The notes under the pieces: generated by a model
Seen by the model: the letters and a program-made list of their open reading frames with translations, nothing else
What the model was told of the DNA's origin: nothing
The model's database searches: none
Shown here: piece after piece, positions 1 to 64,000 of the stretch
Position numbering within the stretch: position 1 is the stretch's first letter
Layout of the letters: each line of letters starts with the position of its first letter
From: Alteromonas sp. LMIT006
Lineage (GTDB): Bacteria; Pseudomonadota; Gammaproteobacteria; Enterobacterales; Alteromonadaceae
DNA: 64,000 nt
Direction: 5' to 3'
NCBI RefSeq assembly: GCF_024300645.1
Contig: NZ_CP101291.1
Location: 1,302,001 to 1,366,000, forward strand
Translations under genes and position numbers: made by a program

Positions 1-1133
1 ATATCCTGTGTGATCATATTTGCATCTTCTCGAATCGATATCCCTGCAGGTAAGTCATCCACAAGCCAGGAGCCAATCAGAGTGTAGTGTTGTTCGAACT
101 TTGGTAATTCGGTAAAAGCCTGATAAATATACCCTTCGTTTCCATAAGGACCATCTGAACTATAAGTTGTTTGTCCATCATTAATAATAATAATATTGGC
201 ACCTTCGCGAGAAAAGATCGGTTTTTTGACCCATTTACCGGTATCTATGTTGTTGGCTTCATCAGCAAAATAGGCTGGCAATAGATTAGGGTGATTGGGA
301 AAGAGTTTCCACAGCATAGGCAACAAGGCTTTATTCGAAATAATTGCTTTATAAGCAGGCTCTAGCCAATGCACTTGACTGGAATAAAGGTGCTCAGCAA
401 AGGGATCGGCAAAAATGTTTTCCCATGGATAGAGTTTGAAACAATGCGAAATGACGCGGTCGAGTTTGTCGGTATAAAAGCCCTCAGGTGAGACCCCCAT
501 GTCTTCAATAAAAACAAAAAAGTCTCTTAGTCCGGCTTCTGCCGCGCAATCTTGTAAATACTGAACGGTTCCGCGATCTTCGATCGTGTCTTTGCAGCAA
601 GCAAAGTGCATTTGCGACATCTGATAGTACTCACGCAGATTGGCAAAGCGGTGCACAAGTTTCTCTTGTAGTGAATTAAACTGGTCAGTATGAGGAGGCA
701 ATATGCCACTTTGAACTTGTTCTTCTAACCACAGCCACTGCCAGAATCCGGTTTCATATAAACTCGTCGGCGTGTCTGCGTTGTTTTCGAGTAATTTGGC
801 GGGGCCTTTGCCATTGTAGGCAAGGTCCATACGGCTATACAAACTGGGCGCTTTATGGATCCAGCTATCGCGTACCAAATCCCACATCGATTCGGGAATA
901 CAAAATTGTCGTAAATACTGCTCGTCATGCACGACCGCATCGACTACCGCTAGACACATCTGGTGCAGTTCTGCAGTCGGGTCTTCTATCTCTTGCTCAA
1001 TTTGTTGGAGTGTAAATTGATAAAAAGCGGATTCATCCCAGTAAGGCTCGCCATACATGGTATGAAAGTGAAAGCCGTATTCGAGTGCTTTAGCTTGCCA
1101 GTTTGGACGTTCTGCGCAAGTTTGTCGAATCAT
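1..1133 (-). CDS. YgiC/YjfC-like ATP-grasp ligase (glutathionylspermidine synthase family), 3' end cut by window
   Basis: The protein opens MIRQTCAERPNWQAKALEYG and carries the family stretches HTMYGEPYWDE, AELHQMC, PSLYSRMDLAYNGKG and LLENNADTPTSLYE. These match the E. coli YgiC/YjfC branch of the glutathionylspermidine synthetase C-terminal (ATP-grasp) family. The reading frame runs off the window edge inside GIREDANMITQD, so only about ten C-terminal residues are missing. ATP-grasp enzymes of this family join a carboxylate to an amine, but the substrate of the YgiC branch is not settled and I do not assign one. The start ATG lies 12 bp after the stop of the DUF1190 lipoprotein gene, so the two are probably co-transcribed with the DUF350 and channel genes upstream. 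Confidence 0.88.
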   Translation of the reverse strand, partial: MIRQTCAERPNWQAKALEYGFHFHTMYGEPYWDESAFYQFTLQQIEQEIEDPTAELHQMCLAVVDAVVHDEQYLRQFCIPESMWDLVRDSWIHKAPSLYSRMDLAYNGKGPAKLLENNADTPTSLYETGFWQWLWLEEQVQSGILPPHTDQFNSLQEKLVHRFANLREYYQMSQMHFACCKDTIEDRGTVQYLQDCAAEAGLRDFFVFIEDMGVSPEGFYTDKLDRVISHCFKLYPWENIFADPFAEHLYSSQVHWLEPAYKAIISNKALLPMLWKLFPNHPNLLPAYFADEANNIDTGKWVKKPIFSREGANIIIINDGQTTYSSDGPYGNEGYIYQAFTELPKFEQHYTLIGSWLVDDLPAGISIREDANMITQD

Positions 1134-1145
1134 TGCGTGCTGAAC

Positions 1146-1787
1146 CTAACCACCAAAACCTCGTGAGCTACTGCGGGTGGCAACGGATTTACCAAATCCA
1201 CCTCTAGATAAGGTGCGACTCGCAGTTGGTTTGGCTTTGAAATCACTGCCGTATACTTTGGTCGCCGTTCTATGGGTGCCACCAAAGCTTTTGCCAGACG
1301 CGTCAAACCATTGATTTCGCAAAGATGAGCGACGCGAATACGAAGTGAATAAAGGTTGAGAATAATAGCGTTTTTTCTTTTTTTTCTTAAAATCGATATC
1401 CCAATCATCATCTTGAAACAGCATGCGACTTAGCATAAATCCGGCCATGAAAGGCATAAAGAAAGAGCCGTTTTCGTTGCTAACGTATTCACATCGGTCT
1501 TCACCAAATTCAAATTCGCAGTCGCGCTCATTACTGAATCGAGGTGCAGTTCTGACCGCGTCTTCAACCGCGCTTTCATAAGCATATTGGCACTGTTCAA
1601 AAAATCCTGGGTTGTTGTCGGTACACTCACCTAGTGAGCGATAGATATCAGCGACTTCGGGTTCTTCACCGCAACCCGATAATAAAACCGCAGCAATTCC
1701 TACAGCTAGCGGTTTGACAGCAAATACTTTGCGGTAACGATTAAGCTGGATGGCGCTGCGTTTGGTACTTTTTGAGGACATGGTCAT
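1146..1787 (-). CDS. DUF1190 family lipoprotein (YgiB/YjfM-like)
   Basis: A 213-aa protein with a basic N-terminus, one hydrophobic segment and a lipobox LLSGC with the lipidated Cys at about residue 39, so it is probably membrane anchored. Its middle part carries a Cys-containing region (GECTDNNPG, FEQCQYAYESAV, NERDCEFEFGEDRCEYV). It continues with a run of six lysines and ends in a low-complexity Ser/Arg/Gly tail (TRSSSRGFGG). This layout fits the YgiB/YjfM (DUF1190) family, which sits beside the YgiC/YjfC ATP-grasp genes in enterobacteria. I chose the ATG at 1787 because AAGGA lies just upstream; the frame is open to 1814. The molecular role is unknown; a target or anchor for the neighbouring ligase is only a guess. 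Confidence 0.82.
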   Translation of the reverse strand: MTMSSKSTKRSAIQLNRYRKVFAVKPLAVGIAAVLLSGCGEEPEVADIYRSLGECTDNNPGFFEQCQYAYESAVEDAVRTAPRFSNERDCEFEFGEDRCEYVSNENGSFFMPFMAGFMLSRMLFQDDDWDIDFKKKKKKRYYSQPLFTSYSRRSSLRNQWFDASGKSFGGTHRTATKVYGSDFKAKPTASRTLSRGGFGKSVATRSSSRGFGG

Positions 1788-1798
1788 GGTAAGTCCTT

Positions 1799-2206
1799 TT
1801 AGTAAGACATGCAAGCTGCGTTTAGAATACCCACGGCCACAGAAACCAAACCAAGCATGACCCCCGCAGACGTTTCATTGTTTTCAATACGTTCACTAAT
1901 CATTGGCATGAACGTCAGCTTGAGTATGACAAAAGCCAGAAGCTGAGCAACCAAAGCGACCAACGCCCATACGATAAAATCTATATAAGCAACGGAATTA
2001 CTTGCAGCACCGCCGACAGCGATCGCAAAACCTACCACAGCGCCACCAAACGCAACCGCAGCAGCGGTATTTTGTTGTTCTTTGATAAGTTGCCACTCAT
2101 TATGGGGGGTCACAAAGGCGTAGATAATTTTAAATAAAAACAACAAGGCAATGGCAGAACCAAAATACAGTGCAAAATTACCTGTGCTGGTCAATAAATC
2201 AAGCAT
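1799..2206 (-). CDS. DUF350 family inner-membrane protein (YjfL-like)
   Basis: A 135-aa hydrophobic protein with about four membrane segments arranged as two similar halves: residues 10-32 and 48-70, then 74-97 and 115-133. The motif AAAVAFGGAVVGFAIAVGG is typical of the DUF350 repeat. Its ATG overlaps the last 8 nt of the upstream channel gene (ATGCTTGA), and its stop lies 11 bp before the DUF1190 start, so translation of the cluster is probably coupled. YjfL/DUF350 proteins recur next to DUF1190 and YgiC/YjfC ATP-grasp genes in many proteobacteria; the biochemical function is unknown. Confidence 0.85.
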   Translation of the reverse strand: MLDLLTSTGNFALYFGSAIALLFLFKIIYAFVTPHNEWQLIKEQQNTAAAVAFGGAVVGFAIAVGGAASNSVAYIDFIVWALVALVAQLLAFVILKLTFMPMISERIENNETSAGVMLGLVSVAVGILNAACMSY

Positions 2207-3266
2207 TATGAATTCCTTCTACAAAAGCATGCCACTGCATGTCATTAATACGACTGCGAGCGATATAAAAAACGCGGTCGCCTGGGTGAATTTGAGTGTC
2301 AAAACTTGGGTTAACGATGATGTGTTGCTTGTCATCTGCTTTAGCATAGCCGATAAAAATGGCATCGTGGATGTGTTTTATTTGGATAAATATATCCGAC
2401 ACTTCAATACAGCCAACATCTTGAGGCACTATGGTTGAGTACTGTTCATGCCCATCAGCGACACTTAACAAATCGTGATGCAGCAACGATGAACCTGGAT
2501 CAAAGGCGGACTTGGCCAGCATTTCAACCGCTACCGATGGGGTGCATTCGACATTAGGACAATGCTGTTGTAACAAACTCACCAAAGATTCGTCATTAAA
2601 GTATGCAACTATATGAGCATTGGGATTGTGCTTTGAACAAAATAGCGCAGTCGTCATGGTAATGTCATCATGTGGATTATCAATCAAGATGGTTTTGGCA
2701 CTATTGACATTTGCTTTGTTCATATCTTCTTCACGGTTAAAAGATGACACGCGAACAAATTCAATTTCACCTGGCATAGGGTTTTCAATATCGGCTTTGA
2801 CACACAGTACAATGTCGACTTTTTCGGTACTTTGTTGACGTTCTTTAAGCAGTAATTGCAACAATTGAATGGTGCGTTCATCGTTCCAACCTAAGATCAA
2901 AATATGTTGTTCGTTCATGATGCTCTTTAGTCCTCTAATATCCAGTTGCCATTGTCTGCTTAGCCAAGCGGCGATTCGTCCGATTACCAAAGCAAAAAGC
3001 GACAGTCCCACCGGAATCACAAATAAACTGACGACCCATTTGCCTGCATCCGTGGTTGGCGAAAAATCACCGTATCCGACGGTCGATGTTGTGACAATAA
3101 TGTAGTACACAAAATCCGTTGGCGAAGTAACACTGATTTCCCCCACGGCATATAGTAGTGCCCATGTGGTCACAACATAACCAAGCAACACCAAAGCGAT
3201 ATTAGTGCCACTGGCGTGATTGAAGTATTTTACAAAGGAGCGTTTGACTTTTTGCCAGAGAGTCAT
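2199..3266 (-). CDS. Two-TM potassium channel with cytoplasmic RCK (TrkA-N/TrkA-C) domain
   Basis: A 355-aa ion channel. A first membrane helix (about residues 22-42) and a pore loop with the selectivity filter TVGYGD (about 62-67) are followed by a second helix (about 79-101). The cytoplasmic part is an RCK domain starting at HILILGWNDERTIQLL, where the usual glycine-rich nucleotide motif is altered, and it ends in a TrkA-C-like domain. Such channels pass K+ across the inner membrane under gating by ligand bound to RCK. It is the first gene of a four-gene unit with DUF350, DUF1190 and ATP-grasp proteins. I see no strong ribosome binding site before the ATG. The 297 bp upstream toward queA contain no other gene. 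Confidence 0.9.
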   Translation of the reverse strand: MTLWQKVKRSFVKYFNHASGTNIALVLLGYVVTTWALLYAVGEISVTSPTDFVYYIIVTTSTVGYGDFSPTTDAGKWVVSLFVIPVGLSLFALVIGRIAAWLSRQWQLDIRGLKSIMNEQHILILGWNDERTIQLLQLLLKERQQSTEKVDIVLCVKADIENPMPGEIEFVRVSSFNREEDMNKANVNSAKTILIDNPHDDITMTTALFCSKHNPNAHIVAYFNDESLVSLLQQHCPNVECTPSVAVEMLAKSAFDPGSSLLHHDLLSVADGHEQYSTIVPQDVGCIEVSDIFIQIKHIHDAIFIGYAKADDKQHIIVNPSFDTQIHPGDRVFYIARSRINDMQWHAFVEGIHNA

Positions 3267-3364
3267 GTGTTTGATTAATAATTAAAATGTGAATTTAGTC
3301 TACGAAGTTGCGAACCAAAAATCCACCGCAAAATGTAAGAAAGCATGACCATTGCGTTTAATAC

Positions 3365-3404
3365 AAAAAGCCCACTTCAGTGAGATGGGCAAATCGGCTT
3401 TTGG
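3365..3404. other. Imperfect nested inverted repeat in the channel-queA intergenic region
   Basis: AAAAGCC and GGCTTTT flank a second inverted repeat GCCCA/TGGGC. It lies upstream of both divergent genes, so it is not an obvious terminator for either. The rest of the 3267-3563 gap holds the queA promoter and nothing else I can name. Confidence 0.3.
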
Positions 3405-3511
3405 AGCAGACACACTAAATCACTGTGTTACACTAACTCTAGTCGGTTCCCCCAAATTCTGATGTGCGACTTTTTACACCTAGGTATATCAATCAATACC
3501 GACAGTTTTAC

Positions 3512-3539
3512 TTGCCTTGTATGCCGACCAAAGTACAAT
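3512..3539 (+). promoter_or_regulatory. Putative sigma70 promoter of queA-tgt
   Basis: TTGCCT, 16 bp, TACAAT, ending 24 bp before the queA ATG. It is the only good sigma70-like pair I see in front of queA. Confidence 0.5.
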
Positions 3540-3563
3540 ATCGGCAAATTTCTGAGGTAGCGT

Positions 3564-4604
3564 ATGAAAACATCTGATTTTGGCTTTGATTTACCAGAGC
3601 ATTTGATTGCCAAGTATCCCACAGCAGACCGAACAGCGTCTAGGTTACTTCATTTAAATGGTAAAACAGGGGCGGTAGCAGACTATCGATTCCCACAAAT
3701 GTTGGAGTTTGTGGAAGAAGGTGATTTACTCATTTTTAACGACACACGAGTCATCCCTGCGCGCTTGCTAGGGCAAAAAAGCTCAGGTGGAAAAGTCGAA
3801 GTATTGGTCGAAAGAATGCTTGACGATAATCGAGTATTAGCACATGTTCGAGCCAGTAAAGCCCCTAAAGTCGGTGCCATGTTGCGCTTAGAAAACGCGC
3901 TTGATGTCGAGATGCTGGGACGTGATGGTGCGCTGTTTGAGCTCAAATTCTTAACCGACATGAGCGTGTTAGAATGCCTTGAGCAATATGGACATATTCC
4001 ACTACCCCCTTATATTGACCGTCCAGACGAAGATTCAGATAAGGAGCGTTATCAAACTGTCTATAACAACAAGCCAGGAGCTGTGGCTGCCCCTACTGCG
4101 GGTCTACACTTTGATGACGATCTATTAGCTAAACTAAAAGAGAAAGGTGTGCAAGTTGGCTTTGTCACCTTGCATGTGGGAGCAGGCACCTTCCAACCAG
4201 TCAAAGTGGATAATGTTGAAGAACACACTATGCACGCTGAATATGCGGAAGTCTCAGAAGCGATTGTGGCACAAATCAAAGCAACAAAAGCTGCGGGAAA
4301 ACGAGTCATTGCAGTGGGAACAACTTCGATGCGCTCGGTGGAAACAGCAGCCAAAAAAGGCGATGAGACAGGTGAGTTACTGGTGCCTTTTTACGATGAT
4401 ACTGAAATTTTCATTTATCCGGGGTTTGAATTTAAAGTATTTGATGCGATGTTCACCAATTTTCATTTGCCAGAATCCACTTTGATGATGTTGATCAGTG
4501 CTTTTGCAGGCAAGGAATATGTTATGAATGCGTATCAGCACGCTATTCGCAATGAGTATCGGTTCTTTAGTTACGGTGATTCGATGTTTATCGAACGTGC
4601 TTAG
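3564..4604 (+). CDS. queA: S-adenosylmethionine:tRNA ribosyltransferase-isomerase QueA
   Basis: A 346-aa protein, the usual QueA length. It transfers and isomerises the ribosyl part of S-adenosylmethionine onto 7-aminomethyl-7-deazaguanine in tRNA, giving epoxyqueuosine. It opens [19 protein letters not shown] and contains the family stretches [45 protein letters not shown] and the C-terminal [23 protein letters not shown] precedes the ATG. The next gene is tgt, the enzyme acting just before QueA in the same pathway, the standard gammaproteobacterial order. Confidence 0.97.
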
Positions 4605-4667
4605 TTTGATAGACTATGCGCCATATTTTGGCGTGATTTATCCAACGCCGTATTACAGCGAGAATAG

Positions 4668-5789
<1,122 letters not shown>

Positions 5790-5856
5790 TTGATTTACAA
5801 TTTAACAATCAATATTAAATACAAATAACAATTGAAAGACCATAGGAAGAAACATT

Positions 5857-6195
5857 ATGTCATTATTTATAGCAGACGCTCACGCTCAAACCGCCGGTGC
5901 TCCAGCAGGAGGAAGTGGTATTGAATTATTAATTATGTTGGCTGTGTTCGGCTTGATTTTTTACTTTTTATTGTACCGCCCGCAAGCTAAGCGTGTAAAA
6001 GAGCACAAAAATCTTGTTGCGTCTTTGGCAAAGGGCGATGAAGTGATTACTGGTGGTGGTTTAATGGGTAAAATCACCAAAGTAACAGATGAAAAAGATT
6101 TCATCGAAATTGCGTTAAACGACAATAATAATGTCTTGGTACAAAAGAACGCCGTCACAGCCGTTTTGCCAAAAGGCACGATGAAGTCGCTATAA
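5857..6195 (+). CDS. yajC: Sec translocon accessory protein YajC
   Basis: A 112-aa single-pass inner-membrane protein associated with SecDF. It has a short N-terminus (FIADAHAQTAGAPAGG), one membrane helix at about residues 22-42 and then the family hallmark YRPQAKRVKEHKNL followed by a small cytoplasmic domain with GDEVITGGGLMGKI. The gene sits between tgt and secD as in other gammaproteobacteria and has AGGAAG upstream of its ATG. A terminator-like hairpin follows it. Confidence 0.96.
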   Translation: MSLFIADAHAQTAGAPAGGSGIELLIMLAVFGLIFYFLLYRPQAKRVKEHKNLVASLAKGDEVITGGGLMGKITKVTDEKDFIEIALNDNNNVLVQKNAVTAVLPKGTMKSL

Positions 6196-6207
6196 CACAA
6201 GCGCAAA

Positions 6208-6237
6208 TGGGCACTAACAAGTGCCCATTATTGTTTT
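6208..6237 (+). terminator. Terminator-like hairpin between yajC and secD
   Basis: TGGGCACT, loop AACA, AGTGCCCA, then TTATTGTTTT. The 8-bp perfect stem with a T-rich tail may stop or attenuate transcription before secD, so secD expression could be set below that of yajC. Confidence 0.7.
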
Positions 6238-6265
6238 ACCCCTTGCCAAATTTTAAGGACTGGTC

Positions 6266-8110
6266 GTGTTAAATAAGACCCCCATTTGGAAATATTTTCT
6301 TGTCGTCATCGTACTTGGTCTGTGCGCGTTATACGCTATGCCAAACTTGTATGGTGAGGATCATGCCATTCAAATCTCTGCTAGCCGTAATGCAGTCGTT
6401 AATGAACAGCTGCTAGCACGTGTTGAGTCTACGCTTGCGAACGCAGAGATCAAAACCAAACGCAGTGAATTAGACGTAGACAAACTCCTAATCAGGCTGT
6501 TTGATTCAGACTCCCAATTAGTGGCCCGAGAAACTATTCAGCGCGCGTTAGGTGACGATTACATTGTAGCCATGAACCTTGCCCCTGATACGCCCCAATG
6601 GCTAGCTGATCTCGGTGGTTCGCCAATGAAGCTAGGCTTAGATTTACGAGGTGGTGTACATTTTTTGATGGAAGTGGATATGAATTCCGCTATCGCTAAA
6701 GCCCAGGAAGATTTGGTTGGAGATTTTCGCACCTCTTTGCGTGAAGAAAATTTGCGCTATCGCTCGGTAAAACCGGTCGGGCAAAATGTCCAGGTACAAT
6801 TTCGCGATCAAGACACGTTAGACAGTGCTAAATTCTTTTTGCGTAACCGCAACGGTGATTTGTTATTCAGTGAACGGGACGGCCTCATTTTAGATGTGGC
6901 TTTTTCCGAGAATCGCTTACGCTTAATCCGTGATAACGCAGTCAAGCAGAACATTACCATTATTCGTGAGCGGGTGAACCAACTTGGTGTTGCAGAGCCA
7001 GTTGTGCAAAAGCAAGGCGCAGAACGCATTGTGGTTCAATTACCGGGCATTCAAGATACGGCGAAAGCCAAAGAGATTTTGAACGCGACTGCGACTCTAG
7101 AATTTCGCATGGTTGACCAAGATAACGATGTTCGCGATGCATTGAATGGACGAGTACCGCCTTCTTCTATTCTTCTCAATGACCGTTCAGGACAGCCATA
7201 TTTACTCAAAAAACGCGTCATGCTAACGGGTAATCACATTGTGGACGCCAACTCGGGCGTTGATGAATACGGAGTGCCACAGGTCAATATTTCACTTGAT
7301 TCTAAAGGTGGCACGAAGATGTCCCAAGGAACCAAAGATAATATTGGTAACCCAATGGCAACGGTATTCATAGAATACAAAACGACGGGTGAGCGAGATG
7401 CGAATGGCAACCTGATTTTTGAGAAAAAAGAAGAGATTATTTCTGTCGCAACAATTCAAGCTCGCTTAGGTGCCTCGTTCCGTATTACGGGGTTAGATTC
7501 GCCTAAAGAAGCTAGAGATTTGGCTTTGTTATTAAGAGCGGGTGCTTTGATTGCTCCTATTTCAATTGTCGAAGAGCGTACCGTGGGTCCAAGTCTAGGT
7601 GCAGAGAACATTGAATTAGGTATGATTGCCATTCAATCGGGTTTGGCTTTAGTACTGATTTTTATGTTGTTTTATTATAAAGCTTTCGGCATCGTGGCGA
7701 ATATCGCATTGGTCACTAACCTAGTGATGATAGTGGGTATTATGTCTATGATCCCCGGTGCAACGCTTACTCTACCTGGTATGGCCGGGATTGTTCTGAC
7801 TGTTGGTATGGCCGTAGATGCAAATGTATTGATATACGAGCGAATACGAGAAGAACTCCGTGAAGGTCGCTCGCCACAGCAAGCCATTCATCATGGTTAC
7901 GATAGTGCATTTTCTACTATTTTAGATGCAAATATCACGACTTTTATTGCTGGTTTGATTTTGTTCGCTGTCGGTACCGGACCAATTAAGGGTTTCTCTA
8001 TTACCTTAATGATTGGCATCATCACCTCTATGTTCACGGCAATTGTTGTAACTAGAGTACTAGTGAATGCTATCTGGGGTGGTCGTCGCATTGAAAAGTT
8101 GTGGATTTAG
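6266..8110 (+). CDS. secD: Protein translocase subunit SecD
   Basis: A 614-aa inner-membrane protein that works with SecF to pull translocated proteins out on the periplasmic side using the proton gradient. It has one N-terminal helix (about 11-28), a large periplasmic region beginning [16 protein letters not shown], and then five C-terminal helices with [17 protein letters not shown] and the preceding [20 protein letters not shown]. The start is GTG with AAGGA six bases upstream. secF follows after 9 bp. Confidence 0.97.
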
Positions 8111-8119
8111 GAGAATAAC

Positions 8120-9061
8120 ATGCAATTATTAAAAATAAACTCCACAATTAAGTTTATGAAATTGCGCATACCTGCGATGGTTTTGTCTAGTTTATTGATT
8201 TTGGGGTCACTTACCTCTTTGGCGGTAAACCAACTTAATTGGGGCTTAGATTTTACTGGTGGTACGCTCATAGAAGTGGGTTACCCTAAAGCGGCTAAGC
8301 TTGATGAAATTCGAGCGCAATTGGATGAAGCTGGCTTTTCCGATGCAATCGTACAAAACTTTGGTAGTTCACAAGATGTCTTAATCCGAATTGCTCCACG
8401 CGATGGGGTAAAAGCGGCTCAGATAGGTGACCAAATTATGGCGTCACTGCGGGCAGATGGCACAGATGTGGACATGCGTCGAATTGAATTCGTAGGTCCT
8501 CAAGTGGGAGAAGAGTTGACGGAACAAGGTGGTTTAGCCATGTTGACAGCGTTGATTTGTATCTTGTTGTACGTCATGATGCGCTTTGAATGGCGTTTTG
8601 CGCTGGGTTCTGTCAGCGCGCTTGCGCATGACGTAATCATCACGCTAGGTTTGTTTTCGGTGTTACAACTCGAGTTTGATCTGACCATATTGGCTGCAAT
8701 ATTAGCGGTCATAGGCTATTCACTTAACGACACGATTGTTGTATCAGACCGTATCCGTGAAAACTTTCGCAAAATTCGTAAAGAAGAACCAGAAGGTATT
8801 ATCAATATCTCTCTGACCCAGACACTGAATCGAACCATTATTACATCTGTAACAACGATATTAGTTTTGTTAGCGCTATTTTTTAAAGGTGGTGCATTGA
8901 TACATGGCTTCTCAACGGCGTTGTTATTTGGCGTCGTAATTGGAACTTACTCTTCAATTTATATCTCGAGTTCAGTTGCGCTGTTATTAGGTATTTCAAA
9001 AGAAGACTTGATACCTGAACAGGTTGAGAAAGAGGGCGAAGACCTAGACCCGTTATTGTAA
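8120..9061 (+). CDS. secF: Protein translocase subunit SecF
   Basis: A 313-aa partner of SecD. The N-terminal helix is followed by the motif GLDFTGGTLIEVGYP, a periplasmic domain, and five membrane helices containing VIGYSLNDTIVVSDRIRENF and TQTLNRTIITSVTT. AGGAG precedes the ATG. The gene ends at a clear bidirectional terminator shared with the convergent suhB. Confidence 0.97.
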   Translation: MQLLKINSTIKFMKLRIPAMVLSSLLILGSLTSLAVNQLNWGLDFTGGTLIEVGYPKAAKLDEIRAQLDEAGFSDAIVQNFGSSQDVLIRIAPRDGVKAAQIGDQIMASLRADGTDVDMRRIEFVGPQVGEELTEQGGLAMLTALICILLYVMMRFEWRFALGSVSALAHDVIITLGLFSVLQLEFDLTILAAILAVIGYSLNDTIVVSDRIRENFRKIRKEEPEGIINISLTQTLNRTIITSVTTILVLLALFFKGGALIHGFSTALLFGVVIGTYSSIYISSSVALLLGISKEDLIPEQVEKEGEDLDPLL

Positions 9062-9072
9062 ATTGCAAAAAG

Positions 9073-9108
9073 AAAAGCGACCTAACATTGAGTGTTTAGG
9101 TCGCTTTT
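9073..9108. terminator. Bidirectional terminator between secF and suhB
   Basis: A 13-bp perfect stem (AAAAGCGACCTAA / TTAGGTCGCTTTT) with a 10-nt loop. The A-run on one side and T-run on the other let it work for both convergent genes. Confidence 0.9.
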
Positions 9109-9146
9109 GTATGTTTAACAGGTCAACATTTTTCGCGCAAAATTAA

Positions 9147-9926
9147 TTAAGCTTTGTTCAAATATTTTAGTAACTGTTGGGTGACTTTTGGATTGCCACA
9201 CACGACATCACCTGATGCCAATATGTTTTCTCCACCTTGGAAATCAGTGACCACACCACCTGATTCACGAATCAGAAGCATACCCGCGGCGATGTCCCAT
9301 GGTTTTAGCTTGGCTTCAAAATACCCATCGTATTTGCCCGCGGCTGTGTAGGCCATATCAAGTGCTGCTGAACCCGAACGACGAATATCTCCTGATTGAA
9401 TTAAGATGGGTGTAAATTTTGACATGTAATCGGCAATTCGGGCTTTATCGCGAAACGGAAAAGCTGTCGCAATAATCGCTGAAGATAACTCACGACGTTT
9501 GCCACAACGAATGCGAAAGCCGTTTAACTGAGCGCCTTGTCCTTTGGTGGCGGTAAACAAATCACCGCGAATTGGGTCAAAGACGACAGCAATTTCAAGT
9601 TTGCCTTTTATTTTTAAAGCGATAGAAACAGCAAAATGTGGGATCCCTTGGATGAAGTTGGTCGTACCATCGAGTGGGTCAATGATCCATTGATAATCTG
9701 GGTTATCAAGTGTCTCACCGGATTCTTCACCGAGAAAACTATGGTCTGGGTAGGACTGTTGAATCTTACTGATTATGGCCGCTTCTGCTTCGCGGTCAAC
9801 TTTAGTGACAAAATCATTTGCCCCTTTCATATCAATATTCAAATCATCGCGGTTTTCAAAGCCACGGGTAATAATGTTGCCTGCCGTGCGCGCGGCACGA
9901 ATGGCGATGTTAAGCATTGGATGCAT
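9147..9926 (-). CDS. suhB: Inositol-1-monophosphatase family protein SuhB
   Basis: A 259-aa Mg-dependent phosphatase; in enterobacteria SuhB also joins the rRNA transcription antitermination complex. Metal-binding motifs are visible: FLGEESGE, the signature WIIDPLDGTTNF and the C-terminal KPWDIAAGMLLIRESGG. I took the ATG giving MHPMLNIAIRAAR, which matches the E. coli start and has GAGA upstream; a GTG directly before it is also in frame. The gene is divergent from trmJ, the usual gammaproteobacterial arrangement. Confidence 0.95.
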   Translation of the reverse strand: MHPMLNIAIRAARTAGNIITRGFENRDDLNIDMKGANDFVTKVDREAEAAIISKIQQSYPDHSFLGEESGETLDNPDYQWIIDPLDGTTNFIQGIPHFAVSIALKIKGKLEIAVVFDPIRGDLFTATKGQGAQLNGFRIRCGKRRELSSAIIATAFPFRDKARIADYMSKFTPILIQSGDIRRSGSAALDMAYTAAGKYDGYFEAKLKPWDIAAGMLLIRESGGVVTDFQGGENILASGDVVCGNPKVTQQLLKYLNKA

Positions 9927-10094
9927 CACGGTCTCGCTTATCAGTAAAATTCAATTGTCAAAGAACTGCATTGGTGTAGGTTCGCCAACGCATTGTCATT
10001 ATACGCATCAGAATGAACAGCGCAAAGATAATTTTTGTCTGAGGCATGCTTATGCTAGACTTTGCACCTATTTTTGTGATGACCTTATTTCGAC

Positions 10095-10802
10095 ATGCTT
10101 GAAAACATTAAGATTGTATTAGTGAATACCTCTCACACCGGCAACATAGGTTCAACGGCTCGGGCAATGAAAACTATGGGGTTAAGTCAATTGGTGTTGG
10201 TCGACCCGATTTCAGCACCAGATGGCAAATCCAGTGCGCTTGCCGCAGGCGCTGGAGATGTACTGGCGCAAGCTAAGACGGTTTCGAAGTTAGAAGAAGC
10301 GATTGCAGACTGTTCTTTAGTGGTTGGTACCTCAGCGCGTTCACGGACATTACCTTGGCCCATGCTTGAACCAAGAGAGTGTGGTGTTCGTATGGTAAAA
10401 GAGTCATTATCAGGGCCGGTGGCGCTCGTGTTTGGTCGTGAAAACAACGGCCTGACCAACGAAGAATTACAACAATGTCATTATCATGTTTGCATCCCTG
10501 CCAACCCTGAATATTCATCTTTAAATTTGGCCGCTGCAGTCCAAACCTTATGCTACGAAATTCGCATGGGCTATCTCAAGCAAAACGAGTATCCTGATGT
10601 CGAACAAGAATATCCTCTAGCTGAAGATTTGGAGCGGTTTTATGCCCATTTAGAAAGCACGCTTAAGGATACCGGGTTTGTGGTAGAGAATCATCCGGGA
10701 CAAGTGATGGTAAAATTACGACGCCTCTTTAATAGAGCTCGCCCAGAGCGCCACGAATTAAATATCTTACGTGGCATGTTGAGCTCAATTGATAAAAAGT
10801 AA
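10095..10802 (+). CDS. trmJ: tRNA (cytidine/uridine-2'-O-)-methyltransferase TrmJ
   Basis: A 235-aa SPOUT-family enzyme that methylates the ribose of position 32 in the anticodon loop of several tRNAs. It has the N-terminal [20 protein letters not shown] and the SAM-binding knot motifs [16 protein letters not shown] and [17 protein letters not shown]. cysE follows after 14 bp and is probably in the same transcript. In E. coli trmJ likewise sits directly upstream of the isc genes. Confidence 0.96.
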
Positions 10803-10816
10803 ACAAAGAGACTGAT

Positions 10817-11620
10817 ATGTTTCGTTCTATCAGAGAAGATATTAAAAGTGTATACGCCAGAGATCCTGCAGCGCGAAACGCGTGGGAAATTATAACTAAT
10901 TATCCTGGTTTGCATGCTATTTGGTTGCATCGCTTAAACCACAAATTATGGGGCTGGGGCTGGTATTGGCTAGCCAGAACATTGTCTAATGTAGGGCGGT
11001 TTATAACCGGTGTGGAAATCCACCCCGGAGCAACGTTAGGTCGACGCGTTTTCATTGACCATGGTATGGGGGTTGTTATAGGTGAAACGGCCAATATAGG
11101 TAATGACGTTACTCTATATCACGGTGTGACATTGGGTGGAACTAGTTGGAAAGCGGGCAAACGGCATCCTACCCTTGAAGATAATGTTGTCGTCGGCGCA
11201 GGAGCAAAAGTACTCGGTCCAATTACTATGGGGCGAGGTGCTAAGATTGGCAGTAATTCCGTGGTCGTGAAAGACGTTCCCGCCGATGCGACAGTGGTTG
11301 GTATTCCTGGGCGCATTATTATGGCCAAGCCAACCATAGATGAGTCAGGTGAACGAGCTAAAATTGCCAAAAAATACGGCTTTGATGCTTATGCAGTTTC
11401 CGATGAAAACCCCGATCCAGTTGCTAATGCGATAGGTTTATTGTTAGAGCATGTACATCAAATGGACAATAAAGTAGTAGAAATGTGCCATGCCATTCAA
11501 GAAATAGGGGGGGATGTGTGCACTCAAGATTTGCCCAAAGTCGATTTGCAAGACTTTGTTGACTCAGGCATTGAGCCAACCACTGCAAAAAGTCCCGATG
11601 ATTTTGACCCGCATATTTAG
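10817..11620 (+). CDS. cysE: Serine O-acetyltransferase (short, Isc-linked CysE type)
   Basis: A 267-aa left-handed beta-helix acetyltransferase that makes O-acetylserine, the direct precursor of cysteine. Hexapeptide repeats run from about residue 70 to 170 ([59 protein letters not shown]). Unlike the main E. coli CysE it lacks the long helical N-terminus and has an extra C-terminal domain of about 90 residues. This matches the CysE copies found next to isc operons in Azotobacter and Pseudomonas. Its place upstream of iscR suggests it supplies cysteine for IscS. Confidence 0.93.
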
Positions 11621-11638
11621 CGTTACATTTTATTAACA

Positions 11639-11695
11639 ATACTTGACTAAAATAGTCGGACAAATACTTGACTATTTTAGTCGGGATTGTACAAT
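11639..11695 (+). promoter_or_regulatory. iscR promoter with two adjacent type-1 IscR boxes
   Basis: Two copies of the IscR half-site pair GACTnnnnnAGTC lie at 11639-11663 and 11664-11688, exactly 25 bp apart. The second is a near-perfect match to the known type-1 consensus. The -35 element TTGACT (11668-11673) is inside the second box and the -10 TACAAT starts 16 bp later, so [2Fe-2S]-IscR binding would block RNA polymerase. This is the standard feedback arrangement for the isc operon. Confidence 0.9.
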
Positions 11696-11724
11696 TACGC
11701 CATTACATGAAATGAGGTGTGATG

Positions 11725-12192
11725 ATGAAACTAACGTCAAAAGGTCGCTACGCGGTCACCGCAATGCTTGACGTTGCTTTACACTCTACTGACGGACCAG
11801 TACCCCTTGCAGATATTTCTCAAAGGCAAGAGATTTCACTCTCTTATTTGGAGCAGTTGTTTGCTAAATTACGCAAACAATCCTTGGTTGAGAGTATTCG
11901 TGGCCCTGGCGGTGGTTACCGTCTTGGACGCCGTCCACAGGATATTGCGGTGGGTGAGGTAATTGCAGCAGTAAACGAAAGCATAGATGCGACGAAATGC
12001 GCTGGTAAAGCAGATTGTCAAGGTGGCGAGAAGTGTTTGACGCACAATTTGTGGCAGGATTTGTCTGAGCGAATTAGTGAGTTTTTGGACAGCATTAGTT
12101 TGGGCGAGTTAGTTGAAAGACAGCATTCTCACAAAGCCTCTGATATCAATAACCATTTAAACCAAAAAATCAACGTGAATATACAGTTGTAA
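11725..12192 (+). CDS. iscR: Iron-sulfur cluster regulator IscR (Rrf2 family)
   Basis: A 155-aa winged-helix repressor that carries a [2Fe-2S] cluster and represses the isc operon when cluster supply is sufficient. The N-terminus [19 protein letters not shown] and the recognition region [19 protein letters not shown] are typical. The cluster ligands Cys92, Cys98, Cys104 and His107 are all present, in the same positions as in E. coli. GTG, ATG and ATG follow one another; I chose the last (11725) because GAGG lies seven bases before it. Confidence 0.97.
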
Positions 12193-12203
12193 GTGGAGCA
12201 ACC

Positions 12204-13427
12204 ATGAGTGAATTACAATTACCAATTTATTTAGACTACTCGTCAACAACCCCTGTTGACCCAAGGGTTGCCAAAAAAATGGCCGAGTGCCTACAAATGG
12301 AAGGTAACTTTGGCAATCCAGCCTCGCGTTCACATCGCTTTGGTTGGGTAGCAGAAGAGGCAGTAGATATTGCACGTAATCAAGTTGCGGATTTGGTTAA
12401 TGCAGACCCACGTGAGATCGTATTTACCTCTGGTGCAACCGAATCAAATAATTTGGCAATCAAAGGTGCTGCACACTTTTATCACAAAAAAGGTAAGCAC
12501 ATCATAACTTTGAAGACGGAGCACAAAGCAGTTTTGGATACATGTCGTCAGCTAGAGCGTGAAGGATTTGAGGTTACTTATCTTGAGCCGATGAGCAATG
12601 GTTTGGTTGACCTTGAAGTGTTAGCAAACACGATGCGCGATGACACAGTGCTCGTCTCAATTATGCACGTCAATAATGAAATCGGTGTGATCCAAGACAT
12701 CGCAGCCATTGGTGAGTTGTGTCGCAGCCGCAAGATTTTATTCCACGTTGATGCTGCGCAATCTACTGGCAAAGTCGAAATTGATTTACAGAACCTAAAA
12801 GTCGATTTGATGTCTTTCTCAGGTCACAAGACTTATGGTCCCAAAGGCATTGGTGCATTGTATGTGCGTCGTAAACCACGGGTTCGTATCGAAGCCCAAA
12901 TCCACGGCGGTGGCCATGAGCGCGGTATGCGTTCAGGCACACTCGCGACACACCAAATCGTCGGTATGGGTGAAGCGTTTGCTTTAGCGAAAGCGGAAAT
13001 GGCCTCAGAAAATGAGCGAATTCGCGTCTTACGTGACCGTTTGTGGAACGGTATTAAAGATATTGAGGCAGTATACTTAAACGGCGACCTAGAACAGCGG
13101 GTAGTGCACAACCTGAATGTGTCATTCGCTTATGTAGAGGGTGAATCTCTGATTATGGCGCTTAAAGACATGGCTGTATCTTCCGGTTCGGCCTGTACGT
13201 CTGCATCACTTGAGCCTTCATATGTGCTTCGTGCATTGGGTCTCAATGATGAATTGGCACACAGTTCTATTCGTTTTAGTTTTGGTCGTTTTACCACTGA
13301 AGCTGAAATAGATTACGTCATCGATGTAATTCGTAACGCAATTGATAAGTTACGTGAAATGTCTCCATTGTGGGATATGTATAAAGACGGTGTAGACCTA
13401 GAATCGGTCGAGTGGGTTCACCACTAA
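12204..13427 (+). CDS. iscS: Cysteine desulfurase IscS
   Basis: A 407-aa PLP enzyme that removes sulfur from cysteine and passes the persulfide to IscU and to tRNA thiolation proteins. It shows the PLP site [12 protein letters not shown] (His208, Lys209) and the catalytic loop [14 protein letters not shown] with Cys331. TGGAG precedes the ATG. It is the second gene of the iscRSUA operon; a small hairpin separates it from iscU. Confidence 0.98.
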
Positions 13428-13440
13428 ATTGTTTGTGCGT

Positions 13441-13456
13441 CTTGGCGTTAGCCAAG
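13441..13456 (+). other. Hairpin between iscS and iscU
   Basis: A perfect 6-bp stem, CTTGGC / GCCAAG, with a GTTA loop and no T-tract. It is more likely an mRNA processing or stability element than a terminator. The iscS-iscU spacer is where E. coli separates the fates of the iscR and iscSUA parts of the message. Confidence 0.45.
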
Positions 13457-13504
13457 TGCATGAATTTAAAGATTATGAAAGGTTAAAAAAGTAAAGGTAC
13501 AATT

Positions 13505-13885
13505 ATGGCATACAGTGAAAAAGTCATCGATCATTATGAAAATCCTCGAAATGTAGGCGGATTCGACAAAAACGATCCAACCGTTGCAACGGGTATGGTA
13601 GGTGCGCCAGCGTGTGGTGACGTTATGAAGTTACAGCTCAAAGTAGGTGAAAATGGTATTATCGAAGATGCTAAATTTAAAACCTATGGCTGTGGTTCTG
13701 CGATTGCTTCGAGTTCGCTTGTAACCGAGTGGGTCAAAGGTAAAACCTTAGATGAGGCGACCACAATTAAAAACACCGATATTGCGGAAGAGCTTGCTTT
13801 ACCACCAGTGAAGATCCACTGTTCAATCTTAGCTGAAGATGCAATCAAAGCAGCCGTTGCAGATTACAAAAAGAAAAACGCTTAG
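13505..13885 (+). CDS. iscU: Iron-sulfur cluster scaffold IscU
   Basis: A 126-aa scaffold on which clusters are assembled from IscS sulfur and iron, then released by HscA/HscB. The three assembly cysteines are at 37 (GAPACGDV), 63 (YGCGSAIASSS) and 106, with His105 beside the last. The HscA recognition motif LPPVK is intact at about residues 99-103. It is followed by iscA 31 bp later. Confidence 0.98.
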   Translation: MAYSEKVIDHYENPRNVGGFDKNDPTVATGMVGAPACGDVMKLQLKVGENGIIEDAKFKTYGCGSAIASSSLVTEWVKGKTLDEATTIKNTDIAEELALPPVKIHCSILAEDAIKAAVADYKKKNA

Positions 13886-13916
13886 TTCATAGATACAAAA
13901 GTTATAGGAGATATAA

Positions 13917-14240
13917 GTGGCTATCACAGTAACTGACGCAGCAGCACAAAGAGCTAATGCTTTTTTACAAAATAGAGGGCATGGTCTTGGTTTGCGCTTA
14001 GGTGTAAAAACCACTGGATGCTCAGGGCTGGCTTATGTTTTAGAGTTTGTTGATGAGCTAAATGAAGACGATACTGTGTTTGAAGACAACGGGGTAAAAG
14101 TCATTATTGATGGTAAAAGTCTTGTTTACCTTGATGGTACACAGTTAGACTTTGCCAAAGAGGGGCTCAATGAAGGCTTTCAGTTTAACAATCCAAACGC
14201 AAATGGTGAGTGTGGTTGCGGCGAAAGCTTTAACGTCTAA
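13917..14240 (+). CDS. iscA: A-type iron-sulfur carrier IscA
   Basis: A 107-aa A-type carrier that delivers clusters to apoproteins. The three conserved cysteines are Cys35 (TTGCSGLAY) and Cys99/Cys101 (GECGCGESF). It starts with GTG; AGGAG lies about eight bases upstream and no alternative start fits the family N-terminus [10 protein letters not shown]. Confidence 0.97.
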
Positions 14241-14274
14241 TGACGCAACTTAAAGCATGATAAACCAATAGACC

Positions 14275-14790
14275 ATGAATTATTTTTCACTATTTAACCT
14301 TCCCGAAACGCTAACGCTGGATACTCAAGCGTTAGCGTCTTCTTATCAGACCTTACAAAAGCTCACCCATCCAGACAAATTTGCCACAGCATCGGCACAA
14401 GACCGGCGTATTGCTATGCAAAAAAATGCTCAAGTTAATGATGGTTACAGCGTGTTAAAACATCCACTGACTCGAGCACAGCATTTGTTGAGTTTGCGTG
14501 GGTTAACCATAGATAATGAACAACATACCTTGGGTGATCCTGAGTTTTTGATGCAACAAATGGAGTGGCGTGAAACGCTAGAGGAAATCGCTTCAGATGA
14601 AAATGCACTTGAACAAATGCAAGACGATATCCAAGCTCTAATAAAAGATAAGCTCACAGCGTTAGACGCCATGTTTGAAGAGGATGGCTCTGATAATGAA
14701 GACATCGCAAATGAGATTAGAAAACTCACGTTTATCTATAAATTTTCCGCGCAAGTAGAGGCGCAATTAGACAAATTGGACGATTTTTAA
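14275..14790 (+). CDS. hscB: Co-chaperone HscB
   Basis: A 171-aa J-protein that brings IscU to HscA and stimulates its ATPase. The J domain has the HPD motif at residues 32-34 (KLTHPDKF); the helical C-terminal domain (about 90-171) binds IscU. hscA starts one base after its stop, so the two are probably translationally coupled. Confidence 0.96.
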
Positions 14791-14791
14791 C

Positions 14792-16651
14792 ATGGCATTA
14801 TTGCAGATTGCAGAACCTGGACAAAGTGCAGCCCCACACCAACGCAAACTTGCCGTTGGTATCGATTTGGGGACAACTAATTCACTGGTTGCGACGGTGC
14901 GCAGTGGGCAGCCACAAACCTTACCTGACAGCCAGGGCCGAACTTTATTACCTTCGGTGGTCCGTTATCACGGTGGCGAAAAGACTATCGGCTTTCCAGC
15001 ACAAGCAGATGCTACTGACGATCCAGTCAATACTATCGTCTCGGTAAAACGCTTTCTTGGCAAATCCCAAGATGAAATTTTAGCAACATGGCCGAATCTA
15101 CCCTACCACTTTGTGCAACAAAGCCAAGGAGTAGCACTTCTTGCAGATGGTAAATCGAGAAATCCTGTTGAAATATCAGCTGACATTTTACGTCATCTGC
15201 GTCACCGCGCAGAGGCTTCACTAGGCGATGAGTTAACCGGTGCTGTGATTACGGTTCCTGCCTACTTCGATGATGCACAAAGACAAAGCACGAAAGACGC
15301 AGCGAAATTAGCTGGTTTACACGTTCTTAGATTATTGAATGAACCCACTGCGGCAGCTATCGCATATGGTTTGGATTCTGGACGAGAAGGGCTCATTGCA
15401 GTTTATGATTTGGGTGGTGGCACCTTTGATATTAGCATTTTGCGTCTGCACAAAGGCGTGTTTGAAGTGCTCTCCACCGGAGGCAATGCCAGTTTAGGTG
15501 GTGATGATTTTGATCATGCAATTGTGCAGCACTGGACAACACAATGGGAATTGTCTGAGTCGCTGCAAAAATCACAATACAGACGATTAGTGTCTTTAGC
15601 CAAAGCGACCAAACAAGCATTGAGCGATGCCCCCTCTATTACGCAAACTATTGAGATAGACGGTCAATCCTTTGATGCTTCCCTAGAGCGTGAAACGTTT
15701 GAAAATTTAATCGCGCCATTGGTTAAACAAACAGTAAAAGCTTGTCGCAGAGCCTTAAAAGATGCAGAAGTCAGCGCTGATGAGGTGTTAGCAGTCGTCA
15801 TGGTAGGGGGCTCAACACGAGTTCCATTGGTGAGAGTACAAGTTGGTGAATTTTTTGGGCAAGAACCATTAACTTCTATTGACCCAGACCAAGTGGTAGC
15901 TTTAGGGGCGGCAAGTCAAGCAGATATTCTTGCGGGAAATAAGCCCGATAGTGAAATGTTGTTACTAGACGTTTTACCTCTATCGCTTGGTATCGAAACG
16001 ATGGGGGGGTTGGTCGAAAAAATTATCCCTCGAAATACCACCATACCGGTTGCAAAAGCTCAAGAATTCACCACATTCAAAGATGGGCAAACAGCGATGA
16101 TGGTGCACGTATTACAAGGTGAACGTGAACTCGTCGATGATTGTCGCTCTCTGGCGAAATTCACGTTAACAGGGATTCCACCGATGACGGCGGGAGCTGC
16201 GCATATTCGTGTGACATTTCAAGTCGATGCGGATGGCTTACTCAATGTTACCGCACAAGAAAAAAGCACAGGCGTGCAAGCGGAAATCCAAGTGAAACCA
16301 TCATTCGGTCTCGCTGAAGAACACATTGCAGAAATGCTCAAAGCCTCAATGGCAAATGCAAAAGACGATATGCAGCAGCGCATGTTAAAAGAGCAACAAG
16401 TAGAAGCGGCAAGAGTACTTGAAGCACTAGAAGCAGCCCTAGATGAACATAGAGAGTTATTAAGTGAAGAAGAGTTTGCACAATTGCGTCAAAGCATGGA
16501 TACTCTCGCTGAAATTTCTCAAGGGCATAGCACTGATGCGATTAAGGCACAAATTGAAGTCGTGGATAATGCCTCACAAGCCTTTGCTGCTCGTCGGATG
16601 GACATATCCATTCAACAAGCGTTAGCGGGCAAACAAGTCCAAGACATCTAA
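14792..16651 (+). CDS. hscA: Hsp70-class chaperone HscA
   Basis: A 619-aa Hsp70 specialised for releasing clusters from IscU. The ATPase domain shows [49 protein letters not shown] and [14 protein letters not shown]. The substrate domain follows [17 protein letters not shown]. It lacks the EEVD-like acidic tail of DnaK, as expected for HscA. It sits between hscB and fdx as in E. coli. Confidence 0.97.
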
Positions 16652-16675
16652 ATTCTGAATAAGCAGGAGACGGTA

Positions 16676-17014
16676 ATGACCCAAGTCATATTTTTACCCC
16701 ATGATGAACTCTGTCCAGATGGTGCAGTGTTAGAGGCCAAAAAAGGCGAAAGTGTTTTAGATGTTGCATTGAAGAATGGTATTGGTATCGAGCATGCGTG
16801 TGAAAAAGTGTGTGCTTGCACGACTTGTCATGTGATCATCCGTGAAGGGTTTGATTCGCTCGCCGAATCAGATGAGTTGGAAGATGATTTATTGGATAAG
16901 GCATGGGGGCTAGAGCCTGAATCCCGTCTAGGTTGCCAAGCGATTGTGCAAGACGAAGACTTGGTTGTGGAAATCCCCAAATACACTATTAATCACGCAG
17001 CCGAAGAGCATTAA
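16676..17014 (+). CDS. fdx: ISC [2Fe-2S] ferredoxin
   Basis: A 112-aa adrenodoxin-type ferredoxin that gives electrons for cluster assembly on IscU. Ligands Cys42, Cys48, Cys51 and Cys87 are present (ACEKVCACTTCHV and RLGCQAI), with the extra Cys46 seen in ISC ferredoxins. AGGAGA precedes the ATG. No iscX gene follows; only a 90-bp gap with the ndk promoter. Confidence 0.96.
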   Translation: MTQVIFLPHDELCPDGAVLEAKKGESVLDVALKNGIGIEHACEKVCACTTCHVIIREGFDSLAESDELEDDLLDKAWGLEPESRLGCQAIVQDEDLVVEIPKYTINHAAEEH

Positions 17015-17033
17015 AAGACGAGTAAATAAAATA

Positions 17034-17062
17034 TTCGAGTTTTTGTCTGGTTTTGCTATAAT
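17034..17062 (+). promoter_or_regulatory. Extended -10 promoter of ndk
   Basis: TGCTATAAT (consensus -10 with TGn extension) with a weak -35 TTCGAG 17 bp upstream. The ndk ATG follows 42 bp after the -10. Confidence 0.65.
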
Positions 17063-17104
17063 CTGCGAAATTTTTTTAGATCAAAGAATTACAAGGAGCC
17101 TATC

Positions 17105-17536
17105 ATGGCCTTAGAAAGAACTTTTTCAATTATCAAGCCGGATGCAGTCGCTAAAAACGTGATTGGTGCTATCTATAACCGCTTTGAAAGCGCTGGCCTT
17201 AAAATTGTTGCATCAAAGATGGTTCACTTATCTCGTGAAAAAGCTGAAGGCTTCTATGCAGAACACAAAGAGCGTCCATTCTTTGGTGCATTAGTCGACT
17301 TTATGACGTCGGGACCAGTAATGGTACAAGTGCTTGAAGGCGAGGATGCGGTAGTGAAAAATCGTGAAATTATGGGTGCGACTAACCCAGCAGATGCTGC
17401 TGCAGGTACTTTACGTTCTGATTACGCTGAGTCGATTGACGAAAATGCCGTTCACGGTTCTGATGCCCCAGAGTCAGCTGCTCGTGAAATCGCGTATTTC
17501 TTCTCAGAAGAAGAAATTTGCCCACGCACTCGCTAA
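17105..17536 (+). CDS. ndk: Nucleoside diphosphate kinase
   Basis: A 143-aa enzyme that equalises nucleoside triphosphate pools by phosphate transfer through a histidine. Family motifs: [35 protein letters not shown] and the active site [12 protein letters not shown] with His117. AAGGAG precedes the ATG. It has its own promoter and ends at a strong terminator, so it is a single-gene unit. Confidence 0.97.
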
Positions 17537-17552
17537 GCAAAACCAAATAGAG

Positions 17553-17577
17553 AAAAGGGAGCTTAGGCTCCCTTTTT
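17553..17577 (+). terminator. Terminator of ndk
   Basis: GGGAGC, loop TTAG, GCTCCC, flanked by an A-run and followed by TTTTT. Confidence 0.92.
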
Positions 17578-17632
17578 AGTTTAAAATAGCCTATGAATTT
17601 GGCCTGTGGCCATCGCTACTGAGATAAAGAAA

Positions 17633-18760
17633 ATGACTGATACGGGTAAAACCAACTTATTGGATTTGAATCGCGCTGGGATGCGAGATTTTTTGTCAAG
17701 TATTGATGAAAAACCCTTCCGAGCTGATCAAATTATGCAGTGGATTTACCATCATGGTGTCAGTGATTTTGACGAGATGTCGAATATCAATAAGGTGCTA
17801 AAGGCTAAGCTCAAAGAGCATGCCGAAATCAAAGCTCCCGAAATTGCTTATCAGCAAAATGCGTCAGATGGGACGATCAAATTTGCGCTAACCTTAGAAG
17901 GTGGGCAAGAGGTTGAGTCGGTATGGATCCCTGAAACCGATCGTGCTACCTTGTGTGTCTCCTCTCAGGTTGGTTGTGCGTTAGAATGTACATTTTGTTC
18001 TACTGCGCAACAGGGCTTTAATCGGAATTTACGAGTCAGTGAAATTATTGGACAAGTGTGGCGTGTGGCAACCACATTAGGTTTGTCTAAAGATACGAAA
18101 CAGCGTCCAATCACTAACGTAGTCATGATGGGGATGGGCGAGCCATTATTGAATGTCAAAAATGTGGTGCCAGCCATGGAGTTGATGATGGACGATTATG
18201 GTTTTGGTTTGTCTAAACGTCGCGTAACGCTTTCCACATCTGGTGTTGTCCCAGCGTTAGATAAATTAGCCGATCAAATCGATGTCGCTCTGGCCATTTC
18301 CTTACATGCACCGGATGATGAATTGCGCAATGAGATTGTTCCAATAAATAAAAAATACAATATAGAGACGTTTTTACGCTCGGTTCGTGGCTATTTGCAA
18401 AAATCCAAGGCCAACCAAGGTAAAGTGACGATTGAGTATGTCATGCTGTCACATATTAATGATTCGACCGAACAAGCGCATGCATTGAGTAAAGTACTGA
18501 AAGGTACACCATGCAAAATCAATTTGATTCCGTTTAATCCTTACCCCGGATCGCCATATACCTGTTCGAGTAATTCTCGAATTGACCGTTTCGCCAAGGT
18601 ACTTATGGCGGATGGCTATACGGTCATGGTACGCAAGACCCGTGGAGATGACATAGATGCGGCTTGCGGACAACTCGTTGGTGATGTGGTCGACCGCACC
18701 AAACGCATGTTAAAAAAACAGATGAACGGTCCTGCTATTGACGTTAGAATAGCTAAATAA
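17633..18760 (+). CDS. rlmN: Dual-specificity 23S rRNA/tRNA adenine-C2 methyltransferase RlmN
   Basis: A radical-SAM enzyme that methylates C2 of A2503 in 23S rRNA and A37 in some tRNAs. It has the cluster motif [15 protein letters not shown] (CxxxCxxC), the [10 protein letters not shown] segment, and the two catalytic cysteines expected of the family (one near the C-terminal [10 protein letters not shown]). I chose the ATG at 17633 (375 aa, GAGA upstream). A GTG at 17606 in the same frame would give 384 aa, the E. coli length, so the start is open. pilW follows 31 bp later. Confidence 0.93.
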
Positions 18761-18791
18761 TTAGATAGATTAAAACAACCGAGGAGTTTTC

Positions 18792-19763
18792 ATGCGACGT
18801 TTATTTGTAGCGTTAGTGTGCATTGCGCTGATGGCCTGCGGCAGTACCTTGGAAGAAGAAGCAAACACAGTTACCGACCCACTAGGCGCTGCCAAAACAA
18901 GATTATCATTGGGGTTGTCATATTTGCAGGCAGGGAATTATTCTCAAGCAAAGTTTAATTTAGACAGAGCGTTATCCTTTGCACCACGGTATGCAGATGC
19001 GCATTTTGGAATGGCATATTATTACCAGCAAGTAGGTGAGACAACGCTTGCTCGCAATTCATACGATACTGCACTTGGTCTTGCACCTAACGATCCTGAA
19101 ATCAGTAATTCCTACGGTGCATTTTTGTGTCTCCAAGGTGAATATGACGCTGCGGAACAACGCTTTCTTGCGGCTGTAAATGCTCGTGATTTTATTGCGG
19201 CGGCTGAGACTTATGAAAATGCTGCAGTGTGCCAACAAAGCAAAGGCGATATTGAGAAGGCCATTTTTTATCTCAAAAAATCGCTTAACCATCAGCCTAG
19301 ACGTGTTACCGTACTCGCCTTATTGGCCGAACTGCAAGTGAGTCAGAAGCAATATGACAATGCCAAAGACACACTTGAGCGCTGGGAAGCTGTGACGGGC
19401 ATTACTGCAGATTCAACGTATTTGCGCTATCAAATTGCTCAAGTACAAGCTGATAAATCCACTAAGAAACGTTATGCTCGTATCTTAGTGGATCGTTTTG
19501 CGCAGCATCCCAACGCTCAGAAAGTAAGCTTTGATGATGTGGTTTCTAAAGAGGTTCAACCATCTTCTATTATTGAACCAAGCACACAAAAAGAAAAAGT
19601 TGATGCAAGCACTCTTATCGTACATGAATTAAAATCTGGTGAAACCCTTTATCGATTGTCATTAAAGTATAATGTGAGTGTTGCCCAATTGATAAAATGG
19701 AATAATCTTGAAAATGTTTCACGTTTATCAGTCGGTCAAAAAATTATTGTAAGTCAACCTTAA
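18792..19763 (+). CDS. pilW: Type IV pilus biogenesis lipoprotein PilW/PilF with C-terminal LysM domain
   Basis: A 323-aa outer-membrane lipoprotein: signal peptide with lipobox LMAC (Cys at about residue 16), then tetratricopeptide repeats (about 32-210) such as LGLSYLQAGNYSQAKFNLDR. PilF/PilW is the pilotin that brings the PilQ secretin to the outer membrane. Residues about 274-322 (VHELKSGETLYRLSLKYNVS onward) form a LysM peptidoglycan-binding domain, which the classic 250-aa PilF proteins lack. It lies between rlmN and rodZ, the normal position for pilW in this group. Confidence 0.92.
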   Translation: MRRLFVALVCIALMACGSTLEEEANTVTDPLGAAKTRLSLGLSYLQAGNYSQAKFNLDRALSFAPRYADAHFGMAYYYQQVGETTLARNSYDTALGLAPNDPEISNSYGAFLCLQGEYDAAEQRFLAAVNARDFIAAAETYENAAVCQQSKGDIEKAIFYLKKSLNHQPRRVTVLALLAELQVSQKQYDNAKDTLERWEAVTGITADSTYLRYQIAQVQADKSTKKRYARILVDRFAQHPNAQKVSFDDVVSKEVQPSSIIEPSTQKEKVDASTLIVHELKSGETLYRLSLKYNVSVAQLIKWNNLENVSRLSVGQKIIVSQP

Positions 19764-19780
19764 CCAAGGATTTATCAGGA

Positions 19781-20785
19781 ATGACAGAGCAAACTGAGCA
19801 CGGCCAGGTATCGACGTCTGTCGGTCAGCAACTACATAAAGTGCGGCAACAGAAACAGTTGTCAGTTCCAAATATCGCGCAACAACTTTGTTTAAAAGAG
19901 CAAATTATTTATGCGCTGGAAAATGACGAAACGTTGTCGAATGTGGCCCCTACCTTTGTCAAGGGATACATCCGCGCATATGCCAAAATTCTTGGTTTAG
20001 ACGGAGAATCACTCGTCGAGCAATACAATGCTGCTCATTCAGAAGACAGTCAGTACAATGCGCCAATGATTTCATTTTCGCGCAAAGTGGCTCGCGAAAG
20101 TATTGATTCCCGCTGGATGTTGGTAACTTATGGTGTCGTCGCCATATTGATTTTGATGATCATTATTTGGTGGTATCAACAAACCCAAACCAACTCTCTT
20201 GTGGTAACGCCTGCTAATCCAATAGTGCAAGAGCCCTCAGCGGTTATAGAGCCCTCAGCGTCTACAGAGCCCTCAGCGTCTACAGAGCCCTCAGCAGATT
20301 TGAAACCGTTAAGTGAACCAGAGTCTACAGAAAATCCAGTTTCTGTTACTGCGGAAACGGTTTCTGAGTTAGAGCCATCAGCATTAGTGACTGTCCCTCT
20401 CCTAAATACTGAACAAGAGCAAAGTGCCCCAGATATTTCTCAAGTAATTACTGCATTAGAAAACGCCGATCCAGATGTGGATAGACCATTGCTTGCCAAC
20501 GTGAATTTTGAAACTGAGTTAAGTGAAGAAACCTCCTCGATTGAATTAGTTTTTACCTTTGCTGAAGACTGTTGGATTAAGGTGACTGATGCAACAGGAA
20601 ACGATATTGCATATGGTGTGAAGGACGCTGGGCGAGTCATGCCCGTTTCAGGTATGCCACCATTTTCTGTAGTACTTGGAGCTCCTGCAGGCGTTTCGAT
20701 TAGTTATGCTGGAACTCCAGTGGATTTGTCTGGTTTTCCTTATAATCGAACTGCACGATTTAATTTGCCATTGGAGGCGCAATAG
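19781..20785 (+). CDS. rodZ: Cell-shape protein RodZ
   Basis: A 334-aa inner-membrane protein linking MreB filaments to the cell-wall elongation machinery. It has an N-terminal helix-turn-helix domain (about 12-80, [19 protein letters not shown]), a membrane helix at about 116-135 ([19 protein letters not shown]), and a Pro/Glu/Ser-rich periplasmic linker. The C-terminal beta domain (about 240-334) contains [14 protein letters not shown]. The linker includes four copies of an EPSAxxx-type 6-residue repeat encoded by an 18-bp DNA repeat. ispG starts 2 bp after its stop. Confidence 0.94.
20231..20302 (+). repeat. 18-bp tandem repeat inside rodZ (4 units)
   Basis: Four units begin GAGCCCTCAGC at 20231, 20249, 20267 and 20285; the second and third are identical over 18 bp. 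The period is a multiple of three, so copy-number change would lengthen or shorten the RodZ linker without a frameshift. Confidence 0.95.
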
Positions 20786-20787
20786 TT

Positions 20788-21903
20788 ATGTTTACCGAAT
20801 CCCCGATTAAACGTCGTCAATCTACTCGAATTAATGTGGGCTCTGTGCCGATTGGTGATGGAGCGCCGATTGCAGTACAATCAATGACGAACACACCTAC
20901 TACTGATGTGGCCGCTACCGTTGCACAAATTAATCGAATTGTGGCGGTAGGCGGTGAAATTGTGAGAGTTTCGGTTCCAACTATGGAAGCGGCAGAAGCG
21001 TTTAAACAAATTCGTCAACAAGTCTCAGTGCCATTGGTTGCAGATATTCATTTTGATTACAGAATTGCCTTAAAAGTAGCCGAATATGGTGTGGATTGCT
21101 TGCGGATTAACCCGGGTAATATTGGCAATATGGAGCGAGTGCAATCGGTGGTTGATTGTGCCAAAGATAAGGGTATTCCGATTCGAATTGGTGTAAATGG
21201 AGGTTCATTAGAGCGCGATTTACAAGAAAAATATGGAGAGCCAACGCCAGAAGCGTTAGTTGAATCTGCGATGCGTCATGTTGATATATTGGATAAGCTC
21301 AATTTTGATCAGTTCAAAGTATCGGTAAAGGCATCTGATGTATTTTTAGCAGTTGGTGCATACCGCTTGCTTGCTCAGCAAATTGACCAACCTCTACATC
21401 TAGGGATCACTGAAGCGGGTGGACAACGTGCTGGCGCGGTAAAAAGTGCTGTTGGCCTAGGTATGTTACTTGCTGAAGGTATTGGCGATACGTTGCGTGT
21501 GTCATTAGCCGCCGATCCGGTAGAGGAAATCAAAGTCGGTTTTGATATTCTCAAATCATTGCGTATTCGTTCACGTGGTATCAACTTCATTGCTTGCCCA
21601 AGTTGTTCTCGTCAGGAGTTCGATGTTATTAATACGGTCAATGCACTGGAGCAACGAGTCGAAGATATTTTGACCCCAATGGACGTTTCTATAATTGGAT
21701 GTGTGGTTAACGGTCCTGGTGAAGCTGAAATCTCAGATTTAGGTTTGACTGGGGCACGAAATATGAGTGGCTTTTATGAAGATGGTAAGCGTCAACGAGA
21801 ACGCATTGCAAATTCTGAATTGGTTGACGTATTGGAGCAAAAAATTCGCGCAAAAGCAGCGCAACTTGATCCCTCTAAGCGCATTGATGTCACTGAAGTG
21901 TAG
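20788..21903 (+). CDS. ispG: 4-hydroxy-3-methylbut-2-enyl diphosphate synthase IspG (GcpE)
   Basis: A 371-aa [4Fe-4S] enzyme of the MEP isoprenoid pathway. It converts the cyclic diphosphate MEcPP to HMBPP, the substrate of IspH at the other end of this window. Cluster cysteines are in [11 protein letters not shown] and [10 protein letters not shown]; the TIM-barrel start [10 protein letters not shown] is typical. It overlaps the rodZ transcript (2-bp gap) and ends at a strong terminator. Confidence 0.97.
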
Positions 21904-21945
21904 CAAGTTGTTAATTTACACACTTAACACTATACCTGATTACGT

Positions 21946-21975
21946 AAAGCCCATATAATATGGGCTTTATTTTTT
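21946..21975 (+). terminator. Terminator of the pilW-rodZ-ispG unit
   Basis: AAAGCCCATA / TATGGGCTTT with a 3-nt loop, followed by a T-run. The T-run covers the in-frame TTG at 21974, which argues against that codon as the hisS start. Confidence 0.9.
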
Positions 21976-21997
21976 GTTATACCATGTGAGATACGCA

Positions 21998-23275
21998 GTG
22001 GCCAAAACGTTACAAGCCATCCGTGGGATGAATGATTGCTTGCCTAATGAAACAGGTATTTGGCAATACGTCGAATCGATTTTACGCGATACAGTCGCCG
22101 CCTATGGCTACCAAGAGATCCGTATGCCGATTGTCGAAAGTACCGAATTGTTTAAACGCTCCATAGGTGAAGTGACCGATATTGTCGAAAAAGAAATGTA
22201 TACCTTTGACGATCGCAACGGTGATTCATTGACGCTGAGACCAGAAGGTACAGCCAGTGCAGTGCGTGCAGGGAACCAGCATGGGTTAATTTATAACCAA
22301 CAACAGCGACTTTGGTATCTAGGTCCTATGTTTCGGCATGAGCGCCCACAAAAGGGACGTTATCGTCAGTTTCATCAATTTGGTGTAGAAACTTATGGTC
22401 TCGCCGGTCCCGATATTGACGCCGAAATCATCGCCATGAGCGCACGCTTGTGGAATCAGTTTGGTATTTCTGACAAGGTACACTTACAGCTTAATTCACT
22501 GGGCTCAAATGCTGCACGCGAGGCTTATAAAGCTATTTTGGTTGAGTATTTACAGGCAAACTTTGACGCTTTGGATGAAGATTCACAACGTCGTTTAGAG
22601 TCTAATCCATTACGAGTATTGGATAGCAAAAATACCCAAGTTCAAGCCGTCGTTGCCAATGCACCTAAGCTATCAGAGCACCTTGATGAGGAATCAAAGC
22701 TGCATTTTGCTCAGTTATGTGAACGTTTGACAGATTTGGGTATCTCATACACCGTTAATGACAAACTCGTTCGCGGCTTGGATTATTACAATGCTACGGT
22801 ATTTGAATGGGTGACTGATGCCCTGGGGGCACAGGGGACAGTGTGTGCTGGTGGCCGTTATGACGGTTTAGTTGAGCAACTTGGCGGCAAGCCCGCCCCA
22901 GCAGTTGGCTTTGCGATGGGAATGGAACGTATTGTTTTACTCCTGACAGAACTGGGTTTGACTGACTCCGTTGCTCCACCAGTCGATGTGTATGTCACTG
23001 CATTAGGCGATGAGGCGAATGCCTATGCCATGAAGGTCAGTGAGATATGTCGTGATTTGACCACTTTGCGAGTCATGCAACATTGTGGTGGTGGCAATAT
23101 GAAAAAACAACTCAAACGCTCGGATGCTTCAGGCGCTGCGGTAACATTACTACTCGGCGTGGATGAAGCGACTGAGCAAAAGGTAACAATCAAATATATG
23201 CGTGGTGACGAACCACAGACAACAGTGGCTTTAAATGATTTGGCCGACGTTTTAACACAATATTTTAGTAACTAA
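21998..23275 (+). CDS. hisS: Histidyl-tRNA synthetase
   Basis: A 425-aa class II synthetase. It starts [16 protein letters not shown], as in E. coli, and carries motif 2 ([21 protein letters not shown]), the histidine-specific loop [15 protein letters not shown] and motif 3 around [16 protein letters not shown] chose the GTG at 21998 with GAGA seven bases upstream; the frame extends to a TTG at 21974 that lies in the preceding terminator. yfgM and bamB follow closely. Confidence 0.96.
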
Positions 23276-23292
23276 AAAAGGTTATTTTTACT

Positions 23293-23919
23293 ATGGAACA
23301 ATTCGCAACAGAAGAACAACAAGTCGAGGCGATTAAACGTTTTTGGAAAGAAAACGGCACTGCTATCATTTTAGGTGCCGTTCTTGGATTGGGCGGTCTA
23401 TGGGGCTGGCGTTACTATGATGAGTCACAAATCACTGCCAAAGAAACTGCTTCTGCTGCTTACAACGATATGATTCAAACTCTCGCAAGTGAAGATCTTG
23501 TAGCGGCGACACAAGATTTCGTAGCAAATAATGGCGACACAGCATATGCTGCATTAGCTGGGTTCATCGGTGCACAAGCAGCAGTCCAAGCTGATGATTA
23601 TGCAAAAGCTGCTGAGTTGCTACAGCAAGTCGTTGCTTCTACAACCGATGCAACCTTACAAAATGTCGCGCGCGTACGCTTAGCTCGAACTCAGTTTCAG
23701 CTCACTCAATACGGTGAAGCTATTGCGACTCTCAATGCCATAACGGGTACTGCATTTACCGCTCAGCAAGAAGCAATTCGTGGTGATGTCCTGGTTGCAC
23801 AGGGTGATTTATCAGCAGCTCGAGAAGCTTTTGTTCGCTCGCTTGCGGCGCAAAATGACCCATCTGTTCAAATGCGCTTGGACGATTTGGCAAACCAAAT
23901 GGCGAGTAATGCTTCATGA
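23293..23919 (+). CDS. yfgM: YfgM, SecYEG-associated periplasmic chaperone/ancillary protein
   Basis: A 208-aa protein with an N-terminal cytoplasmic stretch (FATEEQQVEAIKRFWKENG), one membrane helix at about residues 23-41 (AIILGAVLGLGGLWGWRYY) and a periplasmic TPR-like helical domain. In E. coli YfgM associates with the translocon and the chaperone PpiD, whose gene is also in this window at 51545. The stop overlaps the bamB start as ATGA. Confidence 0.92.
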   Translation: MEQFATEEQQVEAIKRFWKENGTAIILGAVLGLGGLWGWRYYDESQITAKETASAAYNDMIQTLASEDLVAATQDFVANNGDTAYAALAGFIGAQAAVQADDYAKAAELLQQVVASTTDATLQNVARVRLARTQFQLTQYGEAIATLNAITGTAFTAQQEAIRGDVLVAQGDLSAAREAFVRSLAAQNDPSVQMRLDDLANQMASNAS

Positions 23920-25130
23920 GTGGCAACAAATTACGCCTAGCGACCACGTTAGTTGGTTTGCTCTTGCTCGGTGGTTGCAGTGTTTTACAACCGGTCACCG
24001 ATTTATTTAAGAGTGATGAAGAACTAGAGGTGCTTACTCTAGCACCTCTAGAACCAGCTTTTGACGTTAGAACTGTGTGGCAACGTGATATTGGTAAGGG
24101 TACGGAAGGTTTCTTTTCTCGTTTAACGCCTGTTGTAGTGAATAATACGATTTTTGTCGCCGACCGCAATGGTACCGTCATCTCTCTGGACGCAGCAGGA
24201 AAGACCATCTGGCGAACGAATATTGGCTCTGCCAGTGGCTGGTTTTCCAGTGGCGAGTCAGCTAAGGTGGCTGGTGGTTTAGCTGCATTTGACGGCAATA
24301 TTTGGCTCGGTACCGAAGATGGCCGAGTGTTAGCGCTGAGCCAAGAGACCGGTGACATCACGTTTGATGAGACAGTGGTGGGCGAGATTTTAGCAAAACC
24401 GACGTTTGGCGATGGCTTGGTATACGTCAACACTACCGCCGGTCGTCTATTCGCATTGGATCTAGAAACTGGCGAAGAGAAATGGATGCACGAATCGGAA
24501 GTGCCTCCATTATCGTTGCGAGGGATCTCTCAACCTACTGCTGCTAACGGCGGTGTTTTTGTTGGCACGGCAGCTGGCAAATTACAGGTCAGTGTATCTG
24601 ATTCTGGTTTGGTTGCTTGGGAGGCAACGGTAACGACTCCAGCCGGTGCTACCGAACTTGAGCGTATTATAGACGTAGATACGACTCCAGTAATTGCTGG
24701 GGGGAACGTTTATATCGTGTCATACAACGGCTCTTTAGTCTCGGTTGAGTTACGTACGGGTCGAGTAGTATGGCAACGTGAATACGCCAGTTATCAAAAT
24801 CTGGTTGTATCGGGTAACTCAATTTACGTTACCGATGTAACAGGCAGTGTGTTCGCAATCGACCGTCGTAACGGCGTTGAGCTGTGGTCACAAAATGCCC
24901 TTAAAGGTCGCAAACTAACTGCACCAGCGGTTCTAAATAATTCGTTGGTCGTTTCGGATGGGTTTGGCACGGTGCATTTTTTGAATACGAGTGAAGGCAC
25001 TTACCAATCTCGAATTGTATTGGATAATGCTGAAGGCAAAGGCTTCTATAGTGCCCCGGTTGTCATGGATGATAAAGTTATTGTGATCAACCAAGACGGT
25101 GAGCTGACTCTGCTTGCACCTCAGTTTTAA
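23916..25130 (+). CDS. bamB: Outer-membrane assembly lipoprotein BamB
   Basis: A 404-aa lipoprotein of the BAM complex that inserts beta-barrel proteins. It has a signal peptide with lipobox LLGGC (Cys about 21) and then an eight-bladed propeller of PQQ-like repeats (for example VISLDAAGKTIWRTNIG, LFALDLETGEEKWMHE, VFAIDRRNGVELWSQ). Its ATG overlaps yfgM by 4 nt and der follows after 12 bp, the conserved order hisS-yfgM-bamB-der. Confidence 0.96.
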   Translation: MSGNKLRLATTLVGLLLLGGCSVLQPVTDLFKSDEELEVLTLAPLEPAFDVRTVWQRDIGKGTEGFFSRLTPVVVNNTIFVADRNGTVISLDAAGKTIWRTNIGSASGWFSSGESAKVAGGLAAFDGNIWLGTEDGRVLALSQETGDITFDETVVGEILAKPTFGDGLVYVNTTAGRLFALDLETGEEKWMHESEVPPLSLRGISQPTAANGGVFVGTAAGKLQVSVSDSGLVAWEATVTTPAGATELERIIDVDTTPVIAGGNVYIVSYNGSLVSVELRTGRVVWQREYASYQNLVVSGNSIYVTDVTGSVFAIDRRNGVELWSQNALKGRKLTAPAVLNNSLVVSDGFGTVHFLNTSEGTYQSRIVLDNAEGKGFYSAPVVMDDKVIVINQDGELTLLAPQF

Positions 25131-25142
25131 TTAGGAAAGGTT

Positions 25143-26585
25143 ATGTTACCTGTTATCGCGCTGGTAGGGCGCCCCAATGTTGGGAAATCTACGTTATTCA
25201 ATCGCTTAACCAATACTCGCGATGCTTTGGTAGCTGACTTTCCCGGATTGACTCGTGACCGCAAGTACGGTCAAGCCAAGTTTGAAGGACGACAGTTCAT
25301 TGTCATTGATACTGGCGGGATTACAGGCGATGAAGAGGGTATTGATGCGGCGATGGCTGAGCAATCCTTGTTGGCGATTGATGAAGCGGATGTCGTATTC
25401 TTTTTGGTTGATGCTCGAGCAGGTCTAACCGCAGCGGATCAACTGATTGCTGATCATTTGCGTCGCCAGGATAAAACGGTACAAGTTGTTGCCAATAAGG
25501 TCGACGGTATTGACGGTGACAGCGAATCTGCAGAGTTTTATGCAATGGGACTTGGCACTGTTGCGCAGATTGCCGCGGCACATGGTCGAGGTGTTTCGCG
25601 CTTGTTGGATAATGCGTTACTGCCATTGGATGAAGCTTTTCCTGATATGTTAATTCAGGAAGAGAACATTGATGCGGACGAAGATGCCGAAGCGCAACTA
25701 CAACGCCTACAAAATTTGCCGATTAAACTTGCGATTGTTGGTAAACCCAATGTTGGCAAATCAACTTTGACGAACCGCATCCTCGGAGAAGAACGCGTCG
25801 TGGTCTATGATCTCCCGGGAACAACCCGAGACAGTATTTTTATTCCGATGGAGAGGGATGATCGTGAATACGTCTTGATTGATACTGCCGGTGTGCGCAA
25901 ACGCAAAAAAGTCAATGACGCGGTTGAAAAATTTTCTATTGTTAAAACGCTCCAAGCTATTGAAGAGGCGAATGTTGTTTTACTTGTGATTGATGCCAGA
26001 GAAGGTATTACTGATCAGGATTTGAGCTTGCTTGGTTTTGTCTTGAACTCAGGTCGTTCACTCGTATTAGCAGTGAACAAATGGGATGGGCTCGATACCG
26101 ATATCAAAGACGAAATCAAACGCGAATTAGACCGTCGTTTAGGTTTTGTGGATTTTGCTCGATGTCACTTTATCTCGGCGCTACATGGTACTGGTGTAGG
26201 GCATTTGTTCGAATCCGTACAAGAAGCTTACGCATCGGCAACTAAGCGAATAAATACGGCGATGTTGACCCAAATTATGGAAATGGCCCAAGATGACCAT
26301 CAGCCACCACTGGTTCGCGGTCGACGTGTCAAAATGAAATACGCCCATGCGGGTGGTTATAACCCTCCAGTCGTTGTGATCCATGGTAACCAAGTGCAGG
26401 ATTTACCGGATTCATACAAACGCTATTTAATGAACTATTATCGCAAGTCCTTACAAATTATGGGCACGCCAATCAAAGTTGAATTCCGAGAAGGCGCAAA
26501 TCCATTTGAAGGCAAGAAAAACGTGCTGACTCAATCACAGATGCGTAAACGCAAGCGCATGATGGCCTATCACAAGAAAAAATAA
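25143..26585 (+). CDS. der: Ribosome assembly GTPase Der (EngA)
   Basis: A 480-aa tandem GTPase needed for 50S subunit maturation. Two complete G domains are visible: P-loops [13 protein letters not shown] and [13 protein letters not shown], DxxG motifs DTGG and DTAG, and base motifs NKVD and NKWD. A KH-like domain follows with the basic tail [16 protein letters not shown]. The stop lies 4 bp from the convergent xseA stop. Confidence 0.97.
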
Positions 26586-26589
26586 CCGC

Positions 26590-27948
26590 TTAGCGAACAA
26601 TCGAACGGATTTCTCCCTGCTTTAATTGAGTGGTGATTTCATCACCACTTCGTACTTGTGAAGGGGCGACAATAATTTCATTACCGTGTTTAGTGATACT
26701 GTATCCTCTGCTCAAGGTAGCTAAAGGACTAACTGAATTGAGTAATCCAGCAAGCCTTTTTAGCTCGGTTTGAGCATTGGACATGGTGTTAATTTGGGCT
26801 TGTTTAAGTCTAGTCGTTAAGTTGTGAAGGTGAGATTGTTGCAAATCTATGCGATGTTTAGGGTTACAGCGCATAAGTGTTTGCTGGGCATGAGTTACCC
26901 TATTCACTGATTGATTCAGATGCGCAGCCATCTCTTTTTGTAGGCGCATAGTGAGTTGGTCAAGATGTTGGGCTTGTTGTTGCAGACTATATTTTGGGTG
27001 GTTTTGTATAAGCTTGGCTGTGAGTTGTTCAATGCGGTGCTGAGCATTGCTTTGCAGTTGTTGTACTCCCTGACGTAGACGTCTTTCATATTGGTTCAAA
27101 GCATCAAATAAGCGTTGAGTGTCCTGACTAACTAGTTCGGCAGCTTGAGAAGGCGTTGCCGCTCGAACATCGGCAACAAAATCCGCAATCGTGATATCCA
27201 CTTCATGACCCACTGCACTGACTATCGGCAAGCGTGATCCAAAAATCGCTCTGGCAACCGCTTCTTCGTTAAAGCACCACAAATCTTCTAATGAGCCACC
27301 GCCACGCCCAACGATTAATACATCCACTTCATTGCGCTGATTAGCGATGTGTAGAGCTCGAACAATTTGGGCAGTAGCAGGAGCGCCTTGAACTTGTGAG
27401 GGATAAACAATGACTTCAATCGCTGGGTTACGTTGCTCTAACACCGTCAAAATATCATGCAGTGCTGCGCCGGTTGCGGAAGTAACCACCCCGACTCTGC
27501 GTATATGTTCAGGTAAAGCTTGTTTGGTTTGAGTGGCAAATAAGCCTTCCTGCATTAATTTATTTTTAAGTGCTTCAAACTGTTGTTTGAGTAACCCCTC
27601 GCCATCTTGCTCCATATATTCGACAATAATTTGGTAATCGCCACGGGGTTCATACAAACTGACACTGGCACGGACGATGATCTTATCGCCATTTTGGGGT
27701 GTTTTTGAAACTCGGCTGTTAGCACCCTTAAACATAGCGCCTTTTACTTGAGCCTTATTGTCTTTGAGTGAAAAGTACCAATGGCCAGAAGACGCTGCAA
27801 CAAAGTTCGAAATTTCACCACTTAACCAGACCTGACCCAGTTCACGCATCAGAATGTTTTTGGCCATACTATTGAGTGAACTGATACTTAAAATATTTCT
27901 TGCTGAGCCTTGTGATTGACCAGGGTTTAAACGGTTCGATTCGAACAT
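26590..27948 (-). CDS. xseA: Exonuclease VII large subunit
   Basis: A 452-aa single-strand DNA exonuclease subunit. It has the N-terminal OB fold (VWLSGEISNFVAASSGHWYF, LKDNKAQVKGAMFKG), then the catalytic region VVTSATGAALHDILTVL, VDVLIVGRGGGSLEDLWCFN and SAVGHEVDITIADFVADVRA, and a long coiled coil (about 265-410). It is divergent from guaB and converges on der, as in many gammaproteobacteria. Confidence 0.96.
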   Translation of the reverse strand: MFESNRLNPGQSQGSARNILSISSLNSMAKNILMRELGQVWLSGEISNFVAASSGHWYFSLKDNKAQVKGAMFKGANSRVSKTPQNGDKIIVRASVSLYEPRGDYQIIVEYMEQDGEGLLKQQFEALKNKLMQEGLFATQTKQALPEHIRRVGVVTSATGAALHDILTVLEQRNPAIEVIVYPSQVQGAPATAQIVRALHIANQRNEVDVLIVGRGGGSLEDLWCFNEEAVARAIFGSRLPIVSAVGHEVDITIADFVADVRAATPSQAAELVSQDTQRLFDALNQYERRLRQGVQQLQSNAQHRIEQLTAKLIQNHPKYSLQQQAQHLDQLTMRLQKEMAAHLNQSVNRVTHAQQTLMRCNPKHRIDLQQSHLHNLTTRLKQAQINTMSNAQTELKRLAGLLNSVSPLATLSRGYSITKHGNEIIVAPSQVRSGDEITTQLKQGEIRSIVR

Positions 27949-27980
27949 CTGTATTTATTTCCTTTATCTTAAGAATTTTG

Positions 27981-28009
27981 TTGTGAAAAAAGGGGAAAAC
28001 CACTACAAT
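27981..28009 (+). promoter_or_regulatory. guaBA promoter
   Basis: TTGTGA, 17 bp, TACAAT, followed by TGCACCGC. The GC-rich stretch after the -10 resembles a stringent-control discriminator, which would suit a GMP-synthesis operon. Confidence 0.72.
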
Positions 28010-28048
28010 TGCACCGCAATTAACACCCTTTCCAAATAGGTTATTTGC

Positions 28049-29518
28049 ATGTTACGAATTGCTCAAGAAGCGTTAACATTTGACGATGTTTTAATCGTTC
28101 CGGGCCACTCTCAGGTCCTCCCTCACACTGCATCATTACAAACCCGTTTGACTCGTAAAGTCAACTTAAATATCCCAATGATTTCAGCTGCCATGGATAC
28201 GGTATCAGAAGCGCGCCTTGCGATCGCATTAGCCCAGGAAGGGGGCATTGGTTTTATTCATAAGAATATGACAGCCGAAGAACAGGCCAATCACGTTCGT
28301 CAGGTCAAAAAATACGAATCCGGTGTTGTATCCGATCCAGTTACAGTCAACCCCAGCGCAACCATTGGGGAAGTCAATGAACTAAGTGCACGTCTAGGCT
28401 ACTCTGGTTTCCCAGTGATTGACGATGATAACAATTTAGTGGGCATTGTCACCGGTCGTGATTTGCGTTTTGAAACCAACCTAACCGGTTCAATCGAAAC
28501 CGTGATGACACCTAAAGATCGTTTAGTGACGGTAAAGCCGGGTGCTTCAAGTGAAACAGTGCTTGAGCTGATGCACGATCATCGCATCGAAAAAATCTTA
28601 GTCGTGGACGATGCATTTAAACTACAAGGCTTAATTACCGTCAAAGACCATCAAAAAGCCGAAAACAAACCCAATGCCTGTAAAGACGAGTTTGGGCGTT
28701 TACGTGTGGGCGCGGCGGTCAGTGTTGGTGCTGGTACAGATGAGCGCATAGAACTGCTCGTGCAAGCCGGAGTGGATGTACTATTGATTGATACCTCTCA
28801 CGGCCATTCTCAAGGCGTTATTGACCGTGTGGCAAAAGTTCGTCAACAGTATCCAGATGTGCAATTAATTGCTGGTAACGTGGCGACCGGCGAAGGCGCC
28901 AAAGCATTAGCGGATGCAGGTGTGGATGCCGTTAAAGTCGGGATCGGTCCAGGTTCTATTTGCACTACGCGTATTGTTACAGGTTGTGGTGTGCCACAAA
29001 TTACTGCAATCAGTGATGCAGTCGATGCACTGAAAGGCACGGATATCCCAGTCATTGCTGACGGTGGCATTCGCTTCTCTGGGGATATCGCCAAAGCGCT
29101 TGTTGCTGGTGCGTCTTGCGTCATGGTCGGCTCTATGCTGGCTGGCACCGAAGAAGCCCCAGGTGAGGTCGAACTTTATCAAGGCCGCTATTACAAATCT
29201 TATCGCGGAATGGGCTCATTGGGCGCGATGAATCAATCTCAAGGCTCTTCTGATCGTTATTTCCAAGATTCAAAAAGCGCCGATAAGTTGGTTCCTGAAG
29301 GGATTGAAGGGCGCGTGGCATACAAAGGCCCGATTGCCAATATCATTCATCAACAAATGGGCGGATTGCGTTCAGCTATGGGCTTAACTGGTTCGGCAAC
29401 GATTGCTGAGCTAAATACTAAGCCACAATTTGTTCGCGTAACTTCAGCAGGTATGGGGGAATCACATGTGCACGATGTCACCATTACCAAAGAAGCGCCA
29501 AACTACCGCATGGGCTAA
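28049..29518 (+). CDS. guaB: Inosine-5'-monophosphate dehydrogenase
   Basis: A 489-aa enzyme oxidising IMP to XMP, the first committed step to GMP. The barrel is interrupted by two CBS domains (about 93-205: [30 protein letters not shown]). Catalytic loop [18 protein letters not shown] contains the active-site Cys; the flap region is near [10 protein letters not shown]. guaA follows after 15 bp. Confidence 0.98.
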
Positions 29519-29533
29519 TTGCAGAGAAATTTA

Positions 29534-31111
29534 ATGACAACTAATATTCATTCACAAAAGATCCTGATTCTTGATTTTGGTTCACAATATACACAGCTCA
29601 TCGCCCGTCGTGTACGCGAAATAGGCGTATACTGTGAACTTTGGGCATGGGACGTCACGGAAGCTCAAATCAAACAATTTGCTCCAGATGGGATTATTTT
29701 ATCCGGTGGTCCGGAGTCGGTGACTGAAGCGGGTTCGCCTCGTGCACCAGAATACGTATTTCATGCGGGTGTACCGGTATTGGGGATCTGTTATGGCATG
29801 CAGACTATGGCTGAACAACTCGGTGGCGCCGTTCAAGGGTCAGATCTACGTGAGTTTGGCTATGCACAAGTTGAAGTGGTCTCTCCTAATGCCTTATTTG
29901 ACAAAATTGAAGACCACATTGGAGCATCCGGTAATGCATTGCTTGATGTGTGGATGAGTCATGGTGACAAAGTCTCTGCTATCCCTGAAGGGTTTGTTAA
30001 AGTCGCGCAAACTGATAGTTGTCCGTTCGCAGCGATGGCCAATGAAGAGAAAAAATTCTACGGTGTGCAATTCCACCCTGAGGTCACCCATACTCGTCAA
30101 GGCGAACGTTTGCTATCACACTTTGTGTTGGATATCTGTGGTTTGGAAAAACTATGGACACCTGATGCGATCATCGAAGACGCTATTGATCGTATTAAAG
30201 CCAAAGTCGGTGATGATGAAGTGATTTTAGGTCTCTCTGGTGGCGTCGATTCTTCGGTTGTTGCGATGCTCATTCACCGTGCCATCGGCGATAAGCTCAC
30301 TTGTGTGTTCGTTGACAATGGTTTGTTGCGACTCAATGAAGGTCAGCAAGTCATGGACATGTTTGGTGCTCATTTTGGTCTAAATATTATCAAGGTTGAT
30401 GCGGAAGAGCGTTTTTTAGCCGCGTTAGAAGGCGAAGCTGATCCCGAAGCCAAACGCAAAATCATCGGTCATGAGTTTGTCCGTGTGTTTGATGAAGAAG
30501 CATCTAAGTTAGTTAATGCCAAATGGTTAGCGCAGGGTACTATCTATCCTGATGTGATTGAATCAGCAGGCTCTGCGACTGGCAAAGCTCATGTGATCAA
30601 ATCTCATCATAACGTAGGTGGTTTGCCTGAAGATATGGAAATGGGTTTAGTCGAACCATTGCGTGAATTGTTTAAAGATGAAGTGCGCAAGATCGGCCTT
30701 GAACTCGGTTTACCATACGATATGCTCTACCGTCATCCGTTCCCTGGACCCGGTCTAGGGGTTCGTGTGTTAGGTGAGATCAAAAAAGAATACTGTGATT
30801 TGTTGCGCCGTGCTGATTCGATCTTCATTGAAGAGCTGCATGCGGCGGATTTATACCACAAGGTATCTCAAGCCTTTACCGTGTTCTTACCCGTGCGCTC
30901 TGTCGGCGTCATGGGAGATGCGCGTAAATACGACTGGGTTGTTTCTCTACGAGCAGTAGAGACGATTGATTTTATGACTGCACATTGGGCGCACTTGCCT
31001 TATGACTTCTTAGGCAAAGTATCCAATCGTATTATTAACGAAATTGATGGTATCTCACGTGTGGTGTACGATGTCAGTGGTAAGCCTCCTGCAACCATTG
31101 AGTGGGAATAA
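29534..31111 (+). CDS. guaA: GMP synthase (glutamine-hydrolysing)
   Basis: A 525-aa two-domain enzyme converting XMP to GMP. The class I amidotransferase domain has the nucleophile in [16 protein letters not shown] and the His/Glu of [11 protein letters not shown]. The ATP pyrophosphatase domain has the P-loop [15 protein letters not shown], and the C-terminal dimer domain ends [10 protein letters not shown] chose the ATG at 29534, which gives exactly the E. coli length; a TTG touching the guaB stop is in frame but lacks support. A terminator follows directly. Confidence 0.98.
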
Positions 31112-31115
31112 ATTG

Positions 31116-31141
31116 AAAGGAGGCTATGGGCCTCCTTTTTT
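31116..31141 (+). terminator. Terminator of guaBA
   Basis: GGAGGC, loop TATGG, GCCTCC, then a T-run. Confidence 0.93.
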
Positions 31142-31196
31142 ATCAGATTATCAATTCTAGATACCATACTTAAAGCGAATCGTGTCTCGCAGGAGT

Positions 31197-32150
31197 TCAT
31201 AAGAAACGCAGTTGAATGCCAAGTCCTACTCTTTGTTGATGTCGGTTATAATCAATTAAACTATCGCCATAGCCATTAAAGTATTGCAACAATACATCAT
31301 ATCGCTCAGAAAAATTATAGGTGTAATTTAGCTCAAAGCTGCCTCTGTTATTGCTAGTCTTAAGATTATTTCGCAGTTTGGCTAACAGTTTGTGCTCAGG
31401 CGTGAACTGCCAAGCATAGCCTAATTCAATTCGACCAATATAATCTAAAATATCTGGATTATCATCGCCTGATGGATCTTGAACACTCTCTTTGGCATCT
31501 TCAGGGAGGCGATACCAAGTTCTCACATAATACGCTGAGTCGACGTCGCTAAAGAGCGCAGTCAAAATCACACGATTCCAACTGCGAGAGTTAAGACCAG
31601 ATTGTCCGTTTGATTGATGATTAAAGCTGACTTCAACGGCATTGAAACGATATTGCAAAAAGCTGTAATCCGCTTGCCAACGATACATTAGTTCAGGCTC
31701 ATAATTGGTCTCACGAAATGGTTTAGACACTTCGGAGTTATAGACTTGCCAAAATGACTTTGCAGTAAAACCAAAATACCAACCGGTATTGGTATCGCCT
31801 AATGAATAAATAGGGATCTTGATACTGATTTGAAATTTGGCTTCTTGATTATCAATATTATTTTGGTTTAAGTCGACCTGACCGTCTGCGTTGGGATTTT
31901 TGGCGTAGGTATATGGTAAGAGGTAATTTTGTTGGTGCTGGTAAATTGCAAAAGGGACTTCATCTAAGCGCTGTTCGGCCGCGTCTCGTGCATCCAAAAT
32001 GGAGGGCGCTTTGGGTGTGTTTTCAATTTCTTGAAAGGTTTCTGATGCGACGCGTTTGGCTTTTTGTAATGGTGTTTCCTCTGGACTCTGTTGGGCAAAA
32101 AGCGGTACTGAATTGGTGAGACATATGAAGAAAAATAGTTGTTTGAGCAT
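31197..32150 (-). CDS. pldA: Outer-membrane phospholipase A (OMPLA)
   Basis: A 317-aa outer-membrane protein: signal peptide MLKQLFFFICLTNSVPLFAQ, an N-terminal soluble stretch of about 60 residues, then a beta-barrel ending in a C-terminal Leu-Arg-Phe-Leu strand. The catalytic region FNHQSNGQSGLNSRSWNRV contains the His, Ser and Asn of the OMPLA triad. OMPLA hydrolyses misplaced phospholipids in the outer leaflet when it dimerises with Ca. It lies downstream of proS on the same strand behind a terminator, so it probably has its own promoter. Confidence 0.93.
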   Translation of the reverse strand: MLKQLFFFICLTNSVPLFAQQSPEETPLQKAKRVASETFQEIENTPKAPSILDARDAAEQRLDEVPFAIYQHQQNYLLPYTYAKNPNADGQVDLNQNNIDNQEAKFQISIKIPIYSLGDTNTGWYFGFTAKSFWQVYNSEVSKPFRETNYEPELMYRWQADYSFLQYRFNAVEVSFNHQSNGQSGLNSRSWNRVILTALFSDVDSAYYVRTWYRLPEDAKESVQDPSGDDNPDILDYIGRIELGYAWQFTPEHKLLAKLRNNLKTSNNRGSFELNYTYNFSERYDVLLQYFNGYGDSLIDYNRHQQRVGLGIQLRFL

Positions 32151-32161
32151 TATTCATCCAT

Positions 32162-32198
32162 AAAAAAGCCATGAGTACCTTAAAGTGTAGTCATGGCT
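32162..32198 (-). terminator. Terminator of proS
   Basis: On the minus strand AGCCATGA pairs with TCATGGCT across a 16-nt loop and is followed by TTTTTT. It separates proS from pldA. Confidence 0.75.
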
Positions 32199-32223
32199 AA
32201 TAAAAGGTGCAATAGCACTGAAT

Positions 32224-33936
32224 TTAAAGTGACTTAATAAACTGCAATGCGGTGTCCAGATCAAGCAGTTGTTTTTCACCGCTATGTCGAGATTTGTATT
32301 CGATTTGCTGATTGTCTAAGTTGCGTTCGCCAATCACGATAGAGTGAGGAATACCTATTAATTCCATATCATTAAACATAACGCCAGGGCGCTCTTTACG
32401 GTCGTCGAACAAAACTTCAACACCTGCGGCAAGACAATCCTCATAAAGTTGCTCAGCGACTTCTTTGATGCGATGTGACTTATGCATATTCATTGGAATG
32501 ATCACAAGTTTGAATGGAGCAATTGCGTCTGGCCACTTGATCCCAAATTTGTCGTGATTTTGTTCAATCGTAGCAGCCATAATACGAGAAACACCAATAC
32601 CATAACATCCCATGGTTAATGTTTCATGTTTACCTGTTTCGGTTAAGACACCACAGTTCATTGCTTTGGAGTACTTTTGTCCAAGTTGGAAAATATGTCC
32701 AACTTCGATACCACGCTTAATGGCAATTTGTCCTTTACCGTCGGGTGATGGATCACCTGCAACGACATTACGCAAATCAAAGGTATCGTATTCGCCGACA
32801 TCGCGAGCCCAATTGGTCCCCGTATAATGCACATCATCGATATTAGCGCCACACACAAAATCAGCTAATGCGGCAGCGCTGCGATCCACAATCACAGGTA
32901 TGGATAATCCAACAGGGCCAATTGAACCGACATTGGCTCCTATTTCTGCAAGAATGCGCTCCTCTGAGGCCAGCGCAAATGGTGCACCAATCAATGGATG
33001 TTTTTCAGCTTTGAGTTCGTTGAGTTCGTGATCGCCACGTAAGACTAATGCCACTAATGGTTGCGATCCATCTTCCTGCGCTTCACCTAATACGATCAAC
33101 GTTTTTACTGTTGTAATAGGGTCGATATTCAGTAATGCAGAAACTTCAGCAATGGTTTTGGCGTTGGGTGTATCGACTTTGGTTAACGCTTGAGTGCCTT
33201 CCCCCTGTGATTCAGGGGCAACTGCTTCTGCCATTTCGACATTGGCAGCATAATCAGAATCTGTTGAGAAGGCGATATCGTCCTCACCAGAATCGGCTAA
33301 TACATGAAACTCATGCGAGCCCGTTCCACCTATAGAACCATTATCCGCAATAACCGGACGATATTCTAAACCAATGCGTTCAAAGATGTTGCAGTAAGCT
33401 TGATACATTTTGTCGTACGTTGTTTGCAAACATTCTGCAGACAAATGGAAAGAATATGCGTCTTTCATCAAGAACTCACGTCCACGCATCACTCCAAAAC
33501 GAGGACGCACTTCATCGCGGAACTTCGTTTGAATTTGGTACAAATTAAGCGGAAGTTGTTTGTAGCTACTGATCTCGTTCCGTACAAGGGCTGTGACTAC
33601 CTCTTCATGCGTTGGCCCAAGAACAAAGTCACGTTGATGTCGGTCTTTGATGCGTAGTAATTCTGGGCCATACTCTTCCCAGCGGCCGGATTCTTCCCAT
33701 AAGTCTGCTGGCTGTACTACTGGCATGAGGATTTCAATCGCACCCGCTTTGTCCATCTCTTCTCGTACAATGTTCGCAATTTTGTTAAGGACTCTTAACC
33801 CAGTTGGAAGGTAGTTGTACAAGCCGGATGCGACTTTGCGGATCATGCCCGATCGCAACATCAACTGATGTGATATGACTTCCGCATCGGCTGGGGTTTC
33901 TTTTTGAGTGGATAACAAATACTGAGTAGTGCGCAT
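32224..33936 (-). CDS. proS: Prolyl-tRNA synthetase (bacterial type with editing domain)
   Basis: A 570-aa class II synthetase. It starts [20 protein letters not shown] as in E. coli, with motif 2 around [24 protein letters not shown] split by normal family sequence. The inserted editing domain (about 220-400) and motif 3 ([14 protein letters not shown]) are present. I chose the ATG at 33936 with AAGGA upstream; the frame is open for ten more codons. It is transcribed toward pldA. Confidence 0.97.
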
Positions 33937-34014
33937 TGAATCAATGTCCTTCGTTGCGTGCGTCAAAAAATTGGGAGCATTTTAGCACAACTCCGGCAGG
34001 GCAAAAGGACTAAA

Positions 34015-34698
34015 TTAGTCTCGTTGTACATCTCGTACATAACAGATGTTATTGACGATTAAAAAATGCCAATCGCAGCCAAATAATCTGACTTTATAGG
34101 TTCTGTCAGGCTGATTTTGATAGGCTGGACGGGGATCAGATTGTAGGATCAGAGTCACTTGTTCGAGTTGTTGTGCGGTGATGCCAATTTGCAATGCTTT
34201 GCTATGACACTCAACCATCACCCGTAACGGTTCTGGTGCGTCCGGTGCGACGCCAGCAACCGCATCAGCGATACTGTCGGCATAAGGAATGTACGGTTTG
34301 ATATCATACAGTGGTGTTTCATTCACGACATCTGCACCACTGATATTGAGTGTGATGCTATTTTGATCATGCTTGACTGAATGCAGCTGGACAACCGACA
34401 TGCCTAACTGATTGGGTCGAAAAGGACTTCTAGATGCAAATACACCGAGTTTTTGATTGCCTCCTAATCGCGGTGGTCTGATCAAGGGTTTAAAATCAGT
34501 TTGTTGTACTTGGTGAAAGCCAAAAATTAACCAGATATGAGAGTAGTCGACAAGTCCTCGAAAGGCGTTTATATCCTTGTAATCCGAGTGAATAATAATC
34601 TGAGACTGTACTTGCGAAAGCAATGAAGCTTGACGCGGAATGCCAAATTTTTCATCAAAGGGCGTTAAAATGGTCCCAATCGGATGGATCTCAGCCAT
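34015..34698 (-). CDS. trmO: tRNA (N6-threonylcarbamoyladenosine37-N6)-methyltransferase TrmO (TsaA family)
   Basis: A 227-aa enzyme that methylates t6A37 of threonine tRNA. Family motifs are HPIGTILTPFDEKFGIPRQ, GLVDYSHIWLIFGFH and the core FASRSPFRPNQLGMSVV, followed by GADVVNETPLYDIKPYIPY. The ATG at 34698 overlaps the end of the DUF1415 gene by 8 nt (ATGGCTGA), so the three genes folD, DUF1415 and trmO form one tightly packed unit. Confidence 0.93.
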   Translation of the reverse strand: MAEIHPIGTILTPFDEKFGIPRQASLLSQVQSQIIIHSDYKDINAFRGLVDYSHIWLIFGFHQVQQTDFKPLIRPPRLGGNQKLGVFASRSPFRPNQLGMSVVQLHSVKHDQNSITLNISGADVVNETPLYDIKPYIPYADSIADAVAGVAPDAPEPLRVMVECHSKALQIGITAQQLEQVTLILQSDPRPAYQNQPDRTYKVRLFGCDWHFLIVNNICYVRDVQRD

Positions 34699-35230
34699 GC
34701 ACTGCACGCTTTAATTGTTGCACAAAATAGTCTTGACCAAGCGTTTGCGCAGTGGCGATATTTTTATCCGGGATCCCTTCTGGATCATCCACCATATCAA
34801 GCACTTTGCTCAAACTGTTTTCCCGCAAAATATGTAGCATCGCAAAGGGAGAACGATTGGTATAATGACTAGCGTCTCCTTCATCGACACCGGCAAAGAT
34901 ATATTGTGGATGAAAACTTGCTATTTGGTAGGTACCAGAGTAGCCCAGATCATCGAGCACTCTCTCAGCAAAGTATAAGTAGTCGAGATAATCATCAAAC
35001 GTGGTTTCTTGCTTGATAATGATTAGGGTCGTATCTGTAGCTGGGTGTGTGTCAAGAAAGGTAAATTCAGCTTCCAATTGGTCAAACAGCTCATCGGGTT
35101 TGAGGATGTTTGATTCAACATACCGGATTTGGTCGTTGCAAAAAGGCTTCTTCGCAAAAGGGCAAAAGTTATGCCCGATTACGATATGTTCTAACCAATA
35201 TTTTGTTGCCTCAACAGCAGATTGAGTCAT
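34691..35230 (-). CDS. DUF1415 family protein of unknown function
   Basis: A 179-aa soluble protein. It opens [20 protein letters not shown] and contains [20 protein letters not shown] and the C-terminal [12 protein letters not shown], features of the DUF1415 family. No catalytic activity is established for it. It overlaps folD by 4 nt (ATGA) at its start and trmO by 8 nt at its end, so its translation is coupled to a one-carbon enzyme and a tRNA methylase. The conserved Cys in NFCPF could be redox or metal related, but that is a guess. Confidence 0.85.
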
Positions 35231-36087
35231 TTTTGTGTTTGAGCCTTTACGTATGCTTCAAGTGTATTTTCGATAAGACTTGCTACCGTCATTGGACCGA
35301 CGCCTCCAGGAACAGGTGTGATCCAACCCGCGCGTTCTTGTGCTTTAGCAAACTCGACATCGCCTACTAGAGAACCATCGTCTAGCCGATTGATACCGAC
35401 ATCAATGACAATGGCATTGTCTTTGACCCATTCGCCTGGAATAAAATTGGGTTTGCCAACGGCTACGACCAACAGGTCAGCTCGCTCAACATGGCTTTTA
35501 AGATCCTTGGTAAATTTGTGACAGGTTGTCACGGTACAACCAGCAAGAAGTAACTCTAAAGCCATCGGACGACCAACAATATTTGAAGCGCCAACGATGA
35601 CTGCATCAAGACCTTTGATATCGCGTTTGGTCGACTCAATCATGGTCATAATACCTTTAGGCGTACACGGTCTAATTGCAGGGATACGTTGTGCTAAGCG
35701 ACCAATATTGTAAGGGTGGAAACCATCTACGTCTTTGTATGGATTGATGCGCTCAAGGATTTCTTCAGCGTTTAGACCAGCCGGTAAAGGTAACTGGACC
35801 AAAATGCCATCGATCTCTTCGGCGTTGTTTAATTCATCTATGAGTGACAACAGTTCTTCTTGAGAGGTGGTTGATGGCAAATCGTAGCTTTTTGATACAA
35901 AGCCGACTTCATCACAGGCTTTGCGTTTGTTGTTTACATAAACCTGAGATGCCGGGTCTGAACCGACCAAAACGACGGCTAAACCAGGTGCGCGCTTATT
36001 GGCAGCAACCGCACGAGAAACATAAGAGGCGACGTCCTGTCGAACATTTTGAGCGATGACTTTGCCATCGATGAGTTGGGCTTGCAT
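35227..36087 (-). CDS. folD: Methylenetetrahydrofolate dehydrogenase/cyclohydrolase FolD
   Basis: A 286-aa bifunctional enzyme interconverting 5,10-methylene- and 10-formyl-tetrahydrofolate. Signatures: [20 protein letters not shown] with the catalytic Lys, [23 protein letters not shown], the NADP site [18 protein letters not shown] and the C-terminal [13 protein letters not shown]. It begins the overlapping folD-DUF1415-trmO unit and lies next to a tRNA cluster, the usual place for folD in related genomes. Confidence 0.97.
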
Positions 36088-36156
36088 GAATGAACCTATG
36101 CGACGTATAAATATGTGTATATTGTTTCATATCGTGGATAAATTGCCAAAAATAAA

Positions 36157-36184
36157 TTGACCAATTCAGACATTCTGTTAATAT
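36157..36184 (+). promoter_or_regulatory. tRNA promoter P1 (Pro-Arg)
   Basis: TTGACC, 16 bp, TAATAT, followed at once by GCGCAACCC. The GC-rich stretch after the -10 is the discriminator expected for a stringently controlled stable-RNA promoter. The tRNA-Pro gene begins 14 bp after the -10. Confidence 0.82.
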
Positions 36185-36197
36185 GCGCAACCCTAGT

Positions 36198-36274
36198 CGG
36201 TGAGTGGCGCAGCTTGGTAGCGCACTTGTTTTGGGTACAAGGGGTCGCAGGTTCAAATCCTGTCTCACCGACCA
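36198..36274 (+). tRNA. tRNA-Pro (anticodon TGG)
   Basis: 77 nt with encoded CCA. Acceptor stem CGGTGAG / CTCACCG, anticodon stem CTTGT / ACAAG around loop TTTGGGT, T-arm GCAGGTTCAAATCCTGT. It is identical over its full length to the tRNA-Pro at 44773-44849. Confidence 0.97.
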
Positions 36275-36315
36275 TTTCTTCTACAATGATTTCCTGTTAT
36301 ATTTCAATTTCCAGT

Positions 36316-36392
36316 GCGCCCTTAGCTCAGCTGGATAGAGCAGTAGCCTTCTAAGCTATTGGTCGCAGGTTCGAATCCTGCAGGGCGCGCCA
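36316..36392 (+). tRNA. tRNA-Arg (anticodon TCT)
   Basis: 77 nt with encoded CCA. Acceptor stem GCGCCCT / AGGGCGC, anticodon loop CTTCTAA, T-arm GCAGGTTCGAATCCTGC. It follows tRNA-Pro by 41 bp and a terminator comes directly after it. Its last 19 nt plus one flanking base are repeated 159 bp downstream. Confidence 0.97.
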
Positions 36393-36552
36393 TCAAATAC
36401 CAAAACCCGCTTTTGCGGGTTTTGTTGTATTTGGTGCCCTGCAGGGTGAGAACCTAGGTTCGACCAAAACGTCAGGAACGTTTTGGCAGTGCCAAAGGCA
36501 GGGCATAGCCCCGAGCACAGGATGTGTGAGCTAATCCTGCAGGGCGCGCCAT
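36374..36552 (+). repeat. Direct repeat of the tRNA-Arg 3' end enclosing a structured tRNA-like segment
   Basis: AATCCTGCAGGGCGCGCCAT occurs at 36374-36393 (end of tRNA-Arg) and again, identical over 20 bp, at 36533-36552. The segment between contains a terminator, a 9-bp hairpin CCAAAACGT / ACGTTTTGG (36464-36486), and GCCCTGCAGG (36436-36445), which is complementary to CCTGCAGGGC inside the second copy. That pairing would mimic an acceptor stem over about 110 nt. It resembles the tRNA-like repeats known downstream of some gammaproteobacterial tRNA genes; whether it is transcribed or processed is unknown. Confidence 0.8.
36402..36426 (+). terminator. Terminator after tRNA-Arg
   Basis: AAAACCCGC, loop TTTT, GCGGGTTTT, then GTTG. 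It sits 9 bp after the tRNA CCA end and before the tRNA-like segment. Confidence 0.88.
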
Positions 36553-36634
36553 ATACAAAAGAGACCTGCCTTGTGCAATTCCTTTCCCAGTCTGTCTAAA
36601 TCTTGTATCCACTCATCACTCTTAAATCACTGAT

Positions 36635-36673
36635 AAAAAACTGACTGCGCAAAAAATAGCGGATCAGTTTTTT
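36635..36673 (+). terminator. Long hairpin upstream of the export locus
   Basis: AAAAAACTGA / TCAGTTTTTT with a 19-nt interior containing CGC/GCG. The A-run and T-run make it look like a bidirectional terminator insulating the export genes from tRNA transcription. Confidence 0.65.
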
Positions 36674-36713
36674 CAAGATATTGATTTTAAATGATTTTTT
36701 AAAATTTATTTTT

Positions 36714-36741
36714 TTGCAAAAGTAATAAGGCGTTCTATAGT
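36714..36741 (+). promoter_or_regulatory. Putative promoter of the peptide export locus
   Basis: TTGCAA, 16 bp, TATAGT, 47 bp before the HlyD-family start. It is the best sigma70-like pair after the hairpin at 36635-36673. Confidence 0.55.
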
Positions 36742-36788
36742 TAACATTAAGAATAAGTAATCAAAAGTGAAATGAGTTTAACCCAACC

Positions 36789-38045
36789 ATGACCATTGAA
36801 GATAAAGCACTCTTTAGAATTAACGCGATTAAAGGGCAATCCTCACGCTTAGATGGTGAGGTGTTGATTGCGAGACCTGTGTCGAGTTATGTGCTGTTTT
36901 CTTCGCTGGTGATTATCATTCTTGTAGCCATTGTGTTTTTGGTTAACGCTCAGTTCCATCGTAAAGAAGCCGTCATGGGGTATCTTTCCCCAAGTGAAGG
37001 AACGTCAAAAATACTGGCGCCATCATCAGGCGTCGTTTCACAACTCTTAGTAAACAATGGTGAGTTTGTTCAAGCGGGTGAGCCTTTGGCTTTGGTCACT
37101 ACCGCTCAGCAAACGTCAGACGGTCTTTCGGTAAATGAGGCGCTTGTCAACGCCACTCGCGAGCAGCTAGATTTGATGACTAACCGAATGAGTCATGCTG
37201 AAATAGCCTTTGAGCAAGAGCGTGATGTATTACAAGAGGCAATGAAGCATTCTGATAGAACTCGCGCTTATACCGCCACTCAAATTCAACTAGCTAATGA
37301 GCGATTAGTAATTCAACAGGCTCGTCTAGATAGACTAGCAGGGTTACAACTGCAAGGTGCGGTGACTCAAAACGATGTCGATACACAATCAGAGCAAGTC
37401 ATTGTACTGAATCAACAAATAGCAGAACTTAAAGTTATCGAGCAGCAAGCCAGTAATCAACTGGCTGAACTTGAGGCACGATTAGCCAGCCTACCAATTG
37501 AGCATCAACAAAGTATTGCACTGCTAGAAAGTGAGAAGTCACGCCTATCTCAGCAGTTATTATCTCATCAAGCTAGTGGCGAATGGTTAATAACTGCGCC
37601 TACAACAGGTAAAGTCACTAATATAGGGTTATCAGTCGGTGATAGTGTGAGACAGCAGCAATATGTAATGACTGTCTTGCCTGAGAGTGATTCGCTTTGT
37701 GCCATTTTACTCGTCCCTTCACGTGCTTATGGTTTCGTTACCGAGGGACAAAACACCAAAATCAGATTTGATGCTTTTCCGTATCAACGCTTTGGGTTGT
37801 TTGATGGGGAAGTTATAAAAACGAGTGATTACATTGTGATGCCAGGTGAAATTGATATGCCGGTCGCTATCAATAAGCCAGTGTACAAAGTGGAAGTCGC
37901 TATGGCGTCACAAAGTATCAGCGCCTATGGTCAATCGGTTCCGTTACAACCGGGTATGACGATAAGCGCCGATATCGTGCTTGAAGAACGCAGTCTTCTA
38001 AGCTGGTTATTTGAACCGATTATCAGCCTGAAAGGGCGTGTTTAA
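36789..38045 (+). CDS. HlyD/CvaA-family periplasmic adaptor of a peptide exporter
   Basis: A 418-aa membrane-fusion protein. A cytoplasmic N-terminus is followed by one membrane helix (about 33-54), a lipoyl-like half motif APSSGVVSQLLVNNGEFVQAG, and a long coiled-coil hairpin (about 110-255). The second half motif is ITAPTTGKVTNIGLSVGDSV, followed by a beta domain. This layout fits the CvaA type that links a C39-peptidase ABC exporter to TolC. The matching exporter lies at 39054. No TolC gene is here, so a genome-wide one would be used. The start has no strong ribosome binding site; a 6-codon mini-ORF (36772) overlaps it as ATGA. Confidence 0.92.
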   Translation: MTIEDKALFRINAIKGQSSRLDGEVLIARPVSSYVLFSSLVIIILVAIVFLVNAQFHRKEAVMGYLSPSEGTSKILAPSSGVVSQLLVNNGEFVQAGEPLALVTTAQQTSDGLSVNEALVNATREQLDLMTNRMSHAEIAFEQERDVLQEAMKHSDRTRAYTATQIQLANERLVIQQARLDRLAGLQLQGAVTQNDVDTQSEQVIVLNQQIAELKVIEQQASNQLAELEARLASLPIEHQQSIALLESEKSRLSQQLLSHQASGEWLITAPTTGKVTNIGLSVGDSVRQQQYVMTVLPESDSLCAILLVPSRAYGFVTEGQNTKIRFDAFPYQRFGLFDGEVIKTSDYIVMPGEIDMPVAINKPVYKVEVAMASQSISAYGQSVPLQPGMTISADIVLEERSLLSWLFEPIISLKGRV

Positions 38046-38085
38046 AACTTAAAATCACACTGTAAACGTCTCAAGGAGAGATAAT

Positions 38086-38259
38086 ATGAAAGAACTAACT
38101 TTTGAGGAAGTCAAAGAAGTAAATGGTGGTAACCCTTATGTTGTTGGTGCTGCTATCGGTTGGGCTGTGAGTAAAGTATTAGATTCTGCAGCGGAATCTT
38201 TAAGTGAGGTTGACTGGGGGAGCTCTATGGGTGACGAGGATACAAATTTAGCACCCTAA
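38086..38259 (+). CDS. Double-glycine leader peptide (candidate class II microcin/bacteriocin or signalling peptide)
   Basis: A 57-aa peptide with AAGGAG seven bases before the ATG. The first 15 residues, MKELTFEEVKEVNGG, form a classic double-glycine leader of the colicin V type (hydrophobic positions at 4, 6, 9 and 12, then GG). Cleavage would leave a 42-residue core. It begins NPYVVGAAIGWAVSKVL, a hydrophobic Gly/Ala-rich helix, and ends in an acidic tail with two Trp in all and no Cys. It lies between the adaptor and the exporter, whose C39 domain is expected to cut after the GG. The net-negative core is unusual for a pore-forming bacteriocin, so a signalling role is also possible. Confidence 0.88.
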   Translation: MKELTFEEVKEVNGGNPYVVGAAIGWAVSKVLDSAAESLSEVDWGSSMGDEDTNLAP

Positions 38260-38266
38260 TACCTCC

Positions 38267-38295
38267 TAAGAGGGGGGCTTTGCCTCCTCTTATTT
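38267..38295 (+). terminator. GC-rich hairpin after the peptide gene
   Basis: TAAGAGG plus G-run pairs with the C-rich arm ending CTCTTA around a TTT loop; the tail TTTC is weak. It probably limits read-through from the highly expressed peptide gene into the CPBP and ABC genes, or stabilises the peptide mRNA. Confidence 0.6.
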
Positions 38296-38326
38296 CACAA
38301 ATGCTATATGCTCTTGGAAGATCGTT

Positions 38327-39010
38327 ATGATAAACAATAAAGTTAAAAAAGCAGTTGTTTTAAAATTAAAGATGACAGCTCTATTCCTTTTGTTGCAACT
38401 TATATCAGTTGTTTTGTCAGAATTTTTAATATCGCCTTTTATCACTGGGGATGTATACAAGGATATAGAATATTATGTTGCTATTATAATTATGTTACCC
38501 ATTGTTTTATTTGCAAGTAAGAGGGATGAATTTAATCTTCCAAATGAATTTTTTAATTTTAATATTGATTTTAGTTTTTTTTGGAAGGTTATTGCAGTTG
38601 TATTTTTTTACTTTTTGATCTTTTATTTCCTTGCAGAGTTTCTGAATATCTCAGGTGAAAATGATATATTTGAAATAATAAATGTGCTAAATGAAGGGAG
38701 TATATATGTTAAAGTGTTACTTGTTTTTTCGATATGTTTAGCTGCGCCAATAATAGAGGAGATTTTTTTTAGGGGGTGGCTAATAAGTAAACTCATGATG
38801 TTAGATGTTGATAAAAACTATATCATTATAACCACTTCAACTCTATTCATGTTTTCTCATATTCAGTATCAAAATATCTTTAGTTATATTTATCTTTTTA
38901 TAATGGGTTTCGGCCTTGGTTGTATAAGGATTAAGAAAAATAATATTTCATATTGCATTTTAGCTCACTCATGTTTAAATTTTTTGGCCGTGTTTTCATG
39001 GATTTATTAA
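38327..39010 (+). CDS. CPBP-family intramembrane protease, candidate immunity/processing protein
   Basis: A 227-aa membrane protein with about six to seven helices. The CPBP (Abi/CAAX protease) motifs are intact: EEIFFRGW (EExxxR) near residue 143, FMFSHIQ near 174 and HSCLN near 213. Family members in bacteriocin loci often confer self-immunity; others cleave membrane proteins. The gene is markedly AT-rich, about 30% GC in the lines I counted, while the exporter directly after it is above 50% in places, so it probably has a separate origin. It lies between the peptide gene and its exporter. Confidence 0.88.
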   Translation: MINNKVKKAVVLKLKMTALFLLLQLISVVLSEFLISPFITGDVYKDIEYYVAIIIMLPIVLFASKRDEFNLPNEFFNFNIDFSFFWKVIAVVFFYFLIFYFLAEFLNISGENDIFEIINVLNEGSIYVKVLLVFSICLAAPIIEEIFFRGWLISKLMMLDVDKNYIIITTSTLFMFSHIQYQNIFSYIYLFIMGFGLGCIRIKKNNISYCILAHSCLNFLAVFSWIY

Positions 39011-39053
39011 TTTATCAAGGTCAGGAGCTAGGTAAATCAATAGGTAAAGTAAA

Positions 39054-41114
39054 GTGATCTACCAATCAGAAGCCGCTGAATGCGGCCTAGCCTCTATCGC
39101 CATGGTGGCAAATCACTATGGCCATAAGATTGATTTATCGACATTGCGCAGTCGCTATAACATCTCGTTTAAAGGGGCGAACCTGCAACAGTTAATGCAG
39201 TTGGCCGAGCAGTTAAACATGGTGGGTCGGGCACTTCGTTTAGAGTTGGATGAGCTTAGGGACCTAAAGACGCCCTGTATCTTGCATTGGGATATGAATC
39301 ATTTTGTGGTACTTAAGAAAGTCTCGCGCAAAAGTATTACTATCCTCGACCCTGCGATGGGTGAGCGTGTCATTCCAATGAAAGAAGTCGATACGTCGTT
39401 TACTGGTATCGCATTAGAACTAACGCCCACGTCTGAATTTAAGAAAAAAGACGAACGCGCCAAACTTAGCATTACATCATTTTGGACGCGCATTGATGGC
39501 TTAACATCGTCTTTAGTCAAGCTGTTCGTTCTATCCTTGATATTGCAATTCTTGATGCTTGCTGCGCCGTATTATACGCAGTTGGTCGTGGATAATGTGT
39601 TAGTCAGTTTTGATAAACCCTTGCTGGTCGTATTGGCACTCGGGTTTGGCTTAGTGATGCTGGTATCCGTCATTACAGATGCGTTTCGTAGCTGGGTGGT
39701 GTTGCATTTGTCTTCCTCGATGAGCGTGCAAATGGCGACTAATCTGATGCGGCATTTGGTGCATTTGCCGATGGAATACTTCGATAAACGTCATATGGGC
39801 GATGTGGTATCGCGTTTTGGTTCACTGAACAGTATTCGGGATTTGTTTACCAACAAAATCGTGGAAGGCGTCATTGATGGATTAATGTCCATTGTGGTGT
39901 TGGTCATGATGTTTTTGTACGATGTTACGCTAGCATTGGTGGTGTTGGGTGTTGTTATACTGTATGCCATCATACGCATTATTCTCTATCGCCCCGTTCA
40001 TCAACTCACCGAATCGAGCATTGTCGCAGGTGCCGCTGAACAATCCAACTTTATGGAAACTGTGCGAGGCATTCAAAGCATCAAACTGTTTGGCCAACAA
40101 ACTCAGCGTTTAAACTTGTGGCAAAACAAATACACCGAAGCCGTTAATCAAGGCTATCGCTTAGGCAAATGGCATATTTCGTATCAAACGATTAATGGGC
40201 TGTTATTCGGGGTAGAAAATATCCTGGTGGTCTATCTTGCTGCGCTCGCTGTGATGGAAGGGGGGATGTCAGTAGGGATGCTATTTGCGTTCATGGCTTA
40301 CAAAAATCAGTTTACCAATCGCATGGCGGGGTTAATCAGCAACCTTATCGACATTAAGATGACGTCATTGCATTTGGATAGATTAGCGGATATTGCCTTA
40401 ACCTATAAAGAGAAGGAAGGGGCGGAGCAGCCATTTCGTGAAATCACCGGTGAATTAACACTAAACAATATTAACTTTCGCTATGCCGACAACGAACCTT
40501 TACTGTTTGATGAACTTAGCTTATCTATTAAAGCGGGCGATAACATTGCCATCATCGGCGCATCAGGGACAGGCAAATCTACGTTAATGAAGCTGATGCT
40601 GGGATTATTAACACCGCATTCTGGCAAGATTGAAGCGGACGGGGTGAACATCCAACATCTTGGTTTACGTCACTATCGACAGCAAGTGGCCTCAGTCATG
40701 CAGGACGACCAGTTAATGTCGGGGACGTTGGCTGAAAATATCAGTTTTTTTGACCCACAAATGAACATGGAGAAGGTGATGGAAGCTGCCATCTTAGCTG
40801 GTATTCATGATGATATCGCCCAAATGAACATGGGGTATAACTCATTGGTGGGCGATATGGGCAATGCGTTATCTGGCGGTCAGTCGCAAAGGTTATTATT
40901 GGCAAGGGCGCTATACAGAGAACCTAAGATGTTATTTTTGGATGAGGCTACTAGCCACTTGGATATCGAGCTTGAACAGCATGTGAATCAAGCCATTCAG
41001 CAACTTTCTATGACTCGCATTACCATTGCACATCGGCCTGAGACGATTCGAAGTGCTGATACTATTTATGAGCTTAGAGAGGGTAAAATGCATAATATCA
41101 CCGCAACCTATTAA
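39054..41114 (+). CDS. Peptidase-containing ABC transporter (C39 domain, bacteriocin exporter)
   Basis: A 686-aa exporter that cuts double-glycine leaders and exports the core peptide. The C39 protease domain has catalytic Cys10 (QSEAAECGLASIAMV), His83 (HWDMNHFVVL) and Asp99 (ILDP). A six-helix membrane domain follows (about 160-420). The ATPase has Walker A GASGTGKST near 503, signature LSGGQSQ near 606 and Walker B MLFLDEATSHLD near 628. It starts at a GTG only nine codons before Cys10, with an in-frame stop three codons upstream of it, so the usual 15-20 residue N-terminal extension is absent. Its sequence is CvaB-like (GALKTPCILHW-type region, here DLKTPCILHWD). Confidence 0.95.
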   Translation: MIYQSEAAECGLASIAMVANHYGHKIDLSTLRSRYNISFKGANLQQLMQLAEQLNMVGRALRLELDELRDLKTPCILHWDMNHFVVLKKVSRKSITILDPAMGERVIPMKEVDTSFTGIALELTPTSEFKKKDERAKLSITSFWTRIDGLTSSLVKLFVLSLILQFLMLAAPYYTQLVVDNVLVSFDKPLLVVLALGFGLVMLVSVITDAFRSWVVLHLSSSMSVQMATNLMRHLVHLPMEYFDKRHMGDVVSRFGSLNSIRDLFTNKIVEGVIDGLMSIVVLVMMFLYDVTLALVVLGVVILYAIIRIILYRPVHQLTESSIVAGAAEQSNFMETVRGIQSIKLFGQQTQRLNLWQNKYTEAVNQGYRLGKWHISYQTINGLLFGVENILVVYLAALAVMEGGMSVGMLFAFMAYKNQFTNRMAGLISNLIDIKMTSLHLDRLADIALTYKEKEGAEQPFREITGELTLNNINFRYADNEPLLFDELSLSIKAGDNIAIIGASGTGKSTLMKLMLGLLTPHSGKIEADGVNIQHLGLRHYRQQVASVMQDDQLMSGTLAENISFFDPQMNMEKVMEAAILAGIHDDIAQMNMGYNSLVGDMGNALSGGQSQRLLLARALYREPKMLFLDEATSHLDIELEQHVNQAIQQLSMTRITIAHRPETIRSADTIYELREGKMHNITATY

Positions 41115-41145
41115 TCTCTGAATGGAGAATAGAGGGACAGCGGTC

Positions 41146-42789
41146 TTAAATGGTCAGTGGAATCATAATACTAATTTGCGTACCTGAGCGAGTATCAATC
41201 TGAAATGTTCCCTCTAATGCTAATATACGTTGTTGCATGCCTTCCAGGCCGAAACCAGATGTATTATGTGCCGGATCGAAGCCAACGCCATCATCTTTTA
41301 TGATCAATGACAAAGCCGCAGGTGTTGTTTTGAGCTCAATGGTAAAATGGGATGCATTAGCGTATTTTATGGTATTGTTGACGGCCTCTTGCACAACTCG
41401 ATATACGGCAATACTGATATTATCTGAAAGAGTGATGAAGTTTGGCTCATATATGAATGAGTAATTCACTTTAAATAAAGCTAATTTATCTTTGAAATAG
41501 TCTCCTTTTAGCGTTTCATACAAGCCATCTCGGCTTAACATCTGTGGTTTTAGTTTGTGGACAATTTCATGCAATGAACGATGGATATGCCCGCTATATG
41601 TATTTAGGCTCTGAAAGGTATCGGCCGTGTCTGGATTGGAGCAGTCGGATTCAATAACGCTCAAAGCGGAATCAATGGTTTTGATATTTTCGCGCAGCGA
41701 TATATTGATTTCTTTCGCTAATTGTTGTCTTTCGTACTCTTGCGCGTTGACCAATAATTGATTTACGTTACGGATGTTGTGATTCACTTCACGTAAGTGG
41801 GCATTGGTGAGGCTCAAATTAGATTGAGCATTGAGTAATTTGGACTGTGCCAAGTCCAACTCGTACAACATCGCACTGATGAGTATTCCAATCAAGTTAA
41901 ACAAGCATAGGAACCAAACTGTTTCATACAGCGTAATGCCGAGCGATATTCGAGAGTATTGTTCAAAGTGATTCGTTTGAGTGGCTAGTTCATTAAGCAA
42001 ATACGCTTTCTGGGTCAATGGTAATGCCGGGTCATATTGAATAATGACATGTGCGATAAACCCCAATAATACCAAATTACTTACAGTAACAAACCCTGCA
42101 CATCCCGCCCAGCGGTGTTTATGACAAAACCAAAGCCCCGGTAAAATACTAAAAATAGCTAAGTATTTGATGTAATCGGCGGATAAAGCCACGATCCCAA
42201 TCAGCACGATAGTGAAAACAACCAAGGCAAGAATTAGGCGGGGGAAGTTGACAGGCAGTTGTTCATGCTCGTCTGAAATAAAATAATGACTGAGGTTAAA
42301 TAGCCAAATCAATATCAGGCTGAATGCAACATTGCCCAGTATGGCAAGTTTAATTTGGGTCGTACTGTATTGTTCGAGTGTGCCTAAGCCGTAATTCAGT
42401 ACAAGAAAATGCACAGTGATAAAAAAAACTATGCTCAGTATCTGTAAAGAAATAGTGTGGAGTTCAAAATTATTTTGTACCGGAAGTAATCGACTCAATG
42501 GCAAAATTATCAGCAGCATAAAGCCAAAGCTAATGATACTGTTATATAAATCGAATAGCCCCATAGTAGACATGAGCCAAAGCATAAAAATGGTACTTAA
42601 CAATTTTAAAAGCAGGCTGGCATATCCAGAAAATAGTAGCCAAATGGCTGTTGGTATTACCACCAATTGAGTACTCAAGCCTTGAGTCAAATTGATGATC
42701 AGCGAATCAAAAAATCCGCACAATAAGACCAGAAAAAAATGTAAAACAGTCACCGTCGACAATAATTTATTAAAGCGGAAGCCAAACAT
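41146..42789 (-). CDS. Degenerate HPK7/NarL-type sensor kinase lacking the phosphoacceptor histidine
   Basis: A 547-aa protein with an N-terminal membrane domain of about eight to ten helices, a coiled coil (about 320-350) and a C-terminal histidine-kinase ATPase. The ATPase boxes are intact: N box VVQEAVNNTIKYAN, G1 DDGVGFDP, G2 GFGLEGM. The dimerisation box reads QLAKEINISLRE where the active family has ELHDxxGQ: position 362 is Asn, not His. It overlaps the 3' end of the upstream kinase gene by 20 nt. It may bind ATP and act only in a heterodimer, or be a signalling pseudokinase. The start at 42789 has GGAG upstream; the frame extends to 42834. Confidence 0.88.
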   Translation of the reverse strand: MFGFRFNKLLSTVTVLHFFLVLLCGFFDSLIINLTQGLSTQLVVIPTAIWLLFSGYASLLLKLLSTIFMLWLMSTMGLFDLYNSIISFGFMLLIILPLSRLLPVQNNFELHTISLQILSIVFFITVHFLVLNYGLGTLEQYSTTQIKLAILGNVAFSLILIWLFNLSHYFISDEHEQLPVNFPRLILALVVFTIVLIGIVALSADYIKYLAIFSILPGLWFCHKHRWAGCAGFVTVSNLVLLGFIAHVIIQYDPALPLTQKAYLLNELATQTNHFEQYSRISLGITLYETVWFLCLFNLIGILISAMLYELDLAQSKLLNAQSNLSLTNAHLREVNHNIRNVNQLLVNAQEYERQQLAKEINISLRENIKTIDSALSVIESDCSNPDTADTFQSLNTYSGHIHRSLHEIVHKLKPQMLSRDGLYETLKGDYFKDKLALFKVNYSFIYEPNFITLSDNISIAVYRVVQEAVNNTIKYANASHFTIELKTTPAALSLIIKDDGVGFDPAHNTSGFGLEGMQQRILALEGTFQIDTRSGTQISIMIPLTI

Positions 42790-44413
42790 CGATATTCGCT
42801 CCGTTGGTATTGTGGATGTGCATCTTGCCACCAAGTGCTATGACATGGTTGTAAATCATAAACAGTCCATCGCCGTAATTACCGGCTAGGGTATTATCAT
42901 TAAAGCCGATGCCGTTGTCACAAAAAGACAAATGTACTTGCTTGTCTTCGAGTTCAATACTAATAGAGCAAGAGTCGGCTTTACTGTGTTCAACTGTGTT
43001 TTTGATACACTCCTGGACCATGCGTACAATCGTGATTTTGTTGGTATCAGTTAGATCAATTAGGTCCTCTGTGACATAGGCATGGTATTCGATGAAGTTG
43101 TTGCCAAGATATTCATTGAAGTTTTCTTTACTCAAAGCGATGTTGAGGGGCGCATCATCAATATTTTTTGGCCGAAGCCAATACATTAACCGATAAGCAT
43201 TGTTATACAGATTCCCGCATTCTATCTTAATGTCATTCAGCAACTCAGGGTGTAGTCTTGCAATATCGAATTTTTTTTCCAATACGGAAATTAACGCTCT
43301 CAAACCAATAATGCTTTGGCCGACATCATCATGTAGTTCTTGTGAAAGACGTTTTTTTTCCGCTTCTCGGATATTTACGGCCTGTTTCGATAAGTTTTGT
43401 AAATCGTTTTTGGAAATTAATAATTCAGCGTTTTGTGCCTCCAAAGTAGTTTGTCTTAGAACCAAAGATGAAGTGGCCCGGCTGTGTTCCAGTTGCAGAG
43501 CGGCTGTCACCAACCCCGTTGCAAAATAAGCGGCAATAAAGGTTTGAAAATCAACTAACAATTGGCTGTCAGCGTTATGTAAAAATATTAATAGAACCGT
43601 GTTAATCCATAATGCGCAACTCAAGCTTCCAAACCAAGTTAAGCGAATGGCAAAGTAGATGATTGGAAGGAATAAGAATAACTTCAAGAGTTCTCGAGTA
43701 AATGCATTAGTATAAAATGCAAATACCATGGCGAGTGTGAGAAGAAAGATGTTTTGCAATAATTCGGCTTTTGAAAACTCAGGAATTTTATACCGAAATT
43801 GTAATACCCACATGACGATAAGGAACAATGTAATTGCGAAGAGTAAACCTGGATAAGCGGCTATATTATGCAGGATAAACATATCCAAAACGTCTTCTGC
43901 TTTTACTTTGTCATAGACAGAAGTATCTGACAGAACAAAGTAGCCTACGCTAGTGAACCGGGTCAGCATGCCAAGCAATACTATCAAAGATATTGATTTC
44001 AGAGTGAATAAATGACGGTTAATGTGATGTTCTCGAGCGTAATAGATGAATGGCAATGTATGAATGGTCATAAACACGCTTTGTACAAAATGTCTTAACA
44101 TGTCGTAATAAATAGACTCCTGTACTTGCATAGTTAGACCACTGGCAAAACAGATAGCCAGTATCGCACTGACCCAAAACCGGTAGGGTAGGAAGATAAA
44201 AATGATAAATTGGAAGCCTAGAGGAAAATACCAAATAACAAAACTAGGAATGACAACATAGTTAAATGAAAAATTAAAAAGAGAAAACTGTCCTATACTT
44301 ACTAGGACAAAAATCAAGAACTGTGCAACGCATTGGTGGACAAAGGATGCTTCGATGTTAAATGTGCGGTGGACCAGAAAAGCCGCGATACTGCTGATGC
44401 TTTTTGATTGCAT
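42770..44413 (-). CDS. HPK7/NarL-type sensor histidine kinase with MASE1-like membrane domain
   Basis: A 547-aa kinase. About eight membrane helices resemble the MASE1 sensor type (VVIPSFVIWYFPLGFQFIIF), followed by a coiled coil. The dimerisation box is RLSQELHDDVGQSIIGLRAL with His361, and the ATPase has MVQECIKNTVEHSKA, FCDNGIGFND and GDGLFMIYNHV. Length, layout and phosphoacceptor position match the next gene, so the two are tandem paralogues. No response regulator lies nearby. I chose the ATG at 44413 because it gives equal lengths for both paralogues and leaves room for a promoter. An ATG at 44482 with AAGG upstream is possible; the frame continues to 44539. Confidence 0.88.
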   Translation of the reverse strand: MQSKSISSIAAFLVHRTFNIEASFVHQCVAQFLIFVLVSIGQFSLFNFSFNYVVIPSFVIWYFPLGFQFIIFIFLPYRFWVSAILAICFASGLTMQVQESIYYDMLRHFVQSVFMTIHTLPFIYYAREHHINRHLFTLKSISLIVLLGMLTRFTSVGYFVLSDTSVYDKVKAEDVLDMFILHNIAAYPGLLFAITLFLIVMWVLQFRYKIPEFSKAELLQNIFLLTLAMVFAFYTNAFTRELLKLFLFLPIIYFAIRLTWFGSLSCALWINTVLLIFLHNADSQLLVDFQTFIAAYFATGLVTAALQLEHSRATSSLVLRQTTLEAQNAELLISKNDLQNLSKQAVNIREAEKKRLSQELHDDVGQSIIGLRALISVLEKKFDIARLHPELLNDIKIECGNLYNNAYRLMYWLRPKNIDDAPLNIALSKENFNEYLGNNFIEYHAYVTEDLIDLTDTNKITIVRMVQECIKNTVEHSKADSCSISIELEDKQVHLSFCDNGIGFNDNTLAGNYGDGLFMIYNHVIALGGKMHIHNTNGANIDVWLPL

Positions 44414-44435
44414 GAAACTGTGCGTTGATTTTATT

Positions 44436-44464
44436 ATTGTGCGATTTTTGCATAATCCAGACAA
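44436..44464 (-). promoter_or_regulatory. Possible promoter of the kinase pair
   Basis: On the minus strand TTGTCT, 17 bp, CACAAT, ending 23 bp before the 44413 start. It is back to back with tRNA promoter P2. Confidence 0.4.
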
Positions 44465-44489
44465 AAAACCAACAAAATACATTTTTACC

Positions 44490-44518
44490 TTGACACAGAT
44501 GGGGCAAGTCTTTAATAT
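44490..44518 (+). promoter_or_regulatory. tRNA promoter P2 (His-Leu-Pro)
   Basis: TTGACA, 17 bp, TAATAT, then GCGCTCCGC. The -35 is consensus and the discriminator GC-rich. TTAATATGCGC is shared exactly with promoter P1 at 36178-36188. Confidence 0.88.
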
Positions 44519-44550
44519 GCGCTCCGCTTTGTACGGCACAACAAATCAAT

Positions 44551-44627
44551 GGTGGGCGTAGCTCAGTTGGTAGAGCCCCGGATTGTGATTCCGGTTGTCG
44601 TGGGTTCAAATCCCATCGTCCACCCCA
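44551..44627 (+). tRNA. tRNA-His (anticodon GTG)
   Basis: 77 nt including the extra G at -1 (44551) and encoded CCA. Acceptor GTGGGCG / CGTCCAC plus discriminator C opposite G-1, anticodon loop TTGTGAT, T-arm GTGGGTTCAAATCCCAT. Confidence 0.97.
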
Positions 44628-44676
44628 TTTGTTGTCTGATATGGGCAAAGTTCTCGAGAATTCATCTCACGTGTTT

Positions 44677-44761
44677 GCGGAAGTGGTGGAATTGGTAGAC
44701 ACGCTGGATTTAGGTTCCAGTGCTTCACGGCGTGAGAGTTCAAGTCTCTCCTTCCGCACCA
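44677..44761 (+). tRNA. tRNA-Leu (anticodon TAG)
   Basis: 85 nt with encoded CCA and a long class II variable arm (TGCTTCACGGCGTGAGAG region). Acceptor GCGGAAG / CTTCCGC, anticodon stem CTGGA / TCCAG around TTTAGGT. Confidence 0.97.
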
Positions 44762-44772
44762 TAATTTGAGAC

Positions 44773-44849
44773 CGGTGAGTGGCGCAGCTTGGTAGCGCAC
44801 TTGTTTTGGGTACAAGGGGTCGCAGGTTCAAATCCTGTCTCACCGACCA
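44773..44849 (+). tRNA. tRNA-Pro (anticodon TGG), second copy
   Basis: 77 nt, identical to 36198-36274. It begins 11 bp after tRNA-Leu and closes the His-Leu-Pro group, which matches the tail of the Arg-His-Leu-Pro operon of other gammaproteobacteria. Confidence 0.97.
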
Positions 44850-44873
44850 TCTCAAATTCCTGTACTTTCTCTC

Positions 44874-44902
44874 TGTACTAATCACGTTTCAGCCTGTATA
44901 AT
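44874..44902 (+). promoter_or_regulatory. Putative promoter of tig
   Basis: Consensus -10 TATAAT (44897-44902) with a weak -35 TGTACT 17 bp upstream, 76 bp before the tig start. Confidence 0.45.
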
Positions 44903-44978
44903 TCGCCGTCTTTTAAATATAGAACACACCACTGTTTAAATTTCTAGCGCATATTTGGCGCACAGTTGAGGTAGAATA

Positions 44979-46289
44979 ATGCAAGTTTCAGTCGAGACGA
45001 CTCAAGGCTTAGAGCGTAAAGTAACAGTCACAGTACCAGCCGGCAACGTTGATGAGGCAGTTAAATCACGTCTTCAGCAGTTAGCAAAAACACAGCGTAT
45101 CAACGGTTTCCGTCCTGGTAAGGTACCAGTAAGCGTAATCAAAAAGCGCTTTGGCGCGGCAGTTCGACAAGAAGTGGCTGGCGATGTGATGCAACGTCAT
45201 TTTTATCAAGCTATCATCCAAGAAAAAATTACCCCTGCTGGAATGCCTACTTTTGACTTGACCAAAGACGTAGATGGTGAAGATTTAGAATTCGTTGCAA
45301 CGTTTGAAGTATATCCAGAAGTTGAATTGCAAGGTCTTGACAAGGTTAAAGTAGAAAAGCCAGTTGTTGAGATCAAAGACAAAGACCTAGCAGACATGAT
45401 CAAAACGTTGCAAAAGCAACATGCGAACTGGAAAGAAGGCAAGCGCAAAGCTAAGAAAGACGATCGTGTAACCATTGATTTTGTCGGTACCATTGACGGC
45501 GAAGAGTTCGAAGGTGGTAAAGCTGAAGACTTCCCACTAGAAATGGGTAAGAATCGCATGATCCCAGGTTTTGAAGATCCAATTGTCGGTCTTAAGCCAG
45601 GTGAAGAGTGCGTTGCAGAAGTTACCTTCCCAGAAGATTACCACGCAGAAAACTTAAAAGGTAAAGCCGCATCTTTTGCCATCACAGTGAAAAAAGTGGA
45701 AAGTTTAGACCTCCCTAAAGTAGATGAAGAATTTGCGAAGCTGTTCGGTGTTGAAGAAGGTGGTGTTGAAGCGCTTGAAGCTGAAGTGAAGAAAAACATG
45801 CAGCGCGAACTTGATCAAGTTGTGAAATCGAAGATCAAAGAGAGCGTCATCGACGGTTTACTTGAAGCCAACGATGTTGCAATCCCACAAGCATTGATTG
45901 ACCAAGAAATCGAAGCGCTGCGCGAGCAAGCAAAACAACGTTTTGCACAACAAGCGGGCGGTCAGACGGATAACTTACCTGAGTTACCAGCTGAACTGTT
46001 TACTGACAATGCAACTCGCCGAGTCAAAATTGGTCTTATTTTAGGTGAAGTCATTAAAGCCAACGATTTGAAAGCCGATGAAGATAAGGTCAATGCATTA
46101 ATCGAAACGACTGCTTCAGCCTATGAAGATCCACAAGAAGTAATTGATTACTATCAAAACAATCAAGAGCTTATGCAGCAGATGCAAAACGTTGCATTAG
46201 AAGAGCAAGCGATTGAGTGGGTACTTGAACAAGCTAAAGTGAAAGAAGTTAAAACCAAGTTTGACGAGATCATGAACAAACAGGCATAA
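44979..46289 (+). CDS. tig: Trigger factor
   Basis: A 436-aa ribosome-bound chaperone and prolyl isomerase. The ribosome-binding tail has the signature [18 protein letters not shown], followed by the FKBP-type domain (about 155-245, [35 protein letters not shown]) and the helical C-terminal chaperone domain. GAGG precedes the ATG. It is followed by a terminator and then clpP, the conserved tig-clpP-clpX-lon order. Confidence 0.98.
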
Positions 46290-46334
46290 AATTTTGCCAA
46301 ACGTTTGACTTTTATGGTCTTACCCTGATTAAAT

Positions 46335-46360
46335 GCCCAGTATTATCTGGGCTTTTTTTT
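46335..46360 (+). terminator. Terminator of tig
   Basis: GCCCAG, loop TATTAT, CTGGGC and eight T. clpP begins 28 bp later, so some read-through or a promoter inside this region is needed for clpP. Confidence 0.93.
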
Positions 46361-46387
46361 GCCATATATTTGCATAAGGAAATTACA

Positions 46388-46996
46388 TTGAACCACTTTG
46401 ATGAAGTACAAAACGCATTGGTCCCTATGGTCATTGAGCAAACCTCAAAAGGTGAGCGTTCATTCGATATTTATTCTCGATTACTCAAGGAAAATGTCAT
46501 CTTCTTGGTAGGTCAAGTTGAAGAGCACATGGCAAATCTGATTGTGGCACAAATGCTATTTTTAGAAGCAGAAAACCCCGAAAAAGATATATTCTTGTAT
46601 ATCAACTCTCCAGGTGGGTCGGTGACTGCTGGCATGGCGATTTATGATACTATGCAGTTCATCAAGCCAGATGTATCCACCGTGTGTATGGGCATGGCAG
46701 CGAGTATGGGGTCGTTTTTGCTTGCTGGTGGTGCAGCTGGAAAACGTTACTGTTTACCTAACTCTCAAGTGATGATTCACCAACCATTGGGTGGTTTCCA
46801 AGGGCAGGCGTCAGACTTTGAAATTCATGCAAAAAATATTTTGCAGACAAAAGACAGACTAAATCGTATTTATTCTCATCACACGGGACAACCTGTTGAA
46901 AAGGTTGCACAAGATACTGATCGAGATAATTTTATGACCGCGCAGGAAGCATTAGAATATGGTCTGATTGACCAAATCATGACTAGTAGAAACTAA
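46388..46996 (+). CDS. clpP: ATP-dependent Clp protease proteolytic subunit ClpP
   Basis: A 202-aa serine protease forming the ClpXP/ClpAP chamber. Catalytic Ser106 (GMAASMGSF), His131 ([12 protein letters not shown]) and Asp180 are present. The start appears to be TTG at 46388, giving [25 protein letters not shown] lies seven bases upstream. An earlier in-frame TTG at 46370 lies before that ribosome binding site, and the first ATG (in LVPMVIEQ) would remove part of the propeptide. Confidence 0.96.
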
Positions 46997-47070
46997 TTGA
47001 CATAGCAACTGCTAATTCTTAGTCTATACTTATTATAAAATCGCTATAGCGAATGCTTTTTAGCATTCGC
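46997..47070 (+). promoter_or_regulatory. Putative clpX promoter and downstream hairpin
   Basis: TTGACA directly after the clpP stop (46997-47002), 17 bp, TAGTCT. A perfect 9-bp hairpin GCGAATGCT / AGCATTCGC with a TTTT loop follows at 47049-47070, without a T-tract, in the clpX leader. Confidence 0.45.
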
Positions 47071-47101
47071 ACACTCTACCCAGTTTACGAGGCAAGTGTT
47101 A

Positions 47102-48382
47102 ATGAGTACAAAACAAACCGGCGATGGTGACAACAAATTACTTTATTGTTCCTTTTGCGGCAAAAGCCAGCATGAGGTTCGTAAACTAATAGCAGGTCCC
47201 TCTGTGTTTATTTGTGACGAATGTGTTGAGTTGTGTAACGACATCATTCGAGAAGAAATTAAAGATATTTCTCCCAAGTCCAAAAAAGACAGCTTACCAA
47301 AACCACATGAAATCCATGCGCATCTAGACGATTACGTAATAGGTCAAGAGCATGCAAAAAAGGTTCTGGCGGTTGCAGTTTATAATCACTATAAACGCCT
47401 CAAAAACGGAGATGTCCATGACGGCGTAGAATTAGGCAAAAGTAACATATTACTTATTGGCCCAACGGGAAGCGGTAAGACATTACTTGCAGAAACGTTA
47501 GCTCGACTTTTAGACGTACCATTTACTATGGCTGATGCGACCACCTTAACGGAAGCTGGCTATGTTGGTGAAGATGTTGAGAATATTATTCAAAAATTAC
47601 TGCAAAAGTGCGATTACGACGTTGAAAAAGCACAACGAGGTATTGTTTACATCGATGAAATAGATAAGATTTCCCGTAAGTCTGACAACCCATCTATTAC
47701 TCGTGATGTCTCAGGCGAGGGGGTGCAACAAGCGTTGTTAAAACTCGTCGAAGGCACCATTGCATCGGTTCCACCTCAAGGTGGTCGCAAACATCCCCAG
47801 CAAGAGTTTCTACAAGTAGATACTTCCAAGATACTGTTTATTTGTGGCGGTGCGTTTGCAGGATTAGACAAGGTTATCGAGCAACGCTCCGCGAAGGGTA
47901 CTGGAATCGGTTTTGGTGCTGAAGTCAAATCAGCTGATAATACTAAGGCAGTATCAGAACTGTTTAAGCAAGTTGAACCAGAAGATTTGGTTCGCTATGG
48001 TCTAATCCCCGAATTCATTGGACGTCTTCCTGTTGTCACCAGTTTAGAGGAATTAAACGAAGAAGCCTTAATACAGATTCTGACTGAACCTAAAAATGCC
48101 ATTACTAAGCAATACGGCGCCTTATTTGCATTGGAAGAAGCTGAGCTTGAGTTCCGCGAAGATGCGTTAGTGGCGATAGCTCGCAAGGCAATGGAACGTA
48201 AAACGGGTGCTCGAGGTTTGCGTTCAATTGTCGAAGGTGTTTTGCTTGATACCATGTATGACTTACCGCAACTGGAAAATGTCAGTAAGGTCGTCGTAGA
48301 TGAGACAGTCATTAAAGGCGAATCAAAGCCTATTCTGCTCTATAACGCCAAAGAGCAAGCCGCTGGTGCTGAAACAGATTAG
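47102..48382 (+). CDS. clpX: Clp protease ATP-binding subunit ClpX
   Basis: A 426-aa AAA+ unfoldase. The zinc-binding domain uses Cys16, Cys19, Cys38 and Cys41. Walker [13 protein letters not shown], Walker [12 protein letters not shown], the pore loop GYVGEDVE and the ClpP-contact loop near IGFGAEV are present. I chose the ATG at 47102 with GAGG nine bases upstream; a GTG at 47096 is too close to it. A strong terminator follows. Confidence 0.97.
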
Positions 48383-48397
48383 TACAGTTGGTAAAGT

Positions 48398-48422
48398 GAA
48401 AAGGGGCGATATGCCCCTTTTT
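48398..48422 (+). terminator. Terminator of clpX
   Basis: AAAAA, GGGGC, loop GATAT, GCCCC, TTTTT. Confidence 0.93.
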
Positions 48423-48467
48423 AGTTTATATTCAAATTCTAATAAAATATTGTTTATGCAAAATAAA

Positions 48468-48494
48468 TTGAACTTTGCTTAAATATCCCCATAT
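48468..48494 (+). promoter_or_regulatory. Heat-shock (sigma32) promoter of lon
   Basis: TTGAAC, 13 bp, CCCCATAT. This matches the known sigma32 pattern (CTTGAA, 11-16 bp, CCCCATnT) and leaves about 30 bp to the lon ATG. Confidence 0.8.
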
Positions 48495-48524
48495 ATAACT
48501 CATTGTCTAATATTAGGAATTAAC

Positions 48525-50876
48525 ATGTCGTTAGAACAAACCTCGACAAACATGCCTGTGTTGGCTTTGCGAGATGTGGTTGTATATCCCCATATGGTAA
48601 TACCCTTGTTTGTCGGTAGAGAAAAATCAATCCAGTGCTTAGAATCAGCCATGGAGAACAACAAACAGATTTTTTTAGTTGCACAAAAAGAAGCTAGTAT
48701 AGACGAGCCTGCAGTAAGCGATATCTACGAAACTGGCACAGTCGCCTCTATTTTACAGTTATTGAAACTACCAGACGGCACAGTAAAAGTTTTGGTTGAA
48801 GGTGCTATCCGGGGCAAGGTTCTGTGTTACACCCAAGAAGAACCTTTTTTCCGAGGTGACATTGAGACAATTATCGATGTTACGATTCCGGATACCGAAC
48901 AAGAAATATTATCGCGCTCGGCGATTTCTCAATTTGAAGGTTATATCAAATTAAATAAAAAGATCCCACCAGAGGTATTAACATCTCTGAATGGCATCGA
49001 TGACGTTGCGCGCCTAGCCGATACTATGGCTGCACACATGCCTCTCAAATTGAGCGAAAAGCAGAAAGTACTCGAAATGAATAGCGTTGAAGAGCGCTTA
49101 GAGTACCTTATGGCCTTAATGGAAGGCGAGATTGATTTGCTGCAAGTCGAAAAGAAAATACGCACTCGCGTTAAAAAGCAAATGGAAAAATCGCAGCGTG
49201 AGTATTATCTTAATGAACAAATGAAGGCAATCCAAAAAGAGCTTGGAGAGCTCGATGAGGCGCCTGATGAATTTGAGACATTGCGCAAAAAGATCGATGA
49301 AGCCAAGATGCCTCAAGAAGCCCTCGATAAGGCGAATACTGAACTGCAAAAGTTAAAGATGATGTCACCGATGTCTGCTGAAGCCACAGTGGTACGCAGT
49401 TATATCGAATGGCTAACCAATGTACCATGGCATAAGCGCAGCGCGGTCAAAAAAGACCTAGCGAAAGCAGAAGCGGTTCTAAATGCCGACCATTATGGTT
49501 TAGATAAAGTGAAAGAGCGCATTTTGGAATATTTAGCTGTGCAACAACGCGTGCGCAAGCTAAAAGGCCCAATTTTGTGTTTAGTAGGACCTCCTGGGGT
49601 GGGTAAAACCTCTTTAGGCCAATCCATCGCTAAATCGACTGGTCGTAAGTATGTTCGCATGGCATTGGGTGGAGTGCGTGATGAAGCTGAGATCCGAGGG
49701 CATCGACGAACCTATATTGGCTCTTTGCCCGGTAAACTCATTCAGAAAATGTCAAAAGTTGGAGTAAAAAACCCGTTATTCCTATTAGATGAAATTGACA
49801 AAATGTCGTCCGATATGCGCGGTGATCCTGCATCGGCTTTACTTGAGGTACTTGATCCAGAGCAAAATTCAAGCTTTAGTGATCATTACTTAGAGGTGGA
49901 TTACGATTTATCTGATGTGATGTTCGTTGCGACATCTAACTCGATGAATATTCCAGGTCCATTGTTAGATAGAATGGAAGTGATTCGTTTATCTGGCTAT
50001 ACGGAAGACGAAAAAGTAAATATTGCGTTACAACATTTGCTCACCAAGCAAATAGAGCGCAATGGACTTAAAGCAAACGAAGTTGCTATTGAAGAAAGTG
50101 CCATTGTATCTATTATTCGCTATTACACCAGAGAAGCAGGTGTACGCGGGCTTGAACGGGAAATTTCAAAGATATGCCGCAAAGCCGTACGCATGATTCT
50201 TTTGAACGAAAAATCCGCCCCGATTCATGTTACACAAGACAATATTGAAGAGTTTCTCGGAGTCAAGCGATATGATTACGGTAAAACGGATGGTAATAAT
50301 CAAATCGGGCAAGTGAATGGCTTAGCGTGGACTGAAGTGGGTGGAGATTTGCTTACCATTGAGTGCACATCTGTACCAGGTAAAGGTGCTATTACAAGGA
50401 CTGGCTCTCTTGGGGAAGTTATGCAAGAGTCAATTACTACGGCCATGACTGTGGTAAGAGCTCGCGCTGAGAAACTGCGTATTAATAATAATTTTCATGA
50501 AAAACGCGATGTTCATGTGCATGTACCAGAAGGGGCAACGCCCAAAGATGGCCCTAGTGCTGGGATCGCAATGTGTACTGCACTGGTGTCTTCTTTAACG
50601 GGGAATCCAGTCCGGGCCGATGTAGCAATGACCGGTGAAATAACTTTGCGTGGGGAAGTGTTGATGATCGGTGGTCTAAAAGAAAAATTACTCGCAGCAC
50701 ATCGGGGCGGAATTAAAACGGTGATTATTCCAAAAGGTAACGAACGAGATTTGCCTGAAATACCAGACAACGTCAAACAAAACTTGGAAATCCACCCTGT
50801 TCAATGGATTGATGATGTATTGAACATTGCTTTGCAAGAACCGGTTGAACAATTTTCAATCAAATCCACTGCTTGA
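48525..50876 (+). CDS. lon: ATP-dependent protease Lon
   Basis: A 783-aa AAA+ protease degrading misfolded and regulatory proteins. The N-terminal substrate domain begins LALRDVVVYPHMVIPLFVGR. The ATPase has Walker A GPPGVGKTSLGQ and Walker B NPLFLLDEIDKM. The protease domain has the catalytic Ser in KDGPSAGIAMCTAL and the catalytic Lys in GGLKEKLLAAHRGG. AGGA precedes the ATG and a heat-shock promoter lies upstream. Confidence 0.98.
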   Translation: MSLEQTSTNMPVLALRDVVVYPHMVIPLFVGREKSIQCLESAMENNKQIFLVAQKEASIDEPAVSDIYETGTVASILQLLKLPDGTVKVLVEGAIRGKVLCYTQEEPFFRGDIETIIDVTIPDTEQEILSRSAISQFEGYIKLNKKIPPEVLTSLNGIDDVARLADTMAAHMPLKLSEKQKVLEMNSVEERLEYLMALMEGEIDLLQVEKKIRTRVKKQMEKSQREYYLNEQMKAIQKELGELDEAPDEFETLRKKIDEAKMPQEALDKANTELQKLKMMSPMSAEATVVRSYIEWLTNVPWHKRSAVKKDLAKAEAVLNADHYGLDKVKERILEYLAVQQRVRKLKGPILCLVGPPGVGKTSLGQSIAKSTGRKYVRMALGGVRDEAEIRGHRRTYIGSLPGKLIQKMSKVGVKNPLFLLDEIDKMSSDMRGDPASALLEVLDPEQNSSFSDHYLEVDYDLSDVMFVATSNSMNIPGPLLDRMEVIRLSGYTEDEKVNIALQHLLTKQIERNGLKANEVAIEESAIVSIIRYYTREAGVRGLEREISKICRKAVRMILLNEKSAPIHVTQDNIEEFLGVKRYDYGKTDGNNQIGQVNGLAWTEVGGDLLTIECTSVPGKGAITRTGSLGEVMQESITTAMTVVRARAEKLRINNNFHEKRDVHVHVPEGATPKDGPSAGIAMCTALVSSLTGNPVRADVAMTGEITLRGEVLMIGGLKEKLLAAHRGGIKTVIIPKGNERDLPEIPDNVKQNLEIHPVQWIDDVLNIALQEPVEQFSIKSTA

Positions 50877-50903
50877 ATGTCATAAAAATTGTGATTAACT
50901 GTA

Positions 50904-50933
50904 ATAAAAATGCGGTTTTCCGCGTTTTTTTTT
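50904..50933 (+). terminator. Terminator of lon
   Basis: AAAATGCGG, loop TTTT, CCGCGTTTT followed by more T. The remaining gap to hupB (50934-51170) is AT-rich and should contain the hupB promoter, but I see no clear -35/-10 pair. Confidence 0.85.
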
Positions 50934-51170
50934 ATAATTAGCAAAAAAAATCCCAAAATGTTAAAAAATTTTCATTTTCTGCTTTCATCCATCTTAAAAT
51001 GTGGTAACTTAGGCTTTGTAAATGCTCGCAGGGTCTTATAAATAAAGAGTTATAAGAAATCAGGGCGGTGTTAAAGAATTGTTAATAAATGTTGCTTTGT
51101 GCAGTTTTTATTAATATTATTACTTGTGCTTAAAGCATTAAATCAAAACAATAATTTTAGGGGATCTTAC

Positions 51171-51443
51171 GTGAACAAGTCTCAACTAATCGATCAAATC
51201 GCTGCTGAAGCAGAATTAAACAAGGCTCAAGCAGAGCGTGCACTTAACGCTTTTACTGGCGCGGTTACTTCAGCTCTTGCGGGCGGTGACGACGTAGCTT
51301 TAGTTGGTTTCGGTACCTTCACAGTTCGTGAGCGTGCAGCTCGCACTGGCCGTAACCCACAAACTGGTGCAGAGATTCAAATCGCTGCAGCAAAAGTACC
51401 TGCATTCAAAGCTGGTAAGAAACTAAAAGACGCTTGTAACTAA
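51171..51443 (+). CDS. hupB: DNA-binding protein HU-beta
   Basis: A 90-aa nucleoid protein. It shows the HU features: [20 protein letters not shown], the hinge [21 protein letters not shown] with the DNA-intercalating Pro, and the C-terminal [14 protein letters not shown] chose the GTG at 51171 with AGGGGA upstream, giving exactly the E. coli length; the frame is open 24 codons further but that part is not HU-like. It follows lon and precedes ppiD, as in E. coli. Confidence 0.97.
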
Positions 51444-51456
51444 GTATTTATTTAGT

Positions 51457-51489
51457 AAAAAGAGCGATGGTGTATTCCATCGCTTTTTT
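51457..51489 (+). terminator. Terminator of hupB
   Basis: AGCGATGG, loop TGTATT, CCATCGCT, A-run before and T-run after. Confidence 0.93.
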
Positions 51490-51544
51490 ATTTTTAGCAA
51501 TACTCAAATAACGGATAGACTTTTTACTGGAGTAAACACAGGTT

Positions 51545-53392
51545 ATGTTAGAGAGAATAAGAGAAGGGGCACAAGGCCCTTGGGCAATGATAGTGGTTGC
51601 GCTTATTGTATTGAGTTTCGTATTTGCCGGTGTCGGAAGTTACCTTACAGCACCAGCGGAGACTGCTGTCGCTAAAGTAAATGGGGAAGATATTTCAGCA
51701 AGAAGTCTAGAAAATGCTTATCAAAACGAAAGAGCTCGCCTTGAACAACAATTCGGTGAAGGAATCAGTGCCCTGTTCTCTAATACAGAATACCTTGCGA
51801 ATTTTCGCAGTGAAATCCTTGATAGGCTAGTCAAAGATAAGTTAGTTGAACAAAAGGCATCTGAGTTAGGATTGCGTGTATCTAATGCTCAAATCAAAGA
51901 AGCAATAGTTAACATGCCTGAATTTCAAGTTGGGGGAAGTTTTAACAATGATCGCTATCTTGCTGTCATTCGCCAAGCCGGATTCCAAATTGACGACTTT
52001 CGGGAATACATGCGCAATCAAATGACTAAAGAGCAATTATCTCGAGCGGTAATTGGTACTGAGTTTGCTGTAGATAATGAAGCTGAGCAACAATATCGTT
52101 TAGAACAACAAACGCGTAATGCTCAATATGTGGTTGTCCCACAATCTAATTTTGCAAATTCTGTAGAAGTAACTGAAGAACAAATTACTCAGTATTATCA
52201 AACAAATATTGATAACTATGATACAGAAGAGCAAGCTGCAATTGCTTATGTGGAATTAAAAGTATCTGATTTACTTCCTTCTATAGAGATATCAGAAGAT
52301 GAAATAACTGAATATTACCAGTTTAATTTCGACCAATATCGCACGGTTGAGAAGCGTCGCGTATCGCATATCTTGTTTGATTTAGAAGATCGTCAAACAG
52401 CAGAAGACGTTCTTGAAAGAATTAATGCTGGAGAGGATTTTGGTACACTCGCTCAAGAGTTTTCTATCGATACTTTCAGTGGCGAAAATGGCGGTGATTT
52501 GGATGTGATTGAACTTGGTGACATTGACCCGACATTTGATGAAGCGGCTTTTGCATTAGCTGCAGCTGGGGATGTGTCGGAGTTGATTGAAACTGAATCT
52601 GGTTTACACATTATTAAAGTGACACAAATTATACCTGAAGAAATTACTCCGTTAGATGAAGTTCGTGACGTTGTCATTGAGCAAGTAAAACAAGCTAAAG
52701 CAACTGAAGAATTTTTTGAGTTACAAACCCGTATGGCGGAGATCGCCTTTGAGGTGCCTGATACACTAGAGGACGTTGCAGCAGCGATTAACGGTTCAGT
52801 GACCACTACAGATTTATTTATTCAAGCAAATGCCCCTGTAACGCACCCTAGAGTACTAGAAAATGCCTTTTCTCAAGAATTCATTGCAGAAGGGCTTAAT
52901 TCTGACTTGATTGAGATCAGTGACGAACACGTATTGGTTATGCGTAGTGTTGGTTACGAACCAGAGCGTACGCGTTCACTTGAGGAGGTAAGATCCCAAG
53001 TAGTTGCTCAACTACAATCGCAATTACAACGAGAAGCTGCGCTACGCTTTGCACAATCGGTAGTATTAAGTGAAGATATGCAAACCGCGCTTAGTGAACA
53101 AGCACTAGAGCTTGCTTCTTTCACACAATTGAGCCGTAACTCTACTGAGATTGACCCAAGTGCCGTTGATTCGTTGTTTACTCTCTCGAGTGACAATGTG
53201 GCCACGGCGATTAGTTTAGCAAATGGGGATGCAGCGGTTATCGTTCTTGGTAGCGTAAATGACGTTGATGCTACAGATGAACAAGCTGTTGCTACATTAG
53301 TACAACGCATAGCTCAGCAACGCGCACAAACAGGATTTAACGCGTTCGTTGCTTCACTTCAAGAAAACGCCGAAGTGCAGATTCTGAATTAA
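51545..53392 (+). CDS. ppiD: Periplasmic chaperone PpiD
   Basis: A 615-aa inner-membrane-anchored periplasmic chaperone. One helix at about residues 13-34 is followed by a SurA-like helical N-domain and a parvulin domain (about 265-360: KRRVSHILFD, SGENGGDLDVIE, ESGLHIIKVTQ), then a C-terminal helical part. It helps newly exported proteins at the Sec translocon, where it meets YfgM, also encoded in this window. A strong terminator follows. Confidence 0.96.
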   Translation: MLERIREGAQGPWAMIVVALIVLSFVFAGVGSYLTAPAETAVAKVNGEDISARSLENAYQNERARLEQQFGEGISALFSNTEYLANFRSEILDRLVKDKLVEQKASELGLRVSNAQIKEAIVNMPEFQVGGSFNNDRYLAVIRQAGFQIDDFREYMRNQMTKEQLSRAVIGTEFAVDNEAEQQYRLEQQTRNAQYVVVPQSNFANSVEVTEEQITQYYQTNIDNYDTEEQAAIAYVELKVSDLLPSIEISEDEITEYYQFNFDQYRTVEKRRVSHILFDLEDRQTAEDVLERINAGEDFGTLAQEFSIDTFSGENGGDLDVIELGDIDPTFDEAAFALAAAGDVSELIETESGLHIIKVTQIIPEEITPLDEVRDVVIEQVKQAKATEEFFELQTRMAEIAFEVPDTLEDVAAAINGSVTTTDLFIQANAPVTHPRVLENAFSQEFIAEGLNSDLIEISDEHVLVMRSVGYEPERTRSLEEVRSQVVAQLQSQLQREAALRFAQSVVLSEDMQTALSEQALELASFTQLSRNSTEIDPSAVDSLFTLSSDNVATAISLANGDAAVIVLGSVNDVDATDEQAVATLVQRIAQQRAQTGFNAFVASLQENAEVQILN

Positions 53393-53412
53393 CCTAAGAA
53401 GATAAGTTGAAC

Positions 53413-53448
53413 ACCGCCAATAACAGCAGTTATTGGCGGTTTTTTTTT
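53413..53448 (+). terminator. Terminator of ppiD
   Basis: A 12-bp perfect stem ACCGCCAATAAC / GTTATTGGCGGT with loop AGCA, then nine T. Confidence 0.96.
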
Positions 53449-53509
53449 CTAAATTTAAATTGAAAGTGCCGTGATAAGAAGTATTGTCGCGGGGTAAATC
53501 ACGAGGTGA

Positions 53510-53680
53510 TTAAGCAGTGAGGTACATGAGTACGGTATAAACTAAGGCAATGATTACAGAAAATATCAAGATATAAATGAATCCTTGCTTGCCTTGTTTC
53601 AGACTGTAATTATTGGCCTTTAAATACAGCATCCAAGCTAAGCACAACACTAACGGGATCATGAATAATAGTCGAATCAT
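53510..53680 (-). CDS. Small two-helix membrane protein (56 aa), unknown function
   Basis: The frame begins MIRLLFMIPLVLCLAWML, has a short basic loop with NNYSLKQGKQGF, and ends with a second helix IYILIFSVIIALVYTVLMY. Two membrane helices of near-equal length with a positively charged loop and no charged residue inside the helices argue for a real gene rather than chance. A weak AAGGA lies 13 bp before the ATG. It occupies the otherwise empty gap between ppiD and the Na/Pi symporter gene, on the strand of the latter. No function can be assigned. Confidence 0.65.
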   Translation of the reverse strand: MIRLLFMIPLVLCLAWMLYLKANNYSLKQGKQGFIYILIFSVIIALVYTVLMYLTA

Positions 53681-53749
53681 AAATACTTTTTTCCTTGAAT
53701 AGCTTCGTCACTAATACGTATAGCTTTAATTCTAAGTTTACTTTTTGCC

Positions 53750-54874
53750 TTATGTGAAGACAAAGATTGCGAGTAGAGGTACGACAAAGAAGACACCGCC
53801 GATGTACGCCAAGCCATAGGTTTTTTGTTCTGCCACCTTTAACGACAGTCGGTAGGATAATTCAGGAGGTAGTTCTCGTAAGAAGGTTAAACCATAAATA
53901 ACCAAAACAGCCAGAGTATTGTAAGTTAGATGAACCAAAGCAATTTGTAACGCCAAAGAGGCATTTTCGCCAGTGATGGATAGTGCTGCAATGAGCGCAG
54001 TGATGGTTGTGCCAATATTAGAGCCCAATGTAAATGGGTAAATCGCACGAGCAGTGACTATGCCATTGCCAACTAATGGCACCATCAAAGACGTGGTGGT
54101 TGAACTAGACTGTACCAGTACTGTCACAATTGTCCCTGAGGTTATGCCGCTCATTGCTCCCCGTCCTAAACTATTTTGTAAAATAGTTTTTGCTCGTCCA
54201 ACCATGAGCGATTTCATAATTTTGCCCATTCCAGTGATGGCAAATATGATCATGCCCAAACCAATGAGGATCATCAAAATCCCTGCGTAAACGTTCGGCA
54301 GAACAGCTGAAACGGCGCTTATTGCATCGATTGCAGGCGAGGTAATGGCTTTAAGTGGATTGAAACCTTCAACGGAAGACGTCGCCCCAACACGGAACAA
54401 GCCAACTAAAAAACCGCTGATGTGTTCTAACAATCCAAAAACGATTTCGAGTGGTAAAAAAATCAAAACTGCAAAAATATTAAAAAAATCATGAATTGTT
54501 GCAGCATTAAAAGCGCGCTGAAACTCTTCTTTGTTCTTAATATGACCTAAGCTGACTATAGTATTGGTTATACTCGTTCCGATATTCGCCCCCATCATCA
54601 TGGGGATCGCTATGGTAATTGGTAAACCACCTGCGACCATAGCAACAATCACTGATGTTACTGTGCTCGATGACTGAATCAATGCAGTGGCTACCATGCC
54701 AATGATCAAACCCATAATTGGGTTACTAGCAAACTCAAATAGTTGTTTGGCATGCTTTTCAGACGCAAGTTGGAAACCATCACCAATTGTACCGACGGCA
54801 ACGAGCATTAGCCAGATGAGTAAAAAGAGCGCAATCCAGCGTATGGGTTTGGGCATGTCTGAAAGTGCGTTCAT
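53750..54874 (-). CDS. Na/Pi-cotransporter family protein (NptA/PNaS type)
   Basis: A 374-aa membrane protein with about eight to nine helices. The two inverted-repeat QSSS motifs of the family are present: TALIQSSSTVTSVIVAMVAGG with MMGANIGTSITNT, and VLVQSSSTTTSLMVPLVGNG with TLGSNIGTTITALIAAL. Members import phosphate with sodium. The ATG at 54874 lies 5 bp after the stop of the M28 peptidase gene, so the two are probably co-transcribed. A TTG directly before the ATG is also in frame. Confidence 0.93.
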   Translation of the reverse strand: MNALSDMPKPIRWIALFLLIWLMLVAVGTIGDGFQLASEKHAKQLFEFASNPIMGLIIGMVATALIQSSSTVTSVIVAMVAGGLPITIAIPMMMGANIGTSITNTIVSLGHIKNKEEFQRAFNAATIHDFFNIFAVLIFLPLEIVFGLLEHISGFLVGLFRVGATSSVEGFNPLKAITSPAIDAISAVSAVLPNVYAGILMILIGLGMIIFAITGMGKIMKSLMVGRAKTILQNSLGRGAMSGITSGTIVTVLVQSSSTTTSLMVPLVGNGIVTARAIYPFTLGSNIGTTITALIAALSITGENASLALQIALVHLTYNTLAVLVIYGLTFLRELPPELSYRLSLKVAEQKTYGLAYIGGVFFVVPLLAIFVFT

Positions 54875-54879
54875 CAATA

Positions 54880-56328
54880 TTAAAGTTCCGGTGCCGGTCT
54901 AGGATCAAAATTAGAATAGGCAAAATACGTTGTTACTAATGCCCAGGCGGTTTGGTTTTGCACAATGGCGTCAACGTCTATCTTATCCAATGTATCGTCA
55001 GCCGTGTGATGAAAATCAAAATAATATGTACCGTCTTGTCTAAGAGAGAGAACTGGAACGCCATAATTTGGCAGCATAGAGACGTCTGGTCCACCACGGG
55101 TGGTGTTGTTACCTAATTCAATATTCATTTGGGCTAAGGCATTATAAAGCAATAACGCATTATCACGCACTTCAGGAGCAAAACGAGTATCGATTCGATA
55201 TATTTGTCCGGCACCAAAATCGGATTCTGCAGCCACGATGATGTTGGCTAAATCTTCTTTATTTGCTTTGGCATATTCATAAGCCCCAACCAGACCAATT
55301 TCTTCTGCAGCGTACAGAATGACCCGAATTGTTCGTTCAGGCTGACCTAGCGTATCCTTGATTAATTTGGCTGCGGCCATAACGATCCCAACGCCAGCCC
55401 CATCATCTAATGCACCGGTACCCAAATCCCATGAATCAAGATGTGCTGAAATCAGAACAACTTCGTCAGGGTGTGTTCTACCGGTTATCTCGCCTATGAC
55501 ATTGTATGAAGTTTGCCAACCCGTGTCTTTCGCTTGCATAGTTAGGCTGACTGACACAGTACCATAAGAATTAATTAACTTGGTTAGCTTATCGGCGTCA
55601 AGAGAGGAGAGTGCGCCAGCAGGTATTTTGGTGACTTCGTCGTCATAACGCATCACACCAGTGTGTGCAAATTGTGAATTGGCGGTGCCAACCGAACGAA
55701 TAATAATAGCCAAAGCCCCTTTTTTGGCAGCTTCAACGGCTCCACGAACCCGATTAGGAACGACCTTGCCATAAAAACGTCCGGCTCGGTCTCTTTGCAT
55801 TGATTGGTCAATGTAAACTATTTTATTGGTAACCAAGTCGCTCGAAGCATTACTCAATGCTTCTAACGACTCAAATTTCACTACTTCTGCTTGGATACCG
55901 GCTTCAGGAGTCGCAATCGAACCGCCAAGGGCGGTAATTGTTAATGCATGTTCCTCAGGGCTAATTACTTTGGCATTGGCGAATCCCCGCTCCCAGTTAC
56001 GGACGCGAACAGGTTGTTTGTACACTCGGTCAAAACCAAGATCAGTGAAGGATTGCTCTGCCCAAGCGATGGCTTTTTTGTCACCAGCAGAGCCCGCAAT
56101 TCTTGGGCCTACTTTTGATGTCAGGTCTGCAACGATATCAAAAGACAAAGTGGATTGTTGGCTCGCTTGGGTAATTTGAGCAAGTTGTCTTTGAATCACC
56201 GCATCGGGTTTGGGGGCTTGTTTGGTGGCGGGCTGTGCTGACTGTGTCGAAGCCGGAACTTGAGTATTGCTGCAACCTAATAGAGTAATAGCAAAAACAA
56301 AAATGAATGGTTTGGTAAAATGATGCAT
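54880..56328 (-). CDS. M28-family metallopeptidase lipoprotein with PA domain
   Basis: A 482-aa exported protein: lipobox LLGC with Cys at about residue 19 and a Ser/Pro/Gln-rich linker. A protease-associated domain (about 130-245) is inserted before the zinc-peptidase core. Metal and catalytic residues lie in VLISAHLDSWDLGTGALDDG, YAAEEIGLVGAYEYAK, ESDFGAG and FHHTADDTLDKID. Members are aminopeptidases or carboxypeptidases; exact specificity is not readable here. The downstream phosphate transporter is only 5 bp away, which hints at joint expression in nutrient scavenging. Confidence 0.92.
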   Translation of the reverse strand: MHHFTKPFIFVFAITLLGCSNTQVPASTQSAQPATKQAPKPDAVIQRQLAQITQASQQSTLSFDIVADLTSKVGPRIAGSAGDKKAIAWAEQSFTDLGFDRVYKQPVRVRNWERGFANAKVISPEEHALTITALGGSIATPEAGIQAEVVKFESLEALSNASSDLVTNKIVYIDQSMQRDRAGRFYGKVVPNRVRGAVEAAKKGALAIIIRSVGTANSQFAHTGVMRYDDEVTKIPAGALSSLDADKLTKLINSYGTVSVSLTMQAKDTGWQTSYNVIGEITGRTHPDEVVLISAHLDSWDLGTGALDDGAGVGIVMAAAKLIKDTLGQPERTIRVILYAAEEIGLVGAYEYAKANKEDLANIIVAAESDFGAGQIYRIDTRFAPEVRDNALLLYNALAQMNIELGNNTTRGGPDVSMLPNYGVPVLSLRQDGTYYFDFHHTADDTLDKIDVDAIVQNQTAWALVTTYFAYSNFDPRPAPEL

Positions 56329-56440
56329 ATTTGGCCTTGATTATTATTGTTTGTTCGCACTGCATGCGTTGGTATAAAGTTACCAAAGTATATTATCAAG
56401 AAATGCCGATGTTAATATGAAATTTACGTGAAACAGGCAT

Positions 56441-56468
56441 AAAAAAACCAGCTGAAGCTGGTTTTTTT
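56441..56468. terminator. Terminator of rpsT
   Basis: AAAAAAACCAGC, loop TGAA, GCTGGTTTTTTT. It is symmetric, and serves rpsT on the minus strand, 27 bp after its stop. Confidence 0.94.
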
Positions 56469-56494
56469 GAGCTATCACAAATAACGTGAAAGGC

Positions 56495-56758
56495 TTACGC
56501 CATAGCTTTAATCTGTGCTGTTAAGCGAGACTTGTGACGAGCAGCTTTGTTTTTGTGAATCAAACCTTTAGTCGCCATACGATCTAAAACTGGTTTAGCA
56601 GCGTCAAGTGCTGCTTGCGCAGCTGCTTTATCACCTGCTGCGATAGCAGCAATAACTTTTTTGATGCAAGTACGGGTGAAAGAGCGACGGCTCGCATTAT
56701 GCTGACGACGCTTCTCGGCCTGAATTGCACGTTTTTTAGCAGACTTAATGTTAGCCAA
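56495..56758 (-). CDS. rpsT: 30S ribosomal protein S20
   Basis: An 87-aa basic protein, same length as E. coli S20. It starts [19 protein letters not shown] and ends with [19 protein letters not shown]. The start codon is TTG with GGAG seven bases upstream. E. coli rpsT also uses UUG, which is tied to its translational autoregulation. It is divergent from murJ and stands alone between its own promoter and terminator. Confidence 0.98.
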
Positions 56759-56800
56759 TGTGAACTCCGAAATATGCTACATGTAAAATTTAGGGCGCAG

Positions 56801-56829
56801 ATTATCGGTTTTTCTGGCTCATAAGTCAA
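56801..56829 (-). promoter_or_regulatory. rpsT promoter
   Basis: On the minus strand TTGACT, 17 bp, GATAAT, followed by CTGCGCCC. A GC-rich discriminator fits growth-rate control of a ribosomal protein gene. Confidence 0.82.
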
Positions 56830-56939
56830 ATGCTTTTAAGCAGATAAACGCAGTTAGACACAAATATAGGCAAAAAAATTCGATAAGTGCTAGTCTATGC
56901 CCATCTTTTGGAGCTTTTTACAGAATTCAATTATACACA

Positions 56940-58502
56940 ATGCTTTTAAAGTCCGGCATTATTGTTAGTTTCATGACGTTCCTGTCTCGTATTTTGGGAT
57001 TAGTACGTGATGTGGTTGTCGCACAGTTTATGGGAGCCGGTGCGGGCGCTGATGTGTTTTTCTTTGCCAACAAGATCCCCAATTTTTTACGCCGGCTTTT
57101 TTCTGAAGGCGCTTTTGCGCAAGCGTTCATTCCAGTTCTGACCGAAGTCCAAGCAAATAATGACACAGCAGAGTTTAAACAATTTATTGCCAAGGTTTCA
57201 GGTACCCTCGGCGTTATTGTGTTTTTAACCACAGTATTAGGTGTGGTTGGTTCAGGTGTGATAGCGGCAATTTTTGGTACAGGGTGGTTTATTGCCTATC
57301 TCAACGATGAACCAGCCGGAGATAAATACTTACTTGCATCTACCATGCTCAAAATTACCTTTCCGTATTTGTTCTTTGTTACCTTGGTGGGATTATCGGG
57401 TGCGATTTTAAATACGCTTAATAAGTTTGCCGTTTCATCCTTTACGCCCGTGTTACTGAATATAGTGATCATCATTTGTGCCGTTATTTTGCACAACGAT
57501 TTTTCAACACCTGCTTTTGCACTTGCTTGGGGGGTGTTTATTGGAGGGGTTGTGCAACTCGTCTTTCAAATCCCTTTTTTGTTAAAAGTGGGCGCGCTAG
57601 TTCGTCCCCAATGGGGATGGCATGACCCAAAGGTTAAAAAAGTCAGAACATTAATGATCCCTGCTTTGTTTGGGGTTTCGGTGAGTCAGATAAACTTACT
57701 TGTTGATACTTTAATCGCCAGTTTTTTGATGACGGGTTCAATCAGCTGGCTCTATTACTCTGATCGTTTGATGGAATTTCCTCTTGGTTTATTTGGCATT
57801 GCGATTGCCACGATTATTTTACCAGCGTTGTCTAAAGACCATGTCGCGCAAGACAAATTACGCTTTCAGGCAAACATGAACTGGGCTATCAGAATGGTCT
57901 GTGTGTTAGGCATACCATCGGCAGTTGGGCTGATTGTCCTTGCTGAACCTTTACTTTCTTTAATTTTTGAACGTGGAGCGTTCACCGCAAGCGATGTCAG
58001 TATGGCCAGTATGAGTTTGATAGCTTATGCTTCTGGTTTGTTTAGTTTTATGTTAATAAAAGTCTTAGCACCAGGGTTTTTTGCTCAGCAAGATACCAAA
58101 ACTCCGGTGAAAATTGGGATCATAGCGATGGTTGCAAACATGGGATTTAATGTGATTTTTGCGATTCCTTATGGGTTTGTTGGACTGGCAATTGCAACCG
58201 CACTATCTGCGACATTGAACGCCGGTTTGTTGTATTACCACCTGCACCAGCGGGATATGTATCGCCTGTCTTTAGCAACGTTATTGTTGTGTATTCGAGT
58301 GGTTGTTTCGAGTCTTATCATGGGCGGCGTACTCATGTATGTACAAGCTAATATTGTCTGGTCTGAATTAACTTTCGTACTTCGCTTGAGTCTTGTTGTT
58401 CAATGGCTCATTTTGGCAGCCGTTGTGTATTTTGTTTCTCTTAAAGTGTTCGGTGTCACTCTCAGCGCAATGCGCTCTCCACCGAATGGTGAAGTAAAGT
58501 AA
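56940..58502 (+). CDS. murJ: Lipid II flippase MurJ (MviN)
   Basis: A 520-aa MOP-superfamily protein with about 14 membrane helices that moves lipid II to the periplasmic face for cell-wall synthesis. It opens SGIIVSFMTFLSRILGLVRD and continues with ANKIPNFLRRLFSEGAFAQ, including the Arg residues needed for function, and SWLYYSDRLMEFPLGLFG. It begins a plus-strand block with ribF, ileS, lspA, fkpB and ispH. Confidence 0.97.
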   Translation: MLLKSGIIVSFMTFLSRILGLVRDVVVAQFMGAGAGADVFFFANKIPNFLRRLFSEGAFAQAFIPVLTEVQANNDTAEFKQFIAKVSGTLGVIVFLTTVLGVVGSGVIAAIFGTGWFIAYLNDEPAGDKYLLASTMLKITFPYLFFVTLVGLSGAILNTLNKFAVSSFTPVLLNIVIIICAVILHNDFSTPAFALAWGVFIGGVVQLVFQIPFLLKVGALVRPQWGWHDPKVKKVRTLMIPALFGVSVSQINLLVDTLIASFLMTGSISWLYYSDRLMEFPLGLFGIAIATIILPALSKDHVAQDKLRFQANMNWAIRMVCVLGIPSAVGLIVLAEPLLSLIFERGAFTASDVSMASMSLIAYASGLFSFMLIKVLAPGFFAQQDTKTPVKIGIIAMVANMGFNVIFAIPYGFVGLAIATALSATLNAGLLYYHLHQRDMYRLSLATLLLCIRVVVSSLIMGGVLMYVQANIVWSELTFVLRLSLVVQWLILAAVVYFVSLKVFGVTLSAMRSPPNGEVK

Positions 58503-58609
58503 CCGCTTATTTAACAATCAGCTAAGTCTGTCGAAAAAAACTGCGGCAATTGCCTCGTCAATCTAGATGCTTCAAGGATTTTGGCATAGCCTAGTGCTGA
58601 ATAAACAGG

Positions 58610-58615
58610 TATAAT
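58610..58615 (+). promoter_or_regulatory. Possible -10 element before ribF
   Basis: A consensus TATAAT followed by CGCGCGCC lies 46 bp before the ribF ATG. No good -35 sits at 16-18 bp, so this is tentative. Confidence 0.4.
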
Positions 58616-58661
58616 CGCGCGCCAGTATTTGACAAATTTGTTCAGCAAGCAACAGGGTAAC

Positions 58662-59597
58662 ATGCAACTGATCCGAGGATTACACAATATTCGACCGCAG
58701 CACAAAGGCTGCGTGTTGACCATTGGTAAGTTTGATGGGGTGCACCTTGGGCATCAAGCGGTATTAGGCAATCTACGGAACAAGGCAGAGGAGCTCTCTT
58801 TGCCAACGGCGGTGATGGTGTTTGAACCGCAACCTGAAGAAGTATTTACCCCCGAAAAAGCACCTGCTAGACTCTCCAGATGGCGTGATAAATATGAAGC
58901 CATGCGCGATCTGGGCATGGATAGATTGTTTTGTGTGCATTTTACCCACTCCTTCGCCAGTCAATCTGCAGCACAGTTCATCAAAGATATTCTCGTCGAC
59001 AGACTGGGAGTTAAATTCTTGGTGGTAGGCGATGATTTCCGTTTTGGCAAGGGGCGCGAAGGGGATTTTGCAATGCTCGTTGAAGCGGGTAAACAATTCG
59101 GATTCTCTGTTGTCAACACAGCTAGTTTTCGCCTCGCTGATTGTCGGATTAGCTCAACCGCAATACGTCAAGCATTGGCTGAACATGATTTTGCGCTCGC
59201 TCAGCAGATGCTAGGCCGCACATTCAGTATCAAAGGGCGTGTTGTCCATGGCCAAAAGAAAGGCCGCACCATAGGGTTCCCAACGGCAAACGTCAATCTA
59301 AAGCGAGCTAAGCCGCCTGTAGTTGGTGTTTATGCTGTGTCAATAGATATATGTGGTGAGTACTATCAAGGTGTGGCTAATATTGGCGCACGACCTACGG
59401 TTTCTGGAGAAGATGCTTTGTTAGAAGTTCATATTTTTGATTTTTCCGGTGACCTATATGGACAAGTCATCGAAGTAAACGTATTACATAGACTGCGCGG
59501 CATTCAAAAATTTGCTACATTTGCAGAGCTCAAAACTCAAATTGAACAAGATGCGCTGGCAGCGCGCACGTATTTTCATCGCAGCTCAACATTGTAA
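58662..59597 (+). CDS. ribF: Bifunctional riboflavin kinase/FAD synthetase
   Basis: A 311-aa enzyme making FMN and FAD from riboflavin. The adenylyltransferase half has LTIGKFDGVHLGHQAV and the ISSTAIRQAL motif. The kinase half has GRVVHGQKKGRTIGFPTANV and ends in LHRLRGIQKFATFAELKTQI. I chose the ATG at 58662 (MQLIRGLHN) with AGGG five bases upstream; the frame opens with a TTG 33 bp earlier. ileS follows. Confidence 0.97.
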   Translation: MQLIRGLHNIRPQHKGCVLTIGKFDGVHLGHQAVLGNLRNKAEELSLPTAVMVFEPQPEEVFTPEKAPARLSRWRDKYEAMRDLGMDRLFCVHFTHSFASQSAAQFIKDILVDRLGVKFLVVGDDFRFGKGREGDFAMLVEAGKQFGFSVVNTASFRLADCRISSTAIRQALAEHDFALAQQMLGRTFSIKGRVVHGQKKGRTIGFPTANVNLKRAKPPVVGVYAVSIDICGEYYQGVANIGARPTVSGEDALLEVHIFDFSGDLYGQVIEVNVLHRLRGIQKFATFAELKTQIEQDALAARTYFHRSSTL

Positions 59598-59639
59598 CTG
59601 AGCAGTATGACAAAATGATAATGTTTGGAAAAACACACA

Positions 59640-62453
59640 ATGACCGATTATAAAGCAACACTAAATTTACCTGAAACGCCTTTTCCGATGCGTGGTAACC
59701 TTGCTCAACGTGAGCCGAAAATGCTCAAAGAGTGGACTGAGAAAAAACTCTACCAAAAAATTCGAGAAGCGCGTCAGGGGCAAACACCATTTGTATTGCA
59801 TGACGGTCCTCCGTATGCCAACGGTGATATTCATATCGGTCATGCGGTCAATAAGATCCTCAAAGACATTATCGTAAAAGCCAAAACCTTGAGCGGTTTT
59901 GACGCACCGTACGTACCAGGTTGGGATTGTCATGGTTTGCCAATTGAGCTGCAAGTCGAAAAGAAAGTCGGCAAGCCAGGCCACAAAGTCAGCGCGGCTG
60001 ATTTTCGAGAAAAATGTCGAGCGTATGCAGAGCGACAGATAGAAGGGCAAAAACGCGATTTTGTGCGCTTGGGTGTGTTAGGTGAGTGGAATAAACCATA
60101 CAAAACCATGGACTTTTCCTCCGAAGCCAACATTATCCGTGCTCTAGGCAAAATTACTGAATCGGGGCATTTGCGTAAAGGATTTAAACCTGTGCATTGG
60201 TGTACCGATTGTGGCTCAGCTTTGGCAGAGGCTGAAGTTGAGTATAAAGATAAAGTATCACCTGCGATAGATGTGCGTTACCTTGTGAAAGATACGGCAA
60301 CCGCGGCCAATGCGTTTAATGTGAGTAACGCAGAGTTGGTCAATGCCTATGTGGTGATTTGGACCACCACGCCTTGGACCATTCCAGCGAGTCGAGCCGT
60401 CTCAATACACCCTGAGCTGACCTATGCCTTAGTCCAAATAGCAGATGCCAAATTAGTCTTAGCCGAAGATTTGGTTGAAGATTGTATGCAGCGCTATGGT
60501 ATTACAGAGTATGAAGTGGTCGCCACTACTCAAGGTAATGGCTTGAAACAACTTGAATTAGCGCATCCATATTTGGATTTGGTTGTGCCTGTCATTTGCG
60601 GTGATCATGTAACCACCGAATCAGGCACAGGTTGTGTACACACTGCACCGGCACATGGTGTGGATGACTTTAATGTTGGCAAAGAATATGGCATTGAAGT
60701 ATACAACCCCGTTGGTGGCAACGGTGTCTATTTAGAAGATACGCCTCTTTTTGCTGGTCAGCATGTGTTTAAGGCAAACCAGCCTATTGTTGAGCATCTA
60801 GAGTCTGTAGGTGCGTTGCAATTTCAGGCGAAATATGAGCATAGCTATCCGCATTGCTGGCGCCACAAAACGCCTATTATTTTCCGGGCAACGCCACAGT
60901 GGTTCATCTCGATGGATGACAATGGTTTGCGCGACGCATCACTTGAAGAAATCAAACAGACACAATGGATCCCTGAATGGGGCGAGCAACGCATTTCCAC
61001 CATGGTTGAAGGCCGTCCAGATTGGTGTATTTCACGTCAGCGCACTTGGGGTGTCCCGATTGCACTGTATATTCACAAGCAAACAGGAGATATCCATCCG
61101 CGAAGTGCTGAACTGATTGAGCAAGTTGCCCAAGCCGTTGAGCAAAAAGGCATCCAAGCTTGGTGGGATATGGATGATACTGCATTGCTTGGCGCGGAAG
61201 CTGAGCACTACGAAAAAGTTACTGATACTTTAGATGTGTGGTTTGATTCAGGGGTAACCCATCACTTTGTTGTGGATTGTCGCGACGATATTCCGGCGTC
61301 TGCGGATTTGTACTTGGAAGGTTCTGACCAACATCGTGGTTGGTTCATGTCATCTCTCATGTCATCGGTTGCTATGCACGGCCATGCTCCGTACAAACAA
61401 GTATTAACGCATGGTTTCACAGTGGATGCGCAAGGTCGCAAGATGTCAAAATCTTTAGGCAATGTCGTAGCACCACAAGAAGTCTTCAACAAGTACGGTG
61501 CAGATATTTTGCGTTTATGGGTGGCATCGACCGATTATCGAGGTGAGATGACCGTATCTGATGAAATTTTAAAGCGCGCTGCAGATGCTTATCGTCGTGT
61601 GCGTAATACGGCTCGCTTCTTACTGGCCAACCTCAATGGTTTTAACCCAGCAACCGATATGGTCGCCGATGCTGAATTGATTGCACTTGACGCATGGGCA
61701 GTTGGTAAAACCAAAACCGTTCAGGATGAGATTTTAGCTGCTTACGATCGCTATGACATGCTAGTTGTCGCACAAAAACTCGTACAGTTCTGTTCTGTCG
61801 ATATGGGTTCGTTTTATTTAGATGTCATTAAAGATCGTCAATACACAGCAAAAGCGGATGGTCTAGCTAGACGTTCGTGTCAAACGGCTTTGTATCATAT
61901 TGCACAAGCTTTGGTGCGCTGGATGGCTCCAGTGTGCAGTTTTACGGCTCAAGAAATTTGGGATGAGCTCAAAACCGCGCAAGATGATGAATTTATCTTT
62001 ACCCAAAATTGGTATGCCGCATGGCCACAGCTTTCCGAGCAGACGCAATTTGATGATGCGTTCTGGGCATCCGTATTAGATGTAAAAGTGGCTGTGAATG
62101 GTGCGCTAGAGATTGCGCGAAAAGAACAAGGCATCGGAAGTTCGCTCGAAGCTCAAGTGACTTTGTATGTCTCGGATGAATTAGTAGAAATATTATCCCG
62201 CCTAGAGGACGAGTTGCGGTTTGTGACTATCACATCCAAAGCACAAGTTAAATCATTAGCTGATAAGCCTACGAATGCTCAAGAGACCGCGAATAAAGGA
62301 CTGTTTGTCCTTGTCGAACAAGCCAGTGGCAATAAATGTGTGCGTTGCTGGCACTATCGAGATGATGTTGGTACTGACGACACTCATCCAGAACTATGCG
62401 GTCGATGTATAACCAATGTCGATGGCGAAGGTGAGACCAGACAATATGCGTAA
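59640..62453 (+). CDS. ileS: Isoleucyl-tRNA synthetase
   Basis: A 937-aa class I synthetase (E. coli 938). HIGH motif in [20 protein letters not shown] motif in [10 protein letters not shown], the editing domain around [15 protein letters not shown] and a C-terminal zinc site [12 protein letters not shown] with LCGRC. I chose the ATG giving [13 protein letters not shown]; an in-frame TTG lies five codons earlier. lspA starts inside its last codons (ATGCGTAA, 8-nt overlap). Confidence 0.98.
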
Positions 62454-62946
62454 ACTCTTTAGTGAGAGCGGATTGCGATTTATTTGGATTGCTCTGTTGG
62501 GTTTGATGATTGATCAAGTCACCAAGCAGATGATTGTGGCGAACTTTGATTTGTATGAATCTATCCAAGTGACGGGGTTTTTTAATCTTACTTATGTGCG
62601 CAACTATGGCGCAGCATTTAGTTTTTTGCATGATGCAGGAGGGTGGCAGCGTTACTTTTTTACAGCAATCGCCTGGATTGTGAGCGTTGTTATTATTTGG
62701 TGGTTATATCAATCTCCCAAGTCGCAAAGATTATTGCCAGTTGCGTTTTGTTTTATCTTAGGCGGAGCGATTGGCAATGTAATCGATAGAATGGTCCACG
62801 GTTACGTGATCGATTTTTTAGATTTTTATATAGGTAGTTATCATTGGCCAGCTTTTAATATTGCAGATAGTGTGATTTTTATTGGGGCAGGATTGTTAAT
62901 CGTCGATATGTTTGTCAATAAGGAAGAAGCAAATGAGCAATCTTAG
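62446..62946 (+). CDS. lspA: Lipoprotein signal peptidase LspA
   Basis: A 166-aa aspartyl protease with four membrane helices. It cleaves prolipoprotein signal peptides, so it matures BamB, PilW, the DUF1190 protein and the M28 peptidase of this window. The catalytic aspartates are Asp114 ([15 protein letters not shown]) and Asp141 (FNIADS). The ATG overlaps ileS by 8 nt, and fkpB starts 14 nt before its stop, so the three are translationally linked. Confidence 0.97.
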
Positions 62947-63376
62947 TATTGTCGAAAACAGCGAAGTGATTTTGCACTTCGATTTGAAGTTAGAAGATGG
63001 CTCGGCGGCGGATAGCACTAGAGTCAATAATAAGCCTGCTAAGATGGTTATGGGCGATGGTTCATTGACCCCAAATTTTGAAAAGTGTTTGCTTGGTTTG
63101 AAAAAAGGTGAAAAGGCATCATTTACCTTGCCGGCTAATGATGCGTTTGGCATGCCTAATCCGGATAATATTTATCATGTTGACCGCTCCAAGTTTGATG
63201 CGTCTATGGAACTCAAAGAAGGTATGATCATGGGCTTTGCTCAGCCGGATGGTTCGGAGCTTCCTGGTATTATCAGAGCGGTAGAAGGCTTATCGGTGAC
63301 GGTTGATTTTAATCACCCCCTGGCGGGACAGACAGTGATTTTTGATGTTGAAATCATTGATGTGATTAACTCATAG
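62933..63376 (+). CDS. fkpB: FKBP-type peptidyl-prolyl isomerase FkpB (SlpA)
   Basis: A 147-aa SlpA-type FKBP with an inserted-in-flap domain. It contains [36 protein letters not shown] and [18 protein letters not shown]. The ATG at 62933 has AAGGAAG upstream and overlaps lspA by 14 nt; the frame continues seven codons earlier. It sits between lspA and ispH, as in E. coli. Confidence 0.95.
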
Positions 63377-63399
63377 TTAAACATAAAAGGATGAATGTG

Positions 63400-64000
63400 A
63401 TGCAGATCCAATTAGCAAACCCCCGAGGTTTTTGTGCTGGTGTTGACCGAGCTATCACGATTGTAGAACGCGCCTTAGAGATGTTTCCGCATCCCATCTA
63501 TGTGCGTCACGAGGTTGTCCATAATAAATTTGTTGTGGATGGTCTTAAGGCTAAAGGCGCGGTATTTGTTGCGGAACTCGATCAAGTACCAGATGACTCG
63601 ATAGTGATTTTTTCTGCTCATGGGGTCTCCCAGGCGGTGCGCAAAGAAGCCGATAGACGAGGGCTTAAGGTATTCGATGCAACCTGTCCATTAGTCACCA
63701 AAGTGCATATGGAGGTTACTCGAGCAAGCAAGCGCGGAACGGAATGTATTTTGATTGGTCACAAGGGCCATCCCGAAGTAGAAGGTACCATGGGGCAGTA
63801 TGACAATCCCAATGGTGGTATTTATTTGGTTGAAACCGCAGAAGACGCTCGTGCACTACAAGTCAAAAATCCAGATGATTTGTACTATTGCTCACAAACA
63901 ACGTTATCGGTCGATGATACTGCCGATGTCATTGATGCCCTGCGCGAAACCTTTCCAAAGATCGATGGCCCGCGTAAAGACGATATCTGTTATGCGACGC
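63400..64000 (+). CDS. ispH: 4-hydroxy-3-methylbut-2-enyl diphosphate reductase IspH (3' part outside window)
   Basis: The first 200 codons are present. The [4Fe-4S] enzyme makes IPP and DMAPP from HMBPP, the product of IspG encoded at 20788. Visible are [19 protein letters not shown] with the first cluster Cys, [35 protein letters not shown] with the second Cys, and [18 protein letters not shown] chose the ATG at 63400, nine bases after AAAGG; the ATG at 63391 touches that site. The frame runs off the window edge after DDICYAT. Confidence 0.96.

What the first reader, a model, noticed from the sequence alone, without database searches (positions are those of the whole stretch)
36789..41114. 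Candidate new microcin-like peptide with dedicated C39 exporter and adaptor
The 57-aa gene at 38086 has a textbook double-glycine leader, a strong ribosome binding site and sits between a CvaA-like adaptor and a CvaB-like exporter with intact Cys-His-Asp. I do not recognise the core from any named bacteriocin. It combines a Gly/Ala-rich hydrophobic half with an acidic tail (seven acidic residues against one Lys after the GG) and has no cysteine, so it is neither a lanthipeptide nor a disulfide microcin. An acidic, exported, unmodified peptide in a marine-type bacterium could be an antibacterial or an autoinducer.
Basis: partly seen in the sequence, partly recalled or inferred. Interest (0 to 1): 0.75.

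Follow-up and report, generated by a model that had tools for sequence, protein, structure and literature searches.

The report
Swappable bacteriocin cassette behind adaptor gene
The small secreted peptide is most likely an antibacterial peptide with its own protection gene, and relatives of this marine bacterium swap and stockpile such peptide cassettes next to one export pump, using the end of a pump gene as the landing pad.

Summary
Window 38086-38259 encodes a 57-aa peptide with a 15-aa double-glycine leader and an acidic 42-aa core, between a HlyD-type adaptor (36789) and the genome's only detected C39 exporter (39054). The core matches no Pfam, NCBIfam or PDB entry; it is intact in 3 of 9 other genus genomes searched.

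The main result is the setting. Adaptor and exporter flank a slot. In 39 cassette peptides from related loci, a near-constant leader precedes cores of 24 families. Of 46 loci read (not a random sample), 7 carry 12 partial HlyD copies; all 12 keep the HlyD 3' end and all 12 are followed by another double-glycine peptide. The same cassette is in the slot in one genome and displaced in another, twice. The HlyD tail is conserved at silent sites far beyond its body (third-codon identity 0.80 against 0.42, 171 of 171 pairs); two control groups show an excess of only 0.05-0.06. Against Opacimonas viscosa the window's own cassette shows sharp identity steps on both sides.

Best reading: a microcin-type bacteriocin in a recombination-exchanged slot, working like Rhs orphan modules but anchored in a separate secretion gene. 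Killing, the CPBP role and active switching are inferred.

The parts
36789..38045 (+). HlyD-type periplasmic adaptor (membrane fusion protein), 418 aa
   Evidence: PF13437 3.6e-15; TIGR01843 6.4e-39, below its curated cut-off
37917..38130 (+). Left exchange anchor: last ~129 nt of the adaptor gene, spacer, ribosome binding site and leader codons; this stretch is what is repeated in front of displaced cassettes in relatives
   Evidence: silent-site excess; identity step against O. viscosa at about 37929
38086..38259 (+). 57-aa double-glycine-leader peptide (leader 38086-38130, core 38131-38256)
38327..39010 (+). CPBP/Rce1-like intramembrane protease homologue, 227 aa, EExxxR, FxxxH and HxxxN motifs present; likely immunity
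   Evidence: (PF02517 4.1e-18)
39054..41114 (+). C39 peptidase-containing ABC exporter, 686 aa; its start codon is flush with the cassette end
39054..39300 (+). Likely right exchange arm: 5' end of the exporter gene, cassette-like identity to O. viscosa that drops after about 39300
   Evidence: displaced C39 5' fragments in two relatives

Best explanation
Window 36789-41114 is a microcin-like (class II, peptidase-processed, type I-exported) bacteriocin locus. The 57-aa precursor is exported through the C39 exporter and HlyD adaptor, with the leader cut after Gly15. The Gly/Ala-rich hydrophobic half (GxxxG) probably acts at the membrane, and the acidic C-terminal DWGxSMxDxDTNLAP segment probably sets the target. 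The CPBP protein most likely protects the producer. The peptide and CPBP genes form a cassette in an exchangeable slot: the 3' end of the adaptor gene plus the leader codons form the left homology arm, and the start of the exporter gene forms the right one. Homologous recombination with incoming or tandem copies replaces or inserts cassettes. Old cassettes survive beside the locus, marked by a broken-off adaptor tail. Shown by sequence: genes, motifs, exchange footprints, displaced cassettes and cassettes shared between genomes. Inferred: cleavage, killing, target, immunity, and that exchange continues today.
For: Genes and motifs. Displaced cassettes: in 7 of 46 loci, 12 partial HlyD copies, all reaching the HlyD C-terminus (18 rows, of which 2 opposite-strand 20-22% hits and the 2 rows of L076's decayed whole copy were set aside, and two frame-broken tails of two rows each were counted once); all 12 are followed by a double-glycine peptide. 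Same cassette in slot and displaced: orphan L077:7381-8863 = slot of L079:4019-5504 (95%); orphan L077:9811-10969 = slot of L084:5290-6436 (81%), the match ending 13 nt before the exporter start. G103 and G369 are single-contig assemblies, so these arrays are not contig-joining artefacts. Silent sites: third-codon identity tail 0.80, body 0.42, 171 of 171 pairs; tail above exporter in 135 of 136 pairs. Controls with other adaptor loci: excess 0.05 and 0.06. Window itself against O. viscosa: HlyD identity 0.35-0.72 rising to 0.95-0.98 at about 37929; 0.80-0.98 over 38100-39299, then 0.68-0.87; third-codon identity peptide 0.93, CPBP 0.85, exporter 0.58-0.61. Transfer between genera with its partner gene: O. 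viscosa peptide 1 and a peptide of G150 (genus g17), 81% core identity; neighbouring membrane proteins 42%.
Against: No activity, cleavage or expression data. The window genome itself holds one cassette and no displaced tail, so the array is seen only in relatives. The two O. viscosa steps come from two places of its array: the tail from the full HlyD beside cassette 1, the peptide-CPBP-exporter stretch from cassette 5, which has no tail directly in front. Against G003 and G004 there is no step at the tail. The right arm is weaker: the first 30 exporter codons have third-codon identity 0.61, but another exporter window reaches 0.62. CPBP proteins are not always immunity proteins: SilX of S. 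anginosus is not (passages of PMC9298176). The related cassette of G109 has a CPBP only 34% identical over 89 aa.
Confidence: 0.65

Rival explanations
1. The peptide is a signalling autoinducer: exported by C39/HlyD and sensed by the histidine kinases encoded next door, with the CPBP protein helping to mature it.
For: Two histidine-kinase genes at 41146-42834 and 42770-44539 abut the exporter. A similar pair plus a LuxR-type regulator abuts a different C39/HlyD locus in O. viscosa. A CAAX protease was linked to signal-peptide maturation in S. anginosus (passages of PMC9298176).
Against: Cores at this slot are highly diverse (39 cores, 24 families), and several cassettes hold two peptides. No cognate receptor gene travels inside the cassettes listed. 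No LuxR-type regulator was seen next to the kinases in the window (one search lists trigger factor, ClpP and ClpX next).
Confidence: 0.15
2. The conserved adaptor tail is a DNA or RNA element (a site-specific recombination site or structured RNA) acted on by a recombinase, and cassettes move as in integrons rather than by ordinary homologous recombination.
For: Left edges of displaced tails cluster 125-141 nt before the adaptor stop in four genomes (G009, G261, G292, G369) and wobble positions are unusually constant.
Against: Other left edges lie at 71, 112, 193, 228 and 509 nt, so the edge is not fixed. The consensus RNA fold has both-sided changes in only 2 of 32 pairs. No recombinase was looked for systematically.
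Confidence: 0.15
3. The adaptor tail is conserved only because it docks onto the exporter; the displaced pieces are decaying duplications with no role in exchange.
For: The adaptor C-terminus is conserved at protein level in control loci too (tail aa 0.80 and 0.61 against body 0.70 and 0.37). Several displaced tails are frame-broken.
Against: Protein selection does not explain silent-site identity of 0.80; body windows with aa identity of at least 0.80 average 0.55 (individual windows reach 0.96), and control tails 0.50 and 0.39. It also does not explain identical cassettes in slot and displaced positions.
Confidence: 0.05

Closest known systems
Class II microcins / colicin V-type GG peptides with CvaA-CvaB-like export
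   Same: 15-aa leader ending in GG, small unmodified-looking core, C39 exporter with Cys/His/Asp, HlyD-family adaptor, adjacent membrane protein (components as described in passages of PMC9746304)
   Different: Core has no database match; the immunity candidate is a CPBP protease of 227 aa, longer than the 51-216 aa range of confirmed immunity proteins given in PMC9746304; the peptide sits in an exchangeable slot with displaced cassettes in relatives; TolC, activity and receptor untested
Moraxella catarrhalis mcbABCI bacteriocin locus (passages of PMC2761928)
   Same: HlyD-like adaptor, C39-type exporter, GG peptide and small immunity gene in one operon
   Different: Gene order A-B-C-I; no adaptor-tail cassette array was mentioned in the passages seen
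Rhs orphan toxin modules (passages of PMC3967940) and V. cholerae T6SS displaced effector-immunity arrays (passages of PMC5361080)
   Same: Displaced toxin-immunity modules beside an expression site, carrying a fragment of the conserved upstream coding region as homology
   Different: There the anchor is part of the toxin/effector gene; here it is the 3' end of a separate secretion gene plus the leader codons, and displaced peptides usually keep RBS, start and leader
Pneumococcal blp bacteriocin-immunity region (passages of PMC4860687)
   Same: Variable double-glycine bacteriocin and immunity genes served by one C39 exporter, diversified by recombination
   Different: Gram-positive, regulated by a peptide quorum system; no displaced exporter or adaptor ends as cassette markers in the passages seen
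Lactobin A/cerein 7B family (TIGR03949)
   Same: Leader residues 2-27 resemble the model (E=0.002)
   Different: 17.9 bits against a cut-off of 21.5; match is leader plus start of core only

Membership tests
Class II microcin | Leader of about 15-18 aa ending GG or GA | tested here: met
   15-aa leader ending GG; range from passages of PMC10233263
Class II microcin | C39 peptidase-containing ABC exporter with Cys, His, Asp | tested here: met
   (C10, H83, D99)
Class II microcin | HlyD-family adaptor nearby | tested here: met
Class II microcin | TolC outer-membrane channel in the genome | not tested
   no search made
Class II microcin | Cognate immunity gene beside the precursor | tested here: inconclusive
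   CPBP gene present but 227 aa, and no protection test; other roles for such proteins exist
Class II microcin | Antibacterial activity of the mature core | not testable with these tools
   needs bench work
CPBP/Rce1-like intramembrane proteases (PF02517) | Pfam score over cut-off and EExxxR plus FxxxH motifs | tested here: met
   65.9 bits against 22.4; E144, F174...H178, H214
Lactobin A/cerein 7B bacteriocins (TIGR03949) | Score over the curated cut-off | tested here: not met
   17.9 against 21.5 bits
Bacteriocin class IIc (PF10439) | Score over the curated cut-off | tested here: not met
   14.8 against 27.1 bits
Lanthipeptide | Cys in core and a lanthionine synthetase nearby | tested here: not met
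   0 Cys in the core; no synthetase gene among the listed ORFs 34000-44500
Rhs/T6SS-type orphan-module system (as a way of working, not a homologue) | Displaced modules carrying a fragment of the conserved upstream coding sequence | tested here: met
   met in 7 of 46 loci of relatives; not in the window genome itself
Rhs/T6SS-type orphan-module system (as a way of working, not a homologue) | Recombination that activates a displaced module, shown in live cells | not testable with these tools
   only footprints between genomes

The most novel reading that the evidence does not exclude
Alteromonadaceae run a true cassette-switching system for secreted bacteriocins: one expression slot between adaptor and exporter, a nearby archive of displaced cassettes, and a constant DNA anchor (adaptor 3' end, RBS and leader) that lets cells re-arm by recombination within a clone and import foreign cassettes. 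Displaced cassettes keep RBS, start and leader, so they may also be expressed at once as a growing arsenal. The clustering of left edges 125-141 nt before the adaptor stop leaves room for a preferred recombination point.
Probability: 0.3. Interest if true: 0.8.

Novelty: new variant of a known kind. Interest (0 to 1): 0.62.

Why it matters
Peptide bacteriocins of Gram-negative bacteria are known mostly one by one from enterobacteria. Here one marine family shows how a single export machine is re-armed: the constant ends of the secretion genes work as connectors and any peptide-immunity pair can be plugged in. This carries the displaced-module logic known from large contact-dependent toxins over to small secreted peptides, and gives a simple genomic search key (adaptor tail plus leader) that already yields 39 cassette peptides in 24 families, the window's peptide among them. 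It makes testable whether strains switch bacteriocins within a clone and whether retained old cassettes protect against siblings.

Tried and rejected
Known bacteriocin family for the core: Pfam, NCBIfam and PDB sequence searches gave only sub-cut-off leader matches or nothing. Plasmid-borne relatives of the peptide: none in 72,556 records; adaptor relatives on plasmids are all under 60% identity. Wider spread of the core: 13 of 395 family genomes at E<=0.01 and 6 of 394 order genomes at E<=0.001, own included; beyond the genus only G109 showed the C-terminal motif, and the other rows cover mainly the leader end of the query.

RNA structure as the reason for silent conservation of the adaptor tail: 2 of 32 predicted pairs with both-sided changes, not supported. 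Fixed left edge of displaced tails (site-specific recombination): edges vary, left open as a rival. Displaced tails outside the family: order-wide tail search matched 155 of 394 genomes; in the capped list of matches only two frames were under 400 aa, G095 (same family, 43 aa, one stop) and G397 (another family, 283 aa), so no clear array outside the family was seen. Natural competence as the route: a ComEC-type domain is present in the window genome, but the same search also rings in E. coli among the controls, so it proves nothing. Promoter scan: 9 sites against 14.0 expected, uninformative. No structure prediction was run. Literature: ten searches listed no paper on an adaptor-tail bacteriocin cassette array; the library holds only openly licensed PMC papers, so this is weak evidence of novelty.

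Limits of the counts: the 46 loci were chosen for strong or repeated tail hits, so 7 of 46 is not a prevalence. The 39 peptides are mainly the first peptides after tails; second peptides of two-peptide cassettes were left out. The 24 families depend on the blastp thresholds, and the largest (10 members) is Gly/Ala-rich, where chance similarity is higher. G249's tail piece (L072) lies at a contig end and was not counted.
Full report
OBSERVATION. ORF 38086-38259 (+) encodes 57 aa with leader MKELTFEEVKEVNGG and a 42-aa core with 7 acidic residues, 1 Lys and no Cys. It lies between a HlyD-type adaptor (36789-38045) and a C39 peptidase ABC exporter (39054-41114). The exporter aligns with the solved peptidase-containing transporter 4ry2 (E=1.5e-99), and C10, H83 and D99 occupy the aligned Cys, His and Asp positions. 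The genome (one contig, 2.53 Mb) gave one C39 match and one match to the peptide, so peptide and exporter are very probably partners.

THE CORE. Pfam and NCBIfam give only sub-cut-off matches at the leader end (PF10439 14.8 of 27.1 bits; TIGR03949 17.9 of 21.5 bits), and no PDB chain matches at E<=10. In the genus, 3 of 9 other genomes carry it at 86-96% identity, in the same gene order. Among 395 family genomes 13 (own and genus included) reach E<=0.01; beyond the genus only G109 shares the C-terminus, LSSIDWGDSMDDPDTNLAP against LSEVDWGSSMGDEDTNLAP. G109's cassette also carries a CPBP gene, only 34% identical to the window's over 89 aa.

THE SLOT. In O. viscosa the same exporter is preceded by an array: a full adaptor, then four further double-glycine peptides, the last three each behind a separate copy of the adaptor 3' end, before the window-like peptide and CPBP gene. 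I searched the adaptor's last 51 residues in 395 family genomes (199 with a match), took stretches from the best and the repeated hits and read 46 loci in all. Besides full adaptors, 7 loci carry 12 partial copies. All 12 reach the adaptor C-terminus (one stops a residue short), none is an N-terminal or internal piece, and all 12 are followed by a double-glycine peptide. Set aside before this count: two opposite-strand hits at 20-22% identity and the two rows of a decayed whole copy in L076; two frame-broken tails of two rows each were counted once. Exporter fragments were seen in two loci (L076 residues 1-161, L079 residues 1-28), both with the N-terminus.

CASSETTES MOVE. In genus g17, G103 (L077) and G369 (L079) are single-contig assemblies. 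A cassette displaced downstream of the exporter in G103 (L077:7381-8863) matches the slot cassette of G369 (L079:4019-5504) at 95%, and a displaced copy in G369 itself at 98%. The slot cassette and exporter of G103 (4503-7724) match 5321-8556 of G369 at 93%, while the adaptor gene regions upstream match at only 77%. Another displaced cassette of G103 (9811-10969) matches the slot of G326 (L084:5290-6436) at 81%, ending 13 nt before the exporter start. O. viscosa peptide 1 and a G150 peptide (genus g17) share 81% of the core, and their neighbouring membrane proteins 42%. The 39 listed cassette peptides fall into 24 core families, while the leader hardly changes (MQELTFEQVEEVSGG or close in most; MKEL... 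in the window's genus).

SILENT SITES AND CONTROLS. In 19 cassette-type loci (171 pairs) third-codon identity is 0.42 in the adaptor body and 0.80 in its last 45 codons; the tail exceeds the body in 171 of 171 pairs. In a slightly smaller set it exceeds the exporter in 135 of 136 pairs. Controls: adaptors of C39 loci with another gene order (7 loci, 20 pairs, one near-identical pair dropped) 0.45 and 0.50, tail higher in 16 of 20; other HlyD-C39 loci (7 loci, 21 pairs) 0.34 and 0.39, tail higher in 19 of 21. Body windows of 45 aa with aa identity of at least 0.80 average 0.55, single windows reaching 0.96. A large silent excess is thus peculiar to cassette-type loci. No covarying RNA structure explains it (2 of 32 pairs).

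THE WINDOW'S OWN CASSETTE. Against O. viscosa, adaptor identity is 0.35-0.72 up to about 37929 and 0.95-0.98 after it. The stretch 38100-39299 (peptide, CPBP gene, first ~250 nt of the exporter) is 0.80-0.98, and the rest of the exporter compared is 0.68-0.87. Third-codon identities: body 0.35, tail 0.89, peptide 0.93, CPBP 0.85, exporter 0.61 and 0.58. So the cassette and the adaptor tail have a younger common history than the genes that flank them. Caveat: the two steps come from different places in O. viscosa's array. Against G003 and G004 no step is seen at the tail. The window genome holds a single copy of the tail.

RIGHT EDGE. In 25 loci the exporter's start is conserved while the 70 nt before it are unrelated, except among close relatives, so cassettes end flush with the exporter start. 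The first 30 exporter codons show third-codon identity 0.61, but another window reaches 0.62, so the right arm rests mainly on the O. viscosa comparison and the two displaced exporter heads.

MECHANISM. Most likely the precursor is cut after Gly15 and exported by C39/HlyD (and TolC, not checked), and kills relatives lacking the cassette. The hydrophobic GxxxG half suggests membrane action; the conserved acidic C-terminus may bind a receptor. CPBP proteins are widespread in bacteriocin loci, with immunity shown for some and other roles for others (passages of PMC9298176). Of the cassette proteins tested with Pfam, four others are also CPBP (L084, L077, L085, L120) and three small membrane proteins have no family. 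Exchange by homologous recombination between adaptor tails (left) and exporter starts (right) explains displaced tails, slot swaps and silent identity. Displaced left edges vary (71 to 509 nt before the adaptor stop) but cluster at 125-141 nt in four genomes, so a preferred point is not excluded.

COMPARISON. The parts are those of class II microcins (passages of PMC9746304 and PMC10233263) and resemble the Moraxella mcb locus (passages of PMC2761928) and Mcc17978 (abstract and one section of PMC10333792). The arrangement works like Rhs orphan modules (passages of PMC3967940) and displaced T6SS effector arrays (passages of PMC5361080), with recombining bacteriocin sets known from pneumococcal blp (passages of PMC4860687). 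What differs is that the anchor is the end of a separate secretion gene and that displaced peptides keep their own start and leader. Ten literature searches listed no such report; the library is partial.

VERDICT. Observation confirmed; interpretation partly supported; the locus is a new member of the microcin-type peptides placed in a new variant of a cassette-exchange system.

Noticed in passing
window 40600-42975: Near-perfect identity (0.97-1.00 in 60-nt steps) to MAG WKH.6 (G004) over the exporter's 3' end and the adjacent kinase genes, while the rest of the exporter and the adaptor are 0.77-1.00 and folD has third-codon identity 0.77: a recent recombination tract.
   Followed up: partly
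window 41146-44539 (-): Two histidine-kinase genes converge on the exporter; a similar pair plus a LuxR-type regulator sits beside a different C39/HlyD locus in O. viscosa (L038).
   Followed up: partly
window 38272-38288: Terminator-like hairpin between the peptide and CPBP genes (GC stem, T-containing tail); such hits were at chance level in the region, 5 found against 4.3 expected.
   Followed up: no
L108:2400-5483 (also seen near L105, L107, L114): C39 exporter, a Cys/Ser-rich GG precursor (repeated DxWSTMS.GC) and, in L108, a 928-aa RamC_N/kinase/LanC-like protein: a Gram-negative class III/IV lanthipeptide-like locus using a related adaptor.
   Followed up: partly
L010:2001-3707 (-), likewise L011: Thalassotalea: GG-leader peptide beside a radical SAM protein and, further on, a C39 exporter and adaptor with two more GG peptides; looks like a modified-peptide locus.
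   Followed up: partly
L007:3522-5908 and L072:149-2484: Cassettes of two genera pair an acidic GG peptide with an S9 prolyl-oligopeptidase-like enzyme (Pfam-tested in L007 only); perhaps peptide-destroying immunity or a processing enzyme.
   Followed up: no
folD neighbourhood in window, L006, L008, L034, L036, L039, L040: A C39/HlyD locus lies near folD in several genus genomes, but of two unrelated types, as if this were a hotspot for peptide-export loci.
   Followed up: no
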